Shown one piece after another: positions 1 to 64,000 of a stretch of DNA of 64,000 nt. The position numbers were made by a program, and so were the translations under genes. The stretch covers positions 5,186,501 to 5,250,500 of the forward strand of contig NZ_AP028672.1 of the NCBI RefSeq assembly GCF_041154505.1, given 5' to 3'. The first letter of the stretch is position 1; each line of letters begins with the position of its first letter. Source of the DNA: Acidovorax sp. A79 (lineage in GTDB: Bacteria; Pseudomonadota; Gammaproteobacteria; Burkholderiales; Burkholderiaceae_C). Under the pieces are notes generated by a model, which ran no database searches, was not told where the DNA came from, and saw only the letters and a program-made list of their open reading frames with translations.

Positions 1-1
1 C

Positions 2-553
2 GATCTTTGGGACCGATACCTGTCAGAGACACGGTACGTCGGGGAGGTGGGCCTTGATGCGGGGCCACGCTTCTATAAGTCCATCGACATTCAGAAGCGA
101 GTCTTTCAGCATGTCCTGCAGCGGTGCGCAGAAGCTGGGGGCAAGGTCATCACAGTCCACAGTGTTCGCTCTGCCAAGATCGTGCTCGATCATATCGAGT
201 CCTATCTCCCGCCAGCACGAGGCAAGGTTGTGCTCCATTGGTTTACGGGGACGAAGGCTGAGGCAACGCGTGCACTTGAGCTTGGGTGTTACTTTTCGAT
301 CAATGCCGCGATGCTGGATACCCCGCGACATGTGGCTATGGTCACAGCGCTCCCTCTCAACAAGTTGCTGACGGAGACTGATGGTCCGTTCACCAAGACA
401 GGCCTGAGGCCGTCGAGGCCAGAAGATGTAACGGTAGTCGTTGAGCTGTTGAGCCGCTTGCACAATGTTCTACCGGCGACGATCGCAGAGACAGTACGGT
501 GCAACTTGCGCAGCTTGCTCGATCACGGTGAACAGATATCCCCGAGCGCCTAG
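2..553 (+). CDS. qatD: TatD-family nuclease QatD of a Qat anti-phage system (5' end outside window)
   Basis: The reading frame is open from base 2, so the start codon lies to the left of the window; about 183 residues are visible. TatD-family metal-dependent DNase features are present: GEVGLDAGPRF (the GE-GLD metal-ligand block), a VITVHSVRSA block with the conserved His, VLHWFTGT with the next His, and LLTETDGPF near the end with the conserved Asp. In TatD proteins these residues bind two divalent metals and hydrolyse DNA. The wording GLDAGPRF with HWFTG resembles, from memory, the QatD branch rather than housekeeping TatD, and QatD is the last gene of qatABCD (ATPase, QatB, QueC-like QatC, TatD-like QatD). 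qatABC would have to lie just left of base 1 and cannot be seen. Position beside a P4-type integrase fits a defence island. Fallback call: generic TatD DNase. Confidence 0.75.
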   Translation, partial: DLWDRYLSETRYVGEVGLDAGPRFYKSIDIQKRVFQHVLQRCAEAGGKVITVHSVRSAKIVLDHIESYLPPARGKVVLHWFTGTKAEATRALELGCYFSINAAMLDTPRHVAMVTALPLNKLLTETDGPFTKTGLRPSRPEDVTVVVELLSRLHNVLPATIAETVRCNLRSLLDHGEQISPSA

Positions 554-613
554 TGAAAGGCTGGACACCTTCACTTGTTCCCTTCCGATTGACCCACGAC
601 GAGAAGTGAGACT

Positions 614-871
614 ATGCCGCTGACAGAAAAAGAGATAGCCAACATGAAGCAGCTGATCAGAGACCAAATAGAAAACTACCCTGATTTGGGCGGTATGGTT
701 GCTGAGGGAAAGCTGTCTTATAAATCCGGCTGGTATGAAGCGAATAGCAAGGAGGCTTTTGACGTCTTCATTCAACATGCCGCCTCGGTTCGAGTTAGCA
801 AAAAAGGCAAGACTCAGATCAAAGTGCGTGGCCAGAGTAAACGACTCAAGGCGCTCGCCGAAAAGGTTTGA
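614..871 (+). CDS. Hypothetical 85-residue protein in the island
   Basis: A small ATG-started gene 60 bp after qatD, preceded by GAGAAGTGAG, which could serve as a weak ribosome binding site. The product is charged and soluble with no signal peptide or membrane segment. The N-terminal part looks helical (EKEIANMKQLIRDQIENY) and the C-terminal third is lysine/arginine rich, with the motifs SKKGKTQIKVRG and SKRLKALAEKV, which suggests nucleic-acid or acidic-partner binding by charge alone. I do not recognise the family. It could be a co-transferred accessory gene of the defence cassette or unrelated island cargo. Codon use matches the flanking low-GC island genes. Confidence 0.5.
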   Translation: MPLTEKEIANMKQLIRDQIENYPDLGGMVAEGKLSYKSGWYEANSKEAFDVFIQHAASVRVSKKGKTQIKVRGQSKRLKALAEKV

Positions 872-1017
872 ATGTTGATTGGATCGGATCCATAACCTAC
901 GAGTGGTTGCAGCGCAACGCGCCGAAGTTTGGATTTGTCCGCACTGTAGGCAATTGGGCGCCCGATGAACCCAACGCACAAGTTGCACGGATCAATTGTC
1001 GGTATCAAGATACCTAA
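868..1017 (+). pseudogene. Relic of an M15-type D-Ala-D-Ala carboxypeptidase C-terminus
   Basis: The open frame across 868-1017 encodes ITYEWLQRNAPKFGFVRTV. This closely resembles the segment just before the C-terminal catalytic WHWE motif of VanY/M15 peptidases (typically Y-WL--NA--FGF-RTV). The expected WHWE is missing and the frame ends at a stop formed by the CTAA flank of the MITE. No upstream catalytic part is visible because the 85-residue gene occupies that space in another frame. It is therefore a short fragment, not a working gene. The call rests on one motif only. Confidence 0.4.
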
Positions 1018-1167
1018 CAGGCTGCTGAAATACCTCACCGCAGGCGTCTCCCAAAAGTTTTCGACCTCGTAGAACGCGCTACAAGCGACGTTTCTGATGC
1101 GGGCAAGGGGTAAGGCACCCTCAAACTGAACAAATTTTCGATCCGAAATCAGTATTTCAGCAGCCTG
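1018..1167. mobile_element. 150-bp MITE-like element with 16-bp terminal inverted repeats
   Basis: The left end CAGGCTGCTGAAATAC (1018-1033) is the exact reverse complement of the right end GTATTTCAGCAGCCTG (1152-1167). Both ends are flanked by the tetranucleotide CTAA (1014-1017 and 1168-1171), as expected for a target-site duplication. The 118-bp interior contains no transposase. This is a non-autonomous element that would need a transposase encoded elsewhere. The parent IS family cannot be named from the sequence alone. Confidence 0.75.
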
Positions 1168-1337
1168 CTAACGCGACGACCTGAGATGGCCGCTACAGCG
1201 GGAGATTGTATTGTTGATGGTGTATTGGCAATGGAGTTACTTGCAGGGTGTCGGCGCAGTAGTCTGGCGGAGGGGCAGTGCCAACTTGCAACATTGTCGG
1301 GATTTGCTGTTCATTCTTGAATAGTCATAGGGGTCTT

Positions 1338-3290
1338 ATGAAGAAGCTCATCACCTTTGCTCTATTGATTGCAGTCGTAGCATCATTTGCGGCCAGGGCG
1401 TCGCCCAGTGCAGTCATTGACGGATTTGAGCGGGCGGCAGCGTTCAATCCAGAGATTGCAACCAGCGTTACGGCTATTCGCCGACGACCTGTAGTCGTTC
1501 TAGTCCCGGGAATTCTTGGTTCAAAACTCACATCACCTACTGTCGGCGACATTTGGGGAAGCGGCATACCGGATCTTGCGAAGATTAAGCTGCCGCCTCA
1601 ACTCGTCGATGAGACCGCGCCGTCTGATGTTCAGGCCACATTGCTCGAGAATTACTTCGGTGATCAATACGGAGATGCCTTCGCTGCTATAAAAGATGCA
1701 GCGAAAAAGATTGGAATTGATGCGGTAGCCTGCGGTTATGACTGGCGTCGCGATCTTCGATCCGGCGCCGCTGACCTAGAAGCTTGTCTATATAGGACCT
1801 TTGGGACCACGCGGCGGACGCTCATTTTTGTATCGCACAGCATGGGTGGAGTTGTTACTGCGGTCTGGAATGCAAAGCATGATGCTCGGCAGTATTCCCG
1901 GCAACATCTGGTAGGCGGTATCGTGCTGCTAGGGTCTCCGCTGCAAGGCAGCTGCGAAGTTCTGCGAATGATTCACGAGGGATACAAACAACCGGTTGAA
2001 AATTCACTTAATGCTGGAAAGCGCGCCGAATACGTCTACGAAAAGTGGGACAACTTGCGAGGAGGATTGGTCAACTCGTTGACCGGCTGGGCTACAGATG
2101 GGGTGCGCGACGCCTTGCTGACTTGGCCGGGTGCTTTTGGACTTACGCCCAAAGCAACAAACACAGATGAAGTGGGTCGGGCCTGCGTTCCACTTTATCA
2201 GCCTGAACAACCGGGTGGGCCAGGCCTTATTAGTCATTTTCAACCAGAATTTTGGACTTCGGTAACGGGGCGAGATGTGCTTCGAGGGGCTACCCCTCCG
2301 GCCAATTTCAACTCGGTACTCACGAAGGCAAAAGAGTTCCGTGACGGCTTCAGTCTAGCCAGGCCCCGTGCTCCTCTATATGCGTACTATTCGATGTACT
2401 GGTTCACTCCGGAGAAGGCACATCTGGGGAATGAAGGGCATCTTAGAAGGGATAAGACGTGGATTGATCTAGACGGCGATGGACGAGTGCCATTACCAGC
2501 TGGAGGCTCTCGCCCGGAGAGTTCGTGGCTTTCTGGATACACACCGGTCAACAGCGTCCACGGTGGTTTGCCAAAGGACAAAATCTTCCAGGAAATGTTC
2601 TTGGTCGGACGCCTCCCAAAGCTAGTTCAAGGGCTTACGGCTTATGAACTTATCTTGGAACACGGAAAGGACCCTGCAGCGATTGCGGCCTACGCTAAGG
2701 CTGGAGGGGGTGTTCCTGTCGTGGACGAATTCAAGGGTGCTTTGGATGTAGTGGCCCCCAATGGCGCCGGCACGACACCTCGGTCGCCATTGGGGGCCGA
2801 TATGGTTGCGCTGGCTGACGGCTTCCGTGTAGATCTATGTCGGACCACCCCTCTGTGCACAACTACTTATAGGAAGGCAAGGTTGCGAAATCTCTCTGTT
2901 GTTGAGAGAAGATTGGAGTTCGCTAGTGTGTTGGGAAACGAGGGCTGGTCGGCGTCAGAACGAGCCTCTGCGGCCGCCCAAATAGGACTGGCCAATGCAA
3001 GCCTTGGCGAGTTACGCTCTGCAGGGCCGGTTCTCGCGACGGCGTCTACCGAACTGACTCGCAGCATTGAGCAATCTACCATTTCTGATTCTGGTCGCCA
3101 GAAGCTCGCTGACCTTAAACAAGTGGTCGACCGAAATCTGGCAGTCGCACTAAGGGAGAGCGGGCAGTGCCCTGCAGCCAAGGCGTTACTTACCTCGCTT
3201 GAGTTAAGTAAAACTAGGTACCGCGCAGACCTGAGTGCGATTTGTTTAGATAGAGATACTGCGGTGTCTCAGCCTCTCGGTGACTTCTAA
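1338..3290 (+). CDS. Secreted LCAT-like alpha/beta hydrolase (lipase/acyltransferase fold)
   Basis: The product has about 650 residues. I chose the ATG at 1338 because it begins a clear signal peptide (MKK, hydrophobic core LITFALLIAVVASFA, cleavage near ARAS); an upstream GTG at 1278 would bury it. The mature N-terminus carries the lecithin:cholesterol acyltransferase signature VVVLVPGILGSKL. The nucleophile elbow is FVSHSMGGVV with Ser168. Likely partners are the Asp of LDGDGRVPL (about 379-381) and His408 in NSVHGGLP. Family members cleave or transfer acyl chains of phospholipids or other lipids. The last 150 residues are helical, tetratricopeptide-like in feel, and not assigned. It lies in the low-GC island between a MITE and the integrase. 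No operon partner is seen. Substrate unknown. Confidence 0.7.
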   Translation: MKKLITFALLIAVVASFAARASPSAVIDGFERAAAFNPEIATSVTAIRRRPVVVLVPGILGSKLTSPTVGDIWGSGIPDLAKIKLPPQLVDETAPSDVQATLLENYFGDQYGDAFAAIKDAAKKIGIDAVACGYDWRRDLRSGAADLEACLYRTFGTTRRTLIFVSHSMGGVVTAVWNAKHDARQYSRQHLVGGIVLLGSPLQGSCEVLRMIHEGYKQPVENSLNAGKRAEYVYEKWDNLRGGLVNSLTGWATDGVRDALLTWPGAFGLTPKATNTDEVGRACVPLYQPEQPGGPGLISHFQPEFWTSVTGRDVLRGATPPANFNSVLTKAKEFRDGFSLARPRAPLYAYYSMYWFTPEKAHLGNEGHLRRDKTWIDLDGDGRVPLPAGGSRPESSWLSGYTPVNSVHGGLPKDKIFQEMFLVGRLPKLVQGLTAYELILEHGKDPAAIAAYAKAGGGVPVVDEFKGALDVVAPNGAGTTPRSPLGADMVALADGFRVDLCRTTPLCTTTYRKARLRNLSVVERRLEFASVLGNEGWSASERASAAAQIGLANASLGELRSAGPVLATASTELTRSIEQSTISDSGRQKLADLKQVVDRNLAVALRESGQCPAAKALLTSLELSKTRYRADLSAICLDRDTAVSQPLGDF

Positions 3291-3452
3291 GGTCGAGCGT
3301 GAGTACCTCGCTTGGCCCAAACGCTGTACGCCTTGCATAAATTGCCCGCTCCCCAATACGCAGGGTTGGATTGCCTTGATCTGCGGGTGAGTTGTCACCT
3401 ATTGGTTGGTTCCAAAATCGGCGGGTAACGTGGATCCCGAAATGAAGCGAAT

Positions 3453-4688
3453 TCACCTTCTGGTGGGTGTCTCCGATTCAGCTTTTTCAGGTAGCTTCCC
3501 GATTACAAACGCCTCCCAAGCATTCATGAGTTCCCGCCGTTGCTCTAGCAAGTCAGTGCGATGGTAGGCCGCCTCAACCTTGTCTTTGATGGTGTGTGCC
3601 AGTGAACGTTCCGCAAGGTCACGTGCAACCCCTTTCTCGCTGCACCAGTCCCGAAAGCTGGATCGGAAGCCATGGGCCGTCGCAACCCTTCCAGCGGTGT
3701 CGCTGTGGGCCTTTAACCTGCGCAGAAGCGATGTGATGGCCATGTCGGAAAGTTCGACCCGATCCCGAACCGAAGGAAACACGAGGGTTTCGTGCAGGCC
3801 CTTCTGCTCTTCAAGGATTGCCATCACCCGTGGGGAGAGGGGAACGCGATGGGGAAACTTTGCCTTCATGCGCTCGGCAGGGATCGTCCAGACTTTGCTC
3901 TTGAGATCGACCTCGTTCCAGGCCATTCCCCGCGCCTCGCCCGAGCGACAGGCCGTCAGAATCACAAACTCAAGCAATGTGCGCGTCACCTCAGGCCGGT
4001 TGCCCGGCCTGAGGTGTTTTTGCACGAATTCTGGAATGTCTCGCCAGGGCATGGCGGGATGGTGTTGCGTCCGCACAGCCTTGCCTGGCTGCTGCGCGAG
4101 CAGGTGTCCTACCACGTCAACGGGATTTGATTGGCAGTAACCGTGGGCCCAACCCCAGCCAATCACGGCATGGATGCGCTGTTTTACCCGACTGGCTGTT
4201 TCTGCCTTGGTTAGCCAGATGGGCTTCAGCACCTCGGCAACGTCGCCTGGTTGGATCTCGTGCAGAAGTTTGCTCCCCAGCTTTGGGAAGACGTACTCCT
4301 GCAAGGTGTTGATCCATTGCTGGCCATGCTTGGGGTTCTTCCAACCAGGAAGGAGGTCTCCATGGAGCGTGTGTGCGGCTTCTTTGAAGGTAGGAACCTT
4401 GGGCTTGTCTTCGATCTTTGCCTTCTCTTCGAGCGGGTCCTTGCCATCGGCCAGTTCAATGCGCATGGCGGTAGCGCGCTTGCCCACTTCCGCGATGCTG
4501 ATCTCAGGGTAGGAACCCAGGCCGGCATTTCGACGTTTTCCCGACATGGGGCTGACGTATCGCAGGACCCACTTGCCGTGGCCCTTCGTGTTGGACGGGT
4601 GCAGGGCCAGACCGGTGATACCCCCATGGGGAACTGCCGTGTCCGTTGGTTTGATGTTCCGCGCTTTGGTGTCGGTAATGATGGTCAT
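3453..4688 (-). CDS. P4-type tyrosine recombinase (island integrase)
   Basis: 411 residues starting at ATG 4688. The N-terminal arm-binding domain (DUF4102-like, about residues 1-95, with RNAGLGSYPEISIAEV) is followed by a core-binding domain and a C-terminal catalytic domain. The active-site residues are visible: Arg in LTACRSGEARGMAWNEV, Lys/His in KFPHRVPLS, the HGFRSSFRDW box, and the nucleophilic Tyr in KVEAAYHR. The enzyme would catalyse site-specific integration and excision of the island, usually at the 3' end of a tRNA or tmRNA gene. It points inward, with the presumed attachment side to its right (4.7-4.9 kb). Length is normal for the family, so it is probably intact. The other island end lies left of the window. 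Confidence 0.93.
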   Translation of the reverse strand: MTIITDTKARNIKPTDTAVPHGGITGLALHPSNTKGHGKWVLRYVSPMSGKRRNAGLGSYPEISIAEVGKRATAMRIELADGKDPLEEKAKIEDKPKVPTFKEAAHTLHGDLLPGWKNPKHGQQWINTLQEYVFPKLGSKLLHEIQPGDVAEVLKPIWLTKAETASRVKQRIHAVIGWGWAHGYCQSNPVDVVGHLLAQQPGKAVRTQHHPAMPWRDIPEFVQKHLRPGNRPEVTRTLLEFVILTACRSGEARGMAWNEVDLKSKVWTIPAERMKAKFPHRVPLSPRVMAILEEQKGLHETLVFPSVRDRVELSDMAITSLLRRLKAHSDTAGRVATAHGFRSSFRDWCSEKGVARDLAERSLAHTIKDKVEAAYHRTDLLEQRRELMNAWEAFVIGKLPEKAESETPTRR

Positions 4689-4836
4689 TCGGTGTGCCTG
4701 GTTGGGTATGCCATCCAGTATGCCACTGAGTGTTTGCTCTCATCGATGCTTCTTGGACGTCTTTGAACAAAATACCTATACAAAACAATTGATTACGGTG
4801 TTTATTTGAATCTCGCTGGATCTCATAAAACACTAT

Positions 4837-4861
4837 TCTGGCGGACTCCGTTTCCGCCAGA
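4837..4861. repeat. 9-bp inverted repeat at the probable island border
   Basis: TCTGGCGGA (4837-4845) and TCCGCCAGA (4853-4861) form perfect arms around a 7-nt spacer, directly before a terminator and just outside the integrase gene. The location suits an attachment core or a displaced 3' gene end. TTCCGCCA resembles a tRNA-Ser acceptor tail, but no T-arm precedes it, so no tRNA call is made. Confidence 0.4.
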
Positions 4862-4864
4862 CGC

Positions 4865-4899
4865 AAAAGCCCTGAGTGATTGATTCACTCGGGGCTTTT
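4865..4899 (+). terminator. Rho-independent terminator
   Basis: The arms AAAAGCCCTGAGTGA and TCACTCGGGGCTTTT form a long stem with a loop of about five bases, ending in a T run and TCTCTTTT. The A/T-rich flanks make it potentially bidirectional. No gene now reads into it from the left, so it may have terminated the host gene that the island displaced. Confidence 0.7.
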
Positions 4900-4903
4900 C
4901 TCT

Positions 4904-5157
4904 TTTGTGCCCAAGGAACTGGCACCGCAACGGGCATTTCGCCCGGTTGCCCGTGCTTCGTCCTGAGGGGCCTCGCGCCGCATTGACGGACAGCCGGGTT
5001 GCGTTCGCGGTCCGCGTTGGGGAGCCGCCTGGCGCAGTCCCGCGCCACTACCTGAAGGCTACGAGCCAGCTCCCGCGATGAGCGCCAGGCATCAGGGCGC
5101 GAACACCACCGATGATTCTCCCAACTCCTTGCGGCCGCCCCGCTGATCGCCCGATCA
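4904..5157. other. No intact gene; degraded high-GC DNA
   Basis: No frame here shows a recognisable domain or a good start. A minus-strand open frame (about 4833-5213) has an arginine-rich, compositionally biased translation and runs through the terminator. The segment continues the decayed integrase at 5158-5286 and is best read as pseudogene debris bordering the island. Confidence 0.5.
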
Positions 5158-5286
5158 CGGCTGCCGCCCGGTCGGCTCACTGACGCGCAGCCCCGCAAAG
5201 GTCGCGAACTCAAAAAGCGCCGCCCCCTCCGGGCTGCAGCACTTGCACAGGTCTGCCAGCGCTGGTTCGACCTCCTGCAGTGTGAA
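5158..5286 (-). pseudogene. Relic of a second tyrosine recombinase catalytic domain
   Basis: Minus-strand translation gives FTLQEVEPALADL, then LFEFATFAGLRVSEP, before a stop at 5155-5157. This matches the start of the phage-integrase catalytic domain, where FTxxEVxxLLxxL is followed by FEFAxxTGLRxSEL containing the catalytic Arg. The rest of the domain (HxxR and Tyr boxes) cannot be read in any frame, and the upstream part (5287-5450) is interrupted by stops. It is a dead remnant of an earlier integration event next to the current island, distinct from the intact P4-type integrase. Confidence 0.6.
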
Positions 5287-5460
5287 TCAGGGGGGCCGTG
5301 TCTTCCGCCGGTACGCGCAGGCTCTTGGTGCCGTCCACAGGATTCGGGCCGGTGCCGGGCGTGCGGCCGATGCGCTCGGCTCTGTGCGCGCCCGTTCAGC
5401 TTTGCGTGGATATCGACAGGCTACTTCTTGATTTTCCAGTCGTCGAAGTGGCTGCCCATT

Positions 5461-5487
5461 AAAAACATAAAAAATGCCTATGTTTTT
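5461..5487. promoter_or_regulatory. AT-rich inverted repeat upstream of the GMC oxidoreductase
   Basis: AAAAACATA (5461-5469) and TATGTTTTT (5479-5487) are perfect inverted arms separated by 9 bp, about 95-120 bp before the start at 5582. The surrounding A/T stretch is the only AT-rich DNA nearby and is the likely promoter region. A dimeric repressor operator or a terminator for leftward transcription are both possible. Confidence 0.4.
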
Positions 5488-5581
5488 ATATAAAAAAAGA
5501 TTGATTGTTTGAATGTTTCTGCGGGCTTAGTCTACGTGCAAGTTAGATCAAACGCGCCGCAAGCACGGCGGAGAAACAACA

Positions 5582-7183
5582 ATGCACGAGTACGTGGACT
5601 ACATCATCGTCGGCTCAGGGCCGGCGGGTTCCGTCATCGCCAGAAGGCTGAGCGAGCGGACCCATCACAGCATTTGCGTCATCGAGGCGGGTTCCGAGGA
5701 CAAGGATTTCTTTATTCGCGTTCCTGTCGGTTTCGTCAAGACCCTGTACGGCGGGAAGATCACCTGGAACTACCAGACCGAACCTGCCGCCGCGACGCAC
5801 AACAGAAAAATTGCCATGCCGCAGGGGCGGGTGGTGGGGGGCTCCAGCTCGGTCAATGGCCTGGTGTATTCGCGCGGTCAGCGCGAGGACTTCGATGACT
5901 GGGAAAAAATGGGAAATGCCGGCTGGGGCTATGCCGACGTCCTGCCCTACTTCAAGCGTTCGGAGCGCCGGCTGGGGCCTTGCGATCCGGAGTTTCGCGG
6001 CACGGCCGGGGAACTGCCCATCACGAATCCCGACTGGGCTTCGCCGCTGTGCGATGCCTTCATCAAGGGATGCGAGGAATTCGGTATTCCCTGCAACCCC
6101 GACTACAACGGCAGGGAGCAGCTGGGCGCGGGGTATTTCCAGCGCTACATCCACAGGAACCGGCGCGTCAATTGTTCCGATGCTTTCCTGCGGCCGGCAA
6201 TGCAGACCGGTCGGGTGCAACTGAAGACAAACGCCGTGGTGTCGGAAGTCCTGTTCCAGGGCCATCGCGCCGTTGGCGTGAAGTACATCCGGCATGGCGC
6301 GTCGCACACGGTCTACGCCAACAAGGAGGTGATCCTCAGCGCGGGGGCCGTGAACTCGCCCAAGATCCTGCAACTGTCAGGCCTTGGAGACTCCGAGCTG
6401 CTGCGCCCGCATGGCGTCGCCGTCAAGCAGCATCTGCCTGGTGTGGGCGCGAATTTTCGCGATCACTATACGGTGCGCAGCATTGCGCGGGCGCAAGGCG
6501 CCACGACGCTCAACGAGTTGTCCCGGGGATGGCGCCTGGGCAAGGAGGTGCTCAGGTGGTTCGCGGGCAAGCCGAGCATCCTGGCGCTGAGCCCTTCGCT
6601 CGTCCATGTCTTCTGGCGAACCCCACTCAGCCCCGCGCGCGGCGACATCCAGATCCTGTTCACGCCGGCCAGCTACAAGGAGGGCAGCAACTACGTGCTC
6701 GACGACATGCCGGGCATGAGCACGGGCGCCAGGCAGCAGCGGCCTGAAAGCAGCGGCTATGTGCACATCCAGTCCAGGGACCCACTGCAGGCGCCGCTGC
6801 TCCAGCCGAACTTTCTCAGCCATGAGCTGGACCAGCGCACGCTGGTCGAAGCGCTGAAGCTCGCCCGGCAACTGATGGCCTCCTCGGCGATGGCGCCCTA
6901 CCTGGTGAAGGAGCTGCAGCCTGGCAAGGACATCGCCACCGACGACGAGTGGCTGGACTATGCCCGGCAGAAGGGCACCACCGGCTATCACATGGTGGGC
7001 ACCTGCAAGATGGGTCCGCGCGAGGACCGCATGGCCGTGGTCGATGCCGCGCTGCGGGTCCATGGCTGCGAAAACCTGCGCGTCGCGGATGCGTCCGTCA
7101 TGCCCCAGGTTCCGTCCGCCAACACCCTGGCCGCCAGCCTGATGGTTGGCGAAAAGGCGGCCGACATGATTTTGGCGAAGTAA
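5582..7183 (+). CDS. GMC-family FAD-dependent oxidoreductase (choline dehydrogenase-like)
   Basis: 533 residues, a normal length for bacterial GMC alcohol dehydrogenases. The FAD-binding dinucleotide motif VGSGPAGSVIARRL is at residues 10-23 with IEAG at the end of the second strand. The GMC signature GRVVGGSSSVNGLVYSRG is near residue 83. The C-terminal active-site block YHMVGTCKMG (about 468-477) carries the catalytic His, and VPSANTLAASLMVGEKAADM closes the FAD domain. These enzymes oxidise primary or secondary alcohols to aldehydes or ketones. The aldehyde dehydrogenase gene follows within 30 bp, so the pair probably converts an alcohol to an acid. GGAGAAACAAC precedes the ATG. No signal peptide, so cytoplasmic or membrane-peripheral. 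Substrate unknown; PEG or alkyl alcohol dehydrogenase activity is possible. Confidence 0.88.
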   Translation: MHEYVDYIIVGSGPAGSVIARRLSERTHHSICVIEAGSEDKDFFIRVPVGFVKTLYGGKITWNYQTEPAAATHNRKIAMPQGRVVGGSSSVNGLVYSRGQREDFDDWEKMGNAGWGYADVLPYFKRSERRLGPCDPEFRGTAGELPITNPDWASPLCDAFIKGCEEFGIPCNPDYNGREQLGAGYFQRYIHRNRRVNCSDAFLRPAMQTGRVQLKTNAVVSEVLFQGHRAVGVKYIRHGASHTVYANKEVILSAGAVNSPKILQLSGLGDSELLRPHGVAVKQHLPGVGANFRDHYTVRSIARAQGATTLNELSRGWRLGKEVLRWFAGKPSILALSPSLVHVFWRTPLSPARGDIQILFTPASYKEGSNYVLDDMPGMSTGARQQRPESSGYVHIQSRDPLQAPLLQPNFLSHELDQRTLVEALKLARQLMASSAMAPYLVKELQPGKDIATDDEWLDYARQKGTTGYHMVGTCKMGPREDRMAVVDAALRVHGCENLRVADASVMPQVPSANTLAASLMVGEKAADMILAK

Positions 7184-7208
7184 AGCATCTATGACTGGAG
7201 ACAACGCA

Positions 7209-8666
7209 ATGTCAGCATCCCTTCCCCAAGTTCTCGAATCCGTTTCGACGCTGAGCCTGATCGCGGGGCAACGCGTGGGCAGCGGCGCCAGCTTCGCCGT
7301 GCGCGACCGCTACTCGGGCGAGACGATCGCCCAGGTGGACCAGACCTCCCGGGAGCACATCCGGCAGGCCGTGGCCGTGGCGCGCCGCCATGTGAAGCAG
7401 GCGCCGGACGGCTACAAGCGTTCACGCATCCTGCGCAAGGCGGCGGAGATCATCCAGGCCCGCAGACAGCGCTTCATCGACATCATGGTGCTGGAGGCGG
7501 GGTTCACCGCGGCAGAATCGTCCGGTGAAATCGACCGCGGCCTGGATACGCTGGAAATCTCGGCCGAGGAGGCCAAGCGCATCTGCGGCGAGATGATCCC
7601 CATGGATGGCAACCCCGGCCAGAAAGATCGCATTGCCTTTACCCTGCGCACGCCGGTGGGCGTCGTGTGCGCCATCACGCCTTTCAATGCGCCGTTCAAC
7701 GCCTTGCTGCACAAAATCGCACCGGCCATTGCCGCGGGCAATGCGGTCATCCTGAAACCTTCTGGATACACCCCGTTGACTGCCAGCCTGATCTGCGACG
7801 TTCTGCTGGAGGCCGGCTGGCCCGCCGAACTCATTTCCCTGGTCCATGGAGAAGGCGCGGAGGCGGGGGAATGGCTGCTGGACGAGCAGGGCATCGACTT
7901 CTACACCTTCACCGGCAGCACGCGGGTCGGCCGCATCATCCAGCAAAAGGCGGGCAGCCGGCGCACGCAGCTCGAACTGGGCAGCATCGCCTGCACGGTG
8001 ATCTGTGACGACGCCGATCTCGACATGGCCTTGCCGCGCATTCTGCGTGCCACGTTCCGCAAGGCGGGCCAGGTGTGCACGTCGATCCAGCGCCTGTATG
8101 TGGCGCAATCCCGGGTCGAGGAAGTCGCGGCCCGGCTGGAACAGGCCACGCGCGCGCTCAAGAGCGGCGATCCGCGGCAGGCCGGGACCGATGTGGGGCC
8201 GATGATTGCCGAGAAAGAGGCCATGCGCGCGCAGGCCTGGGTGCTCGAGGCCGTGGCCCAGGGCGCACGGCTGGTCACGGGCGGCCAGCGAGAAGGGTCC
8301 GTGCTGGAGCCGACGATCCTGGCCGACGTGCGACCCGGGATGAAGGTGGTGGACCAGGAAATCTTCGCGCCGGTCGTCACCCTGATGCCGTTCCAGACGG
8401 TGTCCGAGGTCATCGACAGCATCAATGCCACGCCCTACGGCCTGGCCGCCGGTGTCTTCACCAATGACGTGAACACCGCTTTCTACATGGCCCGCCATCT
8501 GCGCGTGGGCGGCTTGCATGTGAACGAAACCTCCAGCTCGCGCAATGACGGCATGCCTTATGGCGGCGTCAAGGACAGCGGCTACGGCTTCGAAGGTCCG
8601 AAGTATGCGATCCGCGACATGACCGACGAAAAGGTCGTGACGTTTTCGCTGAGCACCCCGGCCTGA
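7209..8666 (+). CDS. NAD(P)+-dependent aldehyde dehydrogenase
   Basis: About 485 residues. I prefer the ATG at 7209, preceded by GGAG at 7196-7199, over the in-frame ATG at 7191. Aldehyde dehydrogenase superfamily features: cofactor segment TPFNAPFNALLHK and KPSGYTPLTA, TFTGSTRVG, the catalytic Glu in LELGS (about residue 255), and the nucleophilic Cys in KAGQVCTSIQR (about 288). LELGS replaces the more usual LELGG. The C-terminal EIFAPVVTL and PYGGVKDSGYG blocks are intact. Tight coupling with the upstream GMC oxidoreductase suggests sequential alcohol-to-acid oxidation in one operon, followed by a Bug-type binding protein for the substrate or product. Confidence 0.9.
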   Translation: MSASLPQVLESVSTLSLIAGQRVGSGASFAVRDRYSGETIAQVDQTSREHIRQAVAVARRHVKQAPDGYKRSRILRKAAEIIQARRQRFIDIMVLEAGFTAAESSGEIDRGLDTLEISAEEAKRICGEMIPMDGNPGQKDRIAFTLRTPVGVVCAITPFNAPFNALLHKIAPAIAAGNAVILKPSGYTPLTASLICDVLLEAGWPAELISLVHGEGAEAGEWLLDEQGIDFYTFTGSTRVGRIIQQKAGSRRTQLELGSIACTVICDDADLDMALPRILRATFRKAGQVCTSIQRLYVAQSRVEEVAARLEQATRALKSGDPRQAGTDVGPMIAEKEAMRAQAWVLEAVAQGARLVTGGQREGSVLEPTILADVRPGMKVVDQEIFAPVVTLMPFQTVSEVIDSINATPYGLAAGVFTNDVNTAFYMARHLRVGGLHVNETSSSRNDGMPYGGVKDSGYGFEGPKYAIRDMTDEKVVTFSLSTPA

Positions 8667-8793
8667 GATGGCTCGGCGCCCCGCAGCGGACGCCGCGAAT
8701 TTCACCAGCCTGCATGCGCCCTTGCTGAGCGCAATGGCCTTTGCTTGCCGTTCGAAGAGTGGCCGTCACGCTGGCCCACCGCGTGTGGCCACC

Positions 8794-8816
8794 GCCTCCC
8801 GAGGAGGCCGCCTTTT
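8794..8816 (+). terminator. Weak terminator-like hairpin after the aldehyde dehydrogenase
   Basis: GCCTCC (8794-8799), loop CGA, GGAGGC (8803-8808), then CGCCTTTT. The six-base-pair GC stem and short T run suggest partial attenuation in the 215-bp gap before the binding-protein gene. Confidence 0.35.
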
Positions 8817-8881
8817 GTCGTGGGGCGGCCTGGCGGCAAAAGATGAAACCGACCGTTGCTTGATTTTTTTGGAGACAAACC

Positions 8882-9883
8882 ATGAATACGAAGAAGACTT
8901 TCAGCATCTCGAAGATCGTGCGTGTCGTGCTGGGCCCCCTGGGGCTGGCGTTGAGCCTTGGGGCGCAGGCCGGGCCTTATCCAGAGCGGCCCATCAGCTT
9001 GATCGTTCCATATACCGCAGGGGGGGCGACAGACGTCTTGGCCAGAATGCTGGCCAAAGGCCTGTCTCAGGAACTGAAACAGCCGATCGTCGTGGAGAAC
9101 GTTCCCGGTGCCGGGGGATCGATAGGCCAGTCGCGTGTGGCCAGGGCCGCGGCCGATGGCTACACCCTCCTTCTGGGCAATGTCGGAACGCTGGCTGCGA
9201 ATGCCTCGGTCTACAAAAATCTGCCTTATGACGTTCTCAAGGACTTCACCCCGCTCGCCTCCGTGGGTGATGCTCCGCAGGTGCTTTCGGTGCGCGCCGA
9301 TTTCCCGGCGTCGAACCTGGATGAGTTCGCCGCCTATGCCAAGACGCATGGCGCGAAAATGAACTTCGGCGATGCGGGCGTCGGCTCGGGCGCCTTCCTG
9401 GGGGGCGTGCTGCTCAACGCCGGCCTGGGCATCAACGTGCCGCCCGTTCACTATCGTGGCGCGGCCCAGGCGACGTCCGATGTGATGGCCGGGCAGATCG
9501 ACTACACCGTGGAAAGCAGCAGCACGGCGGTCGGCTCGATTGCATCGGGCAAGATCAAGGGGCTGGTGGTGCTGAGCGCGCAGCGCGTGGGCGTGCTGCC
9601 GAACGTTCCCTCGGCCAGCGAGACCTCCTACAAGAATTTGAACTACACCATCTGGAACATGCTGCTGGTCAAGAAGGGCGTTCCCATGGCGACGGTCAAT
9701 ACGCTCAACGAGGCCATCAACAAGACGCTGGCCCAAGCGGACCTGCTGGAACGTTACAGGCAAATGGGCCTGGCGGTCCCCAGCGCCGCGCAGCGCAGCA
9801 CGGAAGGCGCCGAGAAGCTGCTGGCCGAGGAAGTGGCGCGCTGGCAAAAGCTCTTGAGCGAAGCGGGCGTGAAACCGGAGTAG
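8882..9883 (+). CDS. Bug/TctC-family periplasmic solute-binding protein
   Basis: 333 residues with an N-terminal signal sequence (basic MNTKKT, hydrophobic segment, cleavage near AQAGPYPERP). The mature start YPERPISLIVPYTAGGATD is the hallmark of the tripartite tricarboxylate transporter (TTT) binding-protein family, followed by VVENVPGAGGSIGQ. It binds small carboxylates in the periplasm. No TctA/TctB membrane genes are adjacent, so it is an orphan that must pair with components encoded elsewhere, or it acts as a sensor. TTGGAGACAAACC precedes the ATG. Ligand not deducible; the context suggests the acid made by the GMC/ALDH pair. Confidence 0.9.
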   Translation: MNTKKTFSISKIVRVVLGPLGLALSLGAQAGPYPERPISLIVPYTAGGATDVLARMLAKGLSQELKQPIVVENVPGAGGSIGQSRVARAAADGYTLLLGNVGTLAANASVYKNLPYDVLKDFTPLASVGDAPQVLSVRADFPASNLDEFAAYAKTHGAKMNFGDAGVGSGAFLGGVLLNAGLGINVPPVHYRGAAQATSDVMAGQIDYTVESSSTAVGSIASGKIKGLVVLSAQRVGVLPNVPSASETSYKNLNYTIWNMLLVKKGVPMATVNTLNEAINKTLAQADLLERYRQMGLAVPSAAQRSTEGAEKLLAEEVARWQKLLSEAGVKPE

Positions 9884-9911
9884 AGGCAAAGGCTCTCCCG
9901 GCCTCCCAGTC

Positions 9912-10814
9912 TCATTGGAACGTGGAGATGGTCCTGGCCAAGGCCACCAGCTTGCGGATGACGGTCTGGCTCTGGTCCATGCCCCACGCGGCATTGAAGG
10001 AAATGCGGGGAAAAGTCGGTGCGCCTTTCAGCGCAATGAGTTCGCCGCTTTTCAATTCCGATTCGATCAGGGGATAGGTCATCAAACCGATGCCCGTGCC
10101 GCAGCGGAGCAGCTCCTTCAGTGTCAATACATCGCCGCAGATATCGATCTTGATGCGGAGGCTGCTCTCCTTGACGAGTTTCGCCAGGATCGGATGCATG
10201 GGCGATTCTTTGGACAGCGACCACACGGGCTGCGAGCGCATCAGTTCCAGCCAGTGGGTCGCGGATTGGTCACCCTCGCGCCCCACAAGGGCCGGCGAGC
10301 CCACCAGCATCACGTCGACAGAGCCTATGGGCTCCACATGAAAGCGGTCGGAGGTCAGGGAAGGCGTGGCCATGAACACCAGGTCCAGGTGGCCCGTCTC
10401 CAGCTTGTTGACGCTCAGCGAGGTCTGCCCGACCTCCACCTCAAAATTCAGTTGCGGCATGGCCGCCCGCGCAGCGGTAATGAACTGCGAAAACCAGGTC
10501 TGGCCGATCAGGCCGGCAATGCCCAGGCGTATGAGCCCCGAGGCATGGGAGGCATCGTCGAGCGTGTGAATGACATCATCGATGGCGGCCAGGAGGGGCT
10601 TGATCTGCTGAACCAGCTCCCGCCCTTGCGTCGTCAGGTCCATCCTGCGGCCACGCTTGTGAAACACCGGAAAGCCCAGCCTTCCCTCCAGTTCCCGCAT
10701 GCGCGCGGAAACCGTGGGCTGGGTGGTGTACATGTGGTCCGCAGTGGCCTGGAAACTGCCTAGCTGTGCAATCTGGCACAGCGTCTGGAGATGCAGGATA
10801 TTTACTTTCGCCAT
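9912..10814 (-). CDS. LysR-family transcriptional regulator
   Basis: 300 residues. The N-terminal winged helix-turn-helix (about 3-62) includes LQTLCQIAQLGSFQATADHMYTTQ split by the recognition helix QPTVSARMRELEGRLG. The rest is a periplasmic-binding-like effector domain (about 90-295) starting GLIRLGIAG. It is convergent with the Bug gene, ending 28 bp after it, and so is not in the classical divergent arrangement. It may control the GMC/ALDH/Bug operon through the AT-rich promoter at 5.46 kb, but this is inference. Confidence 0.88.
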   Translation of the reverse strand: MAKVNILHLQTLCQIAQLGSFQATADHMYTTQPTVSARMRELEGRLGFPVFHKRGRRMDLTTQGRELVQQIKPLLAAIDDVIHTLDDASHASGLIRLGIAGLIGQTWFSQFITAARAAMPQLNFEVEVGQTSLSVNKLETGHLDLVFMATPSLTSDRFHVEPIGSVDVMLVGSPALVGREGDQSATHWLELMRSQPVWSLSKESPMHPILAKLVKESSLRIKIDICGDVLTLKELLRCGTGIGLMTYPLIESELKSGELIALKGAPTFPRISFNAAWGMDQSQTVIRKLVALARTISTFQ

Positions 10815-10941
10815 GTGGCCCTTTGTCGAATTCAGTGGACTCTGCCCCTGAGGCTACCTCAGGAGTCCTTGGTTCGGGAGGCAAAGCCCCGTCAGGGCAA
10901 ACACAGTAAGCTTGGGCCATTGTTTCAATGCTCCAGGTGCC

Positions 10942-11634
10942 ATGCGTATCGCCGTTCTAGAAGACGATGCCCTTCTGCAAGATGTCCTTCGCGCCGCGAC
11001 CCAAGGTGCGGGGCACGTGTGCCATGCTTACATGACAAGCGAATCCCTCCTCAAGGATTTGCGCCATCAGACGTTTGACCTCTTGATACTGGACTGGCAC
11101 CTGCCGGATATGGACGGGCCGGAGGTTGCCCAGGCCGTCCGCAAGGTCAGGCCCGATGCGATGCCGATCCTGTTCCTCACCCGGCGCAACGGCGAGCAGG
11201 ATGTCATCGAGGGGCTGACCTCTGGCGGCGATGACTTCATGACCAAGCCCGTCCGCATGGGTGAGTTGCTGGCGCGTATTCAAGCGTTGCTACGCAGGGC
11301 GCACCCGACCGTCATGGCGGATGTGCTGGACTTCGGTCGGTACCGGTTTGAACCCAGCACGCGGACGGTCGTGCTCGACGGCAAAAGCATCGAGCTGAAG
11401 AACAAGGAATACGAACTCGCGTTGTGCCTCTTTCAGAACCTCGGGCGCTTGATGTCGCGGGACCATCTGCGCGAGAAGGTATGGGCAGACGCCAGGGATG
11501 TCCACACCCGCACGCTTGACACACACGCCTCACGGCTTCGGACCCAATTGCTCCTGACCCCGGACAGCGGCTATGCACTTTCCGCCGTCTACGGGATCGG
11601 CTACCGGCTCGACAAGATTCACCAATCCGGGTGA
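10942..11634 (+). CDS. OmpR-family response regulator
   Basis: 230 residues from the ATG at 10942, where the receiver domain begins with MRIAVLEDD. The phosphoacceptor is Asp51 in LILDWHLPD; the acidic pair is Glu7-Asp8/9 and the conserved Lys lies in MTKPVR. The C-terminal winged-helix domain (about 125-228) has LKNKEYELALCLFQN and DTHASRLRTQL. It heads a three-gene set with a periplasmic binding protein and a hybrid kinase, and is the obvious output of that kinase. The gap to the binding-protein start is about 147 bp. Receiver plus winged helix is the TorR/OmpR layout. Confidence 0.9.
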   Translation: MRIAVLEDDALLQDVLRAATQGAGHVCHAYMTSESLLKDLRHQTFDLLILDWHLPDMDGPEVAQAVRKVRPDAMPILFLTRRNGEQDVIEGLTSGGDDFMTKPVRMGELLARIQALLRRAHPTVMADVLDFGRYRFEPSTRTVVLDGKSIELKNKEYELALCLFQNLGRLMSRDHLREKVWADARDVHTRTLDTHASRLRTQLLLTPDSGYALSAVYGIGYRLDKIHQSG

Positions 11635-11780
11635 TGATGGGCTGGGGTGGCTGCAGCCTTGCAGGTCCGTATATTCGCAGGCGCAGCCTTGGCCTTCCGG
11701 TTGCACCTGCCTGCGCCATAGGCGGCATGTCCACGGTCTCCCATCCTCCCGCGGTCTCTCGTTTTTCTTCCCCTCTGACC

Positions 11781-13055
11781 ATGTCCCATCGCTTTCCGCT
11801 TCATTGCCTTGCCTTGTGGCTCGCGGCCATCGCCCTGCCCGGATGGGGCGCAACGCCGAAGGCACCGCAGGGGGGTGTCAAGGTCATGCACTGGTGGGTC
11901 GCGGGCGGAGAGCGTGCCAGCATGAATGCGGTTCGTGACCATGCCCTGCTGAATGGCGTGGGATGGGCCGAGCACTCGTCTGCCGGCAGTGGGACGGCCC
12001 GCTATACCGAAGCGCTCGCCAGGCGCCGGCTGGGCCCCGAAGCTCCCACGGTCGCGCAGATGATCGGATTTGAAATCCATGCCTGGGCCCGCAAGGGCTT
12101 GCTGGAGAACCTGGACGACATTGCAATGCGCGAAGAATGGGACGAGGTCGTTCCCATGGACATTCAACGCTTGTCCAAATGGAACGGTTCATGGGTGGCG
12201 ACCCCTTTCAACGCCCATTCCACCAACTGGCTGTGGGTCAACAAGGCACTGGCACAGCAGCTTGGGGCAGCGCAGGCGCCAGACGGTTGGGCGGATCTCA
12301 TTGCCCTGCTGGACAAGGCCAAGGCCAGCGGCGTGTTGCCGCTGGCCATTGGCCACGAAGCGTGGGAGCACACGTTGCTGTTCGAGTCCGTGGCCGTGGG
12401 GGTCGGGGGCGCGCAGTTCTACCGCAAGGCATTCATCGACCTGGACCCCGGCGTGCTCGATGAGGCCCGGCTGACGCTGATTTTTGACCGCATGAAACAG
12501 CTGGCGGGCTACCTGGGGCCCCGTTTTCCGACACGGCGCTGGGACGAGGCAACGACATTGGTCAGTCGGGGGGAAGCCCTCTTGCAGGTGCAGGGCTCCT
12601 GGGTGGACGGCGAATTCACGGCAATGGGCCTGGCGCCCGGGCGGGAGTACGTCTGCTGGAGGTTTCCCGATACCCAGGGGGTCTACCTGTTCAATAGCGA
12701 TCAGTTCGTCTTTCTGCGCCAGCCTCAAGGCCGGCAACCCGCCCAGGCCGCGTTCGCCACGGTCGTCATGGGCCCGGCGCTCCAGGAAGACGTGAACCTG
12801 CGAACTGGTGCCGCGCCGGCGCGGGTGGATGTGTCCAACCAGCGCTTCAACAGCTGCGGGCGCCGCAACATCACCGACATGCGCAACGCCAACATGCGCC
12901 GGGCGATGATGGGCTCCATCGCAATGGGCAACGCCAACCCTCCGGCGGTCAAGACCGCCATCTACGAGGTCGTGTCCCGGCACTTCAAGGGGGAGTTGAA
13001 CACGCCCGACGCGGTCAAAGCCCTTCGCGGCGCCATCGCACAGGCCAGCCGATAA
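11781..13055 (+). CDS. Family-1 (sugar-type) periplasmic binding protein, probable sensor partner
   Basis: About 424 residues. I chose ATG 11781 because it gives a signal peptide (MSHRF, hydrophobic core, cleavage near GWGATP). The mature start KVMHWWVAGGERASMNAV resembles glucose/mannose-type binding proteins (VLHWWTSGGE). Further matches are GWADLIALLDKAKASGVLPLAIG and the tail with NMRRAMMGSIAMGNANPP. These proteins belong to the class II periplasmic fold and bind sugars. There is no permease or ATPase gene nearby; instead a response regulator precedes it and a periplasmic-sensor hybrid kinase follows it. The likely role is to present ligand to the kinase, as TorT does for TorS. The 10 bases before the ATG (CCCTCTGACC) are identical to those before the kinase gene. 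Confidence 0.8.
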   Translation: MSHRFPLHCLALWLAAIALPGWGATPKAPQGGVKVMHWWVAGGERASMNAVRDHALLNGVGWAEHSSAGSGTARYTEALARRRLGPEAPTVAQMIGFEIHAWARKGLLENLDDIAMREEWDEVVPMDIQRLSKWNGSWVATPFNAHSTNWLWVNKALAQQLGAAQAPDGWADLIALLDKAKASGVLPLAIGHEAWEHTLLFESVAVGVGGAQFYRKAFIDLDPGVLDEARLTLIFDRMKQLAGYLGPRFPTRRWDEATTLVSRGEALLQVQGSWVDGEFTAMGLAPGREYVCWRFPDTQGVYLFNSDQFVFLRQPQGRQPAQAAFATVVMGPALQEDVNLRTGAAPARVDVSNQRFNSCGRRNITDMRNANMRRAMMGSIAMGNANPPAVKTAIYEVVSRHFKGELNTPDAVKALRGAIAQASR

Positions 13056-13084
13056 GCCGTCGCCCATCCACCGTCCCTCTGACC

Positions 13085-15925
13085 ATGTTCCTCGCAAGAC
13101 ACATTTCACATTGGCGCCTGGCGGCAAAGATCGTTTTCCTGGTCGCCTTGATGGGCCTGATTTCCGTGGCGATCACGGTCTACGCCACCACCCAGATGCG
13201 CAGCATCGACCAGCGATACACGCACCTCATCGCAAAGGAGGCACAAGGTGCCCTGGAGCTGAGCGATGCTGCGCTATTGCTGTCGGAATCCAACCGCATC
13301 GTGTATGCCGTCCTGACCGCGCAGGAGGAAGCAACGATGCGGGCGGAGCTCGAATCGCTCAAGCGGTTGCATGGGGGGTTCAACGCCAAGGTTGCTTCGG
13401 TGCTGTCGTTGATGCCGGATGAAGCAACTGCCCTGCAGGCCATCGGCCAGCAGGCCGACGTGTCCTTTGCACAGGCCAACCGCATCGTTGAATCCGCCGC
13501 CCGCTGGCGCGGCGACCGCGCTTTGCAGATCATCCACGATGAGTTCGAGCCGGTGCTGCGGTCCCTGCAGCGGGACATGGCGCAGCTGCGCAGCAGATCT
13601 GTCGCGGGCTTCCAGCAAGCGAGCCAGCAACTGGGCGAAGCGACGCGCACCACGGTGGCGACTACGTTGCTCGGCGTGGGCCTGGGCCTGCTGTCCGTGA
13701 TGGCGCTTTCCGGGTGGGTGGGGGTTCATCAGATATCAAGACCCATCGCGCGTCTGACGCAAGGCATGCATCAGCTCACCTTGCGCCAATACGACACCCC
13801 GGTGCTGGGCACCGACCGCCGGGACGAGGTCGGCACCATGGCGAAGGCGATGCAGGTTTTCAAGGACAGCATGCAACGCGCAGACCGCCTGGCCATCGAA
13901 GTCGCCGCCAGCGCCGAGGCGAGGCGCCTGTCGGAGCAACTCGTAGACCTGACCAGCGCGATTCCCGGCGCGGTGTTTCAGCTCCATGTGCAGCCGGATG
14001 GCACCCGCCGCTATCTGTATGTGAGCGACAAGGCGGAGGATCTGCACAGCCGCACCGCAAGGGAACTGCTGGGGGACGAGGGCCGGATCGGCGTTGAGTA
14101 CGGAAACGCGGGCGATACGGCGCGCGACCGGTTCATGAAAAGCCTGGGCACATTGGAGCCGGTTCACTTCGCGGTGCAAATGGAGCGGGGTGGCCAGACC
14201 GTCTGGCTCGAGACGCTGGCGACAGCGCGGCGAACCCCCGACGGAGGCACCTTGTTCAACGGTGTATGGCTGGATGTGACGCAGGCCCAGTTGCAGGCCC
14301 ATGCGCTATCGAAAGCCAAGGAGGAGGCCGAACGCACGGCGGAAGAAAGGGCCGAGTTCCTGGCGATGATGAGCCACGAGATCCGCACGCCACTGAACGC
14401 CATCCTGGGATTGACCCAGCTTGCGCTCAAAGACCGGCTGGACAGCCCGCAGCGCGAGCGGGTCGAGAAGATGCAGCGGGCTGGCCAGCATCTGCTGGGC
14501 ATCGTCGACGACATTCTTGATTTCTCGAAGATCGACGGTGGCCACATGGTTCTGGAGCATGCGCTTTTTCAGCCGCGCCAGATGGTTGGTGATGTCGCTG
14601 GCATGTTCATCGACAAGGCCGATGGAAAGGGGCTCGAGCTGCAGATTGACGTGGACAGCGACGTGCCCACGGCAGTGTTTGGCGATTCGCACCGGATGGG
14701 GCAGATCCTCATCAACTATGTCAACAATGCCATCAAGTTTACGGAACGGGGCACGGTCTCCATCCACCTGCAGCTGGCGAACGAACACAGCCAAGGCCTG
14801 TTGCTGCGCTGCGCCGTGCGGGACACGGGGATCGGCCTCTCGCCTGACCAGGAGGCCGGGCTGTTCCAGGCGTTTCACCAGGCCGATGCCTCCATCACCC
14901 GCCGCTTCGGCGGCACGGGCTTGGGGCTGGCGATCTCCCGCCGCCTGGCCGACTTGATGGGCGGCGCCGTGGGGGTGGCGAGCACGCCGGGAGTCGGCAG
15001 CACCTTCTGGTTTACCGCGCTGGTTCAGAGGACCACGCCGGCCTCCAGGGAACACACCGCGCACCTCCCTCAGGCAGTGCCCGATATCGCAGGACTGAGC
15101 GGCCTGCGCGTGCTGGTCGTGGACGACAACGAACTCAATCGTCTCGTGGCGCGCGGCCTGCTGGAAGCCGGGGGCATGCGTGTTGACCTGGCCGAGGACG
15201 GGGCGGCCGCACTGGACAAACTGCAGTCCGCCCCCGATGGCACCTACGCCGCCGTGCTGATGGATATGCAGATGCCCATCATGGACGGGCTTACGGCCAC
15301 GCGCGAGCTGCGCGCACAGCCGAGATTCGCTGCGCTGCCCATCGTGGCCATGACGGCCAACGCCACGGCGCGGGACATCGAGCGGTCCCGCCAGGCGGGC
15401 ATGAACGACCATCTCATCAAGCCAGTCCTGGAGAGCAATCTCTGGGACACGCTCCACCGCTGGATTCTGCCGGGCGACATGCAAGCCAGGGCGCGCCATG
15501 TTCCTGCCACGATTGCATTGCAGGCCAGGGAAAGATATGGCGTGGACTTTGATCCCGCCGCGTTGGAGGAAATGCGCGCAGGCTTGTCCCCCGCAGAGCT
15601 CAGCGCCTTGACGGCGAAATTCGAACAGGACTGCACCCAGCGTCTGCGGCGCCTGGAGCAGGCCGCCACGGACAACGACCGGGCTCGGTTGCGCAAGGAA
15701 GCGCACGATCTTGCGGGCACGGCAGGGAGCTTTGGCCTCAATCGACTTGGTGAACTGGCTCAGACGCTGCATTCGTTGGCCTCGCTGGAAGCTGCAGGCG
15801 AACACTCCTTTGCCATCCCGCTGCAGGAGCTGCGGTCATGCGCGGAACGTGGTCTGAAGGAAATGCGCGACGCCGTTGCATCGCACGATGCGGAGCCCCA
15901 CCCGGCCAGCCCCTCGCGCTGGTGA
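13085..15925 (+). CDS. TorS-like hybrid sensor histidine kinase
   Basis: 946 residues. Predicted order: transmembrane helix about 14-34, mostly helical periplasmic sensor about 35-190, second helix about 196-217, HAMP to about 270, PAS-like region about 285-400, HisKA with phospho-His431 in [14 protein letters not shown], ATPase domain ([26 protein letters not shown]), receiver with Asp727 in [11 protein letters not shown], and a C-terminal HPt domain with His874 in [13 protein letters not shown]. It would carry out a multistep phosphorelay to the OmpR-type regulator at 10,942-11,634. The helical sensor with no ligand pocket recognised by eye fits sensing through the adjacent binding protein. 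The gap to the upstream gene is 29 bp, so the two are probably co-transcribed. Confidence 0.9.
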
Positions 15926-16080
15926 ATGCTCCGGCATCGAATTCAATCCCGCCAGGATCGACCGGTGGGCTGCCCCGGCCATGCAACCGGAAGGAATGCG
16001 CGGTGGCATCCTGGGTATGCTCAGCGCGCAATCCGTCTGCCGGGCGCTGCTGAGCCATGGATGGGGCAAATACGCCCGAC

Positions 16081-16755
16081 CTATTCCTCCGTCGCGCAAT
16101 TGGCCCGCTTGAGCGCAGCATCTATCCAGGCGTTGTCCTGGGAGCCGTCCGCGATCTCCGCCACCATCACGGCCTCGATCTCCTGCTTCTTGTGCGCAGC
16201 GGCCAGCAACTGCTCGGCCTGGCCGTAGGGCACGCAGAGCAGACCGTCGTCGTCGCCGATGACCAGGTCGCCGGGTTCGATGACCATGCCGTCGATGGCG
16301 ATGGGCACGTTGATCTCGCCGGGGCCATCCTTGTAGGGGCCGCGGTGCGTGACGCCGGCGGCGAACACGGGGAAGCTGTCCTTTCGCAGCACGGCGCTGT
16401 CGCGGATGGCTCCGTTGATGACGATGCCCGCAAAGCCCTTGAGCTTGGCTTCGCCCACCATGATCTCGCCGATGAGTGCGTTGGTGAGGTCGCCGCCCGC
16501 GTCCACCACGATCACGTCGCCGGGTTGCGCGATTTTCAAGGCCTTGTGGATCAGCAGGTTGTCGCCAGGGCGGGTCTTGATGGTGAGGGCCGGGCCGGCC
16601 ATGGCGGTACCGTCGTGCATGGGGCGCAGGCGTGGGCCGCCGGCCGTCATGCGCGACATGCAGTCGCTGACGTTGGCCACGGGCACGTCGAGGAATTGCC
16701 GGGCCAGTTCCAGGCTCACGGCGCGTTGGCGTTTCAAGATTTGGCAGCCGATCAT
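16081..16755 (-). CDS. RraA-like protein, probable 4-hydroxy-4-methyl-2-oxoglutarate/oxaloacetate aldolase
   Basis: 224 residues, an all-alpha/beta RraA fold by sequence: DCMSRM near the N-terminus, PGDVIVVDAGGD, ALIGEIMVGEAKLKGFAG and GAIRDSAVL. In HMG/CHA aldolases the Arg-Asp of this last motif and acidic residues of the GE segment position metal and pyruvate. It would cleave 4-hydroxy-2-oxo dicarboxylic acids to pyruvate plus an oxoacid, the last step of protocatechuate 4,5-cleavage or gallate pathways. It is the third gene of a minus-strand set after an NAD-dependent dehydrogenase and a Bug protein, consistent with carboxylate catabolism. No ring-cleavage genes are in the window. RraA proteins that are not aldolases exist, so the reaction is inferred. 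Confidence 0.75.
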   Translation of the reverse strand: MIGCQILKRQRAVSLELARQFLDVPVANVSDCMSRMTAGGPRLRPMHDGTAMAGPALTIKTRPGDNLLIHKALKIAQPGDVIVVDAGGDLTNALIGEIMVGEAKLKGFAGIVINGAIRDSAVLRKDSFPVFAAGVTHRGPYKDGPGEINVPIAIDGMVIEPGDLVIGDDDGLLCVPYGQAEQLLAAAHKKQEIEAVMVAEIADGSQDNAWIDAALKRANCATEE

Positions 16756-16800
16756 GGTGTGGTTCTCACTGGGATGGTAGATAAGTGATGGGTGGAGTGA

Positions 16801-17790
16801 TCAGTCGAGCGTGGTGCCCGAGCTCTTGACGATGGGCGCCAGGCGCGCGCGGTCGCTGGCATAGAGCCTGGCCATGTCGTCGGGCGTGCCGGTGATGAGC
16901 TCGGCGCCGGAGTCGGCGATCTTCTTGGCCGTGTCCGGCGCGTTGACCACCTTGTTGATGGCCTCGTTGAGCTGCCTGACGACGGCGTCGGACGTGCCGG
17001 CGGGCGCCATCACACCCCACACGCTGGCCAGCTCCACGCCCTTGATGCCGGACTCGGTGTAGGTGGGCACGTCGGGCAGCAGCTTGGAGCGGCGCGCCGT
17101 GGTCACCCCCAGGGCGCGCACCTTGCCCGACTGGATGTGCGACAGCAGCGTGGGGATGGAGCCCATGTACATGTCGATGCGCCCGCCCAGCAGGTCGGGC
17201 ATGGCCTGGGCCATGCCGCGAAACGGCACGTGCGTGAACTTCACGTTGGAGCTTTTCTGCCAGGCCTCGCTGATGATGTGCGAGATGGTGCCGGTGCCCG
17301 GAGTGGCAAAGCTCAGGCGCCCGGGGTCCTTCTTCGCGGCCTGGATGATGTCGTCCAGTGTCTTGTAGGGCGAGTCGGCGTTCACCACCAGCACGGCCGG
17401 GCCGGCGGCCACCAGGGCCACGGCGCGCAGGTCCTTGTCGGGGTTGTAGGTGAGCTTGGTGTACAGCAGCGGGTTGAGCACCACGTTGTCGGTCTGCGCC
17501 ATCACCAGGGTCAGCCCGTCGGCGGGGGCCTTGGCCGTCTGGTCCAGCGCCAGGTTGCCGCCGGCGCCGGGCTTGTTCTCCACCACGACGGCCCAGCCGT
17601 AGGCATCGGTCAGCTTGGTGCCGACCAGCCGGGTCAGGTTGTCGGTGCCGCCGCCCGCCGGGAAGGGCACGATGAACTTGATGGGCCGTTGCGGGTAGTT
17701 GCCCTGGGCATGGGCCGGGGCGATGGTTGCCGTGGCGGCCGCCATGGCCAGCAGGCCGCCGAGGGCCAGGGTGCGTCGAGTCAAGGTCAT
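16801..17790 (-). CDS. Bug/TctC-family periplasmic solute-binding protein
   Basis: About 329 residues from the ATG at 17790, preceded by AGGAGACATTCGCA. The signal is twin-arginine-like at the start (MTLTRRTLALGG) with a hydrophobic core and AHAQ cleavage. The mature motif YPQRPIKFIVPFPAGGGTD and VVENKPGAGGNLAL are typical of TTT binding proteins. No TTT membrane genes accompany it. It lies between the dehydrogenase and the RraA-like aldolase in one co-directional set, so its ligand is probably the substrate of that short pathway. Confidence 0.9.
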   Translation of the reverse strand: MTLTRRTLALGGLLAMAAATATIAPAHAQGNYPQRPIKFIVPFPAGGGTDNLTRLVGTKLTDAYGWAVVVENKPGAGGNLALDQTAKAPADGLTLVMAQTDNVVLNPLLYTKLTYNPDKDLRAVALVAAGPAVLVVNADSPYKTLDDIIQAAKKDPGRLSFATPGTGTISHIISEAWQKSSNVKFTHVPFRGMAQAMPDLLGGRIDMYMGSIPTLLSHIQSGKVRALGVTTARRSKLLPDVPTYTESGIKGVELASVWGVMAPAGTSDAVVRQLNEAINKVVNAPDTAKKIADSGAELITGTPDDMARLYASDRARLAPIVKSSGTTLD

Positions 17791-17842
17791 TGCGAATGTC
17801 TCCTGTAGTGATGTCGGTCGGTGGGCGCGGGGTGCGCGCTGA

Positions 17843-18721
17843 TCAAGGGTGGCTGGCGAGCACGTGGCGGCCCAGCCAGGCGATGGCTTCGTCGGTGGAG
17901 GTGCCGGTGAAAGGCTGTGCCGCATGGGCCTGTGCGGTGGCGGCAAACAACGATTCGACGGCGGGCGAGACGACCGGCGCCAGGCCGTGGCGGGCCATCT
18001 GCTGCTGCGCCTCGGCCACCTCGTTGCGGCGGCGCGCCGCGTGCGGGATGTGCGTGCGCACCATGGATTCCATCAGCGTGCGCAGCGGTGTCTCGTCGAT
18101 ATCCTGCAGCACGGCATACAACTGCTCGCGCAGGCCCATCTGCTGGGCCGTGACCAGGCATTCCACCGCGAGCGCCTCGACTCCCTTGGTGTAGATGCTG
18201 CGCAAGAGCTTGAGCGAGGCGGCATCGCCCGGCTGATCGCCCACCACGCGGACCGATCCACCGAAGGGCGAGAACAATTCCTGTACAAAACCGGCCTTGC
18301 CGCCGGCCACGAGCAGCGGCGTCTTCTTGCCGCCCAGGTTGACGGCCCCTGTGATAGCCACGTCCACGAAGTGGACCGCCGTGCCGTGTGCGCCGCGTTG
18401 GGCCAGCTCGCCGCATTCGCGCATCTCGCCGGGGTCGGCCGTGGTCATGTCCACATACAGCGCCCCATCCTGCAGATGGGGCAGACAGGCCTCGAACAGG
18501 CTGCGCGCCACGGTGCCGAACACGGCGCTCACCACCACGTCGGCCCCGGCCAGCCAGGCCCCGGGCGCGGTATGCACCTGCGCACCGGCGGCCTGCACGG
18601 CGGCAGCCACCGCTGCGCCTGGCTGCAGGTCGCACAGGCCCGCCAAGCTGTGCCCCTGCTCCAGGAAGGCCTGCATGTAGCAGGCGCCGACCATTCCACC
18701 ACCCAGGATTGCGATTTTCAT
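17843..18721 (-). CDS. NAD(P)-binding 3-hydroxyisobutyrate dehydrogenase-like oxidoreductase
   Basis: 292 residues. The Rossmann motif ILGGGMVGACY (residues 4-14) is followed by DMTTADPGEM, the substrate-binding block AITGAVNLGGKKTPLLVAGG, and a C-terminal helical domain with the catalytic-type Lys in SLKLLRSIYTKG. The C-terminal half resembles the DUF1932 subgroup rather than classical MmsB. It would oxidise a beta-hydroxy acid or reduce the matching oxo acid. It is the first gene of the set with a Bug protein and an RraA-like aldolase, and is divergent from a GntR regulator 191 bp away. Exact substrate unknown. Confidence 0.8.
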   Translation of the reverse strand: MKIAILGGGMVGACYMQAFLEQGHSLAGLCDLQPGAAVAAAVQAAGAQVHTAPGAWLAGADVVVSAVFGTVARSLFEACLPHLQDGALYVDMTTADPGEMRECGELAQRGAHGTAVHFVDVAITGAVNLGGKKTPLLVAGGKAGFVQELFSPFGGSVRVVGDQPGDAASLKLLRSIYTKGVEALAVECLVTAQQMGLREQLYAVLQDIDETPLRTLMESMVRTHIPHAARRRNEVAEAQQQMARHGLAPVVSPAVESLFAATAQAHAAQPFTGTSTDEAIAWLGRHVLASHP

Positions 18722-18912
18722 GAAAGTACAAATTTAAAACATTTATGCCATCTTATTGAGCGTGACTGGAATATTTTCATAGGGGTTTCCCGTAGATCAA
18801 GGTGAATTTGCACTTATTTTGTATTTTTCTGAAGTCGACTCCAGATGCGGCATTGACTGCACCGCTCACCTAGAATGAGCGCACTCCATCCCATCCCCTT
18901 GGTGCAAAAACA
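18722..18912. promoter_or_regulatory. Divergent promoter region, dehydrogenase set versus GntR regulator
   Basis: The 191-bp gap between divergent starts is much more AT-rich than its neighbours. It has the A/T tracts AAATTTAAAACATTTA near 18,730 and TTGCACTTATTTTGTATTT near 18,808. A direct repeat TGCAAAA occurs at about 18,903 and 18,914, overlapping the GntR start. It is the natural operator site for the adjacent regulator, but no precise box can be assigned. Confidence 0.45.
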
Positions 18913-19593
18913 GTGCAAAACGTGAAAGACAAGGCGTACGAGGTTCTGCGGCAGCGGCTCATCGGCGGGCACTACCGCCCGGGTGAGCAGCTCAAGGAAG
19001 AGCCCATCGCCCGCGACCTGGGGCTGAGCCGCACACCAGTGCGCAATGCGCTGCACCGCCTGGTGGAAGACGGCCTGGCGACCGATGGCGCGGGTCAGGG
19101 CATCCGGGTGTCGGAGTGGAGCGACTGGGATGTGGAGGAGACCTTCCAGTTGCGCATGCTGCTGGAGCCGTATGCCTCGTTCCTCGCGGCCACGCGCGGC
19201 GGCGAGGGGTTGGCCGATGAGCTGGAGGCCAGCAGCCAGCGCATGGAGGCCGGCATTGCCGCTGGCCACGATGGCATCGCCGAGGTGCAGTCCGCCAACC
19301 GGGATTTCCACCACGCGCTGATCGAGGCGTCAGGCTCGCCGCGCCTCAAGACCATGCTGGCGACCATGATCGACATGCCGATCATCAAGCGCTCGTTCTA
19401 CATCTACACGCCCGAAGAACTGGTGCAAAGCCTCCACCACCACCGCGATCTGGCGATTGCCGTGCGCGCCAGGGATGGTGAGCTGGCCCGGCAGGTCATG
19501 CAGCTGCATCTGCGCATGTCCTACCACCGGTTCATGAAACACCGGGTCGAGTACCGGCAGGACGGCGCAACCCCTCCATCTTCCTCTCGATAA
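18913..19593 (+). CDS. GntR-family (FCD subgroup) transcriptional regulator
   Basis: 226 residues with a GTG start. The N-terminal winged helix (about 5-68) has KAYEVLRQRLIGG, EEPIARDLGLSRTPVRNAL and HRLVEDGLA. The C-terminal FCD ligand domain (about 78-215) has FQLRMLLEPYAS, NRDFHHALIEASGSP and HHHRDLAIAV, whose His/Asp residues bind a metal and a carboxylate effector in this family. It is divergent from the dehydrogenase-Bug-RraA set, which it probably represses until its acid substrate is present. Confidence 0.9.
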   Translation: MQNVKDKAYEVLRQRLIGGHYRPGEQLKEEPIARDLGLSRTPVRNALHRLVEDGLATDGAGQGIRVSEWSDWDVEETFQLRMLLEPYASFLAATRGGEGLADELEASSQRMEAGIAAGHDGIAEVQSANRDFHHALIEASGSPRLKTMLATMIDMPIIKRSFYIYTPEELVQSLHHHRDLAIAVRARDGELARQVMQLHLRMSYHRFMKHRVEYRQDGATPPSSSR

Positions 19594-19693
19594 GTTACCC
19601 GTTTTGGGCTCGAAAGAAGGTGCGGAGTCTGTATGGGGAAATGGGCTGTTTCCAGGGGCCGCCCCGGGTGGCACGGCGAGGAAGTGGCTGGCT

Positions 19694-19721
19694 TAAAAAG
19701 GGGCCCGCACGAGGCGGGCCC
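19694..19721 (-). terminator. Minus-strand rho-independent terminator (distal)
   Basis: Arms GGGCCCGC and GCGGGCCC around ACGAG, with CTTTTTAAG following on the minus strand. It is the second of two near-identical hairpins in the 401-bp gap 19,594-19,994, which otherwise holds no gene or recognisable element. Confidence 0.6.
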
Positions 19722-19854
19722 AAACGCTTCATCTACCGATGCCTGACACACCGGCAGCTTCATGGTGCTCCGGACGCCATCCCTTCGCCTGTAGGACCAG
19801 CGCCGCTTGATCTATCAGCGGGCGCGCGCCGGGAGCCTGGGCGCAAGGGCGTTC

Positions 19855-19881
19855 GAAAAAAAGCCCGCACGAAGCGGGCTT
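19855..19881 (-). terminator. Minus-strand rho-independent terminator after blh
   Basis: Arms AAGCCCGC and GCGGGCTT around ACGAA, followed on the minus strand by a run of eight T. It lies 114 bp beyond the blh stop and is well formed. Its stem and loop closely match the hairpin at 19,694-19,721, so the two probably arose by duplication or serve as a tandem stop. Confidence 0.75.
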
Positions 19882-19994
19882 GAACTTGCTCAAGGCAAGA
19901 GGGGAGGGTGTCGCCAGAGGATAGCGACGAGGGCATCGTAAAACGAACGCCATTCCCGACGTGTCGGACAAAGCCGCGTCAGTTGGGCGTGGCG

Positions 19995-20855
19995 TCACAG
20001 CGCATTGAGCGGAATCTTGAGGTAGGAGATCCCGTTGCTTTCCGCTGGCGGAGGCTCCCCCGCGCGGATGTTGATCTGTACTGCCGGCAGGATCAGCACG
20101 GGCATGTCCAGTGTCGCGTCGCGGCGGGTGCGCATGGCCACGAAGCCAGCCTCGGTGATGCCGTCGTGGACGTGGATGTTTCGCTCCCGCTGCTCGGCGA
20201 CGGTGGTTTCCCACGCGGGCTCGCGGCCTGCGGGCGGGTAGTCGTGGCACATGAACAGCCGGGTTTCGGGTGGCAGGCACAGCAGCTTGCGCACCGACTG
20301 GTACAGCATGTGTGCGTCGCCGCCCGGGAAGTCGCACCGTGCCGTGCCCACGTCGGGCATGAACAAGGTGTCGCCCACGAATACCGCGTTGCCTACCTGA
20401 AAGGCCATGCAGGCGGGTGTGTGGCCCGGTACCGACAGGGCCCGGGCCTGCAGGGTGCCAATGGCGAATGCCTCCCCGTCGGCGAACAGATGATCGAATT
20501 GGCTGCCGTCGGCCCGGAAACCGGGCTCCAGGTTGAAGATGCCTTTGAAGGTGTTTTGCACCTTGGTGATGGCGGCGCCGATGGCGATCTTGCCGCCCAG
20601 CGCTTCCCGCAGGTGGTGCGCGGCCGACAGGTGGTCTGCATGGGCATGGGTTTCCAAAATCCACTGGACCGTGAGTTGCTGCGCCGTCACGAAGGCCATC
20701 ACCTCGCTCGCCGCCGCGGTGCTGGTGCGGCCCGATTTGGGGTCATAGTCAAGGACGGAATCAAGGATGGCGCAGTGGCCTCCGGGATGATCGAACACCA
20801 CATAGGTCACGGTGTGGGTGGAGGGGTCGAAGAAGGCGTGGACCTGTGGTTGCAT
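19995..20855 (-). CDS. blh: Metallo-beta-lactamase-fold persulfide dioxygenase-like protein (Blh)
   Basis: About 286 residues from the ATG at 20855; a TTG at 20876 is a weaker alternative. The metal-binding motif THAHADH is at residues 69-75. Further metal ligands are in VPGHTPACMAF, FVGDTLFMPDVGTARCDFPGG and LFMCHDYPP. ETHE1-type enzymes with one Fe oxidise glutathione persulfide to sulfite. The divergent neighbours are two YeeE/YedE sulfur-transport proteins, the same context as the BigR/Blh hydrogen sulfide detoxification operons of plant-associated bacteria. The BigR repressor itself is not seen here. Cytoplasmic; no signal peptide. Confidence 0.82.
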   Translation of the reverse strand: MQPQVHAFFDPSTHTVTYVVFDHPGGHCAILDSVLDYDPKSGRTSTAAASEVMAFVTAQQLTVQWILETHAHADHLSAAHHLREALGGKIAIGAAITKVQNTFKGIFNLEPGFRADGSQFDHLFADGEAFAIGTLQARALSVPGHTPACMAFQVGNAVFVGDTLFMPDVGTARCDFPGGDAHMLYQSVRKLLCLPPETRLFMCHDYPPAGREPAWETTVAEQRERNIHVHDGITEAGFVAMRTRRDATLDMPVLILPAVQINIRAGEPPPAESNGISYLKIPLNAL

Positions 20856-20955
20856 GGGGGTACCCGTCGAAATCAATAAAGAAAATTATAGTTTGTATAA
20901 AAATATATTGTTTTACAATCCACCCGATTCCCTTTCCGCCCAAGGAGTACCGCGC
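20856..20955. promoter_or_regulatory. AT-rich divergent promoter between blh and the YeeE genes
   Basis: The 100-bp gap contains an almost pure A/T stretch, about 20,871-20,922 (TTATAGTTTGTATAAAAATA, then TATTGTTTTACAAT), very unlike the high-GC flanks. TTGT-N-ATAAAAATATATTGTTTTACAA has imperfect dyad character. By analogy with BigR-controlled blh operons it is the likely operator for a sulfur-responsive ArsR-type repressor encoded elsewhere. AAGGAG at 20,942 is the YeeE ribosome binding site. Confidence 0.45.
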
Positions 20956-21390
20956 ATGCAGATCGACTGGAACCATTTCACCCCCTGGTCTGCCTTGGCC
21001 GGGGGCATTCTTCTGGGGCTCGCGGCCGCGGGCTTCGTGCTGTTCAATGGCCGGGTCTTGGGCATCAGCGGCATTGTCGGAGGGCTGCTGCGGCCGCGCA
21101 GCGGAGATATTGCGTGGCGTATTGCCTTGGTGCTGGGCCTGCTGGCCGCGCCCGCGCTCTACCGCGGTGTGGTGGGCGCCAGCCAGGGCCCCCGGATCGA
21201 TGCCAGTTGGGCAATGGTGGTGCTGGCCGGCCTGCTGGTGGGCCTTGGCACCCGCTACGGCGGGGGCTGCACCAGCGGCCATGGCGTGTGTGGCCTGGCG
21301 CGCCTGTCGCCAAGATCACTGGTGGCCACGCTGGCCTTCATGGGGACGGGTTTTGCCAGTGTTTTTGTCATCCGGCACGTTCTGTCCTGA
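20956..21390 (+). CDS. YeeE/YedE (DUF395) sulfur transport protein, first half
   Basis: 144 residues from ATG 20956, preceded by AAGGAG. Four hydrophobic segments are visible. The family motif [20 protein letters not shown] near residues 98-117 contains the conserved Cys used to relay thiosulfate or a sulfane sulfur across the membrane. With the next gene it forms a PmpA/PmpB-type pair, each about half the length of full YeeE. Divergent Blh would process the imported or produced persulfide. Confidence 0.85.
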
Positions 21391-21441
21391 CGGCGTTGCG
21401 GATGCCGGTGGTCAACATTTTCAATTTTCTGGGAGCGGCCC

Positions 21442-21882
21442 ATGCGCCACCGTATCGCTGAATTCGCCGTCGGCCTGGTCTTTGGCCTGGGCCTTGTGGT
21501 TTCGGGCATGACCGATCCGGGCAAGGTCGTGGGGTTTCTGGATGTGACGGGGCTGTGGGATCCCTCACTGGCCTTTGTGATGGGCGGGGCCGTTGCGGTG
21601 AGTGCCCTCGCATTTGCCGTGGCACGCCGGCGCACCAGGGCCTTCCTGGGCGGGGCCATGCATTTGCCTGCATCGCGCGGCATCGACAGGCGCCTGGTGG
21701 CTGGCAGCCTGCTATTTGGCGTGGGGTGGGGGATGGCGGGGTTCTGTCCGGGGCCCGCCATCGTGTCGGTCGGGGCCGGGGAGCCCAAGGCCATGGCGTT
21801 TGTGGGGGCCATGCTGGTGGGCATGGCCGGTTTCGAATGGATCGAGCGCCGCCGGGCCTTGCGCGCCACCCGTGCTGGCTGA
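21442..21882 (+). CDS. YeeE/YedE (DUF395) sulfur transport protein, second half
   Basis: 146 residues with four hydrophobic segments. The N-terminal block [24 protein letters not shown] splits around SGMTDP, and [15 protein letters not shown] carries the second conserved Cys of this transporter family. It lies 51 bp after the first half in the same orientation, so the two are probably co-transcribed and form one channel. The likely cargo is thiosulfate or another reduced sulfur species in sulfide detoxification. Confidence 0.85.
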
Positions 21883-22026
21883 TTGATGCGGACGGGCCCG
21901 CACGATCCACGCTTGCAGAAATGGTGGCTGGGTCGAGGCGGCGCTTTCACAGACCGGAGGGACCGGTGACTGCGGGTGGGGTGCTGGCCCGGGCCCTTGC
22001 TGGCGGGGCTGCATCCGTGGGGGGCA

Positions 22027-22377
22027 TCAGCCCCCGTGCATTTCCTGCAGGCGCTGCTTCTCCGCGGCGGGCGTCTCCAGGAATTCCCGCTGCACCTGTT
22101 CGCGTGTCTTGGGCGTGCCGGTATTCCTTTGCGGCAGGGCATAGCCGCGCGCGAGCAGGGCGAGGCTGCCGTCCTTGCGGGCGGCTTCGATGTCCCGCAG
22201 GACGTCGCTGCGCTGCTTTCCCCCTTGCAGGTGGTCCGGGTGCGTGGTGTAGCCCACCTCGCCGCCCGCCGGGTGATACAGGGATGAGGCGGTGGCGACG
22301 GCAGGCATCGCCATGGCGAGTGCTGCCAATGGCGCGAACAAGGCGGTGCGTGCGTTGAGGATGGTTTTGCGGGACAT
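22027..22377 (-). CDS. DUF4148 periplasmic protein
   Basis: 116 residues with a signal peptide (MSRKTILN, hydrophobic core, cleavage near ATAS). The DUF4148-like region includes [33 protein letters not shown] and [10 protein letters not shown], ending in [13 protein letters not shown]. The family is widespread in Burkholderiales and has no established function. It is divergent from a CusRS-like two-component system 165 bp away, so it may be a target of that system. Confidence 0.8.
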
Positions 22378-22542
22378 GGAGGGTGTTTCCTTTCAGGGGG
22401 AGTGATCCGGGGTTGCATGCCCTGGCCGCAGGTGCTTGCCAGTGCATGGGGATACTGTAAAAACGCCATGCCGACAGGGCGCCCACCGCTGCCTGACGAA
22501 TTTGTAATCGCGGCCCCCGCCATGTTCTTTGACAATCCGGGC

Positions 22543-23232
22543 ATGAAAGTTCTGCTCATCGAAGACGAAGTCAAGCTTGCGCACTACCTGCGCAAGGGGC
22601 TCACGGAGGCCGGATATGTGGTGGACGTGGCGCACAACGGGGTCGATGGCCTGCACATGGCCCTGGAGGGCGACTACGCGCTGCTGGTGCTTGACGTGAT
22701 GCTGCCCGGCATCGACGGATTGAGCCTGCTTGCCGCGCTGCGCAAGACCCGCCAGACCCCTGTGCTCATGCTCACGGCCCGTACCAAGGTGGAGGACCGC
22801 GTGCTGGGCCTGCAGTCGGGCGCGGATGACTATCTGGTCAAGCCGTTTGCTTTCTCCGAACTCATGGCGCGCATCGAGGTCATCGTGCGGCGCAGCCGGG
22901 TGGCGCAACCAGGATCGGCGTGCGCCACGGTGCTGCAACTGGCGAACCTGGAAGTGGATCTGTTGCGGCGCAAGGCCACGCGCGCGGGCCAGCGCCTGGA
23001 CCTGACGGCCAAGGAGTTTCTGTTGCTCACGCTCTTCCTGCGCCGCCAGGGGGAAGTGCTCTCGCGCACCGAGATCGCCGCCCAGGTATGGGACATGAAC
23101 TTCGACAGCGAGACCAATGTGGTCGAGGTCGCCATCCGGCGGCTGCGCAGCAAGATGGACGTGCCCTTTCCCGAACCCCTGCTGCACACCATCCGTGGCA
23201 TGGGGTATGTGATGGAAGCGCGCGGCGCATGA
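22543..23232 (+). CDS. CusR/IrlR-like OmpR-family response regulator
   Basis: 229 residues from ATG 22543, where the receiver starts [20 protein letters not shown]. The phosphoacceptor is Asp51 in [10 protein letters not shown] and the conserved Lys is in YLVKPFAF. The C-terminal winged helix ends with [14 protein letters not shown] and [13 protein letters not shown], typical of heavy-metal-type regulators (CusR, CopR, IrlR). Its last bases overlap the kinase gene by ATGA, implying translational coupling. The upstream segment has TGTAAAAACG and TGTAATCG elements that could be binding half-sites. Confidence 0.9.
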
Positions 23233-24593
23233 CGGGCACGCGTGCACCCGGGTCGCTGCGCCGGCGGCTGTCCTGGTGGCTTGCCGCGCAGAGCCTGGCG
23301 GGCCTGGGTGCCGTGTGCCTGCTGGTGTATCTGGTCACGGCGGCGGGATTTCGCGAACGGCAGGACAGCCAGCTGGAGCAGAAGGAAGCCGTGGTGCGGC
23401 ATCTTTTGTCGGGCGGGGGAATGCACCCCATGCCGCAGCCCTGGAACGACGTCCATCTGCTGGATGATTTCCTGGCCGGGCACGACAACTTCCGGCTGCG
23501 GGTATCGACTGGGGAGGGAGAGGTGCTCTACCCCCGTGTTGCGCGGGGCGATCCGCCGCTGCTGGCCTGGCGCGAGCGCAGCTTCGAGGTGGCGGCCCAG
23601 CGCCCAGAGGCGCCCGGCCGCGTGCTGCGGGTATGGCTGGCGCTGGACATCCAGGCCGATGAGCAGTTGCTGCGCCGCATGGCCGTCACGCTGTGGGTCG
23701 CTGCGCTGGCGGGCGCGATGGTGGTGTCGCTGGGCGGCTTCACGCTGGTCCACCTGGGGTTGTCGCCCGTGCGCGCCCTCTCGGCGCAGGTGCGGGCGCT
23801 TTCGCCCGACACGCTGCACCAGCGCCTCGGCACGGAAGGGCAGCCCGCCGAGCTGCAGCCGCTCGTCGAGCAGTTCAACGGCCTGCTCGGCCGGCTGGAA
23901 AAGGCCTACGTCCAGGTGGAGGGATTCAACGCGGATGTGGCCCATGAACTGCGCACGCCATTGGCGACATTGCAGGCCAGCAACGAGCTGGCGTTGCGCG
24001 GGCTGCTTGGCGGCGGCGCGGGCAATGCGGGAGAGCTGGGCGAGGTGCTGGCCTCCAACCTGGAGGAATTGCAGCGCCTCACGGGCATCGTCAACGACAT
24101 GCTTTTTCTTTCCCAGGCCGACCGGGGCGCGGGCGCCCGCCGCGAGCCCACCCCCAGCCTCGCCCGGGTGGTGGCGCAGGTGGCGGAATTTCACGAGGCC
24201 GCCTTGGCGGACGCGGGGCTGGCATTGCACATCTCGGGCGATGCGGCGGGGCAGTTCGATGTCCCGCTGCTGCACCGAGCGCTGTCCAATCTCATCGGCA
24301 ATGCGGTGCGCCACGCCCGCCAGGGTACGGCGGTGCAGGTGCGCATCGCTCCCCTGCCGGGAGGCGGGGGCGGAGTGATGGTCGTCAACGAGGGGGAGAC
24401 CGTGGCGCCCGAGGTGCTGGCGCGGCTGTTCGACCGATTCTTCCGAGCGGATCCCTCGCGGGCCCACGGCCAGAGGAACCATGGCCTGGGACTGGCCATC
24501 ACGGACGCCATAGCCCGCATGCATGGCGGGCGGACGGTGGCCACATCGTCTGGCGGGGTGACGGCCATCGGCCTGGAGCTGCCTGCCAGCTAG
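23229..24593 (+). CDS. CusS/IrlS-like sensor histidine kinase
   Basis: 454 residues from the ATG at 23229 that overlaps the regulator stop. A transmembrane helix at about 15-37 and another at about 155-177 bracket a periplasmic domain of about 118 residues, followed by HAMP, then HisKA with His239 in DVAHELRTPLATLQAS, and an ATPase domain with NLIGNAVRHARQG and HGLGLAITDAIARMHGG. Layout and partner match heavy-metal sensor kinases. The periplasmic part has MHPMPQPW, in which His and Met could bind copper, but this is suggestive only. Confidence 0.88.
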   Translation: MTGTRAPGSLRRRLSWWLAAQSLAGLGAVCLLVYLVTAAGFRERQDSQLEQKEAVVRHLLSGGGMHPMPQPWNDVHLLDDFLAGHDNFRLRVSTGEGEVLYPRVARGDPPLLAWRERSFEVAAQRPEAPGRVLRVWLALDIQADEQLLRRMAVTLWVAALAGAMVVSLGGFTLVHLGLSPVRALSAQVRALSPDTLHQRLGTEGQPAELQPLVEQFNGLLGRLEKAYVQVEGFNADVAHELRTPLATLQASNELALRGLLGGGAGNAGELGEVLASNLEELQRLTGIVNDMLFLSQADRGAGARREPTPSLARVVAQVAEFHEAALADAGLALHISGDAAGQFDVPLLHRALSNLIGNAVRHARQGTAVQVRIAPLPGGGGGVMVVNEGETVAPEVLARLFDRFFRADPSRAHGQRNHGLGLAITDAIARMHGGRTVATSSGGVTAIGLELPAS

Positions 24594-24720
24594 GCAGGGG
24601 GCGATCCTGTCCGCGCGGGGCCGAAGGAGGCGGAGCCCCCGGGGGCGGGCCCTCCTGCTCCTGGCGTGTTTCAAGCCAGGGCTGGTGGCACGGAGCCTGG
24701 CCGGGTGTTTCGGGGACGGC

Positions 24721-25146
24721 CTATTCGTCGATCGACGCGCTCCAGCGGTCTCCCCAGCTGCGCGCGCCCACGCGCTCGATATCGCGCCGGTCGCGCTTGG
24801 TGGGGCGGCCCTCCTGCAGCGTGGCGGCGGGCTCGGGGGCCAGCCGCCGCTGTTCGGCAGCCTGTTCACGCGCCGTGATGCTGTCCGCCGTTTCCTCGTA
24901 CAGTTGCTGCGCAATAGGGGCGGGTCCGCGCGCGCCGCTCAGGCCCCGCACCAGCACCGTGCGGGCGAGGGGGCCCTGGCGCAAGGCCACGGTATCGCCG
25001 CAGCGCAGGTCGCGTGCAGGCTTGGCCAACTGGCCGTTGACCGTCACGCGGCCCTTGCCGATCTCTTCGGTGGCCAGGCTGCGCGTCTTGTAGAAGCGGG
25101 CGCACCAGAGCCACTTGTCCAGCCGCATTGTCTCCGAGGTGTTCAT
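24721..25146 (-). CDS. hslR: S4-domain RNA-binding heat-shock protein Hsp15
   Basis: 141 residues. The S4 RNA-binding domain (about 7-70) includes MRLDKWLWCARFYKTRSLA and GRVTVNGQLAKPARDL, and the C-terminal tail is basic (GRPTKRDRRDIERV), as in Hsp15. In E. coli Hsp15 binds stalled 50S subunits carrying nascent peptidyl-tRNA and helps recycle them. The start overlaps the tctE stop by ATGA, so this ribosome-rescue gene is translationally coupled to a transport two-component system, which is unusual. Confidence 0.88.
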   Translation of the reverse strand: MNTSETMRLDKWLWCARFYKTRSLATEEIGKGRVTVNGQLAKPARDLRCGDTVALRQGPLARTVLVRGLSGARGPAPIAQQLYEETADSITAREQAAEQRRLAPEPAATLQEGRPTKRDRRDIERVGARSWGDRWSASIDE

Positions 25147-26612
25147 GCGGAGGATTGTGACGCGTGTGCGTGGTTTGCACTGTCAGCCGATGGCGCGGCC
25201 AGTGGCAGGCGTACAACGGCATCCAGGCCCGCCACCCGGTGGCCCACCACGCGGTTGGTCAGCGAGATACTGCCCCCGATGGCCTCCACGATCTCGCGGC
25301 AGATCGCCAGGCCCAGGCCGCTGCCGGCGCGCACATCGCCCGCCGAGAACGGCTGGAAGAGGCGGGCCGCCAGCTCGCCGTCGATGCCGGGGCCCTGGTC
25401 GCTGAGGGTCAACGCCACATGGTGGCTGTCGGTGCGCAGGTCCACCGTCAGCTCGCTGCCCTGCGGCGCATGGCGCACGGCGTTGTGCAGCAGGTTGCGG
25501 CTCAGTTCGCGCAGCATCCACTCGTGGGCCTGGACCCGCGCGGGCACGGTCTGTATGCCGAAGTCCAGGTCGCGCTGCGCGATCAGTGGTGATATCTCCA
25601 GCGCCACGGTGCGCAGCACATCGTCCAGCCGCGTGGTGGGCGGTGCGCTCTGCTGGCGCAGTTGCTCCACCTTCGCCAGCGCCAGCATCTGGTTGGCCAG
25701 CTGGGTGGCGCGGTCCACCGTATCGCTGATCTCGTGCAGGGCCTGCCGGGGCTCCACGTCGCCCCGCAGGGCCGATTGCACCTGGGTCTTCAGCACGGCC
25801 AGGGGGGTGCGCAGCTGGTGGGAGGCGTCGCGCACGAAGCGCTTCTGGTGGCGCAGCAGGTGGCGCAGGCGCTGCATCACTTCGTTGGTGGCGTCGATCA
25901 GCGGCTGCAGTTCGCGCGGCGTGGAGGGGGCGGCGATGGGGCTCAGGTCGCCCTCCCGGCGGTCCTGCAGCTGCAGGCTCAGCTGCCGCACGGGATGGAT
26001 GGCCCGCTGCACCACCAGCACCACGGTGAGGGCGATCACGGCAATCAGCAGGGCCTGGCGCAGCAACGTGTTGCGCAGGATCTGCAGGGCCAGCGTTTCA
26101 CGCACTTCGAGCGTCTCTGCCACCTGGATCACGGCCATGGCCCGGCCTTCGGAGCTGGCCACGGGCTGCAGCAGCACGGCCACGCGCACGTCGCGGTCGC
26201 GAAAGCGGTCGTCGTAGAAGTCCACCAGCGCGGCGTAGGGCGGGCGGTCCGGGATCTTTCCACGCCAGACAGGCAGTTCGGCAAACCCCGAGACCAGTTC
26301 GCCATGCAGGTTGGAGACGCGGTAGAACATCTGGCTCTGGTTGTCGGCCTCAAAGGCTTCCAGGGCCGAGTAGGGCACGGTGGCGCGCAATTCGGCCGCG
26401 TCGTCAAAGCCTTTCACGTCGAGCTGTTCGCTGATGGTCTTGGCGGACGCCAGCAGCGTGCGGTCGTAGGCGGTGTGCAGCGATGCCAGCGTCTGCTGGT
26501 ACAGGCTGAAGGTATTGAAGCCGATGAACAGCGCCACCGGCAGCAGGATGCCCAGCAGCAGGCGCCTGCGCAGCGAAGGGTGGCGGTGCCCGCCGGCGGG
26601 GGCTGCGGTCAT
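25143..26612 (-). CDS. tctE: TctE-type sensor histidine kinase
   Basis: 489 residues. An N-terminal transmembrane helix (about 15-36, LLLGILLPVALFIGFNTF), a periplasmic domain of about 125 residues with the 2CSK-type pattern of TctE, a second helix (about 170-195), HAMP, HisKA with His265 in DASHQLRTPLAVLKTQ, and an ATPase domain (NLLHNAVRHAPQGSE, SGLGLAICREIVEAIGG). It overlaps tctD by 4 bp and is divergent from tctCBA, the transporter such systems activate in response to tricarboxylates such as citrate. Confidence 0.9.
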   Translation of the reverse strand: MTAAPAGGHRHPSLRRRLLLGILLPVALFIGFNTFSLYQQTLASLHTAYDRTLLASAKTISEQLDVKGFDDAAELRATVPYSALEAFEADNQSQMFYRVSNLHGELVSGFAELPVWRGKIPDRPPYAALVDFYDDRFRDRDVRVAVLLQPVASSEGRAMAVIQVAETLEVRETLALQILRNTLLRQALLIAVIALTVVLVVQRAIHPVRQLSLQLQDRREGDLSPIAAPSTPRELQPLIDATNEVMQRLRHLLRHQKRFVRDASHQLRTPLAVLKTQVQSALRGDVEPRQALHEISDTVDRATQLANQMLALAKVEQLRQQSAPPTTRLDDVLRTVALEISPLIAQRDLDFGIQTVPARVQAHEWMLRELSRNLLHNAVRHAPQGSELTVDLRTDSHHVALTLSDQGPGIDGELAARLFQPFSAGDVRAGSGLGLAICREIVEAIGGSISLTNRVVGHRVAGLDAVVRLPLAAPSADSANHAHASQSSA

Positions 26613-27295
26613 GCGTCGGTCCGCAGCAGGTAGCCCAGCCCGCGCAGCGTCATGAGGGTCAGGCCGGTGCCCGCCAGTTTCTTGCGCAGGCGGTACACCA
26701 CGACCTCGATGGCCTCGTACTGCACATCCAGCTGGCCGGGGAACACCAGCTCGTACAGCCGCTCCTTGGTGACGGCGTGGCCTGGTTGGGCGAGCAGGGC
26801 GTGCATGAGCGCCAGCTCGCGCGGCGTCAGCTCCATCACCTCGCCCTGGAGATACAGCGCGCCGCTGTTCTTGTCATAGCGGATGGCACCGATCTGCACG
26901 GTGCTGGGAGCCAGCTGCGTGCCGGGTAGGGGGTCCGCGCTGCGGCGCACCAGGGCACGCAGCCGGGCCTCGAGTTCGTCCAGGTCGAAGGGCTTGGGCA
27001 GGTAATCGTCCGCCCCTGCGTTCAGCCCCATCACCCGGTCGCCCACGGTGCCTCGGGCGGTGAGGATCAGCACCGGCGTTCGCAGGCCGCGCGCGCGCGC
27101 CTGCTGCAGCACCTGCAGGCCGTCGAGCCCAGGCAGGGTAAGGTCCAGGATGACGGCGTCGGGCTGGCGGGACGCCCACTGGCTCAGGGCGGATTTGCCG
27201 TCGCCCACCGCAGTCACCTCCATGCCGCGCCGGGTCAGTGCACGGTGCAGGGTCGCCTGCATGGTGGGGTCGTCTTCAACGAGGAGCAATTGCAT
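26609..27295 (-). CDS. tctD: TctD-type OmpR-family response regulator
   Basis: 228 residues from the ATG at 27295 (MQLLLVEDDPTM); an ATG four codons earlier (27307) is possible. Phospho-Asp51 is in VILDLTLPGLDG and the conserved Lys in YLPKPFDL. The winged helix ends YEAIEVVVYRLRKKL and LMTLRGLGYLLRTD. It is first in the tctD-tctE-hslR run, and its start lies about 125 bp from the divergent tctC start. It should activate tctCBA when the substrate is present. Confidence 0.9.
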   Translation of the reverse strand: MQLLLVEDDPTMQATLHRALTRRGMEVTAVGDGKSALSQWASRQPDAVILDLTLPGLDGLQVLQQARARGLRTPVLILTARGTVGDRVMGLNAGADDYLPKPFDLDELEARLRALVRRSADPLPGTQLAPSTVQIGAIRYDKNSGALYLQGEVMELTPRELALMHALLAQPGHAVTKERLYELVFPGQLDVQYEAIEVVVYRLRKKLAGTGLTLMTLRGLGYLLRTDA

Positions 27296-27420
27296 GCGCG
27301 GCACCATAGCATCGTCTCATCGCATGCGCCGTATGGGTGTTTTCCCTGAGTCGCAGGACAGCCGTTTGACAGGCAGCGCGCGCATCATCGAACGGTTCGC
27401 AAACCTTACAAGGAGACACC

Positions 27421-28380
27421 ATGCGTCGCGATATGTTTCTGAAATCACTGGCTGCCATGGCCGCAGCCGGCGTGCTGCCGGTATCGGCCCAGAGCGCCCA
27501 CGCCATCAAGATGATGATTCCCGCCAACCCTGGCGGTGGCTGGGACACCACGGGCCGTGCGCTGGGCAAGGCCATGCAGGATGCAGGCGTCGCGTCGTCG
27601 GTGTCTTATGACAACAAGGGCGGCGCCGCTGGCGCCATCGGCCTGGCCCAGTTCGTCAACGCCAGCAAGGGCGACCCGAACGCCCTGATGGTGATGGGCG
27701 CCGTGATGCTGGGCGGCATCATCACGGGCAAGCCGCCCGTGGGCCTGGACAAGGTGACCCCGCTCGCGCGCCTGACCAGCGAATACAACGTGTTCGTGCT
27801 GCCCGCCAATTCGCCTTTCAAGTCCATGAAGGACGTGGTGGACCAGCTCAAGAAGGATCCTGGCAGCGTGAAGTGGGGCGGTGGCTCGCGTGGTTCCACC
27901 GAGCACATCGCGGCAGCGATGATCGCCCGCGAAGTGGGCGTGGACCCCGCCAAGATCAACTACGTGGCCTTCCGTGGGGGCGGTGAGGCCACCGCCGCCA
28001 TCCTGGGCGGCAACGTCACGGTGGGCGGCAGCGGCTACAGCGAGTTCGCCGAGTACATCACCGCGGGCAAGATGCGCGCCGTGGGCGTCACCTCGGGCTC
28101 GCGCCTGAAGGGCGTGAACGTCGCCACGCTCAAGGAGCAGGGCATCAACGTGGAAATCGGCAACTGGCGCGGCGTGTACGGCGCGCCTGGCATCACCCCC
28201 GAGCAGCGCAAGGCGCTGATCGAGGCCCTGTCCAAGACCTTCAAGCACAAGGCCTGGCAAGATGCGATGGAGAAGAACGGCTGGACCCCCGCATGGATGG
28301 CCGGCGACGAGTTCGCCAACTTCGTGGATGCCGAGTTCGCCAGCATGCGCGCCACCATGGCCAAGTCGGGGATGATCTGA
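27421..28380 (+). CDS. tctC: TctC, periplasmic tricarboxylate-binding protein
   Basis: 319 residues, ATG preceded by AAGGAGACACC. Signal peptide with cleavage near SAQSAHA. The mature part starts IKMMIPANPGGGWDTTGRAL, the TctC variant of the Bug motif, with YDNKGGAAGAIGLAQF following. It captures citrate-like acids in the periplasm and hands them to the TctAB membrane complex encoded immediately downstream. The divergent tctDE confirms the assignment. Confidence 0.92.
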   Translation: MRRDMFLKSLAAMAAAGVLPVSAQSAHAIKMMIPANPGGGWDTTGRALGKAMQDAGVASSVSYDNKGGAAGAIGLAQFVNASKGDPNALMVMGAVMLGGIITGKPPVGLDKVTPLARLTSEYNVFVLPANSPFKSMKDVVDQLKKDPGSVKWGGGSRGSTEHIAAAMIAREVGVDPAKINYVAFRGGGEATAAILGGNVTVGGSGYSEFAEYITAGKMRAVGVTSGSRLKGVNVATLKEQGINVEIGNWRGVYGAPGITPEQRKALIEALSKTFKHKAWQDAMEKNGWTPAWMAGDEFANFVDAEFASMRATMAKSGMI

Positions 28381-28456
28381 GGCCAGCAAGTTAGGCCTCG
28401 GCTGCGCGGCCCCTGCGGGGTGCGCGGCCTTGCTGCCCGCCCGGTGAAGGAAAAAC

Positions 28457-28975
28457 ATGACACAACAACATTCATCGCGCTCCAAGCCCTTGCAGACCCT
28501 GATAGGGGCGGGCCTGGTGGTGCTTGCGCTGTTTCTGGCCTGGGGTGCCAGCACGGTCAGCTCGGAGGCGGGCTACGGCGGCGTGGGCCCCAATTTCTTT
28601 CCCTGGGTGGTCAGCATCGCCTTGCTGATCTGCGGCGTGCTCTGCGTGGTGCATGCACTGACCGGGGGCTTTCGTGAGCTGGAAGAGGGCTCGGGCGACG
28701 AGCGCGCCCACTGGAAGGGTTTCATCTGGGTGTCGGCCGGGCTGCTGCTCAATGCCTTGCTCATCACGACGCTGGGCTTCATCCTGAGCTGCGCGCTGTG
28801 CTTCGTGCTGTCGGTGCGGGGCTTCAAGAGCTCGGAAGGCGAGCTGGACCTGCGCCTGCGGGCCTGGATCAAGGATTCCCTCATTGGCGTGGCCGTGGCC
28901 GCGCCGGTGTTCTGGATGTTTACGCAATTGCTGGCCATCAACCTGCCCGGCCTCACCAACACGGGGTGGCTGTAA
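28457..28975 (+). CDS. tctB: TctB, small membrane subunit of the tricarboxylate transporter
   Basis: 172 residues with four hydrophobic segments (about 15-35, 45-65, 95-125, 140-160). GYGGVGPNFFPWVVSIALL is the conserved TctB N-terminal pattern. It sits between tctC and tctA, 12 bp before tctA. Its function in the complex is structural and poorly defined, but it is needed for transport. Confidence 0.9.
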   Translation: MTQQHSSRSKPLQTLIGAGLVVLALFLAWGASTVSSEAGYGGVGPNFFPWVVSIALLICGVLCVVHALTGGFRELEEGSGDERAHWKGFIWVSAGLLLNALLITTLGFILSCALCFVLSVRGFKSSEGELDLRLRAWIKDSLIGVAVAAPVFWMFTQLLAINLPGLTNTGWL

Positions 28976-28987
28976 AGCCTGCACGCC

Positions 28988-30493
28988 ATGGAAACGTTGA
29001 ACCTCCTGATGCAGGGTTTTGCCACCGCTGCCACTCCCATCAACCTGATGTGGGCCTTCGTGGGCTGCATGATCGGCACCGCCGTGGGCGTGCTGCCCGG
29101 CATCGGGCCGGCCGTGGCGGTGGCCATGCTGCTGCCCATCACCGTGAAGGTCGAGGCCACGGCCTCCATGATCTTCTTCGCGGGCATCTATTACGGCGCC
29201 ATGTATGGCGGTTCCACCACGTCCATCCTGCTGAACACGCCCGGTGAGGCGGGCTCCATGGTCACCGCCATGGAGGGCAACAAGATGGCCAAGAACGGCC
29301 GTGCGGGCGCGGCGCTGGCGACCGCCGCCATCGGCTCGTTCGTGGCGGGCACCATCGCCACCGTGCTGGTCACGTTCTTTGCCCCCCTGGTGGCTGAATA
29401 CGCCGTGCGCCTGGGCCCGCCCGAGTACTTCATGCTGATGGTGCTGGCCTTCACCACCGTGAGCGCGGTGCTGGGCAAGAGCACGCTGCGCGGCATGGTG
29501 GCGCTGTTCGTCGGCCTGGCCATGGGCCTCATCGGCATCGACCAGATCTCGGGCCAGGCGCGCTACACCGGTGGCGTGCCCGAGCTGATGGACGGGATCG
29601 AGGTGGTGCTGATCGCCGTGGGCCTGTTTGCCGTGGGCGAGGCCTTGTACAACGTGATGTACGAAGGCAAGACCGACGAAACCCAGAACCGCCTGACCAG
29701 CACGCACATGACCAAGGAGGAGTGGAGGCGTTCGTGGCCCGCATGGATCCGCGCCACCTTCATCGGCTTTCCGTTCGGCACCGTGCCCGCGGGCGGCAGC
29801 GAGATCCCGACCTTCCTGAGCTACGCCGCTGAAAAGAAGCTGAGCAAGCACAAGGAAGAGTTCGGCACCACCGGCGCCATCGAAGGCGTGGCGGGCCCCG
29901 AGGCCGCCAACAACGCGGCCATCACGGCCACGCTGATCCCGCTGCTCACGCTGGGCATTCCCACGTCCAACACCACGGCCATCCTGCTGGGTGCGTTCCA
30001 GAACTACGGCATCCAGCCCGGCCCGCAGCTGTTCGACACCAATGGCGCGCTGGTGTGGGCACTGATCGCCTCCATGTACATCGGCAACGTGATGCTGCTC
30101 ATCCTGAACCTGCCGCTGGTGGGCCTGTGGGTGAAGCTGCTCAAGATTCCCAAGTCGTACCTGTACGCGGGCATCCTGGTGTTCTCCACGCTGGGCGTGT
30201 ACGGCATGCGCCAGAGCGCGTTCGATCTGGTGCTGCTGTATGCGATCGGCCTCTTGGGCGTGGTGATGCGCCGCTTCGACTTCCCGGCCGCTCCAGTGGT
30301 GGTGGGCATGATCCTGGGGCCTCTGGCAGAGGCGCAGATGCGCAACGCCGTGTCGATTGGCGAAGGCAAGTGGACGATCTTCCTGGAGCGCCCCGGTTCG
30401 CTGACGCTGATCGTCATCGTGCTGTCCGTGCTCATCGTGCCGCGCCTGCTGCGGCGCTGGGCGGCACGCAAGCTGGCGGCGCTGGAGCGCTGA
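28988..30493 (+). CDS. tctA: TctA, large membrane subunit of the tricarboxylate transporter
   Basis: 501 residues with about 11-12 hydrophobic segments. Conserved TctA blocks are seen: [38 protein letters not shown] with [10 protein letters not shown], and later [35 protein letters not shown] and [15 protein letters not shown]. It forms the ion-coupled translocation pore of the TTT system. It ends the operon and is followed by a strong terminator. Confidence 0.93.
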
Positions 30494-30514
30494 TACACAC
30501 AAAGGCTCGCAAAA

Positions 30515-30545
30515 AAGAAAACCGCGCCACATGGCGCGGTTTTTT
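30515..30545 (+). terminator. Rho-independent terminator after tctA
   Basis: ACCGCGCC (30521-30528), loop ACAT, GGCGCGGT (30533-30540), T run 30541-30545, with A-rich bases before the stem. It is the best-formed terminator in the window and closes the tctCBA operon. Confidence 0.88.
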
Positions 30546-30666
30546 CATGCGGGCACCGGCTGGTGCAGGCGGCGGATTTCGCAAGCCAGACCACAAGGGT
30601 TTCATGCCCCCGTTGCCTTCCCCACCAAGGTGACTTGCGTGCTCACAAGCCGTGAATCGTACCATA

Positions 30667-30690
30667 AAATGCGAATAGTTCTTATTTGCA
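30667..30690 (+). promoter_or_regulatory. Fur-box-like site upstream of the DUF2325 gene
   Basis: TGCGAATAGTTCTTATTTGCA (30670-30690), written as arms TGCRAATA and TATTYGCA with 5 bp between. It closely resembles Fur boxes of beta-proteobacteria, where GCAAATRAGAAT-type arms surround the centre. It runs up to the AAGGA ribosome binding site (30,690-30,694), so bound Fur would block transcription or initiation. Confidence 0.55.
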
Positions 30691-30700
30691 AGGATGGTGC

Positions 30701-31378
30701 ATGCAATCACTTCCGCAGGAGTTTCTGGCGCTCTGCCGCCAACTGGGCGATGCACAGAAGCGCTGCAGCACCGCCATGGCCGCCCAGGCCGCGCAGATCG
30801 AGGCACTGCAGCGCCAGGTGGTGCGGCTGCGCGCCCAGGTCATCGTGCGGGACACGCGCCTGGCGATGGCGCGGGATGAACTGGAGCGGATGAAGGCCGC
30901 GCACCCCGGCCTGCCCCGCCGCAAGGCCATGGCGCTCCACATCGGCGTGCTTGCCGAGCGCATCGCGAGCTTGTCGCGCGAATGCCTGCGCTGGCGGCTG
31001 GCGGCACAGGCCGATGCGGCTCCCGCCAGCGCCGTGGAGCCCGCCTGCGGCGCTGCGGCGGCCCGCGTGCATGCCCCGGCCGGCGCCCTGCGCGGGGCGC
31101 CCGCGGGCTCGGCGCTCGACGCCAACCTGGCCGCGGCCGACCTGGTGATCTGCCAGACCGGCTGCATCAGCCATGACGAGTACTGGCGGGTGCAGGACCA
31201 CTGCCGCCGCACGGGCAAGCCTTGCATCCTGGTGGACCAGCCCCTGGCCGTGCGAGAGGCAGAGGCGCTGGCCGCCATCCAGCCCATGGTGGTCCTGCGC
31301 ATGGTGCGCGCGCAGCGCCCTGCGGACGGCACCACCACCGGGCAGAAGGCGTTGATCTTGAATGAAAATGGCCGCTAG
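30701..31378 (+). CDS. DUF2325 domain protein with coiled-coil N-terminus
   Basis: About 225 residues from the ATG at 30701, 7 bp after AAGGA; a TTG at 30686 is an alternative. The first 90 residues are predicted coiled coil (TAMAAQAAQIEALQRQVVRL). The C-terminal third is the DUF2325 domain: LDANLAAADLVICQTGCISH, then DHCRRTGKPCILVDQP. The Cys residues in CQTGC and in the second block could bind a metal or heme. Function is unestablished. The Fur-like box just upstream suggests that it is made under iron limitation. It is monocistronic, between two terminator or repeat regions. Confidence 0.7.
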   Translation: MQSLPQEFLALCRQLGDAQKRCSTAMAAQAAQIEALQRQVVRLRAQVIVRDTRLAMARDELERMKAAHPGLPRRKAMALHIGVLAERIASLSRECLRWRLAAQADAAPASAVEPACGAAAARVHAPAGALRGAPAGSALDANLAAADLVICQTGCISHDEYWRVQDHCRRTGKPCILVDQPLAVREAEALAAIQPMVVLRMVRAQRPADGTTTGQKALILNENGR

Positions 31379-31424
31379 CGCTGAAGGAATAAGCGCAAGA
31401 TGCTATTGATTTGATAGTATTTGG
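31375..31424. repeat. Short intergenic Comamonadaceae-type repeat
   Basis: GCTAGCGCTGAAGGAATAAGC followed by GATGCTATTGATTTGATAGTA. Related copies with GCTATTnnnATAGCA and AAGCGC blocks occur at 37,792-37,880 and 60,474-60,524, always between genes. Likely small REP-like elements that fold into hairpins. Confidence 0.5.
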
Positions 31425-31494
31425 CGGCGCGGGTTCGAGGCGCTGCGCCGGGCCCGTGGCGCATCTGGCGGCCGCGCCGCGCTACCATCCGCGG

Positions 31495-33006
31495 ATGCCC
31501 CTGCTCACCGACGACGCCCCCGCACTGCCGCTGGATGCCCAGGGCATTCTCGAACTGGCGGCGCGGTCCATGTTCCAGCTGTTTTCCAGCGTCAGCCAGG
31601 GCATGTTCCTGGTGGACCGCAGCGGGCGCATCGTGTGGGTCAACGAAGGCTACCAGCGCTTTCTGCCCGACCTGGGGTTCTCCTCGGTCGACCAGTTCGT
31701 GGGCCGCACGGTGGAAGAGGTGATCCCCAACACCCAGATGCGCCGCGTGCTGGAGACCGGCCAGCCCGTGCTGATCGACCTGCTCACCAACAAGGCGGGC
31801 ACCTTCGTGGTCAGCCGCATCCCGCTGCGCGACGATGCCGACCGCGTGATCGGCGCCATCGGCATCGTGCTGTTCGACCACCCCGAGACCACGCTGCAGC
31901 CGCTGATCAGCAAGTTCGCGCTGCTGCAGCGCGACCTGGACGACGCGCGGCGCGAACTGGCCAGCCAGCGCAGCCGCTCCCTGGCCGTGGCGGGCGACGG
32001 CGAGCGGCGCGCCAAGTACACCTTTGCCAGCTTCATTGGCTCCAGCCCTGCGGCGGCCGAGGTCAAGCGCCAGGCGCGGCGCGCGGCGCAGTCCAGCAGC
32101 CCCGTGTTGTTGCTGGGCGAGACGGGCACGGGCAAGGAGTTGCTGGCCCACGCCATTCATGCGGCATCGAGCCGCGCGAGCGGCCCGTTCGTGAGCGTCA
32201 ACATTGCCGCCGTGCCCGACACATTGCTGGAGGCCGAGTTCTTTGGCGTGGCCCCCGGGGCCTACACCGGTGCCGACCGCAAGGGGCGCGACGGCAAGTT
32301 CAAGCTGGCCGACGGCGGCACGCTGTTCCTCGACGAAATCGGCGACATGCCGCAAAGCCTGCAGGCCAAGCTGCTGCGGGCCCTGCAAGAGGGCGAGATC
32401 GAGCCGCTGGGCTCCAATAAGCTCGTGCCCTTCAACGTGCGCATCCTGGCCGCCACGTCGCGCGACCTGGCCGCGCTGGTGCGCGAAGGCAAGTTCCGCG
32501 AGGACCTGTTCTACCGCCTGCACGTGCTGCCCGTGCGCGTGCCGCCGCTGCGCGTGCGGCGCACCGACATCCCGGCCCTGGTGGAGGCGCTGGGTGAAGA
32601 CCTGGCGCTGCGCAACAGCACGGCCCCGCCCGAGCTGCTGCCCGATGCCATGGCGCTGCTGGCGGGCCAGCCCTGGCGCGGCAACATCCGCGAACTGCGC
32701 AACGTGCTGGAGCAGGCCGTGATGCGCAGCGACTCGCCGTCCATCGACGCCGCCCAGCTCGAGCGTGTCCTGCGCGAGGCCGGCGTGGAGCCGGCCGCTC
32801 CCGCGCCGGTGCTGGACACGGCTTCCATGGCCGATGCCCAGGACGAAAGCCGCTACCTGCGTCCGCTGGCCGAGCAGGTGGCCGAGCTGGAGCGGCGCGC
32901 CATCGCGGCGACCCTGAAAGCCCATGGCGGCAACAAGCTCGCCACCGCACGGCAACTGGGCATCTCGCGGGCCACGCTGTATGGACGTCTGGAAAACCCT
33001 GAATAA
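31495..33006 (+). CDS. PAS-containing sigma-54-dependent transcriptional activator
   Basis: 503 residues from ATG 31495. An N-terminal PAS sensory region (about 25-135, with VDRSGRIVWVNEGYQRFLP) precedes the AAA+ domain: Walker A GETGTGKELLAHAI (about 208), the sigma-54-contact loop GAYTGAD, Walker [14 protein letters not shown], and RxxL-type arginine fingers in [21 protein letters not shown] Fis-type helix-turn-helix ends the protein (NKLATARQLGISRATLYGRL). It immediately precedes a 26-bp palindrome and a -24/-12 promoter driving the polyester gene cluster, so it is the probable activator of that cluster. The PAS domain may bind a short-chain hydroxy acid; no ligand can be read from sequence. 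Confidence 0.92.
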   Translation: MPLLTDDAPALPLDAQGILELAARSMFQLFSSVSQGMFLVDRSGRIVWVNEGYQRFLPDLGFSSVDQFVGRTVEEVIPNTQMRRVLETGQPVLIDLLTNKAGTFVVSRIPLRDDADRVIGAIGIVLFDHPETTLQPLISKFALLQRDLDDARRELASQRSRSLAVAGDGERRAKYTFASFIGSSPAAAEVKRQARRAAQSSSPVLLLGETGTGKELLAHAIHAASSRASGPFVSVNIAAVPDTLLEAEFFGVAPGAYTGADRKGRDGKFKLADGGTLFLDEIGDMPQSLQAKLLRALQEGEIEPLGSNKLVPFNVRILAATSRDLAALVREGKFREDLFYRLHVLPVRVPPLRVRRTDIPALVEALGEDLALRNSTAPPELLPDAMALLAGQPWRGNIRELRNVLEQAVMRSDSPSIDAAQLERVLREAGVEPAAPAPVLDTASMADAQDESRYLRPLAEQVAELERRAIAATLKAHGGNKLATARQLGISRATLYGRLENPE

Positions 33007-33030
33007 ATATCAGACATATGTCTGATATTT
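33005..33030. promoter_or_regulatory. 26-bp perfect palindrome, probable enhancer site (UAS)
   Basis: Perfect dyad with core ATCAGACATATGTCTGAT and AAAT/ATTT outer arms, overlapping the stop codon of the sigma-54 activator. A degenerate second copy, ATCAGAC-TATGTC, lies at 33,052-33,064. The palindrome centre is about 95 bp upstream of the -24/-12 promoter at 33,111, a suitable distance for an enhancer-binding protein. Confidence 0.75.
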
Positions 33031-33110
33031 CTACAATTGGATTGTTCAAAAATCAGACTATGTCCCGCAGGCGTCAGCAGGGTTTTTATACAAATCAACA
33101 GCTTGCATGC

Positions 33111-33128
33111 TGGCATGAACTGTGCAAT
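33111..33128 (+). promoter_or_regulatory. Sigma-54 (-24/-12) promoter of the polyester cluster
   Basis: TGGCATGAACTGTGCAAT matches TGGCAC-N5-TTGCA with the obligatory GG and GC pairs separated by exactly 10 bases. It lies 31 bp before the ATG of the first binding-protein gene, downstream of a sigma-54 activator gene and its likely palindromic binding site. Confidence 0.72.
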
Positions 33129-33158
33129 GTTCAGGCATCACAACAAGGAGACATCGCC

Positions 33159-34352
33159 ATGCATCGTCGCACCCTGGTCGCCCTGGCCACCGCTGCCGTC
33201 ACCGCCGCCACGCTTTCCACCCCCGCTTTCGGCCAGGCCGGGGAAATCCGCATCGCCCACATCTACAGCAAGACCGGCCCGCTGGAAGCCTATGGCAAGC
33301 AGACCCAGACCGGCCTGCTGATGGGCCTGAACTACGCCACCGGCGGCAGCATGACCGTCAATGGCAAGAGGCTCGTCGTGATTGAAAAGGACGACCAGGG
33401 CAAGCCTGACCTGGGCAAGAGCCTGCTGGCCTCGGCCTATTCGGACGACAAGGCCGACATCGCCGTCGGCCCCACGTCCTCGGGCGTGGCCCTGGCGCTG
33501 CTGCCCGTGGCCGAGGAATACAAGAAGATCCTGCTGGTGGAGCCCGCCGTGGCCGACGCCATCACCGGCGACAAGTGGAACAAGTACATCTTCCGCACCG
33601 GCCGCAACAGCAGCCAGGATGCCATCTCCAACGCCGTGGCCGTCGACAAGGCCGGCGTCACGGTGGCCACGCTGGCGCAGGACTATGCCTTCGGCCGCGA
33701 CGGCGTGAAGGCCTTCAAGGACGCGCTCAAGAACGCCAAGCTCGTGCACGAGGAGTACCTGCCCACGACCACCACCGACTTCACTGCCGGTGCCCAGCGC
33801 CTGATCGACAAGCTCAAGGACGTGCCCGGCCGCAAGGTCATCTTCATCATCTGGGCCGGCGCGGGCAACCCCTTCAAGATCGCCGACATGGACTTGAAGC
33901 GCTACAACATCGAGATCGCCACGGGCGGCAACATCCTGCCCGCCATGGCCGCGTACAAGAACTTCCCTGGCATGGAAGGCGCCACGTACTACTACTTCGG
34001 CATCCCCAAGAACCCCGTGAACGAAGCCATGGTGGCCGCGCACTACAAGGAGTTCAAGACCCCGCCGGACTTCTTCACCGCCGGCGGCTTCAGCTCCGCC
34101 ATGGCGCTGGTCACGGCCCTCAAGGCCACGAACGGCGACACCAACACCAACAAGCTCATCAAGACCATGGAGGGCATGAGCTTCGAGACCCCCAAGGGCA
34201 AGATGACCTTCCGTAAGGAAGACCACCAGGCCATGCAGAGCATGTACCACTTCAAGATCAAGGTGGACCCGGCCTTCGCCTGGGGCGTGCCCGAGCTGGT
34301 GCGCGAGATCAAGCCTGAAGAAATGAACGTGCCGATCCGCAACAAGCGATAG
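33159..34352 (+). CDS. LIV-type (class I) ABC transporter binding protein
   Basis: 397 residues from ATG 33159, preceded by AAGGAGACATCG. Signal peptide with cleavage after FGQA. The mature start GEIRIAHIYSKTGPLEAYGKQ is typical of Leu/Ile/Val-family receptors, followed by VNGKRLVVIEKDDQGKPD, VGPTSSGVALALLPV and FKDALKNAKLVHEEY. It is the first gene after the sigma-54 promoter and its cluster contains a PHB depolymerase and an LIV-type permease set, so its ligand is likely a hydroxy acid or short ester rather than an amino acid. Periplasmic. A second receptor gene of the cluster is at 42,310. Confidence 0.9.
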   Translation: MHRRTLVALATAAVTAATLSTPAFGQAGEIRIAHIYSKTGPLEAYGKQTQTGLLMGLNYATGGSMTVNGKRLVVIEKDDQGKPDLGKSLLASAYSDDKADIAVGPTSSGVALALLPVAEEYKKILLVEPAVADAITGDKWNKYIFRTGRNSSQDAISNAVAVDKAGVTVATLAQDYAFGRDGVKAFKDALKNAKLVHEEYLPTTTTDFTAGAQRLIDKLKDVPGRKVIFIIWAGAGNPFKIADMDLKRYNIEIATGGNILPAMAAYKNFPGMEGATYYYFGIPKNPVNEAMVAAHYKEFKTPPDFFTAGGFSSAMALVTALKATNGDTNTNKLIKTMEGMSFETPKGKMTFRKEDHQAMQSMYHFKIKVDPAFAWGVPELVREIKPEEMNVPIRNKR

Positions 34353-34527
34353 GCCGGTTTTTTCGATGCGTTAGCGAGGCCCGACGGACAGGACAACCAT
34401 CCTGCTCCTTCGGGGTTCATCCCGCAGGGGCGGCCGCCCCTCTTTTTCCAGTGAATTGATGCATGAACCCCCGGATCACACGGGGGCAGGGTCGGTTTTT
34501 CTCAAAATTATTTGGAGACAAGACAAC

Positions 34528-36000
34528 ATGGCTTTCAATTTCATCCGGGCGGCTGCAGCAGGGGCTGTAATTTCAATGTGCGCAGCGGGCGGCGCGATGG
34601 CCGCCGTCAACCTGCCCGCGCTCAAGATCGACAAGACCCAGACCACCGTGTCGGGCCTGTCGGCTGGCGGCTTCATGGCCGTGCAGCTGCACGTGGCGTA
34701 TTCGGCCACGTTTGCCAAAGGGGTGGGCGTGGTCGCGGGCGGGCCGTTCTATTGCGCCGAGGGCTCGGTCGTCAATGCCACGGGGCGCTGCATGGCCAGC
34801 CCGGCGGGCATTCCCACCAGCACGCTGGTCAGCACCACCAACACCTGGGCCAGCCAAGGCGCCATCGACCCCGTGGCCAATCTCCAGAACTCGAAGGTCT
34901 ACCTGTTCTCGGGCACGCTCGACAGTGCGGTCAAGACCGGCGTGATGGATGCCCTGCGCACCTACTACAACAGCTTCGTGCCGGCCGCCAACGTGGTCTA
35001 CAAGAAGGACATCGCGGCCGAGCACGCCATGGTCACCGACGACTACGGCAACGGCTGCACCACCAAGGCCGCGCCCTACATCAGCAACTGCAACTTCGAC
35101 CTGGCCGGTGCCATGCTGCAGCACCTGTACGGCCCGCTCAATGCACGCAACAACGCGGCGCTGCCCACCGGCAACTTCATCGAGTTCAACCAGAGCGAAT
35201 TCATCTCCAACCACGGCATGGCCGCCACGGGCTGGGCCTATGTGCCGCAGGCCTGCCAGGCGGGCGGCAGCACCACCTGCAAGCTGCATGTGGTGCTGCA
35301 TGGCTGCAAGCAGAACATCAGCGATGTGCAGCAGCAGTACGTGCGCAACACCGGCTACAACCGCTGGGCCGACACCAACAACATGGTGATGCTGTACCCA
35401 CAGACCAGCACGGCCGCCACCAACAGCTGCTTTGACTGGTGGGGCTACGACAACGCCAACTACGCCAAGAAGTCCGGTCCGCAGATGGCGGCCATCAAGG
35501 CCATGGTGGACCGGGTCTCCAGCGGCGGCACCACCAACCCGCCGGTGGACCTGCCTGCCCCCACGGGCGTGAGCACCTCGGGCGCCACCGCCAGCAGCAT
35601 GGCGATTGCCTGGAATGCCGTCTCGGGCGCTGCCAGCTACAACGTGTACCGCAACGCCAACAAGGTCAACGCGCTGCCCGTGACCGCCACGAACTACAGC
35701 GACACCGGCCTGGCCGCTTCCACCACCTACAGCTGGACCGTGCGTGCCGCCGATGCCAACGGCGCCGAAGGCGCCGTGTCCGCCGCGGCATCCGGCACCA
35801 CGCTGGCGGCGCCGGGTGGCGGCACGGGCACCTGCACCACGGCCAGCAACTATGCGCACACCCTCGCGGGCCGGGCGTACGCCTATGCGGGCTTCGCGTA
35901 TGCCCTGGGCTCCAACCAGGGCATGGGCTGGTGGAACGTGTTCGTGACCACCACGCTCAAGCAGACCAGCCCCGGGTACTACGTGATCGGTACCTGCTGA
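34528..36000 (+). CDS. Extracellular poly(3-hydroxybutyrate) depolymerase with Fn3 and C-terminal binding region
   Basis: 490 residues; ATG 34528 follows TTGGAGACAAGACAAC. Order: signal peptide (1-24), catalytic esterase domain (about 25-335), fibronectin type III linker (about 345-445), and a C-terminal domain (about 450-490), probably for polymer binding. The lipase box is VSGLSAGGFMAVQLH with Ser45 as nucleophile. LHVVLHGCKQN is the oxyanion-hole segment and FDWWGYDNANYAKKSG holds late conserved residues. The nucleophile close to the N-terminus is normal for type 2 catalytic domains of PHB depolymerases. It would cut extracellular PHB into 3-hydroxybutyrate oligomers, which the oligomer hydrolase (40,071) cleaves further. 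Confidence 0.88.
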   Translation: MAFNFIRAAAAGAVISMCAAGGAMAAVNLPALKIDKTQTTVSGLSAGGFMAVQLHVAYSATFAKGVGVVAGGPFYCAEGSVVNATGRCMASPAGIPTSTLVSTTNTWASQGAIDPVANLQNSKVYLFSGTLDSAVKTGVMDALRTYYNSFVPAANVVYKKDIAAEHAMVTDDYGNGCTTKAAPYISNCNFDLAGAMLQHLYGPLNARNNAALPTGNFIEFNQSEFISNHGMAATGWAYVPQACQAGGSTTCKLHVVLHGCKQNISDVQQQYVRNTGYNRWADTNNMVMLYPQTSTAATNSCFDWWGYDNANYAKKSGPQMAAIKAMVDRVSSGGTTNPPVDLPAPTGVSTSGATASSMAIAWNAVSGAASYNVYRNANKVNALPVTATNYSDTGLAASTTYSWTVRAADANGAEGAVSAAASGTTLAAPGGGTGTCTTASNYAHTLAGRAYAYAGFAYALGSNQGMGWWNVFVTTTLKQTSPGYYVIGTC

Positions 36001-36008
36001 AGCATGTA

Positions 36009-36161
36009 CAACCCCGTGAGCCGCTTCGCGTCTTCCCCCTTCTCTCGGATGGCTGCGCCATTCGGGAAGGGGAGGCGCCAGCGCACGCAGGAGAAACGCC
36101 GCTGTGCAGCTTGGGCGGCCCTTGCGCGGCGATTGCTGGTTTCGCCCGCGCCAGTTGCGGA
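36009..36161. repeat. Intergenic repeat, copy A
   Basis: A stretch with CTTCCCCCTTCTCTCG, CGGGAAGGG, GGGCGGCCCTTGCGCGGCG and GCGCCAGTTG in fixed order. The same blocks recur at 51,325-51,450. It contains no gene. It fills most of the 270-bp gap before the first ABC ATPase gene. Confidence 0.6.
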
Positions 36162-36270
36162 GACTGTTTGGCGATGAAAACGCAGTGCAGGTCTTGGCAT
36201 CCCGCCGCAGGGCTGGGTTGCCGGGCTCTTTGAATGAAATGACGACGACCGTGAAAGTGAAACACCACCC

Positions 36271-37044
36271 ATGAGCACCTTGGCCACCAAGGACTTGACC
36301 ATCCGCTTCGGCGGCCACGTGGCGGTCAACGCCGTGACCTGCTCCTTCGAGCCCGGCACGCTGACCGCCATCGTGGGCCCCAACGGTGCGGGCAAGACCA
36401 CGTACTTCAACCTCATCTCGGGGCAGCTGCGCGCCACGGCGGGCAGCGTCACGCTGGGCGGGCAGGACCTCACGGGCCAGTCGGTCTCGGCGCGCACGCA
36501 TGCGGGCCTGGGCCGGGCGTTTCAGCTCACCAACCTGTTCCCGAACCTCAGCGTGCTGGAGAACGTGCGCCTGGCCGTGCAGGCCACGCAGGAGGGCAAG
36601 CACCGCCGGGGCCTGAACCTGTGGAGCATCTGGAGCGACCACCGCGCGCTGACCGAACGGGCGCTGGCCATCCTGCACACGGTGGCCATGCACGAGCGCC
36701 GCGACACCCCTGTGGCCAGCCTGCCGCACGGCGACCAGCGCAAGCTCGAAGTGGCGCTGCTCATGGCGCTGGAGCCGCAGGTCTACATGTTCGACGAGCC
36801 CACGGCCGGCATGAGCCACGACGAGGCGCCCGTGATCCTGAACCTGATCCGCGAGCTGAAAAAAGACAAGACCAAGATCATCCTGCTGGTGGAGCACAAG
36901 ATGGACGTGGTGCGCGAGCTGGCCGACCGCATCATCGTGCTGACCAACGGCACGCTGGTGGCCGACGGCCCGCCGGCAGAAGTGATCGCCTCGCCCGTGG
37001 TGCAAGAGGCCTACCTGGGCGTGACGAAGGAGGCGGCAGCATGA
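36271..37044 (+). CDS. LIV-type ABC transporter ATPase (LivG-like)
   Basis: 257 residues. Walker A GPNGAGKTTYFNLISG is near residue 36, the Q-loop region LGRAFQLTNLFPNLSV follows, the signature is a degenerate LPHGDQRKLEVAL, and Walker B is VYMFDEPTAGMSH. C-terminal VTNGT-like elements are those of LivG proteins. It energises import of the ligand delivered by the cluster's binding proteins. Its stop overlaps the next ATPase gene by ATGA. Confidence 0.92.
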   Translation: MSTLATKDLTIRFGGHVAVNAVTCSFEPGTLTAIVGPNGAGKTTYFNLISGQLRATAGSVTLGGQDLTGQSVSARTHAGLGRAFQLTNLFPNLSVLENVRLAVQATQEGKHRRGLNLWSIWSDHRALTERALAILHTVAMHERRDTPVASLPHGDQRKLEVALLMALEPQVYMFDEPTAGMSHDEAPVILNLIRELKKDKTKIILLVEHKMDVVRELADRIIVLTNGTLVADGPPAEVIASPVVQEAYLGVTKEAAA

Positions 37045-37787
37045 CCACCACCACCAACAACAATACCGGCAACCTGCTCGAACTCAAGGGCGTGCACACC
37101 CACATCGGCGCGTACCACATCCTGCACGGCGTCGACCTGGCCGTGCCCAAGGGCCAGCTCACCATGCTGCTGGGCCGCAACGGCGCGGGCAAGACGACCA
37201 CGCTGCGCACCATCATGGGCCTGTGGCATGCGTCCCAGGGCTCGGTCCACTTCGGGGGCAAGGACATCACGGCGCTGAACACACCGCAGATCGCGGGCAT
37301 GAACATCGCCTACGTGCCCGAGAACATGGGCATCTTCGCGGACCTGACCGTGAAGGAAAACATGCTGCTGGCCGCGCGCGGCGCCAAGAACGCGGCGCAG
37401 ATGGACACGGCACGGCTCGAATGGATCTTCAAGCTCTTCCCGGCCGTGGAGAAATTCTGGAACCACCCGGCCGGCAAGCTCAGCGGCGGGCAAAAGCAGA
37501 TGGTGGCCGTGAGCCGCGCCATCGTCGAGCCGCGCGACCTGCTCATCGTGGACGAGCCGAGCAAGGGCCTCGCCCCCGCCATCATCAACAACATGATCGA
37601 GGCGTTCGACCAGCTCAAGAAGAGCGGCGTGACCATCCTGCTGGTGGAGCAGAACATCAACTTCGCGAAGCGGCTCGGCGACACCGTGGCCGTGATGGAC
37701 AACGGCCAGGTGGTGCATGCGGGCAGCATGGCCGCGCTGGCGCAGGACGAGGCACTGCAGCGGTCGCTGCTGGGGTTGGCACTATGA
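37041..37787 (+). CDS. LIV-type ABC transporter ATPase (LivF-like)
   Basis: 248 residues from the ATG overlapping the previous stop. Walker A GRNGAGKTTTLRTIMG, signature LSGGQKQMVAVSRAI, Walker B LLIVDEPSKGLAP, switch His region ILLVEQNINFAKRLG. It pairs with the LivG-like ATPase. A 115-bp gap with a REP-like repeat separates it from the permease genes. Confidence 0.92.
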   Translation: MTTTTNNNTGNLLELKGVHTHIGAYHILHGVDLAVPKGQLTMLLGRNGAGKTTTLRTIMGLWHASQGSVHFGGKDITALNTPQIAGMNIAYVPENMGIFADLTVKENMLLAARGAKNAAQMDTARLEWIFKLFPAVEKFWNHPAGKLSGGQKQMVAVSRAIVEPRDLLIVDEPSKGLAPAIINNMIEAFDQLKKSGVTILLVEQNINFAKRLGDTVAVMDNGQVVHAGSMAALAQDEALQRSLLGLAL

Positions 37788-37791
37788 ATTC

Positions 37792-37880
37792 CACAAAAAA
37801 TTTCAAGCTATTTTGGCCTCTGGCGCTGGATGGCAAGGCGCCGAAAGCTATTAAAAATATAGCATTCAAGCGCGTGGCGC
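37792..37880. repeat. REP-like repeat between ATPase and permease genes
   Basis: TTTCAAGCTATTTTGGCCTC...GGCGCCGAAAGCTATTAAAAATATAGCATTCAAGCGC. AAGCTATT/ATAGC elements and TTCAAGC repeats give hairpin potential. It is AT-rich against the GC-rich genes and is related to copies at 31,375 and 60,474. It sits inside an operon and may tune expression of the permeases relative to the ATPases. Confidence 0.55.
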
Positions 37881-37902
37881 TTGCCACGCAAGGAGACCGG
37901 GC

Positions 37903-38889
37903 ATGAGCATCACCCGCGACTTCGACTGGAAGCCCCTGGCCCTGGTGCCCGCGCTGGCACTGCTGGTGCTGCCCTTCATCGGCTCGCCCAGCACCTGGCT
38001 CACGCTCACGGTGGCGGGGCTGGCCATGGGCATGATCGTGTTCATCATCGCCTCGGGCCTCACGCTGGTGTTCGGCCTCATGGACGTGCTCAACTTTGGC
38101 CACGGCGTGTTCATCGCGCTGGGCGCCTTCGTGGCCACCAGCGTGCTGGGCACCATGGGCGACTGGACGCAAAGCGCCGAGCTGTGGCGCAACCTGCTGG
38201 CCGTGCTGCCCGCCATGCTGGTGGCCATGGCCGTGGCGGGCGCGGTGGGCCTGGCGTTCGAGCGTTTCATCGTGCGGCCCGTGTACGGCCAGCACCTCAA
38301 GCAGATCCTCATCACCATGGGCGGCATGATCATTGGTGAAGAACTCATCAAGGTCATCTGGGGCCCCGCGCAGATCCCGCTGCCGCTGCCCGAGGGCATG
38401 CGTGGCTCGCTGCTCATTGGCGATGCTGCCATCGAGAAATACCGCCTGGTGGCCGTGGCTGTGGGGCTGCTGGTGTTCGCCGTGCTGGCCTGGACGCTGT
38501 CGCGCACCAAGGTCGGCCTGCTCATCCGCGCCGGCGTGCAGGACCGCGAGATGGTCGAGAGCCTGGGCTACCGCATCCGCCGCCTGTTCATCGGCGTGTT
38601 CGTCGTGGGTTCGGCCCTGGCGGGCCTGGGTGGCGTGATGTGGGGCCTGTACCAGCAGAACGTGGTGCCGCAGATGGGCGCGCAGGTCAACGTGCTGATC
38701 TTCATCGTGATCATCATCGGCGGCCTCGGGTCCACGGGCGGCGCCCTCATCGGCGCGCTGCTGGTGGGGCTCATGGCCAACTACACCGGCTTCCTGGTGC
38801 CCAAGGTGGCGCTGTTCTCCAACATCGCGCTGATGGTGGCCATTCTGCTGTGGCGCCCGCAGGGTGTGTACCCGGTCGCGAACCGTTGA
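37903..38889 (+). CDS. LIV-type ABC transporter permease (LivH-like)
   Basis: 328 residues, ATG preceded by AAGGAGACCGGGC. About eight hydrophobic segments. Family motifs are FGLMDVLNFGHGVFIALGAF and GLGGVMWGLYQQ, with the C-terminal block VIIIGGLGSTGGALIGALLVG. It forms half of the translocation pore. It is somewhat longer than E. coli LivH, with an N-terminal extension of hydrophobic residues. Confidence 0.92.
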   Translation: MSITRDFDWKPLALVPALALLVLPFIGSPSTWLTLTVAGLAMGMIVFIIASGLTLVFGLMDVLNFGHGVFIALGAFVATSVLGTMGDWTQSAELWRNLLAVLPAMLVAMAVAGAVGLAFERFIVRPVYGQHLKQILITMGGMIIGEELIKVIWGPAQIPLPLPEGMRGSLLIGDAAIEKYRLVAVAVGLLVFAVLAWTLSRTKVGLLIRAGVQDREMVESLGYRIRRLFIGVFVVGSALAGLGGVMWGLYQQNVVPQMGAQVNVLIFIVIIIGGLGSTGGALIGALLVGLMANYTGFLVPKVALFSNIALMVAILLWRPQGVYPVANR

Positions 38890-38905
38890 AGAGGAGTCCC
38901 AAGAC

Positions 38906-39979
38906 ATGCTGAACCGACTTCTTTCCAACGACTACCCGCGCAGCAAGGTGCTCGCGGTGATCCTGGTGGCCATCCTCATCGGGCTGGCGTTTGCACCCTT
39001 CCTGTTCCCGGGCGTCAAGGCGCTGTCGGTGGCAGCCAAGGTGCTGATCTTCGTGGTGCTGGTGGCCAGCTTCGATCTGCTGCTGGGCTACACCGGCATC
39101 GTGAGCTTCGCGCACACCATGTTCTTCGGCATCGGGGCCTACGGCATCGCGGTGGCCACCACCCGCCTGGGGCCGACCTGGACGGCGCTGGGCGTGGGCA
39201 TTGACGGCGCGCTGCTGCTGTCGCTGCTGCTGTCGCTGGCAGTGGGCTTGTTCTCGCTGCGCGTGCGCGCCATCTTCTTCGCGATGATCACGCTGGCCGT
39301 TGCCGCGGCGTTCCAGACGCTGGCCTCGCAGCTGTCGGACATCACCGGCGGCGAAGACGGCCTGACCTTCAAGGTGCCCGAGATCCTGTCGCCCAGTTTC
39401 GAGCCCTTTGAAGAGCCCTTCCTGGGCGTGGCCATCGACGGCCGCCTGATCTGCTACTACCTGCTGTTCGTCGCGGCGCTGGCGCTGGTGCTGGCGCTGC
39501 TGCGCATCGTCAATTCACCGTTCGGCCGCGTGCTGCAGGCCATCCGCGAGAACGAGTTCCGCGCCGAGGCCATCGGCTACCGCGTGGTGGTGTACCGCAC
39601 CACGTCGAGCGTGCTGTCGGCGCTGTTCGCCACCATGGCGGGCGCGATGCTCGCGCTCTGGCTGCGCTACAACGGACCCGACACCTCGCTCAGCTTCGAA
39701 ATCATGATGGACTGCCTGCTCATCGTGGTGATCGGCGGCATGGGCACCATCTACGGATCGGCCATCGGCGCCGTGCTCTTCCTGGTGGCGCAAAGCTACC
39801 TGCAGGACCTGCTGCGCCTGGGGCACGAGGCCACCTCGGGCCTGCCCTGGCTGTCTGCGCTGCTCTCGCCGGACCGCTGGCTGCTGTGGCTGGGCGTGCT
39901 GTTCGTTCTGTCGGTGTATTACTTCCCTACCGGTGTGGTGGGGCGCCTGCGCGCGGCAGCTGCGCGCAAGGCGGGGTAG
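38906..39979 (+). CDS. LIV-type ABC transporter permease (LivM-like)
   Basis: 357 residues from ATG 38906, behind GAGGAG. About ten hydrophobic segments. LivM motifs are FDLLLGYTGIVSFAHTMFFG, LRVRAIFFAMITLAVA, AIRENEFRAEAIGY and IGGMGTIYGSAIGA. It completes the membrane pore with the LivH-like protein. The co-directional oligomer hydrolase gene starts 91 bp further on. Confidence 0.92.
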   Translation: MLNRLLSNDYPRSKVLAVILVAILIGLAFAPFLFPGVKALSVAAKVLIFVVLVASFDLLLGYTGIVSFAHTMFFGIGAYGIAVATTRLGPTWTALGVGIDGALLLSLLLSLAVGLFSLRVRAIFFAMITLAVAAAFQTLASQLSDITGGEDGLTFKVPEILSPSFEPFEEPFLGVAIDGRLICYYLLFVAALALVLALLRIVNSPFGRVLQAIRENEFRAEAIGYRVVVYRTTSSVLSALFATMAGAMLALWLRYNGPDTSLSFEIMMDCLLIVVIGGMGTIYGSAIGAVLFLVAQSYLQDLLRLGHEATSGLPWLSALLSPDRWLLWLGVLFVLSVYYFPTGVVGRLRAAAARKAG

Positions 39980-40070
39980 GCGGCCCCTTCCCGCACGCGG
40001 GCTGGTGCGGAAGGGGCATGGGTCAGCTGTGCAAGAAGCAACGCGAAGAAAAATACCAGGAGACAAGCAC

Positions 40071-42209
40071 ATGATGAGCATGAAGACAGGGTTTCGTCCG
40101 TTCGTTCCCGCCGCGGTGGCAGCCGCCGTTCTCGCCGCCTGTGGCGGTGGGGATGGCGAGCAAGTCCCCCTCAATGCAAAGCCCGCATACCTGGGCGCCA
40201 TTGCCGAGACTGCCTATGACGGCAGCAGCAACGACCTGTTGACCGCGGGCCTCGGTGCCACCGGCATGGCGGCGGCGCTGCCGCCCGCCTATGCCGACCC
40301 GCTCAAGCCCACCGCCGCCGAGTTGCGCCGCACGGCCATCCACACCAACTACCGCGCCATGCTCGACATGACGGCCGCGGGTGGCTACGGCCTGCTGTAC
40401 GGCCCCAACGTGGACGCGCAGGGCAAGGTCACGGCGGGCGAGGGCAAGGTGGCGGGCACCGAGTACATCGCGTTCGCCGACGACGGCACGGGCCGCAAGA
40501 ATGTCACCCTGATGGTGCAGGTGCCTGCGAGCTTCGATCCCAGGAAGCCCTGCATGATCACCGCGACCACGTCGGGCTCGCGCGGCGTGTATGGCGGCAT
40601 CTCCACGGGCGAGTGGGGCCTCAAGCGCGGCTGCGCCGTGGCGTATTCGGACAAGGGCACGGGCGGTGCGCCGCACGACCTGCAGAACGACACCGTGCCG
40701 CTCATCGACGGCACCCGGACCACCGCCACCGCGGCGGGCAAGGATGCGGCCTTCAATGCCGGGCTCACGGCATCGGAGCTCGCGGCCTTCAACAAGGCCA
40801 CCCCCGACCGCTTCGCCTTCAAGCATGCCCATTCAGGCCAGAACGCCGAGAAGGACTGGGGCACCACGACGCTGCAGGCGGTGGAGTTCGGCTACTACGT
40901 CCTCAACCAGCGCCACGGCGAGACCAACGCGGCCGGCCAGCGCCTGAAGACGCTCACGCCCCGCAACACCATCGTGATTGCGTCCAGCATTTCCAACGGT
41001 GGCGGCGCTGCGATCGCCGCCGCCGAGCAGGACACGCAGGGCCTGATCAGCGGTGTGGCCGTGTCCGAGCCCGCGCTGGAGCTGCCCGCCAACCCTGGCG
41101 TCACGGTGCGCCGTGGCAGCACCGAGGTGGCGGTCACGGGCAAGACGCTGGTGGACTTCACCACCTACGCCAACCTGTACCAGGCCTGTGCATCGCTGGC
41201 GCCGTCGGTCAGCGCCAGCCCCTTCGCCGCGGCGTTCGCGGCCGGGTTTGCCAGCGCGGCGCTGCCCATCGCGCCCAACCGCTGCGCGGCGCTCAAGACG
41301 GCGGGGCTGCTGTCGGCCTCCACCACCGCAGCGCAGGCCGAAGAGGCGCTGCAAAAGCTGCGCGCCTATGGCTGGGAGCCCGAGTCGAACGACCTGCATG
41401 CCTCGCTGGCCGCGTTCGAAGTGGCCCCGGCCGTGGCGGTGACCTTTGCCAACAGCCTGTCGCGCAGCAGCGTGAAGGACCACCTGTGCGGCTTCAGCTA
41501 CGCGGCCACGGCGACCACGGGCGCGGTGGTGCCCCTGGCGGCCGCAGCGTTGCCGGGCATGTTCGCCACCGGCAACGGCGTGCCGCCTTCCGGTGGCATC
41601 AACCTCGTGAACAACCTGGGCAAGCTGGGCCCGGCGCGCGACTTCCTGTCGTTCTCGGACGCGGGCGTGGCCGACTGGAACACGGCGGGCGCGCTATGCC
41701 TGCGCAACCTGGTCACCGGCACCGACGCAGCGGCCAGGAAACTGCAGGCCGGCGTGGATGAAACCCGCCGCAACGGCAACCTGCGGGGCAAGCCCGCCGT
41801 CATCGTGCACGGCCGGGCCGATGCGCTGCTGCCCGTGAGCCACACCTCGCGCCCCTATGCCGCGTTGAACAAGAAGATCGAGGGCGCAGCCAGCCGGCTC
41901 AGCTATGTGGAAGTGGCCAACGCCCAGCATTTCGACAGTTTCATCGGCCTGCCCACGGTGCTGCCGGGCTACGACACGCGCTACGTACCGCTGCACGTGT
42001 ACCTGAACCACGCGCTCGATGCCGTGTACGAGCACCTGGCCAATGGCAAGGCCTTGCCCGCCAGCCAGGTGGTGCGCACCGTGCCCCGGGGCGGCACACC
42101 CGGCAGCGCGCCGGCCATCACTGCCGTCAACGTGCCGCCACTGGCCACCGTGCCCGCTGCGGCCAATGCCATTGCCATTGCGGCAGGCGCCATCTCCATC
42201 CCCGACTGA
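40071..42209 (+). CDS. D-(-)-3-hydroxybutyrate oligomer hydrolase
   Basis: 712 residues from ATG 40071, behind CAGGAGACAAGC. A lipoprotein-type signal is visible (hydrophobic core, then LAAC at about 22-25), so it is probably anchored or exported. The nucleophile Ser308 lies in ASSISNGGGAAIAAAEQD, the SxSNGG motif of this family. AVIVHGRADALLPVSHTSRPY near the C-terminus holds the Asp, and ANAQHFDSFIGLP holds the His. The enzyme (EC 3.1.1.22 type) cleaves dimers and oligomers of 3-hydroxybutyrate to monomer. Together with the PHB depolymerase upstream and the ABC importer between them, it completes an extracellular or periplasmic polyester breakdown route. Confidence 0.85.
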   Translation: MMSMKTGFRPFVPAAVAAAVLAACGGGDGEQVPLNAKPAYLGAIAETAYDGSSNDLLTAGLGATGMAAALPPAYADPLKPTAAELRRTAIHTNYRAMLDMTAAGGYGLLYGPNVDAQGKVTAGEGKVAGTEYIAFADDGTGRKNVTLMVQVPASFDPRKPCMITATTSGSRGVYGGISTGEWGLKRGCAVAYSDKGTGGAPHDLQNDTVPLIDGTRTTATAAGKDAAFNAGLTASELAAFNKATPDRFAFKHAHSGQNAEKDWGTTTLQAVEFGYYVLNQRHGETNAAGQRLKTLTPRNTIVIASSISNGGGAAIAAAEQDTQGLISGVAVSEPALELPANPGVTVRRGSTEVAVTGKTLVDFTTYANLYQACASLAPSVSASPFAAAFAAGFASAALPIAPNRCAALKTAGLLSASTTAAQAEEALQKLRAYGWEPESNDLHASLAAFEVAPAVAVTFANSLSRSSVKDHLCGFSYAATATTGAVVPLAAAALPGMFATGNGVPPSGGINLVNNLGKLGPARDFLSFSDAGVADWNTAGALCLRNLVTGTDAAARKLQAGVDETRRNGNLRGKPAVIVHGRADALLPVSHTSRPYAALNKKIEGAASRLSYVEVANAQHFDSFIGLPTVLPGYDTRYVPLHVYLNHALDAVYEHLANGKALPASQVVRTVPRGGTPGSAPAITAVNVPPLATVPAAANAIAIAAGAISIPD

Positions 42210-42309
42210 CGCGGGCCCCCGGCTGGCGAAAGAGGGAATCACCCCGTGTGCCGCGCCCGCGGTGGGCGTGGCGCCGGGGCCATGTGTTTCTGGCGCAAAG
42301 GATGGATGT

Positions 42310-43476
42310 ATGAACGCTGTGATGAAGACCTGGGGCCGCCGCATGGCGTCGGCGCTGGCGGTGCCCGTTGTGCTGGCCCTTGGCGCCGCTGGCGGCACCG
42401 CGCCCGCGCGTGCCGCCGAGATCGTGGTGGGGCAGGTGGCGCCCTTGTCGGGCGTGCTGGCCAGCACCGGCGCGCAGATGGTGCTGGGCGGCAAGATCTA
42501 CTTCGACTGGATCAACGCCCAGGGCGGCGTGCATGGCGCCTCCATCCGCCAGGCGGTGGTAGACGATGCCTACAAGGTGGACGACACCGTGAAGCTGACC
42601 CGCGAGATGCTGGCCAGGCCCGAGGTGGTGGCGCTGTACGGTTTCGCGGGCACGGCCAACATCACCCAGCTGCTGGCCGACGGCGTGCTGGAGCAGGGCG
42701 GCGCCGCGCTGGTGGCGCCCTACACGGGGGGCGAATCCCTGCGCAACCCTTTCAACCCGTGGATCTTCCATGTGCGCGCCGGGTATGCGGACGAGACTGA
42801 ACACATGGTCCAGCAGCTCACCACGCTGGGCATGAACCGCGTGGCCGTGATGTACCAGGACGACGGTTTTGGCAAGGCGGGCCTGGCGGGCGTGGAGGCG
42901 GCGCTGGCCAAGCGCAACCTCAAGCTCGTGGTGGCGGCTGGCTATGAACGCAACACCGACAAGGTGGACGATGCCGTGAAGGCCATCAAGGCGGCCGACG
43001 TGCATGCCGTCATCATGATCGCCGTCAACAAGCCCGCGGCCGCGTTCATCCAGCGCTACCGCGAGCAGGGCGGCGGCGCGCAGCTGTACAACATCTCCGT
43101 GGTGGACCCGACCGAACTGGTCAAGCTGGCGGGCCTGAAAAACGCCCACGGCCTGGGCATCAGCCAGGTGGTGCCGTACCCCTACCGGCCTCAGCTGCCG
43201 GTGGTGCGCGAGTACCAGTCGCTGCTCAAGAAATACGCACCCGATGCCGAGGTCAACTACACCAGCTTCGAGCAGTTCCTGGGCGCCAAGGTACTGGTCG
43301 AAGCCCTGCGCCGCGCCGGGCCCCTGCCCACGCGCACCAAGGTCGTCAAGGCGCTGGAGTCGATGCAGAGCTATGACCTGGGCGGCATCACGCTGGGCTA
43401 TTCGCCCACCAACCGCATCGGCTCGCGCTATGTCGAGGTCACCGTCATTGGCAGCAATGGCCGCCTCATGAAGTAG
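42310..43476 (+). CDS. Second LIV-type ABC transporter binding protein
   Basis: 388 residues from ATG 42310 (an ATG at 42322 is possible). Signal peptide with cleavage near ARAAE. The mature start EIVVGQVAPLSGVLASTGAQ is a class I receptor motif, followed by FDWINAQGGVHGASI and YGFAGTANITQLL. Its sequence differs clearly from the receptor at 33,159, so the transporter probably has two ligands, for example different hydroxy acids or oligomers. It lies 100 bp after the oligomer hydrolase in the same orientation. Confidence 0.88.
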   Translation: MNAVMKTWGRRMASALAVPVVLALGAAGGTAPARAAEIVVGQVAPLSGVLASTGAQMVLGGKIYFDWINAQGGVHGASIRQAVVDDAYKVDDTVKLTREMLARPEVVALYGFAGTANITQLLADGVLEQGGAALVAPYTGGESLRNPFNPWIFHVRAGYADETEHMVQQLTTLGMNRVAVMYQDDGFGKAGLAGVEAALAKRNLKLVVAAGYERNTDKVDDAVKAIKAADVHAVIMIAVNKPAAAFIQRYREQGGGAQLYNISVVDPTELVKLAGLKNAHGLGISQVVPYPYRPQLPVVREYQSLLKKYAPDAEVNYTSFEQFLGAKVLVEALRRAGPLPTRTKVVKALESMQSYDLGGITLGYSPTNRIGSRYVEVTVIGSNGRLMK

Positions 43477-43522
43477 CCGGCCGCCACCTGTTTTCCATCT
43501 GTTGTTCCCAAAGGTTGCCACC

Positions 43523-44389
43523 ATGTCCCCCATCTCGCGCTACGCCACTTGCGCCGGCTATGAAATCCACTACATGGAGTGGGGTGCGCGCGATGCCCCC
43601 GTGGTGGTGGCATGGCATGGCTTGGCGCGCACCGGGCGCGACATGGACGAACTCGCCGCGCACCTCGCCCCGCGCTACCGCGTGATCTGCCCCGACACCA
43701 TCGGCCGGGGCCTGAGCCAGTGGGCGCGGGCGCCGCAGGACGAGTACCGCCTGTCGTTCTACGCGCGCATCGCGGCCGGCCTGTTCGACCAGCTGGGCAT
43801 CGAGAAGGCGCACTGGGTGGGCACGTCGATGGGTGGAGCGATCGGCACGGTGTGCGCATCGGGCCTGTTCCAGCCGCAGTTCAAGGAGCGCATCGCCAGC
43901 CTGCTGCTCAACGACAACGCGCCCCGCCTGGCGGATGCCGCGCTCGAGCGCATCAAGGCCTATGCGGGCCACCCGCCCTCGTTTGACACCGTGATGGAGT
44001 TGGAAGCCTTCTTCCGGCAGGTGTACCAGCCCTACGGCTGGCTCAGCGATGCGCAGTGGCGCCGCCTGACCGAGACCTCGACCCGGCGCCTGCCCGACGG
44101 CCGCGTGACGCCGCACTACGACCCGGCCATGGTGCAGCAGTTCACGCACCACACCAACGACTATCTGATCTGGGACCACTACGACGCGCTGGAGATCCCC
44201 GTGCTGTGCCTGCGCGGTGCGGAATCCGACCTGGTGCTGCGCGAGACCACCGCCGAGATGCTCACGCGGGGCCCCGGCGCGCGCGGGCTGGCGCAGGTAG
44301 TGGAGGTGCCCGGCTGCGGCCATGCACCCGCGCTCAATGTGCCGGCGCATTACGCGCTGGTAGACGGGTTTCTGGCACGCGCATCCTGA
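43523..44389 (+). CDS. Alpha/beta hydrolase
   Basis: 288 residues from ATG 43523. HGLARTGRDMDELAAHL contains the HG oxyanion motif, HWVGTSMGGAIGTVCA holds the nucleophile Ser, and VPGCGHAPALNVPAH the His; the acid is probably in RGAESDLVL. No signal peptide, so cytoplasmic. As last gene of the polyester cluster it may hydrolyse imported esters or oligomers to free hydroxy acids. The esterase substrate cannot be read directly. Confidence 0.85.
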   Translation: MSPISRYATCAGYEIHYMEWGARDAPVVVAWHGLARTGRDMDELAAHLAPRYRVICPDTIGRGLSQWARAPQDEYRLSFYARIAAGLFDQLGIEKAHWVGTSMGGAIGTVCASGLFQPQFKERIASLLLNDNAPRLADAALERIKAYAGHPPSFDTVMELEAFFRQVYQPYGWLSDAQWRRLTETSTRRLPDGRVTPHYDPAMVQQFTHHTNDYLIWDHYDALEIPVLCLRGAESDLVLRETTAEMLTRGPGARGLAQVVEVPGCGHAPALNVPAHYALVDGFLARAS

Positions 44390-44471
44390 ACGGATAGAGC
44401 GGGGAGTCGCGCAGCGTTGAAGGCGAGGGCGCCGCGCGGTACATTGGGCCCACATCACGCAACCCCTCGCC

Positions 44472-44939
44472 ATGAAACCCCTGCTGCTCATCGCCTCGCA
44501 CCTGCTTGCCCTGGCTTTGGGGTTTGCGCTGGGTGTGTATGTGCTGCCGATCTTGATAGCGCCGGATGCGCCCACGCAGCAGGAGATCCAATCCAGCCTG
44601 CCCACCGCCCCATGGACGGCCACCTTCCGCCGTGACCTGAAAGACAGCGACGCCCTGCACTGGGGCGAGGGCGCCGTGTCCCTCGGCCCGCAGGCCGTCA
44701 GCCTGCTGGGCAAGCTGGCCCCGGGGCCGGACTACAAGCTCTACCTGTCGCCCGAGTTTGTCGAGACCGAGGCCGAATTCAAGCGCCTCAAGCCCCAGAT
44801 GCTGCGCGTGGGGGATGTGAAGACGTTCAACAACTTCATCGTCCCGGTGCCGCAGGGCGTGGACCTGGAGAAGTTCAACACCGTGATCGTGTGGTGTGAG
44901 ACCTTCAGCGAGTTCATCACCGCGGCGCAGTACCGGTAG
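44472..44939 (+). CDS. DM13-domain membrane-anchored protein
   Basis: 155 residues. An N-terminal hydrophobic anchor (about 4-30) is followed by a DM13-like domain (about 60-153): HWGEGAVSLGPQAVSLLGKL, PDYKLYLSPEFV and VIVWCETFSEFITAAQY, with a single late Cys typical of the family. DM13 domains are thought to act in redox or electron-transfer roles; function here is unknown. A glutaredoxin gene converges on it from the right, ending 9 bp away. Confidence 0.8.
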   Translation: MKPLLLIASHLLALALGFALGVYVLPILIAPDAPTQQEIQSSLPTAPWTATFRRDLKDSDALHWGEGAVSLGPQAVSLLGKLAPGPDYKLYLSPEFVETEAEFKRLKPQMLRVGDVKTFNNFIVPVPQGVDLEKFNTVIVWCETFSEFITAAQYR

Positions 44940-44948
44940 TTCAGGCCG

Positions 44949-45203
44949 TTAAGCTGGGCTCTGCGGGGCGATTTGCGCCAACGCTGCCTGCAACCCGGCC
45001 AGTCCACCTACGCGCTGGTCATTGATAAAGATCTGCGGCATCTGCCGCACTGAGGGCCCGCACTTGGCATAAAAGGCCAGGCGCTCGGCCTCGTCATCGA
45101 TCTTGATTTCCTCATACGGCAGCGAGCGCGACTTGAGGAGCATCTTGGCCGACTCGCATTGCGGGCAGGCGGACTTGGAATACACAGTGATTTGAATAGC
45201 CAT
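44949..45203 (-). CDS. Glutaredoxin-like protein
   Basis: 84 residues. The redox motif CPQC is at about 13-16 after VYSKSA, and the cis-proline block QMPQIFINDQRVGG is intact. The length and fold match small monothiol or dithiol glutaredoxins that reduce disulfides with glutathione. It converges on the DM13 gene. Confidence 0.9.
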   Translation of the reverse strand: MAIQITVYSKSACPQCESAKMLLKSRSLPYEEIKIDDEAERLAFYAKCGPSVRQMPQIFINDQRVGGLAGLQAALAQIAPQSPA

Positions 45204-45315
45204 GGTGCAAGTTTACGGGGCACGGTATGGGCCAGACGTGCCAGAGGCCATCCGACACCGCACGGAAATCCCATCGAGTTGCCATTTGGTTTGTTTTGCG
45301 ACTGATTGGTAATTT

Positions 45316-45880
45316 ATGCCCCGATTGTTCCCCTGGGCCCACCGGTCCGTGTTGCTGGTGATGGTTGCCATGGTGTTGGCCCTCACTGGCTGCTCATCCG
45401 CCAGCCCACCCCCCGGCATCACACCCTTCACCCCGTTCGACCTGGCCCGCTACGAAGGCTGCTGGTACGAAGTCGCCCGGCTCGACCATTCGTTTGAACG
45501 CGGCATGACGGACGTGAGCGCCACCTACCAGCGTCAGGGGGACGACAGCGTGCGTGTGCAACCGGGGCTTTGACACCGGCAAGAATGGCTGGCGCCAGGC
45601 GGACGGCAAGGCGAAGTTCACCGGCGATGCGAACACCGCGTCGCTCAAGGTGTCGTTCTTTGGTCCGTTCTACGGCAGCTACCACGTGGCCGCGCTGGAT
45701 GCGGACTACCAATGGGCGCTGGTGGTGAGGCCCGACCTCAGCTACTGCTGGATCTTGTCGCGCACCAAACAACTGGCCCCGCCGTGCGCGAGCAGCTCAT
45801 CGCCCGTGCCAACGTCCTGGGGCATCGACACCCAGGCGCTGATCTGGGTGACCCACGAACGCACCGACCCAAAATCATGA
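45316..45880 (+). pseudogene. blc: Lipocalin (Blc-like) with frameshifts
   Basis: The N-terminus has a lipoprotein signal (LALTGC at about 23-28) and the lipocalin motif YEGCWYEVARLDHSFERG. The frame shifts near 45,555: SVRV in the first frame continues as CNRGFDTGKNGW in the next. Homology then runs to YCWILSRTKQLAP near 45,780, where another shift moves the matching AVREQLIARANVLG into a third frame, and IDTQALIWVTHERTD returns after about 45,825. At least three indels interrupt one lipocalin of about 188 residues. It is either a decaying gene or sequencing errors; the next gene is affected too. Intact Blc proteins bind lipids at the outer membrane. Confidence 0.75.
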
Positions 45881-46561
45881 AGCTCCCTGCGCCACAAACC
45901 ATTGCCGTCATTGGCGCAGGCCTGGCAGGTCTGTCGTGTGCGCAGGCGCTGCTGCAGGCAGGCCACATGGTGCATGTGTTTGACAAAAGCCGTGGACCTT
46001 CCGGCCGCATGAGCACCCGTTGCCCTGAAGACGAGCACGGTGCCTGGCAGTGCGACCACGGCGCGCAGTATTTCACCGCCCGCGATCCCGCCTTTCGTGC
46101 GGAGGTGGCCCACTGGCAGCGGGCGGGCGTGGCCGCAGTGTGGGATGCCCGCCTGGCCAGTTTTGACGGCAGCATATGGACCACGCCGCACACTCCGCTG
46201 GAGCGGTTTGTGGGCACACCGCGCATGACGTCGCCCGCCGCGTGGCTGGTGCAGAGCCTGGGCGACCGTGCGCGGCGCAGTGGCAAACCACCGTACAGCG
46301 GCTGGACTGCTCCGAGGGCGGCTGGACCATCACCTCCGCAGAGCATGGCCCACTCCACCAGCGTTACGACGCTGTGATGTTGGCGGTGCCTGCCCCGCAG
46401 GCCGTACCGTTGCTCGCCCCCGTAGCGCGCGCTGGCGCTGCCGTGGCCGCTGGGCCGTGATGCTGCGCTACGCTGCCCCCGTGGCCATGCCGTGGGAGGG
46501 CGCCTTCATCAACACCGGCCCGCTGCGCTGGGTGGCGCGCGACAGCAGCAAGCCTGGCCGA
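45877..46561 (+). pseudogene. Renalase-like FAD-dependent oxidoreductase, frameshifted and truncated
   Basis: It starts with ATG overlapping the lipocalin TGA. The N-terminal dinucleotide motif IAVIGAGLAGLSCAQAL and FDKSRGPSGRMSTR identify a renalase-like NAD(P)/FAD oxidoreductase. The frame shifts near 46,270 (AQWQTTVQRLDCSEGGW in a new frame) and again near 46,450 (AVMLRYAAPVAMPWEGAF), and the C-terminal FAD/substrate portion after WVARDSSKPG is absent or scrambled. The 3' segment 46,562-46,733 has no recognisable domain, though one frame encodes QLDALRDHAADLRTRLDAL before a stop. Non-functional as written. Confidence 0.72.
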
Positions 46562-46733
46562 TGCCACGTTGAGCCAGAGCTTCCGGCTGGGCATGGTGTA
46601 CAGGCAACTCCAAAATGCAGGGTCCGCAACTCGATGCGCTGCGCGACCATGCCGCTGACCTGCGCACGCGGCTGGATGCGCTATAGCCCTCCCTACCCAT
46701 CACCCAACGCCGCTCCCACCGCAGGACCGCGCC

Positions 46734-47540
46734 ATGTCTCACGCACAGCCCCCCGCAATGCCGTTCACCTCCCTGCAGTCTCTGCCACCCGGCAACGGAA
46801 GTTGGCAAGACGGTGCTAACGTCATATCCATGCTTGAGGACTATTTCTCCCTTCAATTGAAATTTGCCAAGTGCTACGCGGTGAAAGCAGCAGTGCCGTT
46901 CGACGTCGCCATTGACCGCTGTACCAACTTGCGACGCAGGCTGAATCTGTGGGGGGACACTGGCGCGAGTAGGTGGGATCTCTTTCTGGACAGGGTAAAA
47001 AGCGCGGTCGATGACCATGCCGAGCAAGTCGCTTTATGTGCCGGGTTCCAACGATCTCTTTCCTACGTCGAAGTCACACGGTCGTTCGGCTGTTTCTCTT
47101 ACGATCCGCCCGATGCATGCGGTACCTTGCGCATCCACTTTGTTGCGCCGGATGGAATCAATTCCAGTCCGCTGGCTATTGAGAATTCCAGTGCGAGGAG
47201 GGCCGACCTGCAAGATCTGATTTCGCATGTTCAGCGCACTGAGCCCAGCGTTACAACCGTGCGCGGCGTTTCCTGGCTCTACAACCTGCAGGCATATAGG
47301 CGGCTCTTTCCAACGGCCTATAGCGCTTCAGTTCAGACCGCACGGTTTCCTTTGCACTTGAACGGGAGTTCAACCTGGGGCCAGGTACTGAACTGGCGGC
47401 AGGAGGTGAAGCCGGCTGTACGAGATCAATTGTTAGTTCGCCTCAATGACATGGAGGTCGCAACTCCTTGGCGGGTCTTTCCGCTCCAAGCTTTGGTCGC
47501 TACAAGCCAGATCGAGGTGTTTTATGACTGGTTCACATGA
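46734..47540 (+). CDS. Hypothetical protein of lower-GC composition
   Basis: Up to 268 residues. The ATG at 46734 is used; 46758 and 46830 are possible later starts. I recognise no domain. The sequence is soluble, with SRWDLFLDRVKSAVDDH, TVRGVSWLYNLQAYRRLFP and a C-terminal VATPWRVFPLQALVATSQIE. Its codon use and base composition are visibly less GC-rich than the flanking genes, suggesting recent acquisition. It sits alone between the broken FAD gene and the convergent sigma-54 regulator, with no mobile-element ends seen. SWLYN-AYRRLFP may be a core motif of an uncharacterised family. Confidence 0.6.
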   Translation: MSHAQPPAMPFTSLQSLPPGNGSWQDGANVISMLEDYFSLQLKFAKCYAVKAAVPFDVAIDRCTNLRRRLNLWGDTGASRWDLFLDRVKSAVDDHAEQVALCAGFQRSLSYVEVTRSFGCFSYDPPDACGTLRIHFVAPDGINSSPLAIENSSARRADLQDLISHVQRTEPSVTTVRGVSWLYNLQAYRRLFPTAYSASVQTARFPLHLNGSSTWGQVLNWRQEVKPAVRDQLLVRLNDMEVATPWRVFPLQALVATSQIEVFYDWFT

Positions 47541-47635
47541 AGGTTGTCGAATGTCGGACATGGGCCCGAACCAGTCTTCCAAGTGACCTGCTTGGGTGAC
47601 CGCAACCGTTGCAAGCCGCTCGCATTGTTCCTTCC

Positions 47636-49561
47636 TCAAATCCCAAACTTCTTCACCCGATAAGCCATCGTCGCTCGGCTGATCCCCAGCAGCCTTGCCG
47701 CCGACGCCACATTGCCTCCCGCGCTGTGCAGCGCCTGCCGCAGCAATTGTTCTTCGGCCTGATGCAGCGGCGCGACCGTTGGCGTGGCGGTGGGTGTCGG
47801 GTTCCAGCTGGATGTTGGCTGTGGGGGTGCTGGGTTTTGCGGGGCAACGGCGCCCGCGGCAACTCCACGTTGCGGCTGCCCCGTCGCATGCAGCGTGCCC
47901 GTGCTGTTCGGATTCAGGTGCAGCGACATCACGTCCGAGCTCGGCTGTTCGCCCCCGGCAAACAAATGGTGCGGCTCGATCGGCTCGCCATCGGTGGCCA
48001 AAATCACACTGCGCTCGATTAGGTTCTGCAGCTCGCGGATGTTGCCGGGAAACGGGTAGTGAAACATCGCCTTCACCGCTGCCTGGCTGAAGCCGGGTAC
48101 CTGGCGCTGGTGCTTGCGTTGGTAGTGCGCAAGGAAGTGGCTCATCAGCAAAGGGATGTCGTCGCGCCGGTCGCGCAGCGGGGGCAGGTGGATGGGGAAT
48201 ACGTTGAGGCGGTAGAACAAATCTTCGCGGAAAGTGCCTTCGCGCACGGCCTGGCGCAGGTCCACGTTGGTGGCGGCCACCAGGCGCACGTCCACGCGCA
48301 CGGTGCGGGTGCCGCCCACGCGCTCTACTTCGCCCTCTTGCAGAGCGCGCAGCAGCTTGCCCTGGGCCACCAGGCTGAGCGTGCCGATTTCGTCGAGGAA
48401 GAGGGTGCCGCCGTGCGCGCGCTCAAAGCGCCCGGGGCGCGATGTGCCTGCGCCGGTGTAGGCGCCACGCTCCACGCCAAACAGTTCGCTTTCCACCAGC
48501 GTGTCGGGGATGGCCGCGCAGTTGATAGCCACAAAGGGCTGGTCTTTGCGCGGGCTGATGCGGTGCAGCATGCTGGCAAACATCTCTTTGCCCACGCCCG
48601 ATTCGCCGGTGAACAACACGGTGGCGGCGGTGGGCGCCACGCGCTGCAGCATGTGGCAGGCGGCGTTGAAGGCGGATGAGGCGCCCACCATGGTGGCTTG
48701 GGCCGTGGGCTCGGCGGCGGTGCCTGCGGGGGGCGCGGAGGTTTTGCCCGGTGGCACGCCCAGGTAGGTGGTGCGCGCCTTGCCCTGCGCCCCTTCTGGC
48801 ATCGAGGGGGGCAGCGATGCGGGCGGGGTGCCCACAAAGTCCTGGGCGTTCAGGTAGAACAAATCCTGCTCGGGGTCTTCCCACAGGTGGGCCGACTTGC
48901 CGACCACGCGGCAGTGCGCGGCGCCGGACGAGCGGCAGTCCACCTCGCGAAAAACGATCATGTGGCCGAACAAGGTGCTCACATAGCCCGTGGCGTAGCC
49001 CACCTGCATCCAGCACGCGGGCGATCCGCCCACGCCATAGGCGGCAATGTGCTCGTCGTCCTCGCTGGAGTTGTGCCACAGGAATTCGCCTTCGTACGCG
49101 CCCCTGTCCGCGTCGTAGCGGGCGTGCACCACTTCCACCTGCACCACGCCCTCCAGCGCATGCAGGCGGGTGCCCGCAATGGCCGCCGCCGTGGGTTCGG
49201 CATTCGGCCATTGCTGGCGCACCAGGCGGGCGTCGCGCGCGCCGCTCACATAGCCCGCGCGGGTGAGCAGGCCGCGTGCCTTGTCCAGGCCGATGCTGTC
49301 GATCAGCTCGCGCCGCAGCGATCCCAGGGCCTCGGAGTGCAGCAGGATCATGCGCTGGTCTTGCAGCCAGATGCGCCCGTCGCCGGGCGAGAAGAACAGG
49401 CATTCGCTGATGTCGGCCACCGTGGGGTGGGTGTGCTGGCTCACGCCGACGGTGTCGAACCCGCCCAGGGCACAGGGCTCGGTCGGGGCAAGCAAACCCC
49501 CGGCCTGGCTGGTGGCTGTGCTGCGATTCAGATCGGCCAGGGAGACACGGCGTCGGGACAT
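47636..49561 (-). CDS. XylR/DmpR-type sigma-54 activator with V4R sensory domain
   Basis: 641 residues from the ATG at 49561, preceded by GGAGA 6 bases upstream. The N-terminal XylR-type region (about 45-215) includes [17 protein letters not shown], then the V4R part [17 protein letters not shown] and [14 protein letters not shown], whose Cys residues bind zinc in DmpR. The AAA+ core has Walker [13 protein letters not shown] (about 318), [19 protein letters not shown] and [20 protein letters not shown]. The C-terminal Fis helix-turn-helix is [20 protein letters not shown]. In DmpR/XylR the V4R domain binds aromatic effectors directly. Divergent position to the dehydrogenase/ABC cluster, with an XylR-like UAS and -24/-12 promoter between, marks it as the activator of that cluster. 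Confidence 0.92.
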
Positions 49562-49587
49562 GGGTTCTCCGGCAGTCATCAAAAATG

Positions 49588-49620
49588 GATCAGAAAGTGA
49601 TCATTTGAGCAATTGGCAAG
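49588..49620. promoter_or_regulatory. XylR/DmpR-like upstream activating sequences
   Basis: TTGAGCAATTGGCAAG (49605-49620) matches the XylR/DmpR enhancer TTGATCAATTGATCAA at most positions. Next to it GATCA-GAAAG-TGATC (49588-49602) is a perfect inverted repeat. The sites lie about 145-170 bp upstream of the -24/-12 promoter, a normal enhancer distance, and close to the regulator start, so autoregulation is possible. Confidence 0.65.
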
Positions 49621-49762
49621 CGGCCATTTGTTTATGAATGGTAACTATTTGGTGGCAAAAAGTCCCCCATGCCAGCCGTCTTTCAGCCTAGGGAAAGTCC
49701 GTAGCGTCCCCTCTCAAAAAAGCCTCGTCGAGCGTGTTCAACGGCGTTGGGGCGCGTGGGGC

Positions 49763-49780
49763 TGGTACGCCCGTTGCAAT
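49763..49780 (+). promoter_or_regulatory. Sigma-54 (-24/-12) promoter of the aromatic-type cluster
   Basis: TGGTACGCCCGTTGCAAT matches TGGCACG-N4-TTGCA, with GG and GC exactly 10 bases apart. It is 60 bp before the first gene of the cluster and on the correct side of the XylR-like UAS. Confidence 0.8.
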
Positions 49781-49839
49781 TTGAGGTCACACCGCCGCGG
49801 CAATGCGGTGGGTTTTGATTTCAACCAAGGAGCAATGCA

Positions 49840-51315
49840 ATGGGTGTTTCAGAAAAACCAGGCCTGCTGGACAACCGCCTGTGGGCGGGCAAGGCCTTTG
49901 ACGGTGCGTGGGAAACTTCGCTGAGCACAGCGCGTGACGCGGTCGAGCCTGCTACGGGCCAGGTGCTCAGCCGTGTGGGCATTGCCAGTGCGGCAGAGAT
50001 GCAGGCCGCCATTGGCCGGGCGCAGCAAGCGCAGGCTGCATGGGCTGCCACGGGGCCGCGCGAGCGTGCGGCGGTGTTCCATCGTGCAGCCAGTATTTTT
50101 GAGCTGCACTTTGACGAGCTGGCCATGGCAGTCGCCCGCGAAACCGGCGGCATCTTGCCCAAGGGCCAGCACGAGGTGCGCGAGGCCATCACGCTTTGCC
50201 ACCTGGCCGCAGCCCTGCCCATGCAGGCACAGGGCCAGGTGCTGCCCAGCACGCCCGGCCGCCTGTCCATCGCCCGGCGCGTGCCGCACGGCGTGGTGGG
50301 CGTGATCTCGCCGTTCAACTTCCCGCTCATCCTGGGATTGCGCTCGGTGGCCCCGGCGCTGGCGTTGGGCAACGCGGTGGTGCTCAAGCCCGACACCCGC
50401 ACGCCGGTGAGCGGCGGTTTCATCATGGCCCGCGTGTTTGAAGAAGCCGGTCTGCCCAAGGGCTTGCTGCAGGTGGTGCCCGGCGACGCCGAGGCGGGCG
50501 AGGCGCTGGTGGTGGACGAGCGCGTGCCCATGATCGCCTTCACCGGCTCACCCGCCGTGGGCCGCCGCATCGGCGCGCTGGCGGGGCAGCACCTGAAGAA
50601 GGTGTCGCTGGAGCTGGGCGGCGCCAACAACCTCATCATTCTGGAAGACGCCGACCCCGATGCTGCGGCCAGCGCCGCCGCGTTTGGCGCGTGGTTCCAC
50701 CAGGGGCAGATCTGCATGGCATCGAACCGCATCCTGGTGCACGAGTCGATTGCTGAAGCCATCCTGCAGCGCATGGTGGGCAAGGCCACGCACCTGCCCG
50801 TGGGCGATGGCGCCAGCGGCCAGGTGGCCCTGGGCCCGATGATCGACGCCAAGCAGCTGCAGCGCTTCGACAAGGTGATCAAGGACAGCGTGGCCCAGGG
50901 CGCAAAGCTCGAAGCGGGGGGCACCTACGAGGGCCTTTGCTACAAGCCCACGGTGCTCTCGGGCGTCAAGCCCGGCGTCCGTTCGTTTGACGAAGAGCCC
51001 TTCGGCCCGGTGGCCAACCTCGTCACCTTCCGCACCGACGACGAGGCCGTGCAACTGGCCAACACGAGCCAGGGCGGCCTGGCTGCGGCCGTCATCAGCC
51101 CCAGCGTGGGCCGCGCGATGGCCATCGGCCAGCGGCTGCGTGCGGGCATGGTCCACATCAATGACCAGACGGTGAACGATGAGTGCACCAATCCCTTTGG
51201 CGGCCCCGGTGTGGGTGGCAACGGGGGCAGCGTGGGTGGGCCTGCGGACATCGATGAGTACACGCAGTGGCAGTGGATCACGGTCAAAGACGCGCCGCCC
51301 GCATTCCCGTTCTAG
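49840..51315 (+). CDS. Benzaldehyde-type NAD+-dependent aldehyde dehydrogenase
   Basis: 491 residues, ATG behind AAGGAGCAATGCA. Aldehyde dehydrogenase blocks: SPFNFPLILGLRSVAPALA, KPDTRTPVSGG, FTGSPAVGRRIG, catalytic Glu in LELGGANN, catalytic Cys in HQGQICMASNR, and EEPFGPVA. The overall wording resembles benzaldehyde/vanillin dehydrogenases (XylC/Vdh type) more than aliphatic enzymes. It is first in the sigma-54-controlled cluster and would oxidise an aromatic aldehyde to the acid. The CalA-like dehydrogenase downstream would supply the aldehyde from the alcohol. Exact substrate not proven. Confidence 0.85.
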   Translation: MGVSEKPGLLDNRLWAGKAFDGAWETSLSTARDAVEPATGQVLSRVGIASAAEMQAAIGRAQQAQAAWAATGPRERAAVFHRAASIFELHFDELAMAVARETGGILPKGQHEVREAITLCHLAAALPMQAQGQVLPSTPGRLSIARRVPHGVVGVISPFNFPLILGLRSVAPALALGNAVVLKPDTRTPVSGGFIMARVFEEAGLPKGLLQVVPGDAEAGEALVVDERVPMIAFTGSPAVGRRIGALAGQHLKKVSLELGGANNLIILEDADPDAAASAAAFGAWFHQGQICMASNRILVHESIAEAILQRMVGKATHLPVGDGASGQVALGPMIDAKQLQRFDKVIKDSVAQGAKLEAGGTYEGLCYKPTVLSGVKPGVRSFDEEPFGPVANLVTFRTDDEAVQLANTSQGGLAAAVISPSVGRAMAIGQRLRAGMVHINDQTVNDECTNPFGGPGVGGNGGSVGGPADIDEYTQWQWITVKDAPPAFPF

Positions 51316-51324
51316 CAGCGACAA

Positions 51325-51450
51325 CCCCCTGAGGCGCTGCGCGCCTTCCCCCTTCTCTCGAATCGCTGCGCGATGCGGGAAGGGAGACGCCGCCAGCGCG
51401 GCGGGGCGGCCCTTGCGCGGCGGCCCTCGCCTGGGCTGCGCCAGTTGCCG
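51325..51450. repeat. Intergenic repeat, copy B
   Basis: Shares with copy A (36,009-36,161) the ordered blocks CTTCCCCCTTCTCTCG, CGGGAAGGG, GGGCGGCCCTTGCGCGGCG and TGCGCCAGTTGC. It occupies most of the 229-bp gap between two genes of one operon. No coding signal. Confidence 0.65.
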
Positions 51451-51544
51451 AGGTTGGCTGCATGTCTTAGGGCCAGAGCACGCGAATAGCCCAGGTCTCC
51501 ACGGACAAGGGCTCCCATCGACACAAATTAAGGAGACAACTTTC

Positions 51545-52312
51545 ATGACCCTTCACAACAAAACCATCGTCGTCACCGGCTGCTGCTCGGGCATCGGCGC
51601 AGACTTTGCCAAGCTCGCCCGCCAGCAGGGCGCCCGCGTGATCGGTGTGGACCGCAATGCGCCCACGCTCACGCTCGACGGCTTTGTGCAAGTGGACCTG
51701 GGCGACCCGGCCGCCATTGACGCCGCCGTGGCGCAACTGCCCGCCAAGATCGATGCGCTGGCCAACATTGCAGGCGTGCCGGGCACATCGCCCGCCGAGC
51801 TGGTGGGCCGCGTCAACTATCTGGGACTGCGCCACTTCACGCACCGTGTGCTGGAGCGCATGGGCGAGGGCGGCTCCATCGTCAATATCTCTTCCATCCT
51901 GGGGGCCGAGTGGCCCCAGCGCCTGGAAACCCACCGCGCCCTGGGCGCCACCACCAGCTTTGATGACGGCGCGAAGTGGCTGGCCGCCCACCCCGTGGCG
52001 CAAGACACCTGCTACCAGTACTTCAAGGAGGCGCTGATCGTGTGGACCTACACCCAGTCGCAAAAGATCTTCATGGAGCGCGGCGTGCGCATGAACTGCG
52101 TGGCCCCGGGCCCCGTGTTCACGCCCATCCTGGGCGACTTTGTGCAGATGCTGGGCCAGGAGCGGGTGGAGAAAGACGCGCACCGGATGAAGCGCCCGGC
52201 CTTCAGCGATGAAGTGGCGCCCGTCATCGCCTTTTTGTGCAGCGACGCGGCACGCTGGGTGAGCGGCATCAACCTGCCCGTGGATGGCGGCCTCGCCTCC
52301 ACCTACATCTGA
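51545..52312 (+). CDS. calA: Short-chain dehydrogenase, coniferyl-alcohol dehydrogenase-like
   Basis: 255 residues from ATG 51545, behind AAGGAGACAAC. NAD-binding TGCCSGIG is at about 11-18 and NIAG is conserved. The catalytic Tyr-Lys is in CYQYFKEALIVWT, and ERGVRMNCVAPGPVFTPIL follows. Length and the long insert before the active site match coniferyl-alcohol dehydrogenase CalA and related CalA-like SDRs, which oxidise hydroxycinnamyl or other aromatic alcohols to aldehydes. Upstream aldehyde dehydrogenase would take the product to the acid. Other aromatic alcohols are possible substrates, so the symbol is provisional. Confidence 0.75.
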   Translation: MTLHNKTIVVTGCCSGIGADFAKLARQQGARVIGVDRNAPTLTLDGFVQVDLGDPAAIDAAVAQLPAKIDALANIAGVPGTSPAELVGRVNYLGLRHFTHRVLERMGEGGSIVNISSILGAEWPQRLETHRALGATTSFDDGAKWLAAHPVAQDTCYQYFKEALIVWTYTQSQKIFMERGVRMNCVAPGPVFTPILGDFVQMLGQERVEKDAHRMKRPAFSDEVAPVIAFLCSDAARWVSGINLPVDGGLASTYI

Positions 52313-52327
52313 GCGAAGGGGCGACAC

Positions 52328-53242
52328 ATGTCCGCACAACAGCTCCAGGCCATCCTGCAGATGGCCGCGCAAAACCCACCGCCAGCCCAGCCCACCCCCG
52401 GGCAGCTGCGCGCGTGGTTTGATGCCAGCAACTCGCAGATGCCCCTCGCCCAGGGGCTTCCCATCCAGACGCTGCGCATCCCCAACGGGGCGGGCGGCAC
52501 CATGGCTGCGGAGTTGCTGAGCACGCCGCAGGCTGACCCGCGCAGGCTCATCATTTACTACCACGCTGGCGGATTTGTGTTTGGCTCGCTGGCCTCGCAC
52601 CGGGCGCTGTGCTCGTACCTGGCGCAGTTCAGCGGAGCGCAGGTGCTCAACGTGGACTACCGCCTGGCACCGGAACACCCCGCGCCCGCAGCACACGACG
52701 ATGCGCTGGCCGCCTACCAGTGGGCGCTGGCCAATGGCTATGCCGCGTCGGCCATTGCGCTGATGGGCGACTCGGCCGGCGGCAACCTGGCCTTGTCCAC
52801 CGCCTTGCGTGCCCGCAACCAGGGGCTGCCGCTGCCTGCGGCCGTCGTGGCCTTGTCGCCCGCGCTGGACCTGGCGTCCGAAGGCGAGTCCCACCATACC
52901 GTGGACGACCCATTCATCACGCGTGAGCTGATGGGATTTTTCAACGCCATGTATGTGCCGGGTGGCGATGTGCGTTCGCCCACGGTCACGCCGTTTTACA
53001 GCGCCGACCTGCAGGGCCTGCCGCCCGTGCAGCTGCAGGTGGGCGGCTGGGAGCGCTTGCGCGACGACGCCGTGACCATGGCCGCACGCTTGAAGGCGGC
53101 GGGCGTTGAGGCGGAATGCACCGTGTGGGACGGCATGGTGCATTGCTGGCAGCTGTTTGCGCCCGTGCTGGATGAGGCGCTGGCTTCGCTGGAGCAGGCG
53201 GGGCAGTTCATCGCCGCGCGCCAGCGCATTGCCACAGCGTAG
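52328..53242 (+). CDS. HSL-family (GDSAG) carboxylesterase
   Basis: 304 residues. The hormone-sensitive-lipase pattern is present: oxyanion block YYHAGGFVFGSLASH, VDYRLAPEHPAPAAHDDAL, and the nucleophile Ser149 in MGDSAGGNLALST. The Asp/His pair is suggested by the C-terminal VWDGMVHCW. No signal peptide, so cytoplasmic. It starts 16 bp after the calA-like gene. A cytoplasmic esterase with an aromatic alcohol dehydrogenase suggests hydrolysis of an imported aromatic ester, releasing the alcohol for oxidation. Confidence 0.88.
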   Translation: MSAQQLQAILQMAAQNPPPAQPTPGQLRAWFDASNSQMPLAQGLPIQTLRIPNGAGGTMAAELLSTPQADPRRLIIYYHAGGFVFGSLASHRALCSYLAQFSGAQVLNVDYRLAPEHPAPAAHDDALAAYQWALANGYAASAIALMGDSAGGNLALSTALRARNQGLPLPAAVVALSPALDLASEGESHHTVDDPFITRELMGFFNAMYVPGGDVRSPTVTPFYSADLQGLPPVQLQVGGWERLRDDAVTMAARLKAAGVEAECTVWDGMVHCWQLFAPVLDEALASLEQAGQFIAARQRIATA

Positions 53243-53277
53243 CGCAGCGCCCCCAAGGTAGCGACAAGGACGAACCC

Positions 53278-54513
53278 ATGAAGAAACGACCCACCGGCGC
53301 ATGCCGGGGCGCGAGCCTGCGCGGCGCAGGGAGTGCCGCGCTGTGGTGGCGCCTTCGTGCCCTGCTGCTGTCGCTCTGCCTGTGGCTGCTGCTATGGCAC
53401 GCAGCCCACGCGCAGCAAGGCGCACAGCGGCCCATCAAGGTGGGTGCGGTCAGCGCCTTGAGCGGGCCCCATGCATTCCCGGAGTCCTCGCAGGCGGCCA
53501 AGGCCTACATCGACGCCGTGAATGCCGCCGGCGGCATTGGGGGCCGCCGCATCGAATACATCTCGCTCGATGAAGGGGTCTCGCCCGCCAGTGCCATGGC
53601 AGCGGCGACGAGGCTCATCAACGACGCGGAGGTTGTGGCGCTGGCGGGCAGTTCCGGCCTGCTGGACTGCGCGGTCAATGCGCCTCGCTACGAAGCAGCG
53701 CGGTTGATGTCGCTGCAAGGGGCCTCGGTCTCGCCTGCATGCTTCCGATCGTCGCATGTGGTGCCCCTCAACAACGGACCCTACGTGGGGCTGGCCAGCG
53801 CCGTGCTGTTTGCCCACCACACGCTGCGCAGCCGAAAACTGTGTGCCCTGGCGCTCGATCTGCCGGGCATGGCCGAGGGCTACCAGCAGGCGCTGGAGCG
53901 CCTGGGCGAAGCGAAAGCCATGGAGGTGCCACAGCTGCAGTTGGTGGGGGTTGACCAAGAACCTGCCCCCGTCCTTCGGGCCGTGAAGGGGCAGGGGTGC
54001 GACACCGTGATTTTCACGGGGCACGAGGCCGCGGTGCTCCGCTGGAGCGAGGCCGCCCACGCGCTGGGGGCGGGCGGCATGACCTGGATCTATCTCACCC
54101 CGGCCTACACCGACCGCGTGGCCCGCGCACTCGCCCCGCGGGATGGCGCCGTGTATGTGATGGCCGAGTTCGAGCCCTGGAAGAGCCGGTCCCTGCCGGC
54201 GCAGGACTGGCGCCGCCTGATGCAGGACGCCCGCTTGCCCCTGAGTTCGCTGTCGCAAGGCGGCTATGTGGCGGCCCAGATGCTGGTGCGCGCCCTGCGC
54301 CAGGTCGAGGGCCCCATCACCCGCGAGACCGTGACCCGTGCCCTGCAGCAGATGCCGCCCACCAGCCATCCCTTGCTGGGGATGCCATTCGAGATCGGCC
54401 ACCGCCACGCCCACAACCCCAACCGTGCGGCCCTGCCGCTCAAGCTGCAGCAAGGCAATTGGTACATCGCCACCCCCGCCTGGATCGAGGTGCCCGAGTT
54501 GCTGGCGCCCTGA
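53278..54513 (+). CDS. LIV-type binding protein of the aromatic cluster (first)
   Basis: 411 residues with a long hydrophobic signal (about 25-42) and cleavage near AHAQ. Mature motifs are IKVGAVSALSGPHAFPESSQAAKAY, split at AFPE, and RIEYISLDEGVSPASAMAAAT. It is a class I periplasmic receptor. It lies between the esterase and the outer-membrane channel genes, and a second receptor is at 55,542, so the permease set is served by two receptors. Ligand likely an aromatic carboxylate or ester. Confidence 0.85.
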   Translation: MKKRPTGACRGASLRGAGSAALWWRLRALLLSLCLWLLLWHAAHAQQGAQRPIKVGAVSALSGPHAFPESSQAAKAYIDAVNAAGGIGGRRIEYISLDEGVSPASAMAAATRLINDAEVVALAGSSGLLDCAVNAPRYEAARLMSLQGASVSPACFRSSHVVPLNNGPYVGLASAVLFAHHTLRSRKLCALALDLPGMAEGYQQALERLGEAKAMEVPQLQLVGVDQEPAPVLRAVKGQGCDTVIFTGHEAAVLRWSEAAHALGAGGMTWIYLTPAYTDRVARALAPRDGAVYVMAEFEPWKSRSLPAQDWRRLMQDARLPLSSLSQGGYVAAQMLVRALRQVEGPITRETVTRALQQMPPTSHPLLGMPFEIGHRHAHNPNRAALPLKLQQGNWYIATPAWIEVPELLAP

Positions 54514-54602
54514 GGCCGTGCCGCAGCGATTTGTGAAAAGACCGATTTCCCGTGAGACCCGAAGCGTGCATTTCAAAAAACCAACCTGAACGAGGAGACA
54601 AC

Positions 54603-55505
54603 ATGACAACGCACTACAAAAAACCTTTCCGCCTAGCCGTGCTGGCCCTGGCCGGCACGCTGTGCACAGCGGCCTTCGCTACCGAGGGCGGAGGCTCCAC
54701 CTATCCGCTGGGCACCGAGAACTTCATGGCGGGCGCCGCGCCGCCGCCCGGGCTGTATGTGCTGGAGTACCTCAACTACTACACCACCAGCCGCGTGAAC
54801 GATGGCCAGGGCAACGCCGTGCCCATCCCCGGCTTCAAGGTGCGCGCCGCCGCCGCTGCCACGCGCCTGATCTGGATCACCCCCCAGGAGGCGCTGGGCG
54901 GCCTGGTAGCCGCGCACGCCATCCTGCCTGTGGTGGACCTGTCGGTGCGTGCCGGTGGTGCAAACGATTCGCGCACCGGACTGGGCGATGTGACGGTCGG
55001 GGGCTCGGTGGCCTGGCACCACTCGCCGCAGCTGCACAGCGTGGTGGGGCTTGACGCCGTGCTGCCCACAGGAGCGTATGACCGCACGCGCCAGGCCAAT
55101 ATTGGCCGCAACTATCTGTCGCTGCAGCCCCTGGGCGTGCTGACCTGGATGGACCCCAGTGGCTTCAACGGCGACGTGAAGGCCACGCTGAATTTCAACC
55201 GCACCAATGGCGACACCAACTACCGCTCGGGCCGCGAACTGATCGTGGACTACGCCGCGGGCTGGGGCCTGGGAAATGGCTGGGTGGTGGGCGTGGGCGG
55301 CTATGTGTACCGGCAGTGGAGCGACGACAAGGTGGGCGGCGTGGCGCTGGCGGGATCGCGTGGCCGCAGCCAGTCCATTGGCCCGTCGGTGCGCTACGCC
55401 AACGGCAAGGGCTGGCTCATCACCGCCAAGGTCGAAAAGGAGTTCGGTGTGCGCAACCGCGCCCAGGGCTCGCAGTTCTGGCTCAAGACCACCATCCCTT
55501 TCTGA
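54603..55505 (+). CDS. MetA-pathway-type outer-membrane channel
   Basis: 300 residues from ATG 54603, behind GAGGAGACAACATG. Signal peptide with cleavage near AFATEG. The sequence then has the alternating pattern and aromatic ends of a beta-barrel, with EGGGSTYPLGTENFMAGAAPPPG at the start split by LGTE, LGDVTVGGSVAWHH, YDRTRQANIGRNYLSLQP and C-terminal FWLKTTIPF ending in Phe. This is the phenol-degradation meta-pathway/SphX family of outer-membrane proteins, found with aromatic catabolic genes and thought to admit hydrophobic aromatics. It sits between the two receptor genes. Confidence 0.85.
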   Translation: MTTHYKKPFRLAVLALAGTLCTAAFATEGGGSTYPLGTENFMAGAAPPPGLYVLEYLNYYTTSRVNDGQGNAVPIPGFKVRAAAAATRLIWITPQEALGGLVAAHAILPVVDLSVRAGGANDSRTGLGDVTVGGSVAWHHSPQLHSVVGLDAVLPTGAYDRTRQANIGRNYLSLQPLGVLTWMDPSGFNGDVKATLNFNRTNGDTNYRSGRELIVDYAAGWGLGNGWVVGVGGYVYRQWSDDKVGGVALAGSRGRSQSIGPSVRYANGKGWLITAKVEKEFGVRNRAQGSQFWLKTTIPF

Positions 55506-55541
55506 ACCCTGCAACTGAATTGATCACTGGAGACATTCCCC

Positions 55542-56885
55542 ATGACAACCAACACCCCTGAATTCACCGTGGCCGCCTTGGAAACCGAACAGGCTACGTC
55601 CCCCACCATCTCGCGCCGTGGGCTGATCACGGCCGCGGGCGCTGGCGGTCTTGCGCTGAGCGCCGGCCCTCTATGGGCCCAGGCGGCCGGTGCCGCACCC
55701 GTGCTCAAGGTGGGCTTCATCAGCCCGCGCACCGGCCCGCTGGGTGCCTTGGGCGAGACCGACACCTTCATCCTGGCCCAGGTGCGCAAGACGCTGGCGG
55801 CGGGCCTGACCATCGGTGGCGTGAAGTACGCGGTGGAGATCCTGGACCGCGACACGCAGTCCGACCCGGCCCGCGCCAGCCAGCTGGCCAAGAGTCTGAT
55901 CAACAGCGACAAGATCGACCTCATGCTCACCACCACCACACCAGAAACGGTGAACCCGGTGTCGGATGCGTGCGAGGCGGCGGGTGTGCCCTGCCTGTCC
56001 ACCGTGATGCCGTGGGAGGCCTGGTACTTTGGCCGCGGCGCCAAGCCCGGCGCGCCTTCGCCCTTCAAATGGACGTACCACTTCTCGTTTGGCGGTGGCA
56101 GCTTCACCACGTCGTACACCTCGCAGTTTTCTGCGTTGCCCACCAACAAGAAGATCGGTGTGCTGTACCCCAACGATGCCGATGGCAACGCCATCCGCGC
56201 CACGCTGGCGCCCGAGCTCGCCAAGGCAGGCTTTACTGTGGTGGACGCCGGACCGTACGAGAACGGCACTACTGATTACTCCGCGCAGATCGCCAAGTTC
56301 AAGGCCGAGCGCTGCGAGATCTTCAACACCTTCCCCATTCCGCCAGACTTCGCCACCTTCTGGCGGCAGGCGGCCCAGCAGGGCTACACGCGCATGGTGA
56401 AGATTGCGCAGATCGCCAAGACGGGCCTTGTGCCCTCGCAGGTGGAGGCCCTGGGCCCGCTGGCGCTGAACCTGGGCGCGGGGTGCTTCTGGCACAAGAG
56501 TTTTCCCTACGCATCGGCGCTCACTGGCCTGACCGGCGTACAGCTGGCCGACGCGTACGAGGCCAGCACCGGCAAGCAGTGGACGCAGATGCTGGGCTCC
56601 ACCATGTCGCTGTTCGATGCAGGCACCGAGGCGCTGAAAGCCAGCACCAACCCGCGCGACAAGGCAGCGCTGGCCAAGGCCATCAGCACCCTTAAGGCCA
56701 TCACCATGCAAGGTCCGGTGGACTTTGCCAAGGGGCCCGTGCCCAACGTGTCGGTGACACCCGTCGTGGGCGCCCAGTGGGTCAAGCCCGCAGCGGGCAG
56801 CAAGTTCAAGCTCGACATCGTGGTCACCGAGAACGCCACCGACCGCAACATCCCTGTGGCGGCGGCGCTCAAGTCCTACAGCTGA
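55542..56885 (+). CDS. LIV-type binding protein of the aromatic cluster (second), Tat-type signal
   Basis: 447 residues, ATG behind CTGGAGACATTCCCC. The first 45 residues contain SRRGLITAAGAGGLALSAG, a twin-arginine-type signal. The mature part begins VLKVGFISPRTGPLGALGETD and carries TTTPETVNPVSDACEAAGVPC and TTDYSAQIAKFKAERCEI. It is a class I receptor longer than usual. It lies 6 bp before the ATPase gene and is the receptor most directly coupled to the importer. Confidence 0.87.
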   Translation: MTTNTPEFTVAALETEQATSPTISRRGLITAAGAGGLALSAGPLWAQAAGAAPVLKVGFISPRTGPLGALGETDTFILAQVRKTLAAGLTIGGVKYAVEILDRDTQSDPARASQLAKSLINSDKIDLMLTTTTPETVNPVSDACEAAGVPCLSTVMPWEAWYFGRGAKPGAPSPFKWTYHFSFGGGSFTTSYTSQFSALPTNKKIGVLYPNDADGNAIRATLAPELAKAGFTVVDAGPYENGTTDYSAQIAKFKAERCEIFNTFPIPPDFATFWRQAAQQGYTRMVKIAQIAKTGLVPSQVEALGPLALNLGAGCFWHKSFPYASALTGLTGVQLADAYEASTGKQWTQMLGSTMSLFDAGTEALKASTNPRDKAALAKAISTLKAITMQGPVDFAKGPVPNVSVTPVVGAQWVKPAAGSKFKLDIVVTENATDRNIPVAAALKSYS

Positions 56886-56891
56886 TCGTCC

Positions 56892-57662
56892 ATGCCACAT
56901 TCACCTCCATATCCGCAATCCCCGCCAGCGGGCGGGCCGCAGCATCTGCTGCAGGCCCGGGGCATCGACATGCGCTTTGGTGCCTTGAAGGTGCTGGACC
57001 AGCTCGATTTTTTGGTAGGCGCCGACGAGGCCGTGGGCATCGTCGGGCCCAACGGTGCGGGCAAGACCACGCTGCTGAACGTGCTGGCCGGGGCGCATGC
57101 GCCGAGCCAGGGCACTGTCTGGTTCCAGGGGGTGGATGTGAGCGCCCGCAGCGCGGCAGACCGCTGCCGTGCAGGCATTGCACGCACTCACCAGGTGCCC
57201 CGGCCGTTTCTGGGCATGACGGTGTTTGAAAACGTGCTCACCGGCGCCACGCATGGCGCGGGCCTGCACGCCCGCGATGCGGGTGACCGGGCCATGGAGT
57301 GTCTGCGCCTGTGTGGCATAGAGGCGCTTGCCAACCGCCGTGCAGAAACGCTGGGCCTGCTCGGCCGCAAGCGGCTGGAGCTGGTGCGTGCGCTGGCCAC
57401 CGGCCCCCAGGTGCTGCTGCTCGATGAGATCGGCGGCGGGCTGACCGACGCGGAGGCCAGCGAGCTGGTAGCCATGGTGCGCACCATCCAGGCCCGCGGC
57501 ATTGCCATCGTCTGGATCGAGCACCTGGTGCACGTGCTGCTGCAGGTCGCCACGCGTCTGGTGTGCATGGACGGCGGGCGGGTGATCGCCGATGGCGATC
57601 CACAAGCCGTGCTGAACGATGCGACGGTGGTCGAGGCCTATCTGGGCGGGGTGGCGGCATGA
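56892..57662 (+). CDS. LIV-type ABC transporter ATPase (LivG-like), aromatic cluster
   Basis: 256 residues. Walker A GPNGAGKTTLLNVLAG (about 54), Q-loop HQVPRPFLGMTVFENV, degenerate signature ETLGLLGRKRLELVRAL, Walker B LLLDEIGGGLTD and switch IVWIEHLVHVLLQ. The signature lacks LSGGQ, as in many LivG proteins. It overlaps a possible start of the next gene and drives import with the LivF-like ATPase. Confidence 0.9.
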   Translation: MPHSPPYPQSPPAGGPQHLLQARGIDMRFGALKVLDQLDFLVGADEAVGIVGPNGAGKTTLLNVLAGAHAPSQGTVWFQGVDVSARSAADRCRAGIARTHQVPRPFLGMTVFENVLTGATHGAGLHARDAGDRAMECLRLCGIEALANRRAETLGLLGRKRLELVRALATGPQVLLLDEIGGGLTDAEASELVAMVRTIQARGIAIVWIEHLVHVLLQVATRLVCMDGGRVIADGDPQAVLNDATVVEAYLGGVAA

Positions 57663-57718
57663 GCGCCGCCCGGCCGCCCGAAGGCGCTCGCACCGCAGCC
57701 GAAGGCGAAGGACATCGA

Positions 57719-58522
57719 ATGAGTGTGTTGTTGAGCATTGAGACACTGAACGCCCACCATGGGCAGCTGCCTGCCGTGCGCAATGTGTCGCTGCAGGTGC
57801 GCCAGGGCGACATCCTGGCCCTGGTAGGGGCCAACGGTGCAGGCAAGACCACGCTGCTGCGCACGCTGGCCGGTGCACACCGCGCCAGCAGCGGCACGGT
57901 GCGGTGGGATGGTGTGGACATCACCCGCATGCCTGCCCAAGAGCGTGTGGCTGAAGGCCTGGCCCTGGTGCCCGAGGGGCGGCGCCTGTTTGCAGGCATG
58001 ACGGTGCGCGAGAACCTGCTCGTGGCGCGTGCTTCGGGGCGGCGCGGGCAGTGGAGTTTTGACACCGTGCTGGACGCCTTCCCGCAGTTGGCCCCCAAGC
58101 TGGGCGCCCGCGCGGGCGAGCTGTCGGGCGGGCAGCAGCAGGCCGTGGCCATTGGCCGCGCGCTCATGACCAACCCGCGCGTGCTGCTGCTCGACGAAGT
58201 CTCGCTGGGCTTGTCGCCCCTGGCCGTGCAGGGCGTGTACGAAGCCCTGCAGGGCGTGATGGGCCAGGGCACTACGCTGGTATTGGTCGAGCAGGACCTG
58301 CAGCGCGTGCAGGCCGTGGCCAGCCGCATTGTCTGCATGCTCGAAGGCAGCGTGGTGGCCGACGCGCCCGCCGACCAGCTCACCCGGGCGCAGATCACCG
58401 CGTTTTACTTTGGCGCGCAGCGGCCCGAAGCTGCGCCCGGCAGCCACACCGCGGGCAGTGCCGACGGCGAAGCTGCCAGCCACGCAAGCCACACCCACCC
58501 TGCCCATAAGGAGGCCGCATGA
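57719..58522 (+). CDS. LIV-type ABC transporter ATPase (LivF-like), aromatic cluster
   Basis: 267 residues from ATG 57719, which has AAGGA 7 bases upstream. An earlier in-frame ATG at 57659, overlapping the LivG stop, would add 20 residues. Walker A GANGAGKTTLLRTLAG, signature LSGGQQQAVAIGRAL, Walker B LLLDEVSLGLSP and TLVLVEQDLQRVQ. The C-terminal tail (about 30 residues, Ala/His-rich) is an extension not found in typical LivF. It overlaps the permease gene by 4 bp. Confidence 0.9.
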   Translation: MSVLLSIETLNAHHGQLPAVRNVSLQVRQGDILALVGANGAGKTTLLRTLAGAHRASSGTVRWDGVDITRMPAQERVAEGLALVPEGRRLFAGMTVRENLLVARASGRRGQWSFDTVLDAFPQLAPKLGARAGELSGGQQQAVAIGRALMTNPRVLLLDEVSLGLSPLAVQGVYEALQGVMGQGTTLVLVEQDLQRVQAVASRIVCMLEGSVVADAPADQLTRAQITAFYFGAQRPEAAPGSHTAGSADGEAASHASHTHPAHKEAA

Positions 58523-59418
58523 ACCTTGTCAACCAGATCCTCCAGGGCCTCCTGCTGGGCGGCTATTACGCATTGCTGGCCTGCGGGCTGTCGTTCATGT
58601 TCGGGGTGATGCGCATCATCAACCTGGCCCACGGCAGCCTGACCGTGGTGGCGGCCTACCTGCTGTGGGTGCTGGCCGAGCCGATGGGCTGGCACCCATT
58701 GCTGGCCCTGCTGGCGGTGGTGCCCGCCATGGCGCTGCTGGGCTGGCTGCTGCACAAGCTGGTGCTGGAGCGCAGCGCGCGCCTGGGCGCGCTGGTGCCC
58801 TTGCTGGCCACGTTTGGCCTGGCCAGCGTGATCGACAACGTGCTGTTCCAGCACTTCGGTGCCGACACGCGTTCGCTGGCCACCTCCATTGGCACGCTGG
58901 CGTACGACAGCTGGGAGCTGCCCGGCGGCCTGTATGTGGGGCAGCTGCCCACCCTGGTGCTGGTGCTGGCGGTGCTGCTGTTGGGCGGGCTGCATGCCAT
59001 GCTGGCGCACACGGCGCTGGGGCGGCAGATCCGCGCAGCGTCGGAAGACGCCGACACCGCGCGCCTGGTGGGCGTGCGCACCGGCACGGTGTTTGCGGCG
59101 GCCTCGGCCATCACCATGGTCACCGTCACGCTGGCCGGGGCATCGCTGGCCCTGCGGGCCACGTTCGATCCGTTCTCGGGCCCGCAGCAGCTGATCTTTG
59201 CGTTCGAGGCCGTGATCATCGGCGGCGCGGGATCGCTGTGGGGCACGTTGCTGGGCGGCGTGGTGCTGGGCGTGGCGCAGAACCTGGGGGCGCAGGTGCA
59301 CCCGCAGGGTTTTCTGATCGCCGGGCACGCCACTTTTTTGGTCATCCTGCTGGCCCGGCTCTACGCGAGCGGTGCGCTGCGCAGGTTCTTCTCCACCCGC
59401 CACAGGGCCTCGTCATGA
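58519..59418 (+). CDS. LIV-type ABC transporter permease (LivH-like), aromatic cluster
   Basis: 299 residues with about eight hydrophobic segments. LivH motifs: GGYYALLACGLSFMFGVMRIINLAHGSLTVVAAYL (in two blocks), RQIRAASEDADTARLVG and AFEAVIIGGAGSLWGTLLGG. It overlaps both neighbours by ATGA-type junctions, so it is translationally coupled. Confidence 0.92.
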   Translation: MNLVNQILQGLLLGGYYALLACGLSFMFGVMRIINLAHGSLTVVAAYLLWVLAEPMGWHPLLALLAVVPAMALLGWLLHKLVLERSARLGALVPLLATFGLASVIDNVLFQHFGADTRSLATSIGTLAYDSWELPGGLYVGQLPTLVLVLAVLLLGGLHAMLAHTALGRQIRAASEDADTARLVGVRTGTVFAAASAITMVTVTLAGASLALRATFDPFSGPQQLIFAFEAVIIGGAGSLWGTLLGGVVLGVAQNLGAQVHPQGFLIAGHATFLVILLARLYASGALRRFFSTRHRASS

Positions 59419-60482
59419 CTGCTCCTCCCATGATTTCTGCACCTCCCGCACCCACGGGTCCATCCCCATGGGTCATCCAGCGCTGGACGCGCGCGTCCAT
59501 CGCCTTCGCCAGCGCCACCGCGTTGCTGCTGGCCGTGCTCTGCCTGGGGCCGCTGTGGCTGCAGGCGGGCACGGTGGACCGGCTCACTACGTTGTTCATC
59601 TACGTGATCCTGGCCGTGATGTGGAACGCTTTGGCGGGCTACGCCGGACTGGTGTCGATTGGCCACCAGGCGTTCTTTGGCCTCGGGGCCTACGCCATGG
59701 TGCGGCTGGCCGATGCGGGCCTGGGCCCGTACCCGGCGCTGCTGGTGGGCGCTGTGCTGGTGGCCTTGGTGGCGGTGCCGCTGGCGGCCTTCATGCTGCG
59801 ACTTCAGGGCGGCGAATTCGCCATTGGCATGTGGGTGGTGGCCGCGCTGGCGCATCTGTGCGTGAACCTGGACAGCCTGGTGCAGGGCGAGACGGGCACC
59901 TCGATGATCGCGCTGCAGCAATACGCGGCCGACGACCGGCGCGCGTATACCTACTGGGCCGCGCTGGCTGCCATGGCGGGGCTGTGCTGGGTGGTCTTCC
60001 TGCTCTTGCGCAGCAAGGTGGGCACGGCCGCCCAGGCCATTCGCGACAACGAGACGGCGGCCATTTCGCTCGGTGTGCGCGTGGTCGCCATCAAGCGGCT
60101 GGTGTTTGTGCTGTCGGCGTTTGGCTGCGCGCTCGCAGGCGGGCTGTGGCTGGCCACGTCGATCAGCTTTCAGCCCAAGACCTATTTCAGCGTGCAGTGG
60201 ACGGCCTACATGATCTTCATGGTGCTGGTGGGTGGCATCGGCACCATGGAAGGCCCCATCCTCGGCGCGCTGCTTTTCTTTGCAGTCGAAACCCTGTGGG
60301 GCGGGAAGGGCGTGCTGTATCTCATCGGCCTGGGCGCCATTGCCATGCTGTTCGCGCTCTTCCTGCCCAAGGGCATCTGGGGCGCGGTGCAGCAGCGGTG
60401 GGATGTGCACCTGCTGTCGGCGGGCTACCGGGTGCGGGCACACAAGCCGCGCAACCCTGAGGGAGAAGGTAATTTGCTATAA
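59415..60482 (+). CDS. LIV-type ABC transporter permease (LivM-like), aromatic cluster
   Basis: 355 residues from ATG 59415, overlapping the previous TGA. About ten hydrophobic segments. LivM motifs: MWNALAGYAGLVSIGHQAFFG, RLQGGEFAIGMWVVAAL, AIRDNETAAISLGV and FMVLVGGIGTMEGPILGA. It ends the cluster and is followed by a REP-like repeat. The encoded importer should handle the ligands of the two receptors upstream. Confidence 0.92.
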   Translation: MTAPPMISAPPAPTGPSPWVIQRWTRASIAFASATALLLAVLCLGPLWLQAGTVDRLTTLFIYVILAVMWNALAGYAGLVSIGHQAFFGLGAYAMVRLADAGLGPYPALLVGAVLVALVAVPLAAFMLRLQGGEFAIGMWVVAALAHLCVNLDSLVQGETGTSMIALQQYAADDRRAYTYWAALAAMAGLCWVVFLLLRSKVGTAAQAIRDNETAAISLGVRVVAIKRLVFVLSAFGCALAGGLWLATSISFQPKTYFSVQWTAYMIFMVLVGGIGTMEGPILGALLFFAVETLWGGKGVLYLIGLGAIAMLFALFLPKGIWGAVQQRWDVHLLSAGYRVRAHKPRNPEGEGNLL

Positions 60483-60524
60483 ATTAAATAGCATCCAATG
60501 AATACAGATAAGCGCTGGGTGCCA
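60474..60524. repeat. REP-like repeat after the aromatic cluster
   Basis: TTGCTATAAATTAAATAGCATC followed by GATAAGCGCTGGGTGCC: TGCTAT/ATAGCA arms form a short hairpin with an AT-rich loop. Related to the elements at 31,375 and 37,792. It overlaps the livM-like stop and may act as a terminator or mRNA-stabilising hairpin. Confidence 0.55.
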
Positions 60525-60596
60525 ATTTGATTCGGAAAAATGCCCGCGTGCGCCGCCCAACCTGGTGGGGGCAGCGTGCGCGGGCAGGGTGGGGAA

Positions 60597-60986
60597 TCAC
60601 TGGCCCCAGAACGCATCTTCCTGCGCCGGATCGCTGGAGAACAGGCGGACTTCCACAATCTTTCCATCCACGATGTGCAGCAGATCCATCCCCGCCTGCT
60701 GGAGCGTGAGGCCGTCGCGCTGGCCTGCAAACTCGATGCTCACGGCCACCCAGTCGCCGTTGGCCATGTAGTGATGGGCCCGGGTGATTGCAAACGTCCC
60801 GTTCGACACGGCCATCATCTGGCCGAGCATCTGGCCCACGGCCGCCATGCCACGGTGGGTGCCCGAGAACTGGTTGTGGCCCGGCTGGTGCCAGACCACG
60901 CCGGGTGAGACAACGCGGCCGAGGGTGGCCTGGTCGCCGGTTTGTGCGGCTTGGATGTAGGTCTTGGCGATATCAATGGCGTGCAT
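60597..60986 (-). CDS. SnoaL/NTF2-like small protein
   Basis: 129 residues from the ATG at 60986, behind AAGGA. The NTF2-like cone fold is suggested by the length and by AIDIAKTYIQAAQTGD, VVWHQPGHNQFSGTHRGMAAVG, and IEFAGQRDGLTLQQAGMDLLHIVDGKIVEVRL. The His residues in the WHQPGHN segment could be catalytic. Such proteins act as small isomerases, hydrolases or binding proteins. It is divergent from an AraC regulator 145 bp away. Confidence 0.8.
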   Translation of the reverse strand: MHAIDIAKTYIQAAQTGDQATLGRVVSPGVVWHQPGHNQFSGTHRGMAAVGQMLGQMMAVSNGTFAITRAHHYMANGDWVAVSIEFAGQRDGLTLQQAGMDLLHIVDGKIVEVRLFSSDPAQEDAFWGQ

Positions 60987-61130
60987 GTGGATTCCTTGGT
61001 GGTTTTGGGGGAACGCCCCATTGGGCGCTGTGAGGTCATTGTTGGACAATCAATACCCGTGAAGATGGTGAAAACTGGGCGATTTACTGTCACTTCAGGA
61101 CAAACCTCTGCGCCCCGCCGTTGCTGACCC

Positions 61131-62081
61131 ATGACCCCACGCCACCACAAACCCGCCGCAGCCCGCCACCCCGACATCCAGCACCTGAGCTACCAGCCCG
61201 AGGGGCTGTACCCGCTCGACCTGGAGATATTCCGGGTATCGGACCTGCGGAAAAGGGTGGGCGGCCAGGCCCTGGCATCAACCTATCGCTACGCCTTTCC
61301 GACCCTGATCTTTGTGACGGAGGGAACCTGCATCCATCTGGTGGACTTCGAGTACGTGCGCTGCGGCCCGGGCTCGGTGCTGGTCCTGCGGCCCGGCAAA
61401 GCCCACAGCTTTGGAGACACCCAGGACTGGGACGGATGGATGGTGCTGTTCCGCCCCGAGTTTCTGTGGGCAGCGGCCCCCGCCGCGCAGGACCAAACCC
61501 CGATCGACGGGCTGGACGGCCTGCCGACCGCGTGGGCGCTGGGCAGCGACAGCGCGCAGGTGATCGCCCACGCCATCGCCCAGATGCACCAGGACACGCA
61601 AGCCCACTCCGCATCGCTGCATGCCCATGCCCTGTTGCGCTACCAGCTCTATGCCTTGCTGACACGGCTGCGCATGGCGTACGAGCAGCAGTCCGCGCAG
61701 CCGGCACCGCCGGGGCGCGCGCTGCAGAGATTCAAGGCGTTTGAACTGCTGGTGGAGAAGCACTTTGCCAGCTGGCACCAACTGCCCCGGTATGCGCAGC
61801 AGCTGGGCTGCTCCGAGAAAAGCCTGGTGCGCGCATCGCTGGAAGCAGCCGGGGTCACGCCCAAGGCCTTCATCTCCGCCCGCATCGTTCTGGAGGCCAA
61901 GCGCCTGCTGGCCCACACCACCTGGCCGGTGGCGCGCATTGCTGAGAGCCTGGGCTACAGCGACCTGGCGAACTTCATCAAGTTCTTCAAGCGCGAGGTG
62001 GGGTGCACCCCGACCGAATTTCGCAGCAGGCAGACGGCCAACCAGCAGGGGATGGCGGAGCGCCTGCAGGCAACGGGGTGA
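61131..62081 (+). CDS. AraC-family transcriptional regulator
   Basis: 316 residues. An N-terminal cupin-type sensory part (about 20-140, with GPGSVLVLRPGKAHSFGDT) is followed by a double helix-turn-helix of AraC type (about 210-305): LPRYAQQLGCSEKSLVRASL, VTPKAFISARIVLEAKRLLAHT split, and IAESLGYSDLANFIKFFKRE with VGCTPTEFR. It is divergent from the SnoaL-like gene and is probably its regulator. Confidence 0.9.
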   Translation: MTPRHHKPAAARHPDIQHLSYQPEGLYPLDLEIFRVSDLRKRVGGQALASTYRYAFPTLIFVTEGTCIHLVDFEYVRCGPGSVLVLRPGKAHSFGDTQDWDGWMVLFRPEFLWAAAPAAQDQTPIDGLDGLPTAWALGSDSAQVIAHAIAQMHQDTQAHSASLHAHALLRYQLYALLTRLRMAYEQQSAQPAPPGRALQRFKAFELLVEKHFASWHQLPRYAQQLGCSEKSLVRASLEAAGVTPKAFISARIVLEAKRLLAHTTWPVARIAESLGYSDLANFIKFFKREVGCTPTEFRSRQTANQQGMAERLQATG

Positions 62082-62138
62082 GGCACAGAAGGCGATTTCA
62101 TCGTGGCGTGCCGACCAGACCCCGTGCAGAATGAAACG

Positions 62139-63020
62139 ATGAGCACCACCACCTCCTCCTTCCAGTCCAACGCAGACGGCACCCAGGCCACCACCTACAC
62201 CTGGGCCCAAACCCCGGGCCAACCTGTGGGCGTCGTGCAAATCTCCCACGGCCTTGCCGAGCATGGCGAGCGCTACGACCGCTTTGCGCGGGCCCTCAAC
62301 GCCGCAGGCTTCATCGTCCACGCCGTGGACCATCGCGGACACGGGCGCACCGCCGGTGGTCGGTTGGGAGACTTTGGCAGCGCTGGTTTCAGCGGCCTCA
62401 TTGCCGACGTGGCCCAGTTCGGCGCACTGCTGCGCGCGCAGCACGCCGGCCTGCCGCTCTTCCTATTCGGCCACTCCATGGGCTCCTTCGCAGCGCAGGC
62501 GGCCATCCTGGACCACTCCTCCACCTGGTCTGGCGTCATCCTGTCAGGCTCCACCGCCCTCGACCTGCTCGCTGCCGCCATGGCCAACGCCCCCGCTGAT
62601 GCGCCCGCCGGGCTCGCGGCCTTCAACGCAGGCTTTGAGCACCGCACCGGCTACGAATGGCTGTCGCGCGACGCTGCGGAGGTAGACGCCTACGTCGCAG
62701 ACCCCTGGTGCGGCTGGGACATGCCGGACGACGTGATCCCCTCGCTCTTCGCCCCCGCGCCCCGGCTGGCCGACCCCGCGCTGCTCGCGCGCATTCGCAG
62801 CGACCTGCCCATCCTCATCGCATCCGGCGACGCAGACCCGCTGGCGGCAGGCGGGGTCTTGTTGGAGCAACTGGGGCAGCGGTATCGGGATGCGGGAGTG
62901 GCCGATGTGACGGTCAAGCTGTACCCGGCGGCGCGGCATGAGATCTTGAACGAGACGAATCGGGATGAGGTGACGGGGGATATCGTGGCGTGGCTGCGGG
63001 CGCGTTCCCGCATTGCGTAG
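62139..63020 (+). CDS. Alpha/beta hydrolase, monoacylglycerol lipase-like
   Basis: 293 residues from ATG 62139. The pattern fits the serine aminopeptidase S33/monoacylglycerol lipase group: HGLAEHGERYDRFA, VDHRGHGRTAGG, the nucleophile in FGHSMGSFAAQA, DADPLAAGG and a C-terminal AARHEILNE with the His. No signal peptide. It follows the AraC gene after 57 bp and may be co-regulated. Lipid or ester substrate unknown. Confidence 0.88.
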   Translation: MSTTTSSFQSNADGTQATTYTWAQTPGQPVGVVQISHGLAEHGERYDRFARALNAAGFIVHAVDHRGHGRTAGGRLGDFGSAGFSGLIADVAQFGALLRAQHAGLPLFLFGHSMGSFAAQAAILDHSSTWSGVILSGSTALDLLAAAMANAPADAPAGLAAFNAGFEHRTGYEWLSRDAAEVDAYVADPWCGWDMPDDVIPSLFAPAPRLADPALLARIRSDLPILIASGDADPLAAGGVLLEQLGQRYRDAGVADVTVKLYPAARHEILNETNRDEVTGDIVAWLRARSRIA

Positions 63021-63067
63021 TCACGGCTCCCGTAGCAGCAGTCTGTTGAAACAGCTCCCACGCCAGT

Positions 63068-64000
63068 TCATGCGAACAGCTCTGCCACCCTCTCCAGGAA
63101 TGCCTGCATGTTCAGCTCGGCGTCCAGCGTTTCGCGGGTGATGACGTCGGCGTTCCCGTGGCGCGCCCCGTACTCGATGCGAAGCTGCATTTGGCCGTCG
63201 TCGTCCAGTGCGTTGTCGTAGCCCATCCGGTACATACGCCAGATGTCGCCGCGGTGAGCCAGTGCCAAGAATCGATGCTCGTCGAGGCCCGTGATGGGTG
63301 GAAAGCAAAGGCACACCACTTCGATCGCGCCCTCACCAGCCCTGCCGGGCAGAGTGACCACATGGCACCTGAGGCCGTCCGGGGGGATGCGCGCGGAGCC
63401 AGGCAAGGTGGAGGCCTTGTCTTGCCACACGCGCGTGAGCTCGGATGCACCATCCGGACCTCCGAACCTGGCCCAAAAGCCGCCTGGGTCTTTGCGCAGG
63501 TCCTGGTGCAAGGCTTCGGTCACTTCATAGTGGTGACAGCGCCGCCCGCGCGGGTCGGGGGTGTGTGACTGCAGCGATGCAGGAATAGGGCGCAGTGCGG
63601 CCTGCCAGGCAGCTACGTCGTGCCAGCGGGCCAGCGGCGGCGTGTGGGCCAGCGCGGCGCGCACGGCCGCCAGGGCCTCGCGTTCCTGAGGGGCGCGCCA
63701 ATGGCTGCTGTGCTGCCAATGGTCCTCCAGCTCGCGGGCGATGTTGGCTGCCAATGGGTTGCCATTGAGGTGGGCGATGACGAGGCGCTGCGCATGCGGG
63801 AAGACCTCTTCACGCAGGCTGCGCGAGCCGTCGGAGCCGTCAGGGCGGTCCGACCAGGTGTAGGCGTTGCGGTAGGGAGTACGCACCGTGTCGGCGCTGG
63901 CGTCGTTGAGCAGTTGGTCCAGCCCCTGCAGGTCAGTGCACAGACCCGCCAGGGGCAGAACCCGACCACATACCAGCGCAAGGACCGCAGGCAATTGCGA
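63068..64000 (-). CDS. Hypothetical protein, 5' end beyond the right edge
   Basis: The frame is open from the stop at 63,068 to the window edge, giving about 310 visible residues. The true start lies to the right or is the TTG near 63,994. I do not recognise the family. It is rich in Asp/His/Trp, with EVFPHAQRLVIAHLNGNPLA, RRCHHYEVTEALHQDL and FLALAHRGDIWRMYRMGY. No signal peptide is seen in the visible part. It converges on the hydrolase gene, ending 48 bp from it. Confidence 0.65.
   Translation of the reverse strand, partial: SQLPAVLALVCGRVLPLAGLCTDLQGLDQLLNDASADTVRTPYRNAYTWSDRPDGSDGSRSLREEVFPHAQRLVIAHLNGNPLAANIARELEDHWQHSSHWRAPQEREALAAVRAALAHTPPLARWHDVAAWQAALRPIPASLQSHTPDPRGRRCHHYEVTEALHQDLRKDPGGFWARFGGPDGASELTRVWQDKASTLPGSARIPPDGLRCHVVTLPGRAGEGAIEVVCLCFPPITGLDEHRFLALAHRGDIWRMYRMGYDNALDDDGQMQLRIEYGARHGNADVITRETLDAELNMQAFLERVAELFA

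Follow-up and report, generated by a model that had tools for sequence, protein, structure and literature searches.

A candidate operon for utilisation of poly- and oligo-3-hydroxybutyrate, with a LIV-type ABC importer, in Acidovorax sp. A79

In Acidovorax sp. A79, one switchable gene cluster holds enzymes that take PHB apart extracellularly and a probably dedicated importer for the products, of a kind usually annotated as an amino-acid importer. Judged by its gene content and by comparison with its relatives, the locus is likely to be a utilisation operon for 3-hydroxybutyrate (3HB) polymer and oligomers, in which the LIV-type importer would carry 3HB or short oligomers. PHB occurs widely as a natural polyester and is also a commercial bioplastic. 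Extracellular PHB-cutting enzymes have been described, and we know of no dedicated ABC importer for their products; no description of one was found in our literature searches.

The locus (31495–44389) lies in a 64-kb window, the whole stretch of DNA that was analysed (64,000 nucleotides). Open reading frames, Pfam domains and a motif scan revealed an activator gene, a 26-bp perfect palindrome and a -24/-12 promoter, followed by nine genes in one direction (Table 1). The preliminary description had listed these parts in this order, and all of them were recovered where it had placed them, with every gene on the + strand. At the thresholds used, the host genome contains one PHAZ and one OH gene, both inside the locus. 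Its own 3HB dehydrogenase gene is located ∼0.2 Mb away, and none was found within the 64-kb window.

Table 1. Position and assignment of the features of the locus (coordinates are those of the window).
Feature	Assignment	Position	Strand	Basis
REG	Predicted sigma-54 enhancer-binding activator with PAS sensor, HbcR-like in plan	31495..33006	+	Pfam
Palindrome	26 bp, perfect; putative activator site (UAS)	33005..33030		Window scan
Sigma-54 element	-24/-12, CTGGCATGAACTGTGCA	33110..33126	+	12/13 consensus letters
SBP1	Periplasmic receptor, LIV/HAAT type	33159..34352	+	Peripla_BP_6, 184 bits
PHAZ	Short-chain PHA (PHB) depolymerase, type-2 catalytic domain and fn3	34528..36000	+	NF050059
LivG	LivG-type ATPase	36271..37044	+	ABC_tran and BCA_ABC_TP_C (Pfam)
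LivF	LivF-type ATPase	37041..37787	+	ABC_tran (Pfam)
LivH	LivH-type permease	37903..38889	+	BPD_transp_2, 122 bits
LivM	LivM-type permease	38906..39979	+	BPD_transp_2, 122 bits
OH	Putative 3HB-oligomer hydrolase	40071..42209	+	PF10605, 1048 bits
SBP2	Second LIV-type receptor	42310..43476	+	Peripla_BP_6, 178 bits
ABH	Alpha/beta hydrolase	43523..44389	+	Abhydrolase_1/6 (Pfam)

PHAZ scored 407 bits against NF050059 (extracellular scl-PHA depolymerase, type 2; cut-off 280), matched PDB 2d80 (E=3e-65), and carries an fn3 linker (Pfam) and, by eye, a signal peptide. OH covers positions 2–688 of the 688 of PF10605 (cut-off 27 bits) and has a lipoprotein-like signal by eye; its product is a putative 3HB-oligomer hydrolase, predicted to cleave 3HB oligomers. 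Both thus resemble the known extracellular PHB depolymerases and 3HB-oligomer hydrolases, being over the cut-offs of the same models, but they are embedded here in an importer operon. The LIV query proteins had no match in 13 other depolymerase regions examined (L208, L211–L222), and some PF10605 genes adjoin TTT-receptor or citrate-symporter genes. ABH lacks a signal peptide by eye. Residues S102, D236 and H267 are invariant in an alignment of 76 sequences, and the structure model has a pLDDT of 91. The closest solved relatives have another function or none known, and profile scores indicate weak similarity to enol-lactonase models.

With a Peripla_BP_6 receptor, two BPD_transp_2 permeases and two ABC ATPases (Pfam), the importer belongs to the LIV/HAAT type, and shares this composition and these Pfam families with E. 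coli LivJ/LivK-LivHMGF and with Urt. Unlike in those systems, the scores fall below the curated cut-offs and the amino-group glutamate is missing. The Liv models gave 185.5 vs. 362 bits for LivG, 189 vs. 441 for LivF, 71 vs. 379 for LivH, 84 vs. 366 for LivM and 64 vs. 477 for the receptor. In a remote alignment, the position of LivJ Glu226, the acidic residue that holds the amino group of the ligand, is a gap in SBP1 and a serine in SBP2. These two observations speak against a branched-chain amino acid importer in the functional sense, and the Urt scores against a urea importer (UrtD 200 vs. 304, UrtE 215 vs. 286, UrtB 160 vs. 250 and UrtC 115 vs. 296 bits). SBP1 matched PDB 3n0x over residues 27–397 (E=1.6e-175); 3n0x and 3nnd are structures of a receptor from R. 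palustris, and the PDB name of 3n0x, similar as it is to SBP1 in sequence, carries no ligand or function. SBP2 matched PDB 3lop (E=1e-79). All 8000 database candidates scored for SBP1 had E ≤ 1e-60, and such relatives, where named, are called substrate-binding or often branched-chain amino acid transport proteins.

REG combines PAS_4, Sigma54_activat (222 bits), AAA_lid_14 and HTH_8 domains (Pfam). Its Sigma54_activat domain, Fis-type HTH and GAFTGA-like loop (GAYTGA, by eye) place it among the sigma-54 enhancer-binding proteins, and a single PAS domain (residues 30–125, Pfam) lies ahead of the AAA+ and HTH domains. This plan is like that of HbcR (PA2005), which controls 3HB catabolism in Pseudomonas and is presented in these sources as an RpoN-dependent activator with a single PAS domain, assigned to residues 17–123 in the first of them, and carbon-substrate control (PMC8694187, PMC10482368). 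(R)-3HB is given as the activating compound of HbcR (PMC10482368), and a D-beta-hydroxybutyrate permease, bhbP (PP3074), is listed in a table of PMC6296734. REG is likened to HbcR by its plan, and unlike in the Pseudomonas system the partner here is a LIV-type ABC importer. The importer of the Pseudomonas HbcR system is a GntP-type permease, and no extracellular depolymerase is known to belong to it.

Homologues of REG have TRAP genes nearby in L203–L205, with a CoA-transferase gene also alongside in L203 and a 3HB dehydrogenase gene (over the cut-off) ∼2 kb off on the other strand in L204. A 3HB dehydrogenase gene also belongs to the same gene run in L232 and lies ∼2 kb off on the other strand in L230. 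In L180 and L182 the REG homologue adjoins OH, and in L185 and L187 it is within 5 kb of it. Given these neighbours of REG homologues (3HB dehydrogenase, TRAP and CoA-transferase genes), control of the locus looks to be of the carbon-substrate type, like that of (R)-3HB-responsive HbcR, rather than of the nitrogen type. The sigma-54 activator and promoter proposed earlier gained from comparison with relatives, whereas the label "nitrogen-type" attached to them is not indicated.

The element CTGGCATGAACTGTGCA is one of two in the 64-kb window that reach 12 of the 13 consensus letters. Elements matching 11 or more of the 13 letters lie upstream of SBP1 in 72/77 related loci, compared with 12/1540 Markov-shuffled sequences and 0/221 stretches upstream of LivG, LivM and ABH from the same loci. 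The sigma-54 element ahead of SBP1 exceeds chance and is conserved across relatives. The palindrome is the longest perfect one in the window (runner-up, 18 bp) and is probably the binding site (UAS) of the activator. At its place most relatives have imperfect, often repeated TCAGRCA..TGTCTGA-like dyads, L051 has a perfect 42-bp palindrome, and some have no clear dyad. Its central 16-mer is present in a single copy in the host genome, where matches with up to three mismatches were no commoner than for the reversed control. Across relatives, the case for the palindrome is less clear-cut than that for the sigma-54 element.

Two samples were compared within the host family: 61 complete named loci, and 150 genomes with 83 family loci. 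All seven genes of the set REG, SBP1, LivGFHM and ABH were present in 57/61 complete loci; LivG, LivF, LivH, LivM and ABH each occurred in 61/61 and REG in 57/61, being absent from four. PHAZ (32/61), OH (21/61) and SBP2 (11/61) were less constant. Among the 150 genomes SBP1 was present in 83, OH in 43 and PHAZ in 34. Within 8 kb of SBP1 and on the same strand were 26/46 OH genes (about 0.2% expected from uniform placement), and 21/35 PHAZ genes lay within 2 kb of it. SBP1 was absent from 10/43 OH and 10/34 PHAZ genomes, and was present with the gene elsewhere in 7 more OH and 3 more PHAZ genomes. Co-presence per genome, uncorrected for relatedness, was correlated with SBP1 for OH (p=0.001) and weakly for PHAZ (p=0.05). 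A quick LivGFHM tree required 9 state changes for OH and 8 for PHAZ. The OH of L088/L157 falls in another OH clade than the 23 remaining in-locus rows, and therefore points to a second recruitment of OH into the locus.

These comparisons of gene content suggest that (i) the standing unit in the host family is the activator, the LIV importer and the cytoplasmic alpha/beta hydrolase, with PHAZ and OH as add-on cassettes; and (ii) ABH is a core member of the locus there, rather than a tail gene. The preliminary description had made the extracellular hydrolases part of the system and had counted homologous loci lacking hydrolases as evidence against it. Such loci exist, and these enzymes are not what defines the system: 49/83 family loci and 20/61 complete named loci have neither extracellular enzyme, although ABH accompanies the importer in all 61 of the latter.

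The core gene set frays outside the host family. Of the 21 SBP1 loci inspected there, five have REG upstream in the same orientation, four contain a homologue of ABH, and a further five contain a different kind of alpha/beta hydrolase. On a plasmid of the alphaproteobacterium Mariluticola the order is sigma-54 activator, 3HB dehydrogenase, SBP1, LivGFHM, alpha/beta hydrolase. In L160 and L162 a same-strand CoA-transferase gene separates REG from SBP1; its product is 61% identical to the one found with REG and TRAP in L203. In genus g242, of another class (SBP1 67–68%), REG is upstream in 4/5 importer loci and a CoA-transferase intervenes in 2/5. A crotonase takes the place of the alpha/beta hydrolase in Haematobacter, and in four alphaproteobacterial loci genes for enoyl-CoA hydratase, AMP ligase and MaoC are found nearby, so that the acid may differ in these four. 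A second LIV family shows partial linkage to OH, PHAZ and REG as well: it occurs with OH and PHAZ in L183, a locus of another family where a homologue of SBP2 (61%) adjoins the PHB depolymerase, with OH and an acyl-CoA synthetase in L187, and with REG in L228, L240, L241 and L248.

The substrate of the importer is most likely 3HB or short 3HB oligomers. This ligand, already proposed in the preliminary description, is strengthened because 3HB dehydrogenase, CoA-transferase and repeatedly recruited hydrolases stand with the importer elsewhere, and the comparison thus ties the importer to 3HB/PHB metabolism. An ordinary amino-acid LIV system with PHB genes adjacent by chance is highly improbable: permeases of the LIV/ribose family are abundant (50 genes in the host genome) and relatives often bear branched-chain amino acid transport names, but the OH and PHAZ genes counted above gather at this single locus type, permeases, ATPases and receptor score far under the Liv and Urt cut-offs, the LivJ glutamate is absent, and the promoter is dedicated and conserved. 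It is also unlikely that the importer serves a wider or different range of short acids with a hydroxy or oxo group, such as lactate, acetoacetate, hydroxyvalerate and branched hydroxy acids, with the PHB enzymes as opportunistic guests. The Mariluticola gene run with its 3HB dehydrogenase, the activator with its HbcR-like plan and its neighbours, and the twofold recruitment of OH argue against it, and the 49 family loci free of PHB enzymes, the alphaproteobacterial loci that also have genes for enoyl-CoA hydratase, MaoC and AMP ligase, and the loss of core partners outside the host family argue for it. A LIV-type D-lactate importer in Phaeobacter also counts in its favour; a literature search by locus tag found no paper on it.

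Within the 3HB operon, the ligand may be strictly the monomer, with hydrolysis completed extracellularly and ABH acting on another compound, e.g., a lactone or thioester. This narrower form of the 3HB-operon explanation, whose odds overlap with those of the whole, comes close to an even chance. OH, with its lipoprotein-like signal, would yield monomer ahead of import; TRAP genes accompany REG homologues where no ABC importer was seen; ABH has its weak enol-lactonase resemblance; and the importer is found without ABH outside the host family. Import of monomer alone would make the alpha/beta hydrolase superfluous, and its constancy in the host family (61/61, as constant as the importer) therefore counts against a strict monomer, as does its retention next to 3HB dehydrogenase in Mariluticola. 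It is possible, though somewhat doubtful, that this is a polyester-utilisation locus whose importer takes up 3HB oligomers (dimer, trimer) intact and whose dedicated oligomer hydrolase acts in the cytoplasm.

In the 3HB-operon model, (R)-3-hydroxybutyrate or a close derivative would bind the PAS domain of REG, as HbcR suggests, and REG on its dyad operator would activate transcription by the sigma-54 polymerase from the -24/-12 promoter. PHAZ would cut PHB outside the cell and OH would shorten the products, 3HB or short oligomers would be captured by SBP1, and perhaps SBP2, and imported by LivGFHM, and cytoplasmic ABH may cleave imported short oligomers or related esters. The pathway would end with 3HB dehydrogenase or with acyl-CoA activation, for which the genes lie elsewhere in the host and next to the importer in some relatives. 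Polysaccharide utilisation loci combine a sensor, a secreted depolymerase, an oligomer-cleaving enzyme, SusCD or TonB import and a cytoplasmic hydrolase. The proposed design is similar, with these functions in one regulon, but the substrate is a polyester and the importer a LIV-type ABC system.

The locus supplies named, removable genes for the sensor, the receptor and the permeases, and for a putative oligomer hydrolase of the cytoplasm. It also leads to the prediction that a widespread transporter clade (SBP1 in 83/150 host-family genomes) serves compounds other than amino acids. If oligomer import is true, one clade of beta- and alphaproteobacterial transporters that currently bears the annotation of branched-chain amino acid importers would take up hydroxyalkanoates or their short esters, and a second LIV clade, separate from it, would partly have acquired this role too.

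The genome carrying the window is 5.87 Mb long, and its nearest named relatives at the locus are Acidovorax species, with 83–98% protein identity over ten genes (related loci L020–L027). These genes encode a sigma-54 activator with a PAS domain (REG), two LIV-type periplasmic receptors (SBP1 and SBP2), an extracellular type-2 PHB depolymerase (PHAZ), the ATPases LivG and LivF, the permeases LivH and LivM, a 3-hydroxybutyrate (3HB)-oligomer hydrolase of PF10605 (OH) and a cytoplasmic alpha/beta hydrolase (ABH). Downstream of SBP1, the widest gaps precede PHAZ (∼175 bp) and livG (∼270 bp). No other -24/-12 element of equal quality was found in 30.5–45 kb of the window, and a -24/-12-like site one letter weaker sits inside the livH coding sequence. 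Transcription as one operon is likely.

Features of the window, in order of position
Feature	Position	Strand	Remark
Tripartite tricarboxylate transporter (TTT) genes: TctC, TctA, small TctB-like frame	27421-30493		end ~1 kb upstream of the activator
REG, SBP1, PHAZ, LivG, LivF, LivH, LivM, OH, SBP2, ABH	31495-44389	+	gene order of the locus
Perfect palindrome, 26 bp	33005-33030		between REG and SBP1
-24/-12 element	33110-33126		between REG and SBP1
Second locus of the same design as the PHB locus	47636-60482
XylR/V4R-type sigma-54 activator	47636-49582	-	second locus
-24/-12-like site	49762	+	second locus
Aldehyde dehydrogenase (by eye), SDR, Abhydrolase_3 esterase, two LIV-type receptors, outer-membrane-like protein, LivG/F/H/M	within 47636-60482		after the 49762 site; by eye and searches

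The best 80 named loci for SBP1 were collected and the ten window proteins were mapped onto each. Of the 77 loci (out of 80) on which the promoter count drew, 72 carry upstream of SBP1 a -24/-12 element that matches 11 or more of 13 letters, versus 12 of 1540 shuffles, and the same threshold was reached in 0 of 221 stretches upstream of LivG, LivM and ABH. REG, too, is missing from L058 and L088, two of the five loci under the threshold. Among 84 upstream stretches the best imperfect dyads scored 6.3 on average and reached at least 9 in 9 cases; the 1680 shuffles averaged 4.9 (SD 1.1) and reached that score in 8. The dyad enrichment is significant for the set as a whole; many single loci have no clear dyad. 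The palindrome of the window is a perfect version of a TCAGRCA..TGTCTGA dyad, often repeated, that is found in many relatives. In its own genome, matches to further operator sites were no commoner than those to the reversed control. L051 carries, at the operator position upstream of SBP1, a perfect palindrome of 42 bp, exceeding that of the window. SBP1 occurs as tandem pairs in L028, L029, L033, L034 and L046 (78–82% and 89–95% identity to that of the window), each copy being preceded by a -24/-12-like element.

Gene content was scored in 61 of the 80 loci, the remainder lying too near a contig end. LivG, LivF, LivH, LivM and ABH were present in all 61 and REG in 57, with PHAZ in 32, OH in 21 and SBP2 in 11; PHAZ and OH occurred together in 12 loci, PHAZ alone in 20, OH alone in 9 and neither in 20. 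In a sample of the window's own bacterial family (150 genomes, 141 genera), SBP1 was present in 83 genomes, OH in 43 and a type-2 depolymerase in 34, and SBP1 was absent from 10 of the OH genomes and 10 of the depolymerase genomes. Both hydrolases were at the locus in 13 of the 83 SBP1 genomes, OH only in 13, PHAZ only in 8 and neither in 49. On the same strand as SBP1, 26 of the 46 OH genes lay no more than 8 kb away (∼0.2% expected from uniform placement), and 21 of the 35 depolymerase genes no more than 2 kb away. A quick transporter-protein tree (100 of 106 loci; OH scored for 93, PHAZ for 98) gave 9 state changes for OH and 8 for PHAZ. By their distribution OH and PHAZ are cassettes, yet drawn to the SBP1 importer locus.

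In the OH tree (25 in-locus rows; the 24%-identity match of L227 was not counted), the proteins of L088, a Delftia acidovorans MAG, and L157 form a clade distinct from the 23 others. They nevertheless occupy the usual position between livM and ABH, and we read this as OH function having been recruited to this transporter a second time. Two Ramlibacter loci have a frame of 602–615 codons in the slot between livM and ABH that OH fills elsewhere (L048:16486-18294 and L050:4909-6756). TctA-like genes lie within the examined stretch of 33 of the 80 related loci.

The neighbours of these genes point to 3HB. In the alphaproteobacterium Mariluticola halotolerans, a plasmid carries, in this order, a sigma-54 regulator (47%), a 3HB dehydrogenase, SBP1 (64%), LivGFHM and an alpha/beta hydrolase (54%). 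A 43%-identical match to this dehydrogenase (pairwise identity only) directly follows livM in L171 and is left out of the argument. The 3HB dehydrogenase of the window's genome lies elsewhere (C1:5446290). In g242, a genus of another class, REG lies upstream of SBP1 in four of five importer loci (L160–L164), and L160 and L162 have between the two genes a CoA-transferase with 61% identity to one beside a REG homologue and TRAP transporter genes in L203. When REG was searched for class-wide in 274 genomes, three genomes outside the family yielded four matches: L203, with CoA-transferase and TRAP genes; L204, with TRAP genes and a 3HB dehydrogenase above the curated cut-off, encoded ∼2 kb away on the opposite strand; L205, with TRAP genes and, some kb away, an acyl-CoA synthetase and a BktB-like thiolase; and L206, where the opposite strand encodes an acyl-CoA synthetase. 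OH adjoins a REG homologue in L180 and L182 and lies no more than 5 kb from one in L185 and L187 (families f23, f22 and f33), and L158 (f32) reads SBP1-LivGFHM-acyl-CoA synthetase-OH. Among 13 other regions of the order with a type-2 depolymerase (L208, L211–L222), none matched the LIV query proteins. As to other neighbours in g242, L160 encodes a PAS/Cache GGDEF-EAL protein downstream of its importer, L161 a GGDEF-EAL protein upstream of REG, and L162–L164 have frames of similar length.

REG has a single PAS domain ahead of its AAA+ domain. HbcR (PA2005) of Pseudomonas is described as an enhancer-binding protein for RpoN that carries a PAS domain and is activated by (R)-3HB (PMC8694187, PMC10482368). 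Since the plan and the neighbours of REG match those of HbcR, 3HB is likely to be its effector; the likeness is one of domain plan and gene neighbours. The preliminary description had spoken of nitrogen-type sigma-54 control, which describes the locus poorly: nothing there indicates NtrC, and the relatives of the activator accompany 3HB genes.

PF10605 relatives of OH on plasmids have quite different gene settings. On Microvirga and Pseudomonas luteola plasmids (L224–L226) such genes follow LysR, AtuA-family and either TTT-receptor or citrate-symporter genes. These plasmid "oligomer hydrolases" possibly act on another ester substrate.

A second LIV family also accompanies the hydrolases in part. 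L183 reads LivG, LivF, receptor, LivH, LivM, OH, porin, PHAZ and SBP2 homologue, and L187 acyl-CoA synthetase, LivG, LivF, receptor, LivH, LivM and OH; their LivGFHM have 29–40% identity to those of the window and, receptor included, 67–78% to each other. Related sets adjoin REG in Azospirillum (L228) and L240, lie ∼4 kb at most from it in L241 and are one gene apart from it in L248. Such a set stands beside an SBP1-type importer in Hoeflea (L236, divergent) and in L054 (tandem). Within the stretch examined, 20 additional receptor loci had REG in 3 and OH in 0, so most of the second LIV family probably has other jobs.

Outside the family, 21 SBP1 loci were compared (L158, L160–L173, L232–L237), one of which (L168) holds the receptor alone. 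Five of them have REG upstream and on the strand of SBP1 (L160, L161, L162, L164, L232). An ABH homologue is present in four (L165, L170, L172, L232), that of L172 at 36% and on the opposite side; five have an alpha/beta hydrolase of a different kind (L166, L233–L236), and in Haematobacter (L237) a crotonase occupies the hydrolase place. Activator, importer and hydrolase are, by gene content, a standing unit in the family and not across the whole clade, and because REG and ABH are often absent elsewhere, we claim this core for the family only. The same absences favour an alternative that we regard as unlikely, namely that the importer serves a wider or different set of short hydroxy- or oxo-acids, with the PHB enzymes as opportunistic guests.

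We consider it probable, on the genes assembled here, that the locus is a utilisation operon for 3HB polymer and oligomers. Counting against this are the family loci with neither extracellular enzyme, which are the majority, the OH and PHAZ genomes that lack SBP1, the loosening of the core beyond the family, the separate position of the genome's 3HB dehydrogenase and the varied settings of PF10605 members. More tentatively, and with some doubt, the importer may take up intact 3HB oligomers (dimer, trimer) for cleavage by a dedicated cytoplasmic hydrolase; the main argument that esters, i.e., oligomers, enter the cell is the constancy of ABH beside the importer in the family. Inspection by eye shows no signal peptide in ABH. 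Its presumed triad (S102, D236, H267) does not vary among the 76 sequences compared, which come from the window and from 75 of 106 loci after short, split or absent ones had been dropped. Its confident structure model (pLDDT 91) best matched 4ose and 3bwx (putative hydrolase, uncharacterised alpha/beta hydrolase), followed by a thioesterase domain, amide- and enol-lactone hydrolases and haloalkane dehalogenases; the fold search gave generic hydrolases. SBP1 is closely related to the receptor structures PDB 3n0x and 3nnd, whose molecule names carry no ligand. No relevant paper on them was found by entry code or locus tag, nor one on a D-lactate importer by locus tag. In a remote alignment with E. 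coli LivJ/LivK, the serine at LivJ 79 is conserved in SBP1 and its relatives, glutamate 226 falls on a gap and threonine 102 is replaced by valine (or leucine); glutamate 226 of LivJ holds the amino group of the ligand. An amino-acid or urea importer was rejected, the matches being below family cut-offs and the pocket residues different.

The second locus of the window (see table) probably serves aromatic or aldehyde catabolism.

The literature searched, mostly openly available papers by listing and start of abstract, yielded no ABC importer for fragments of PHB or for 3HB, and none is mentioned in passages of PMC6296734 or PMC12146267. A permease named in print is bhbP of Pseudomonas putida (PMC6296734). 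The parts of the locus are known; their combination, its control and the role proposed for this LIV clade appear to be new.
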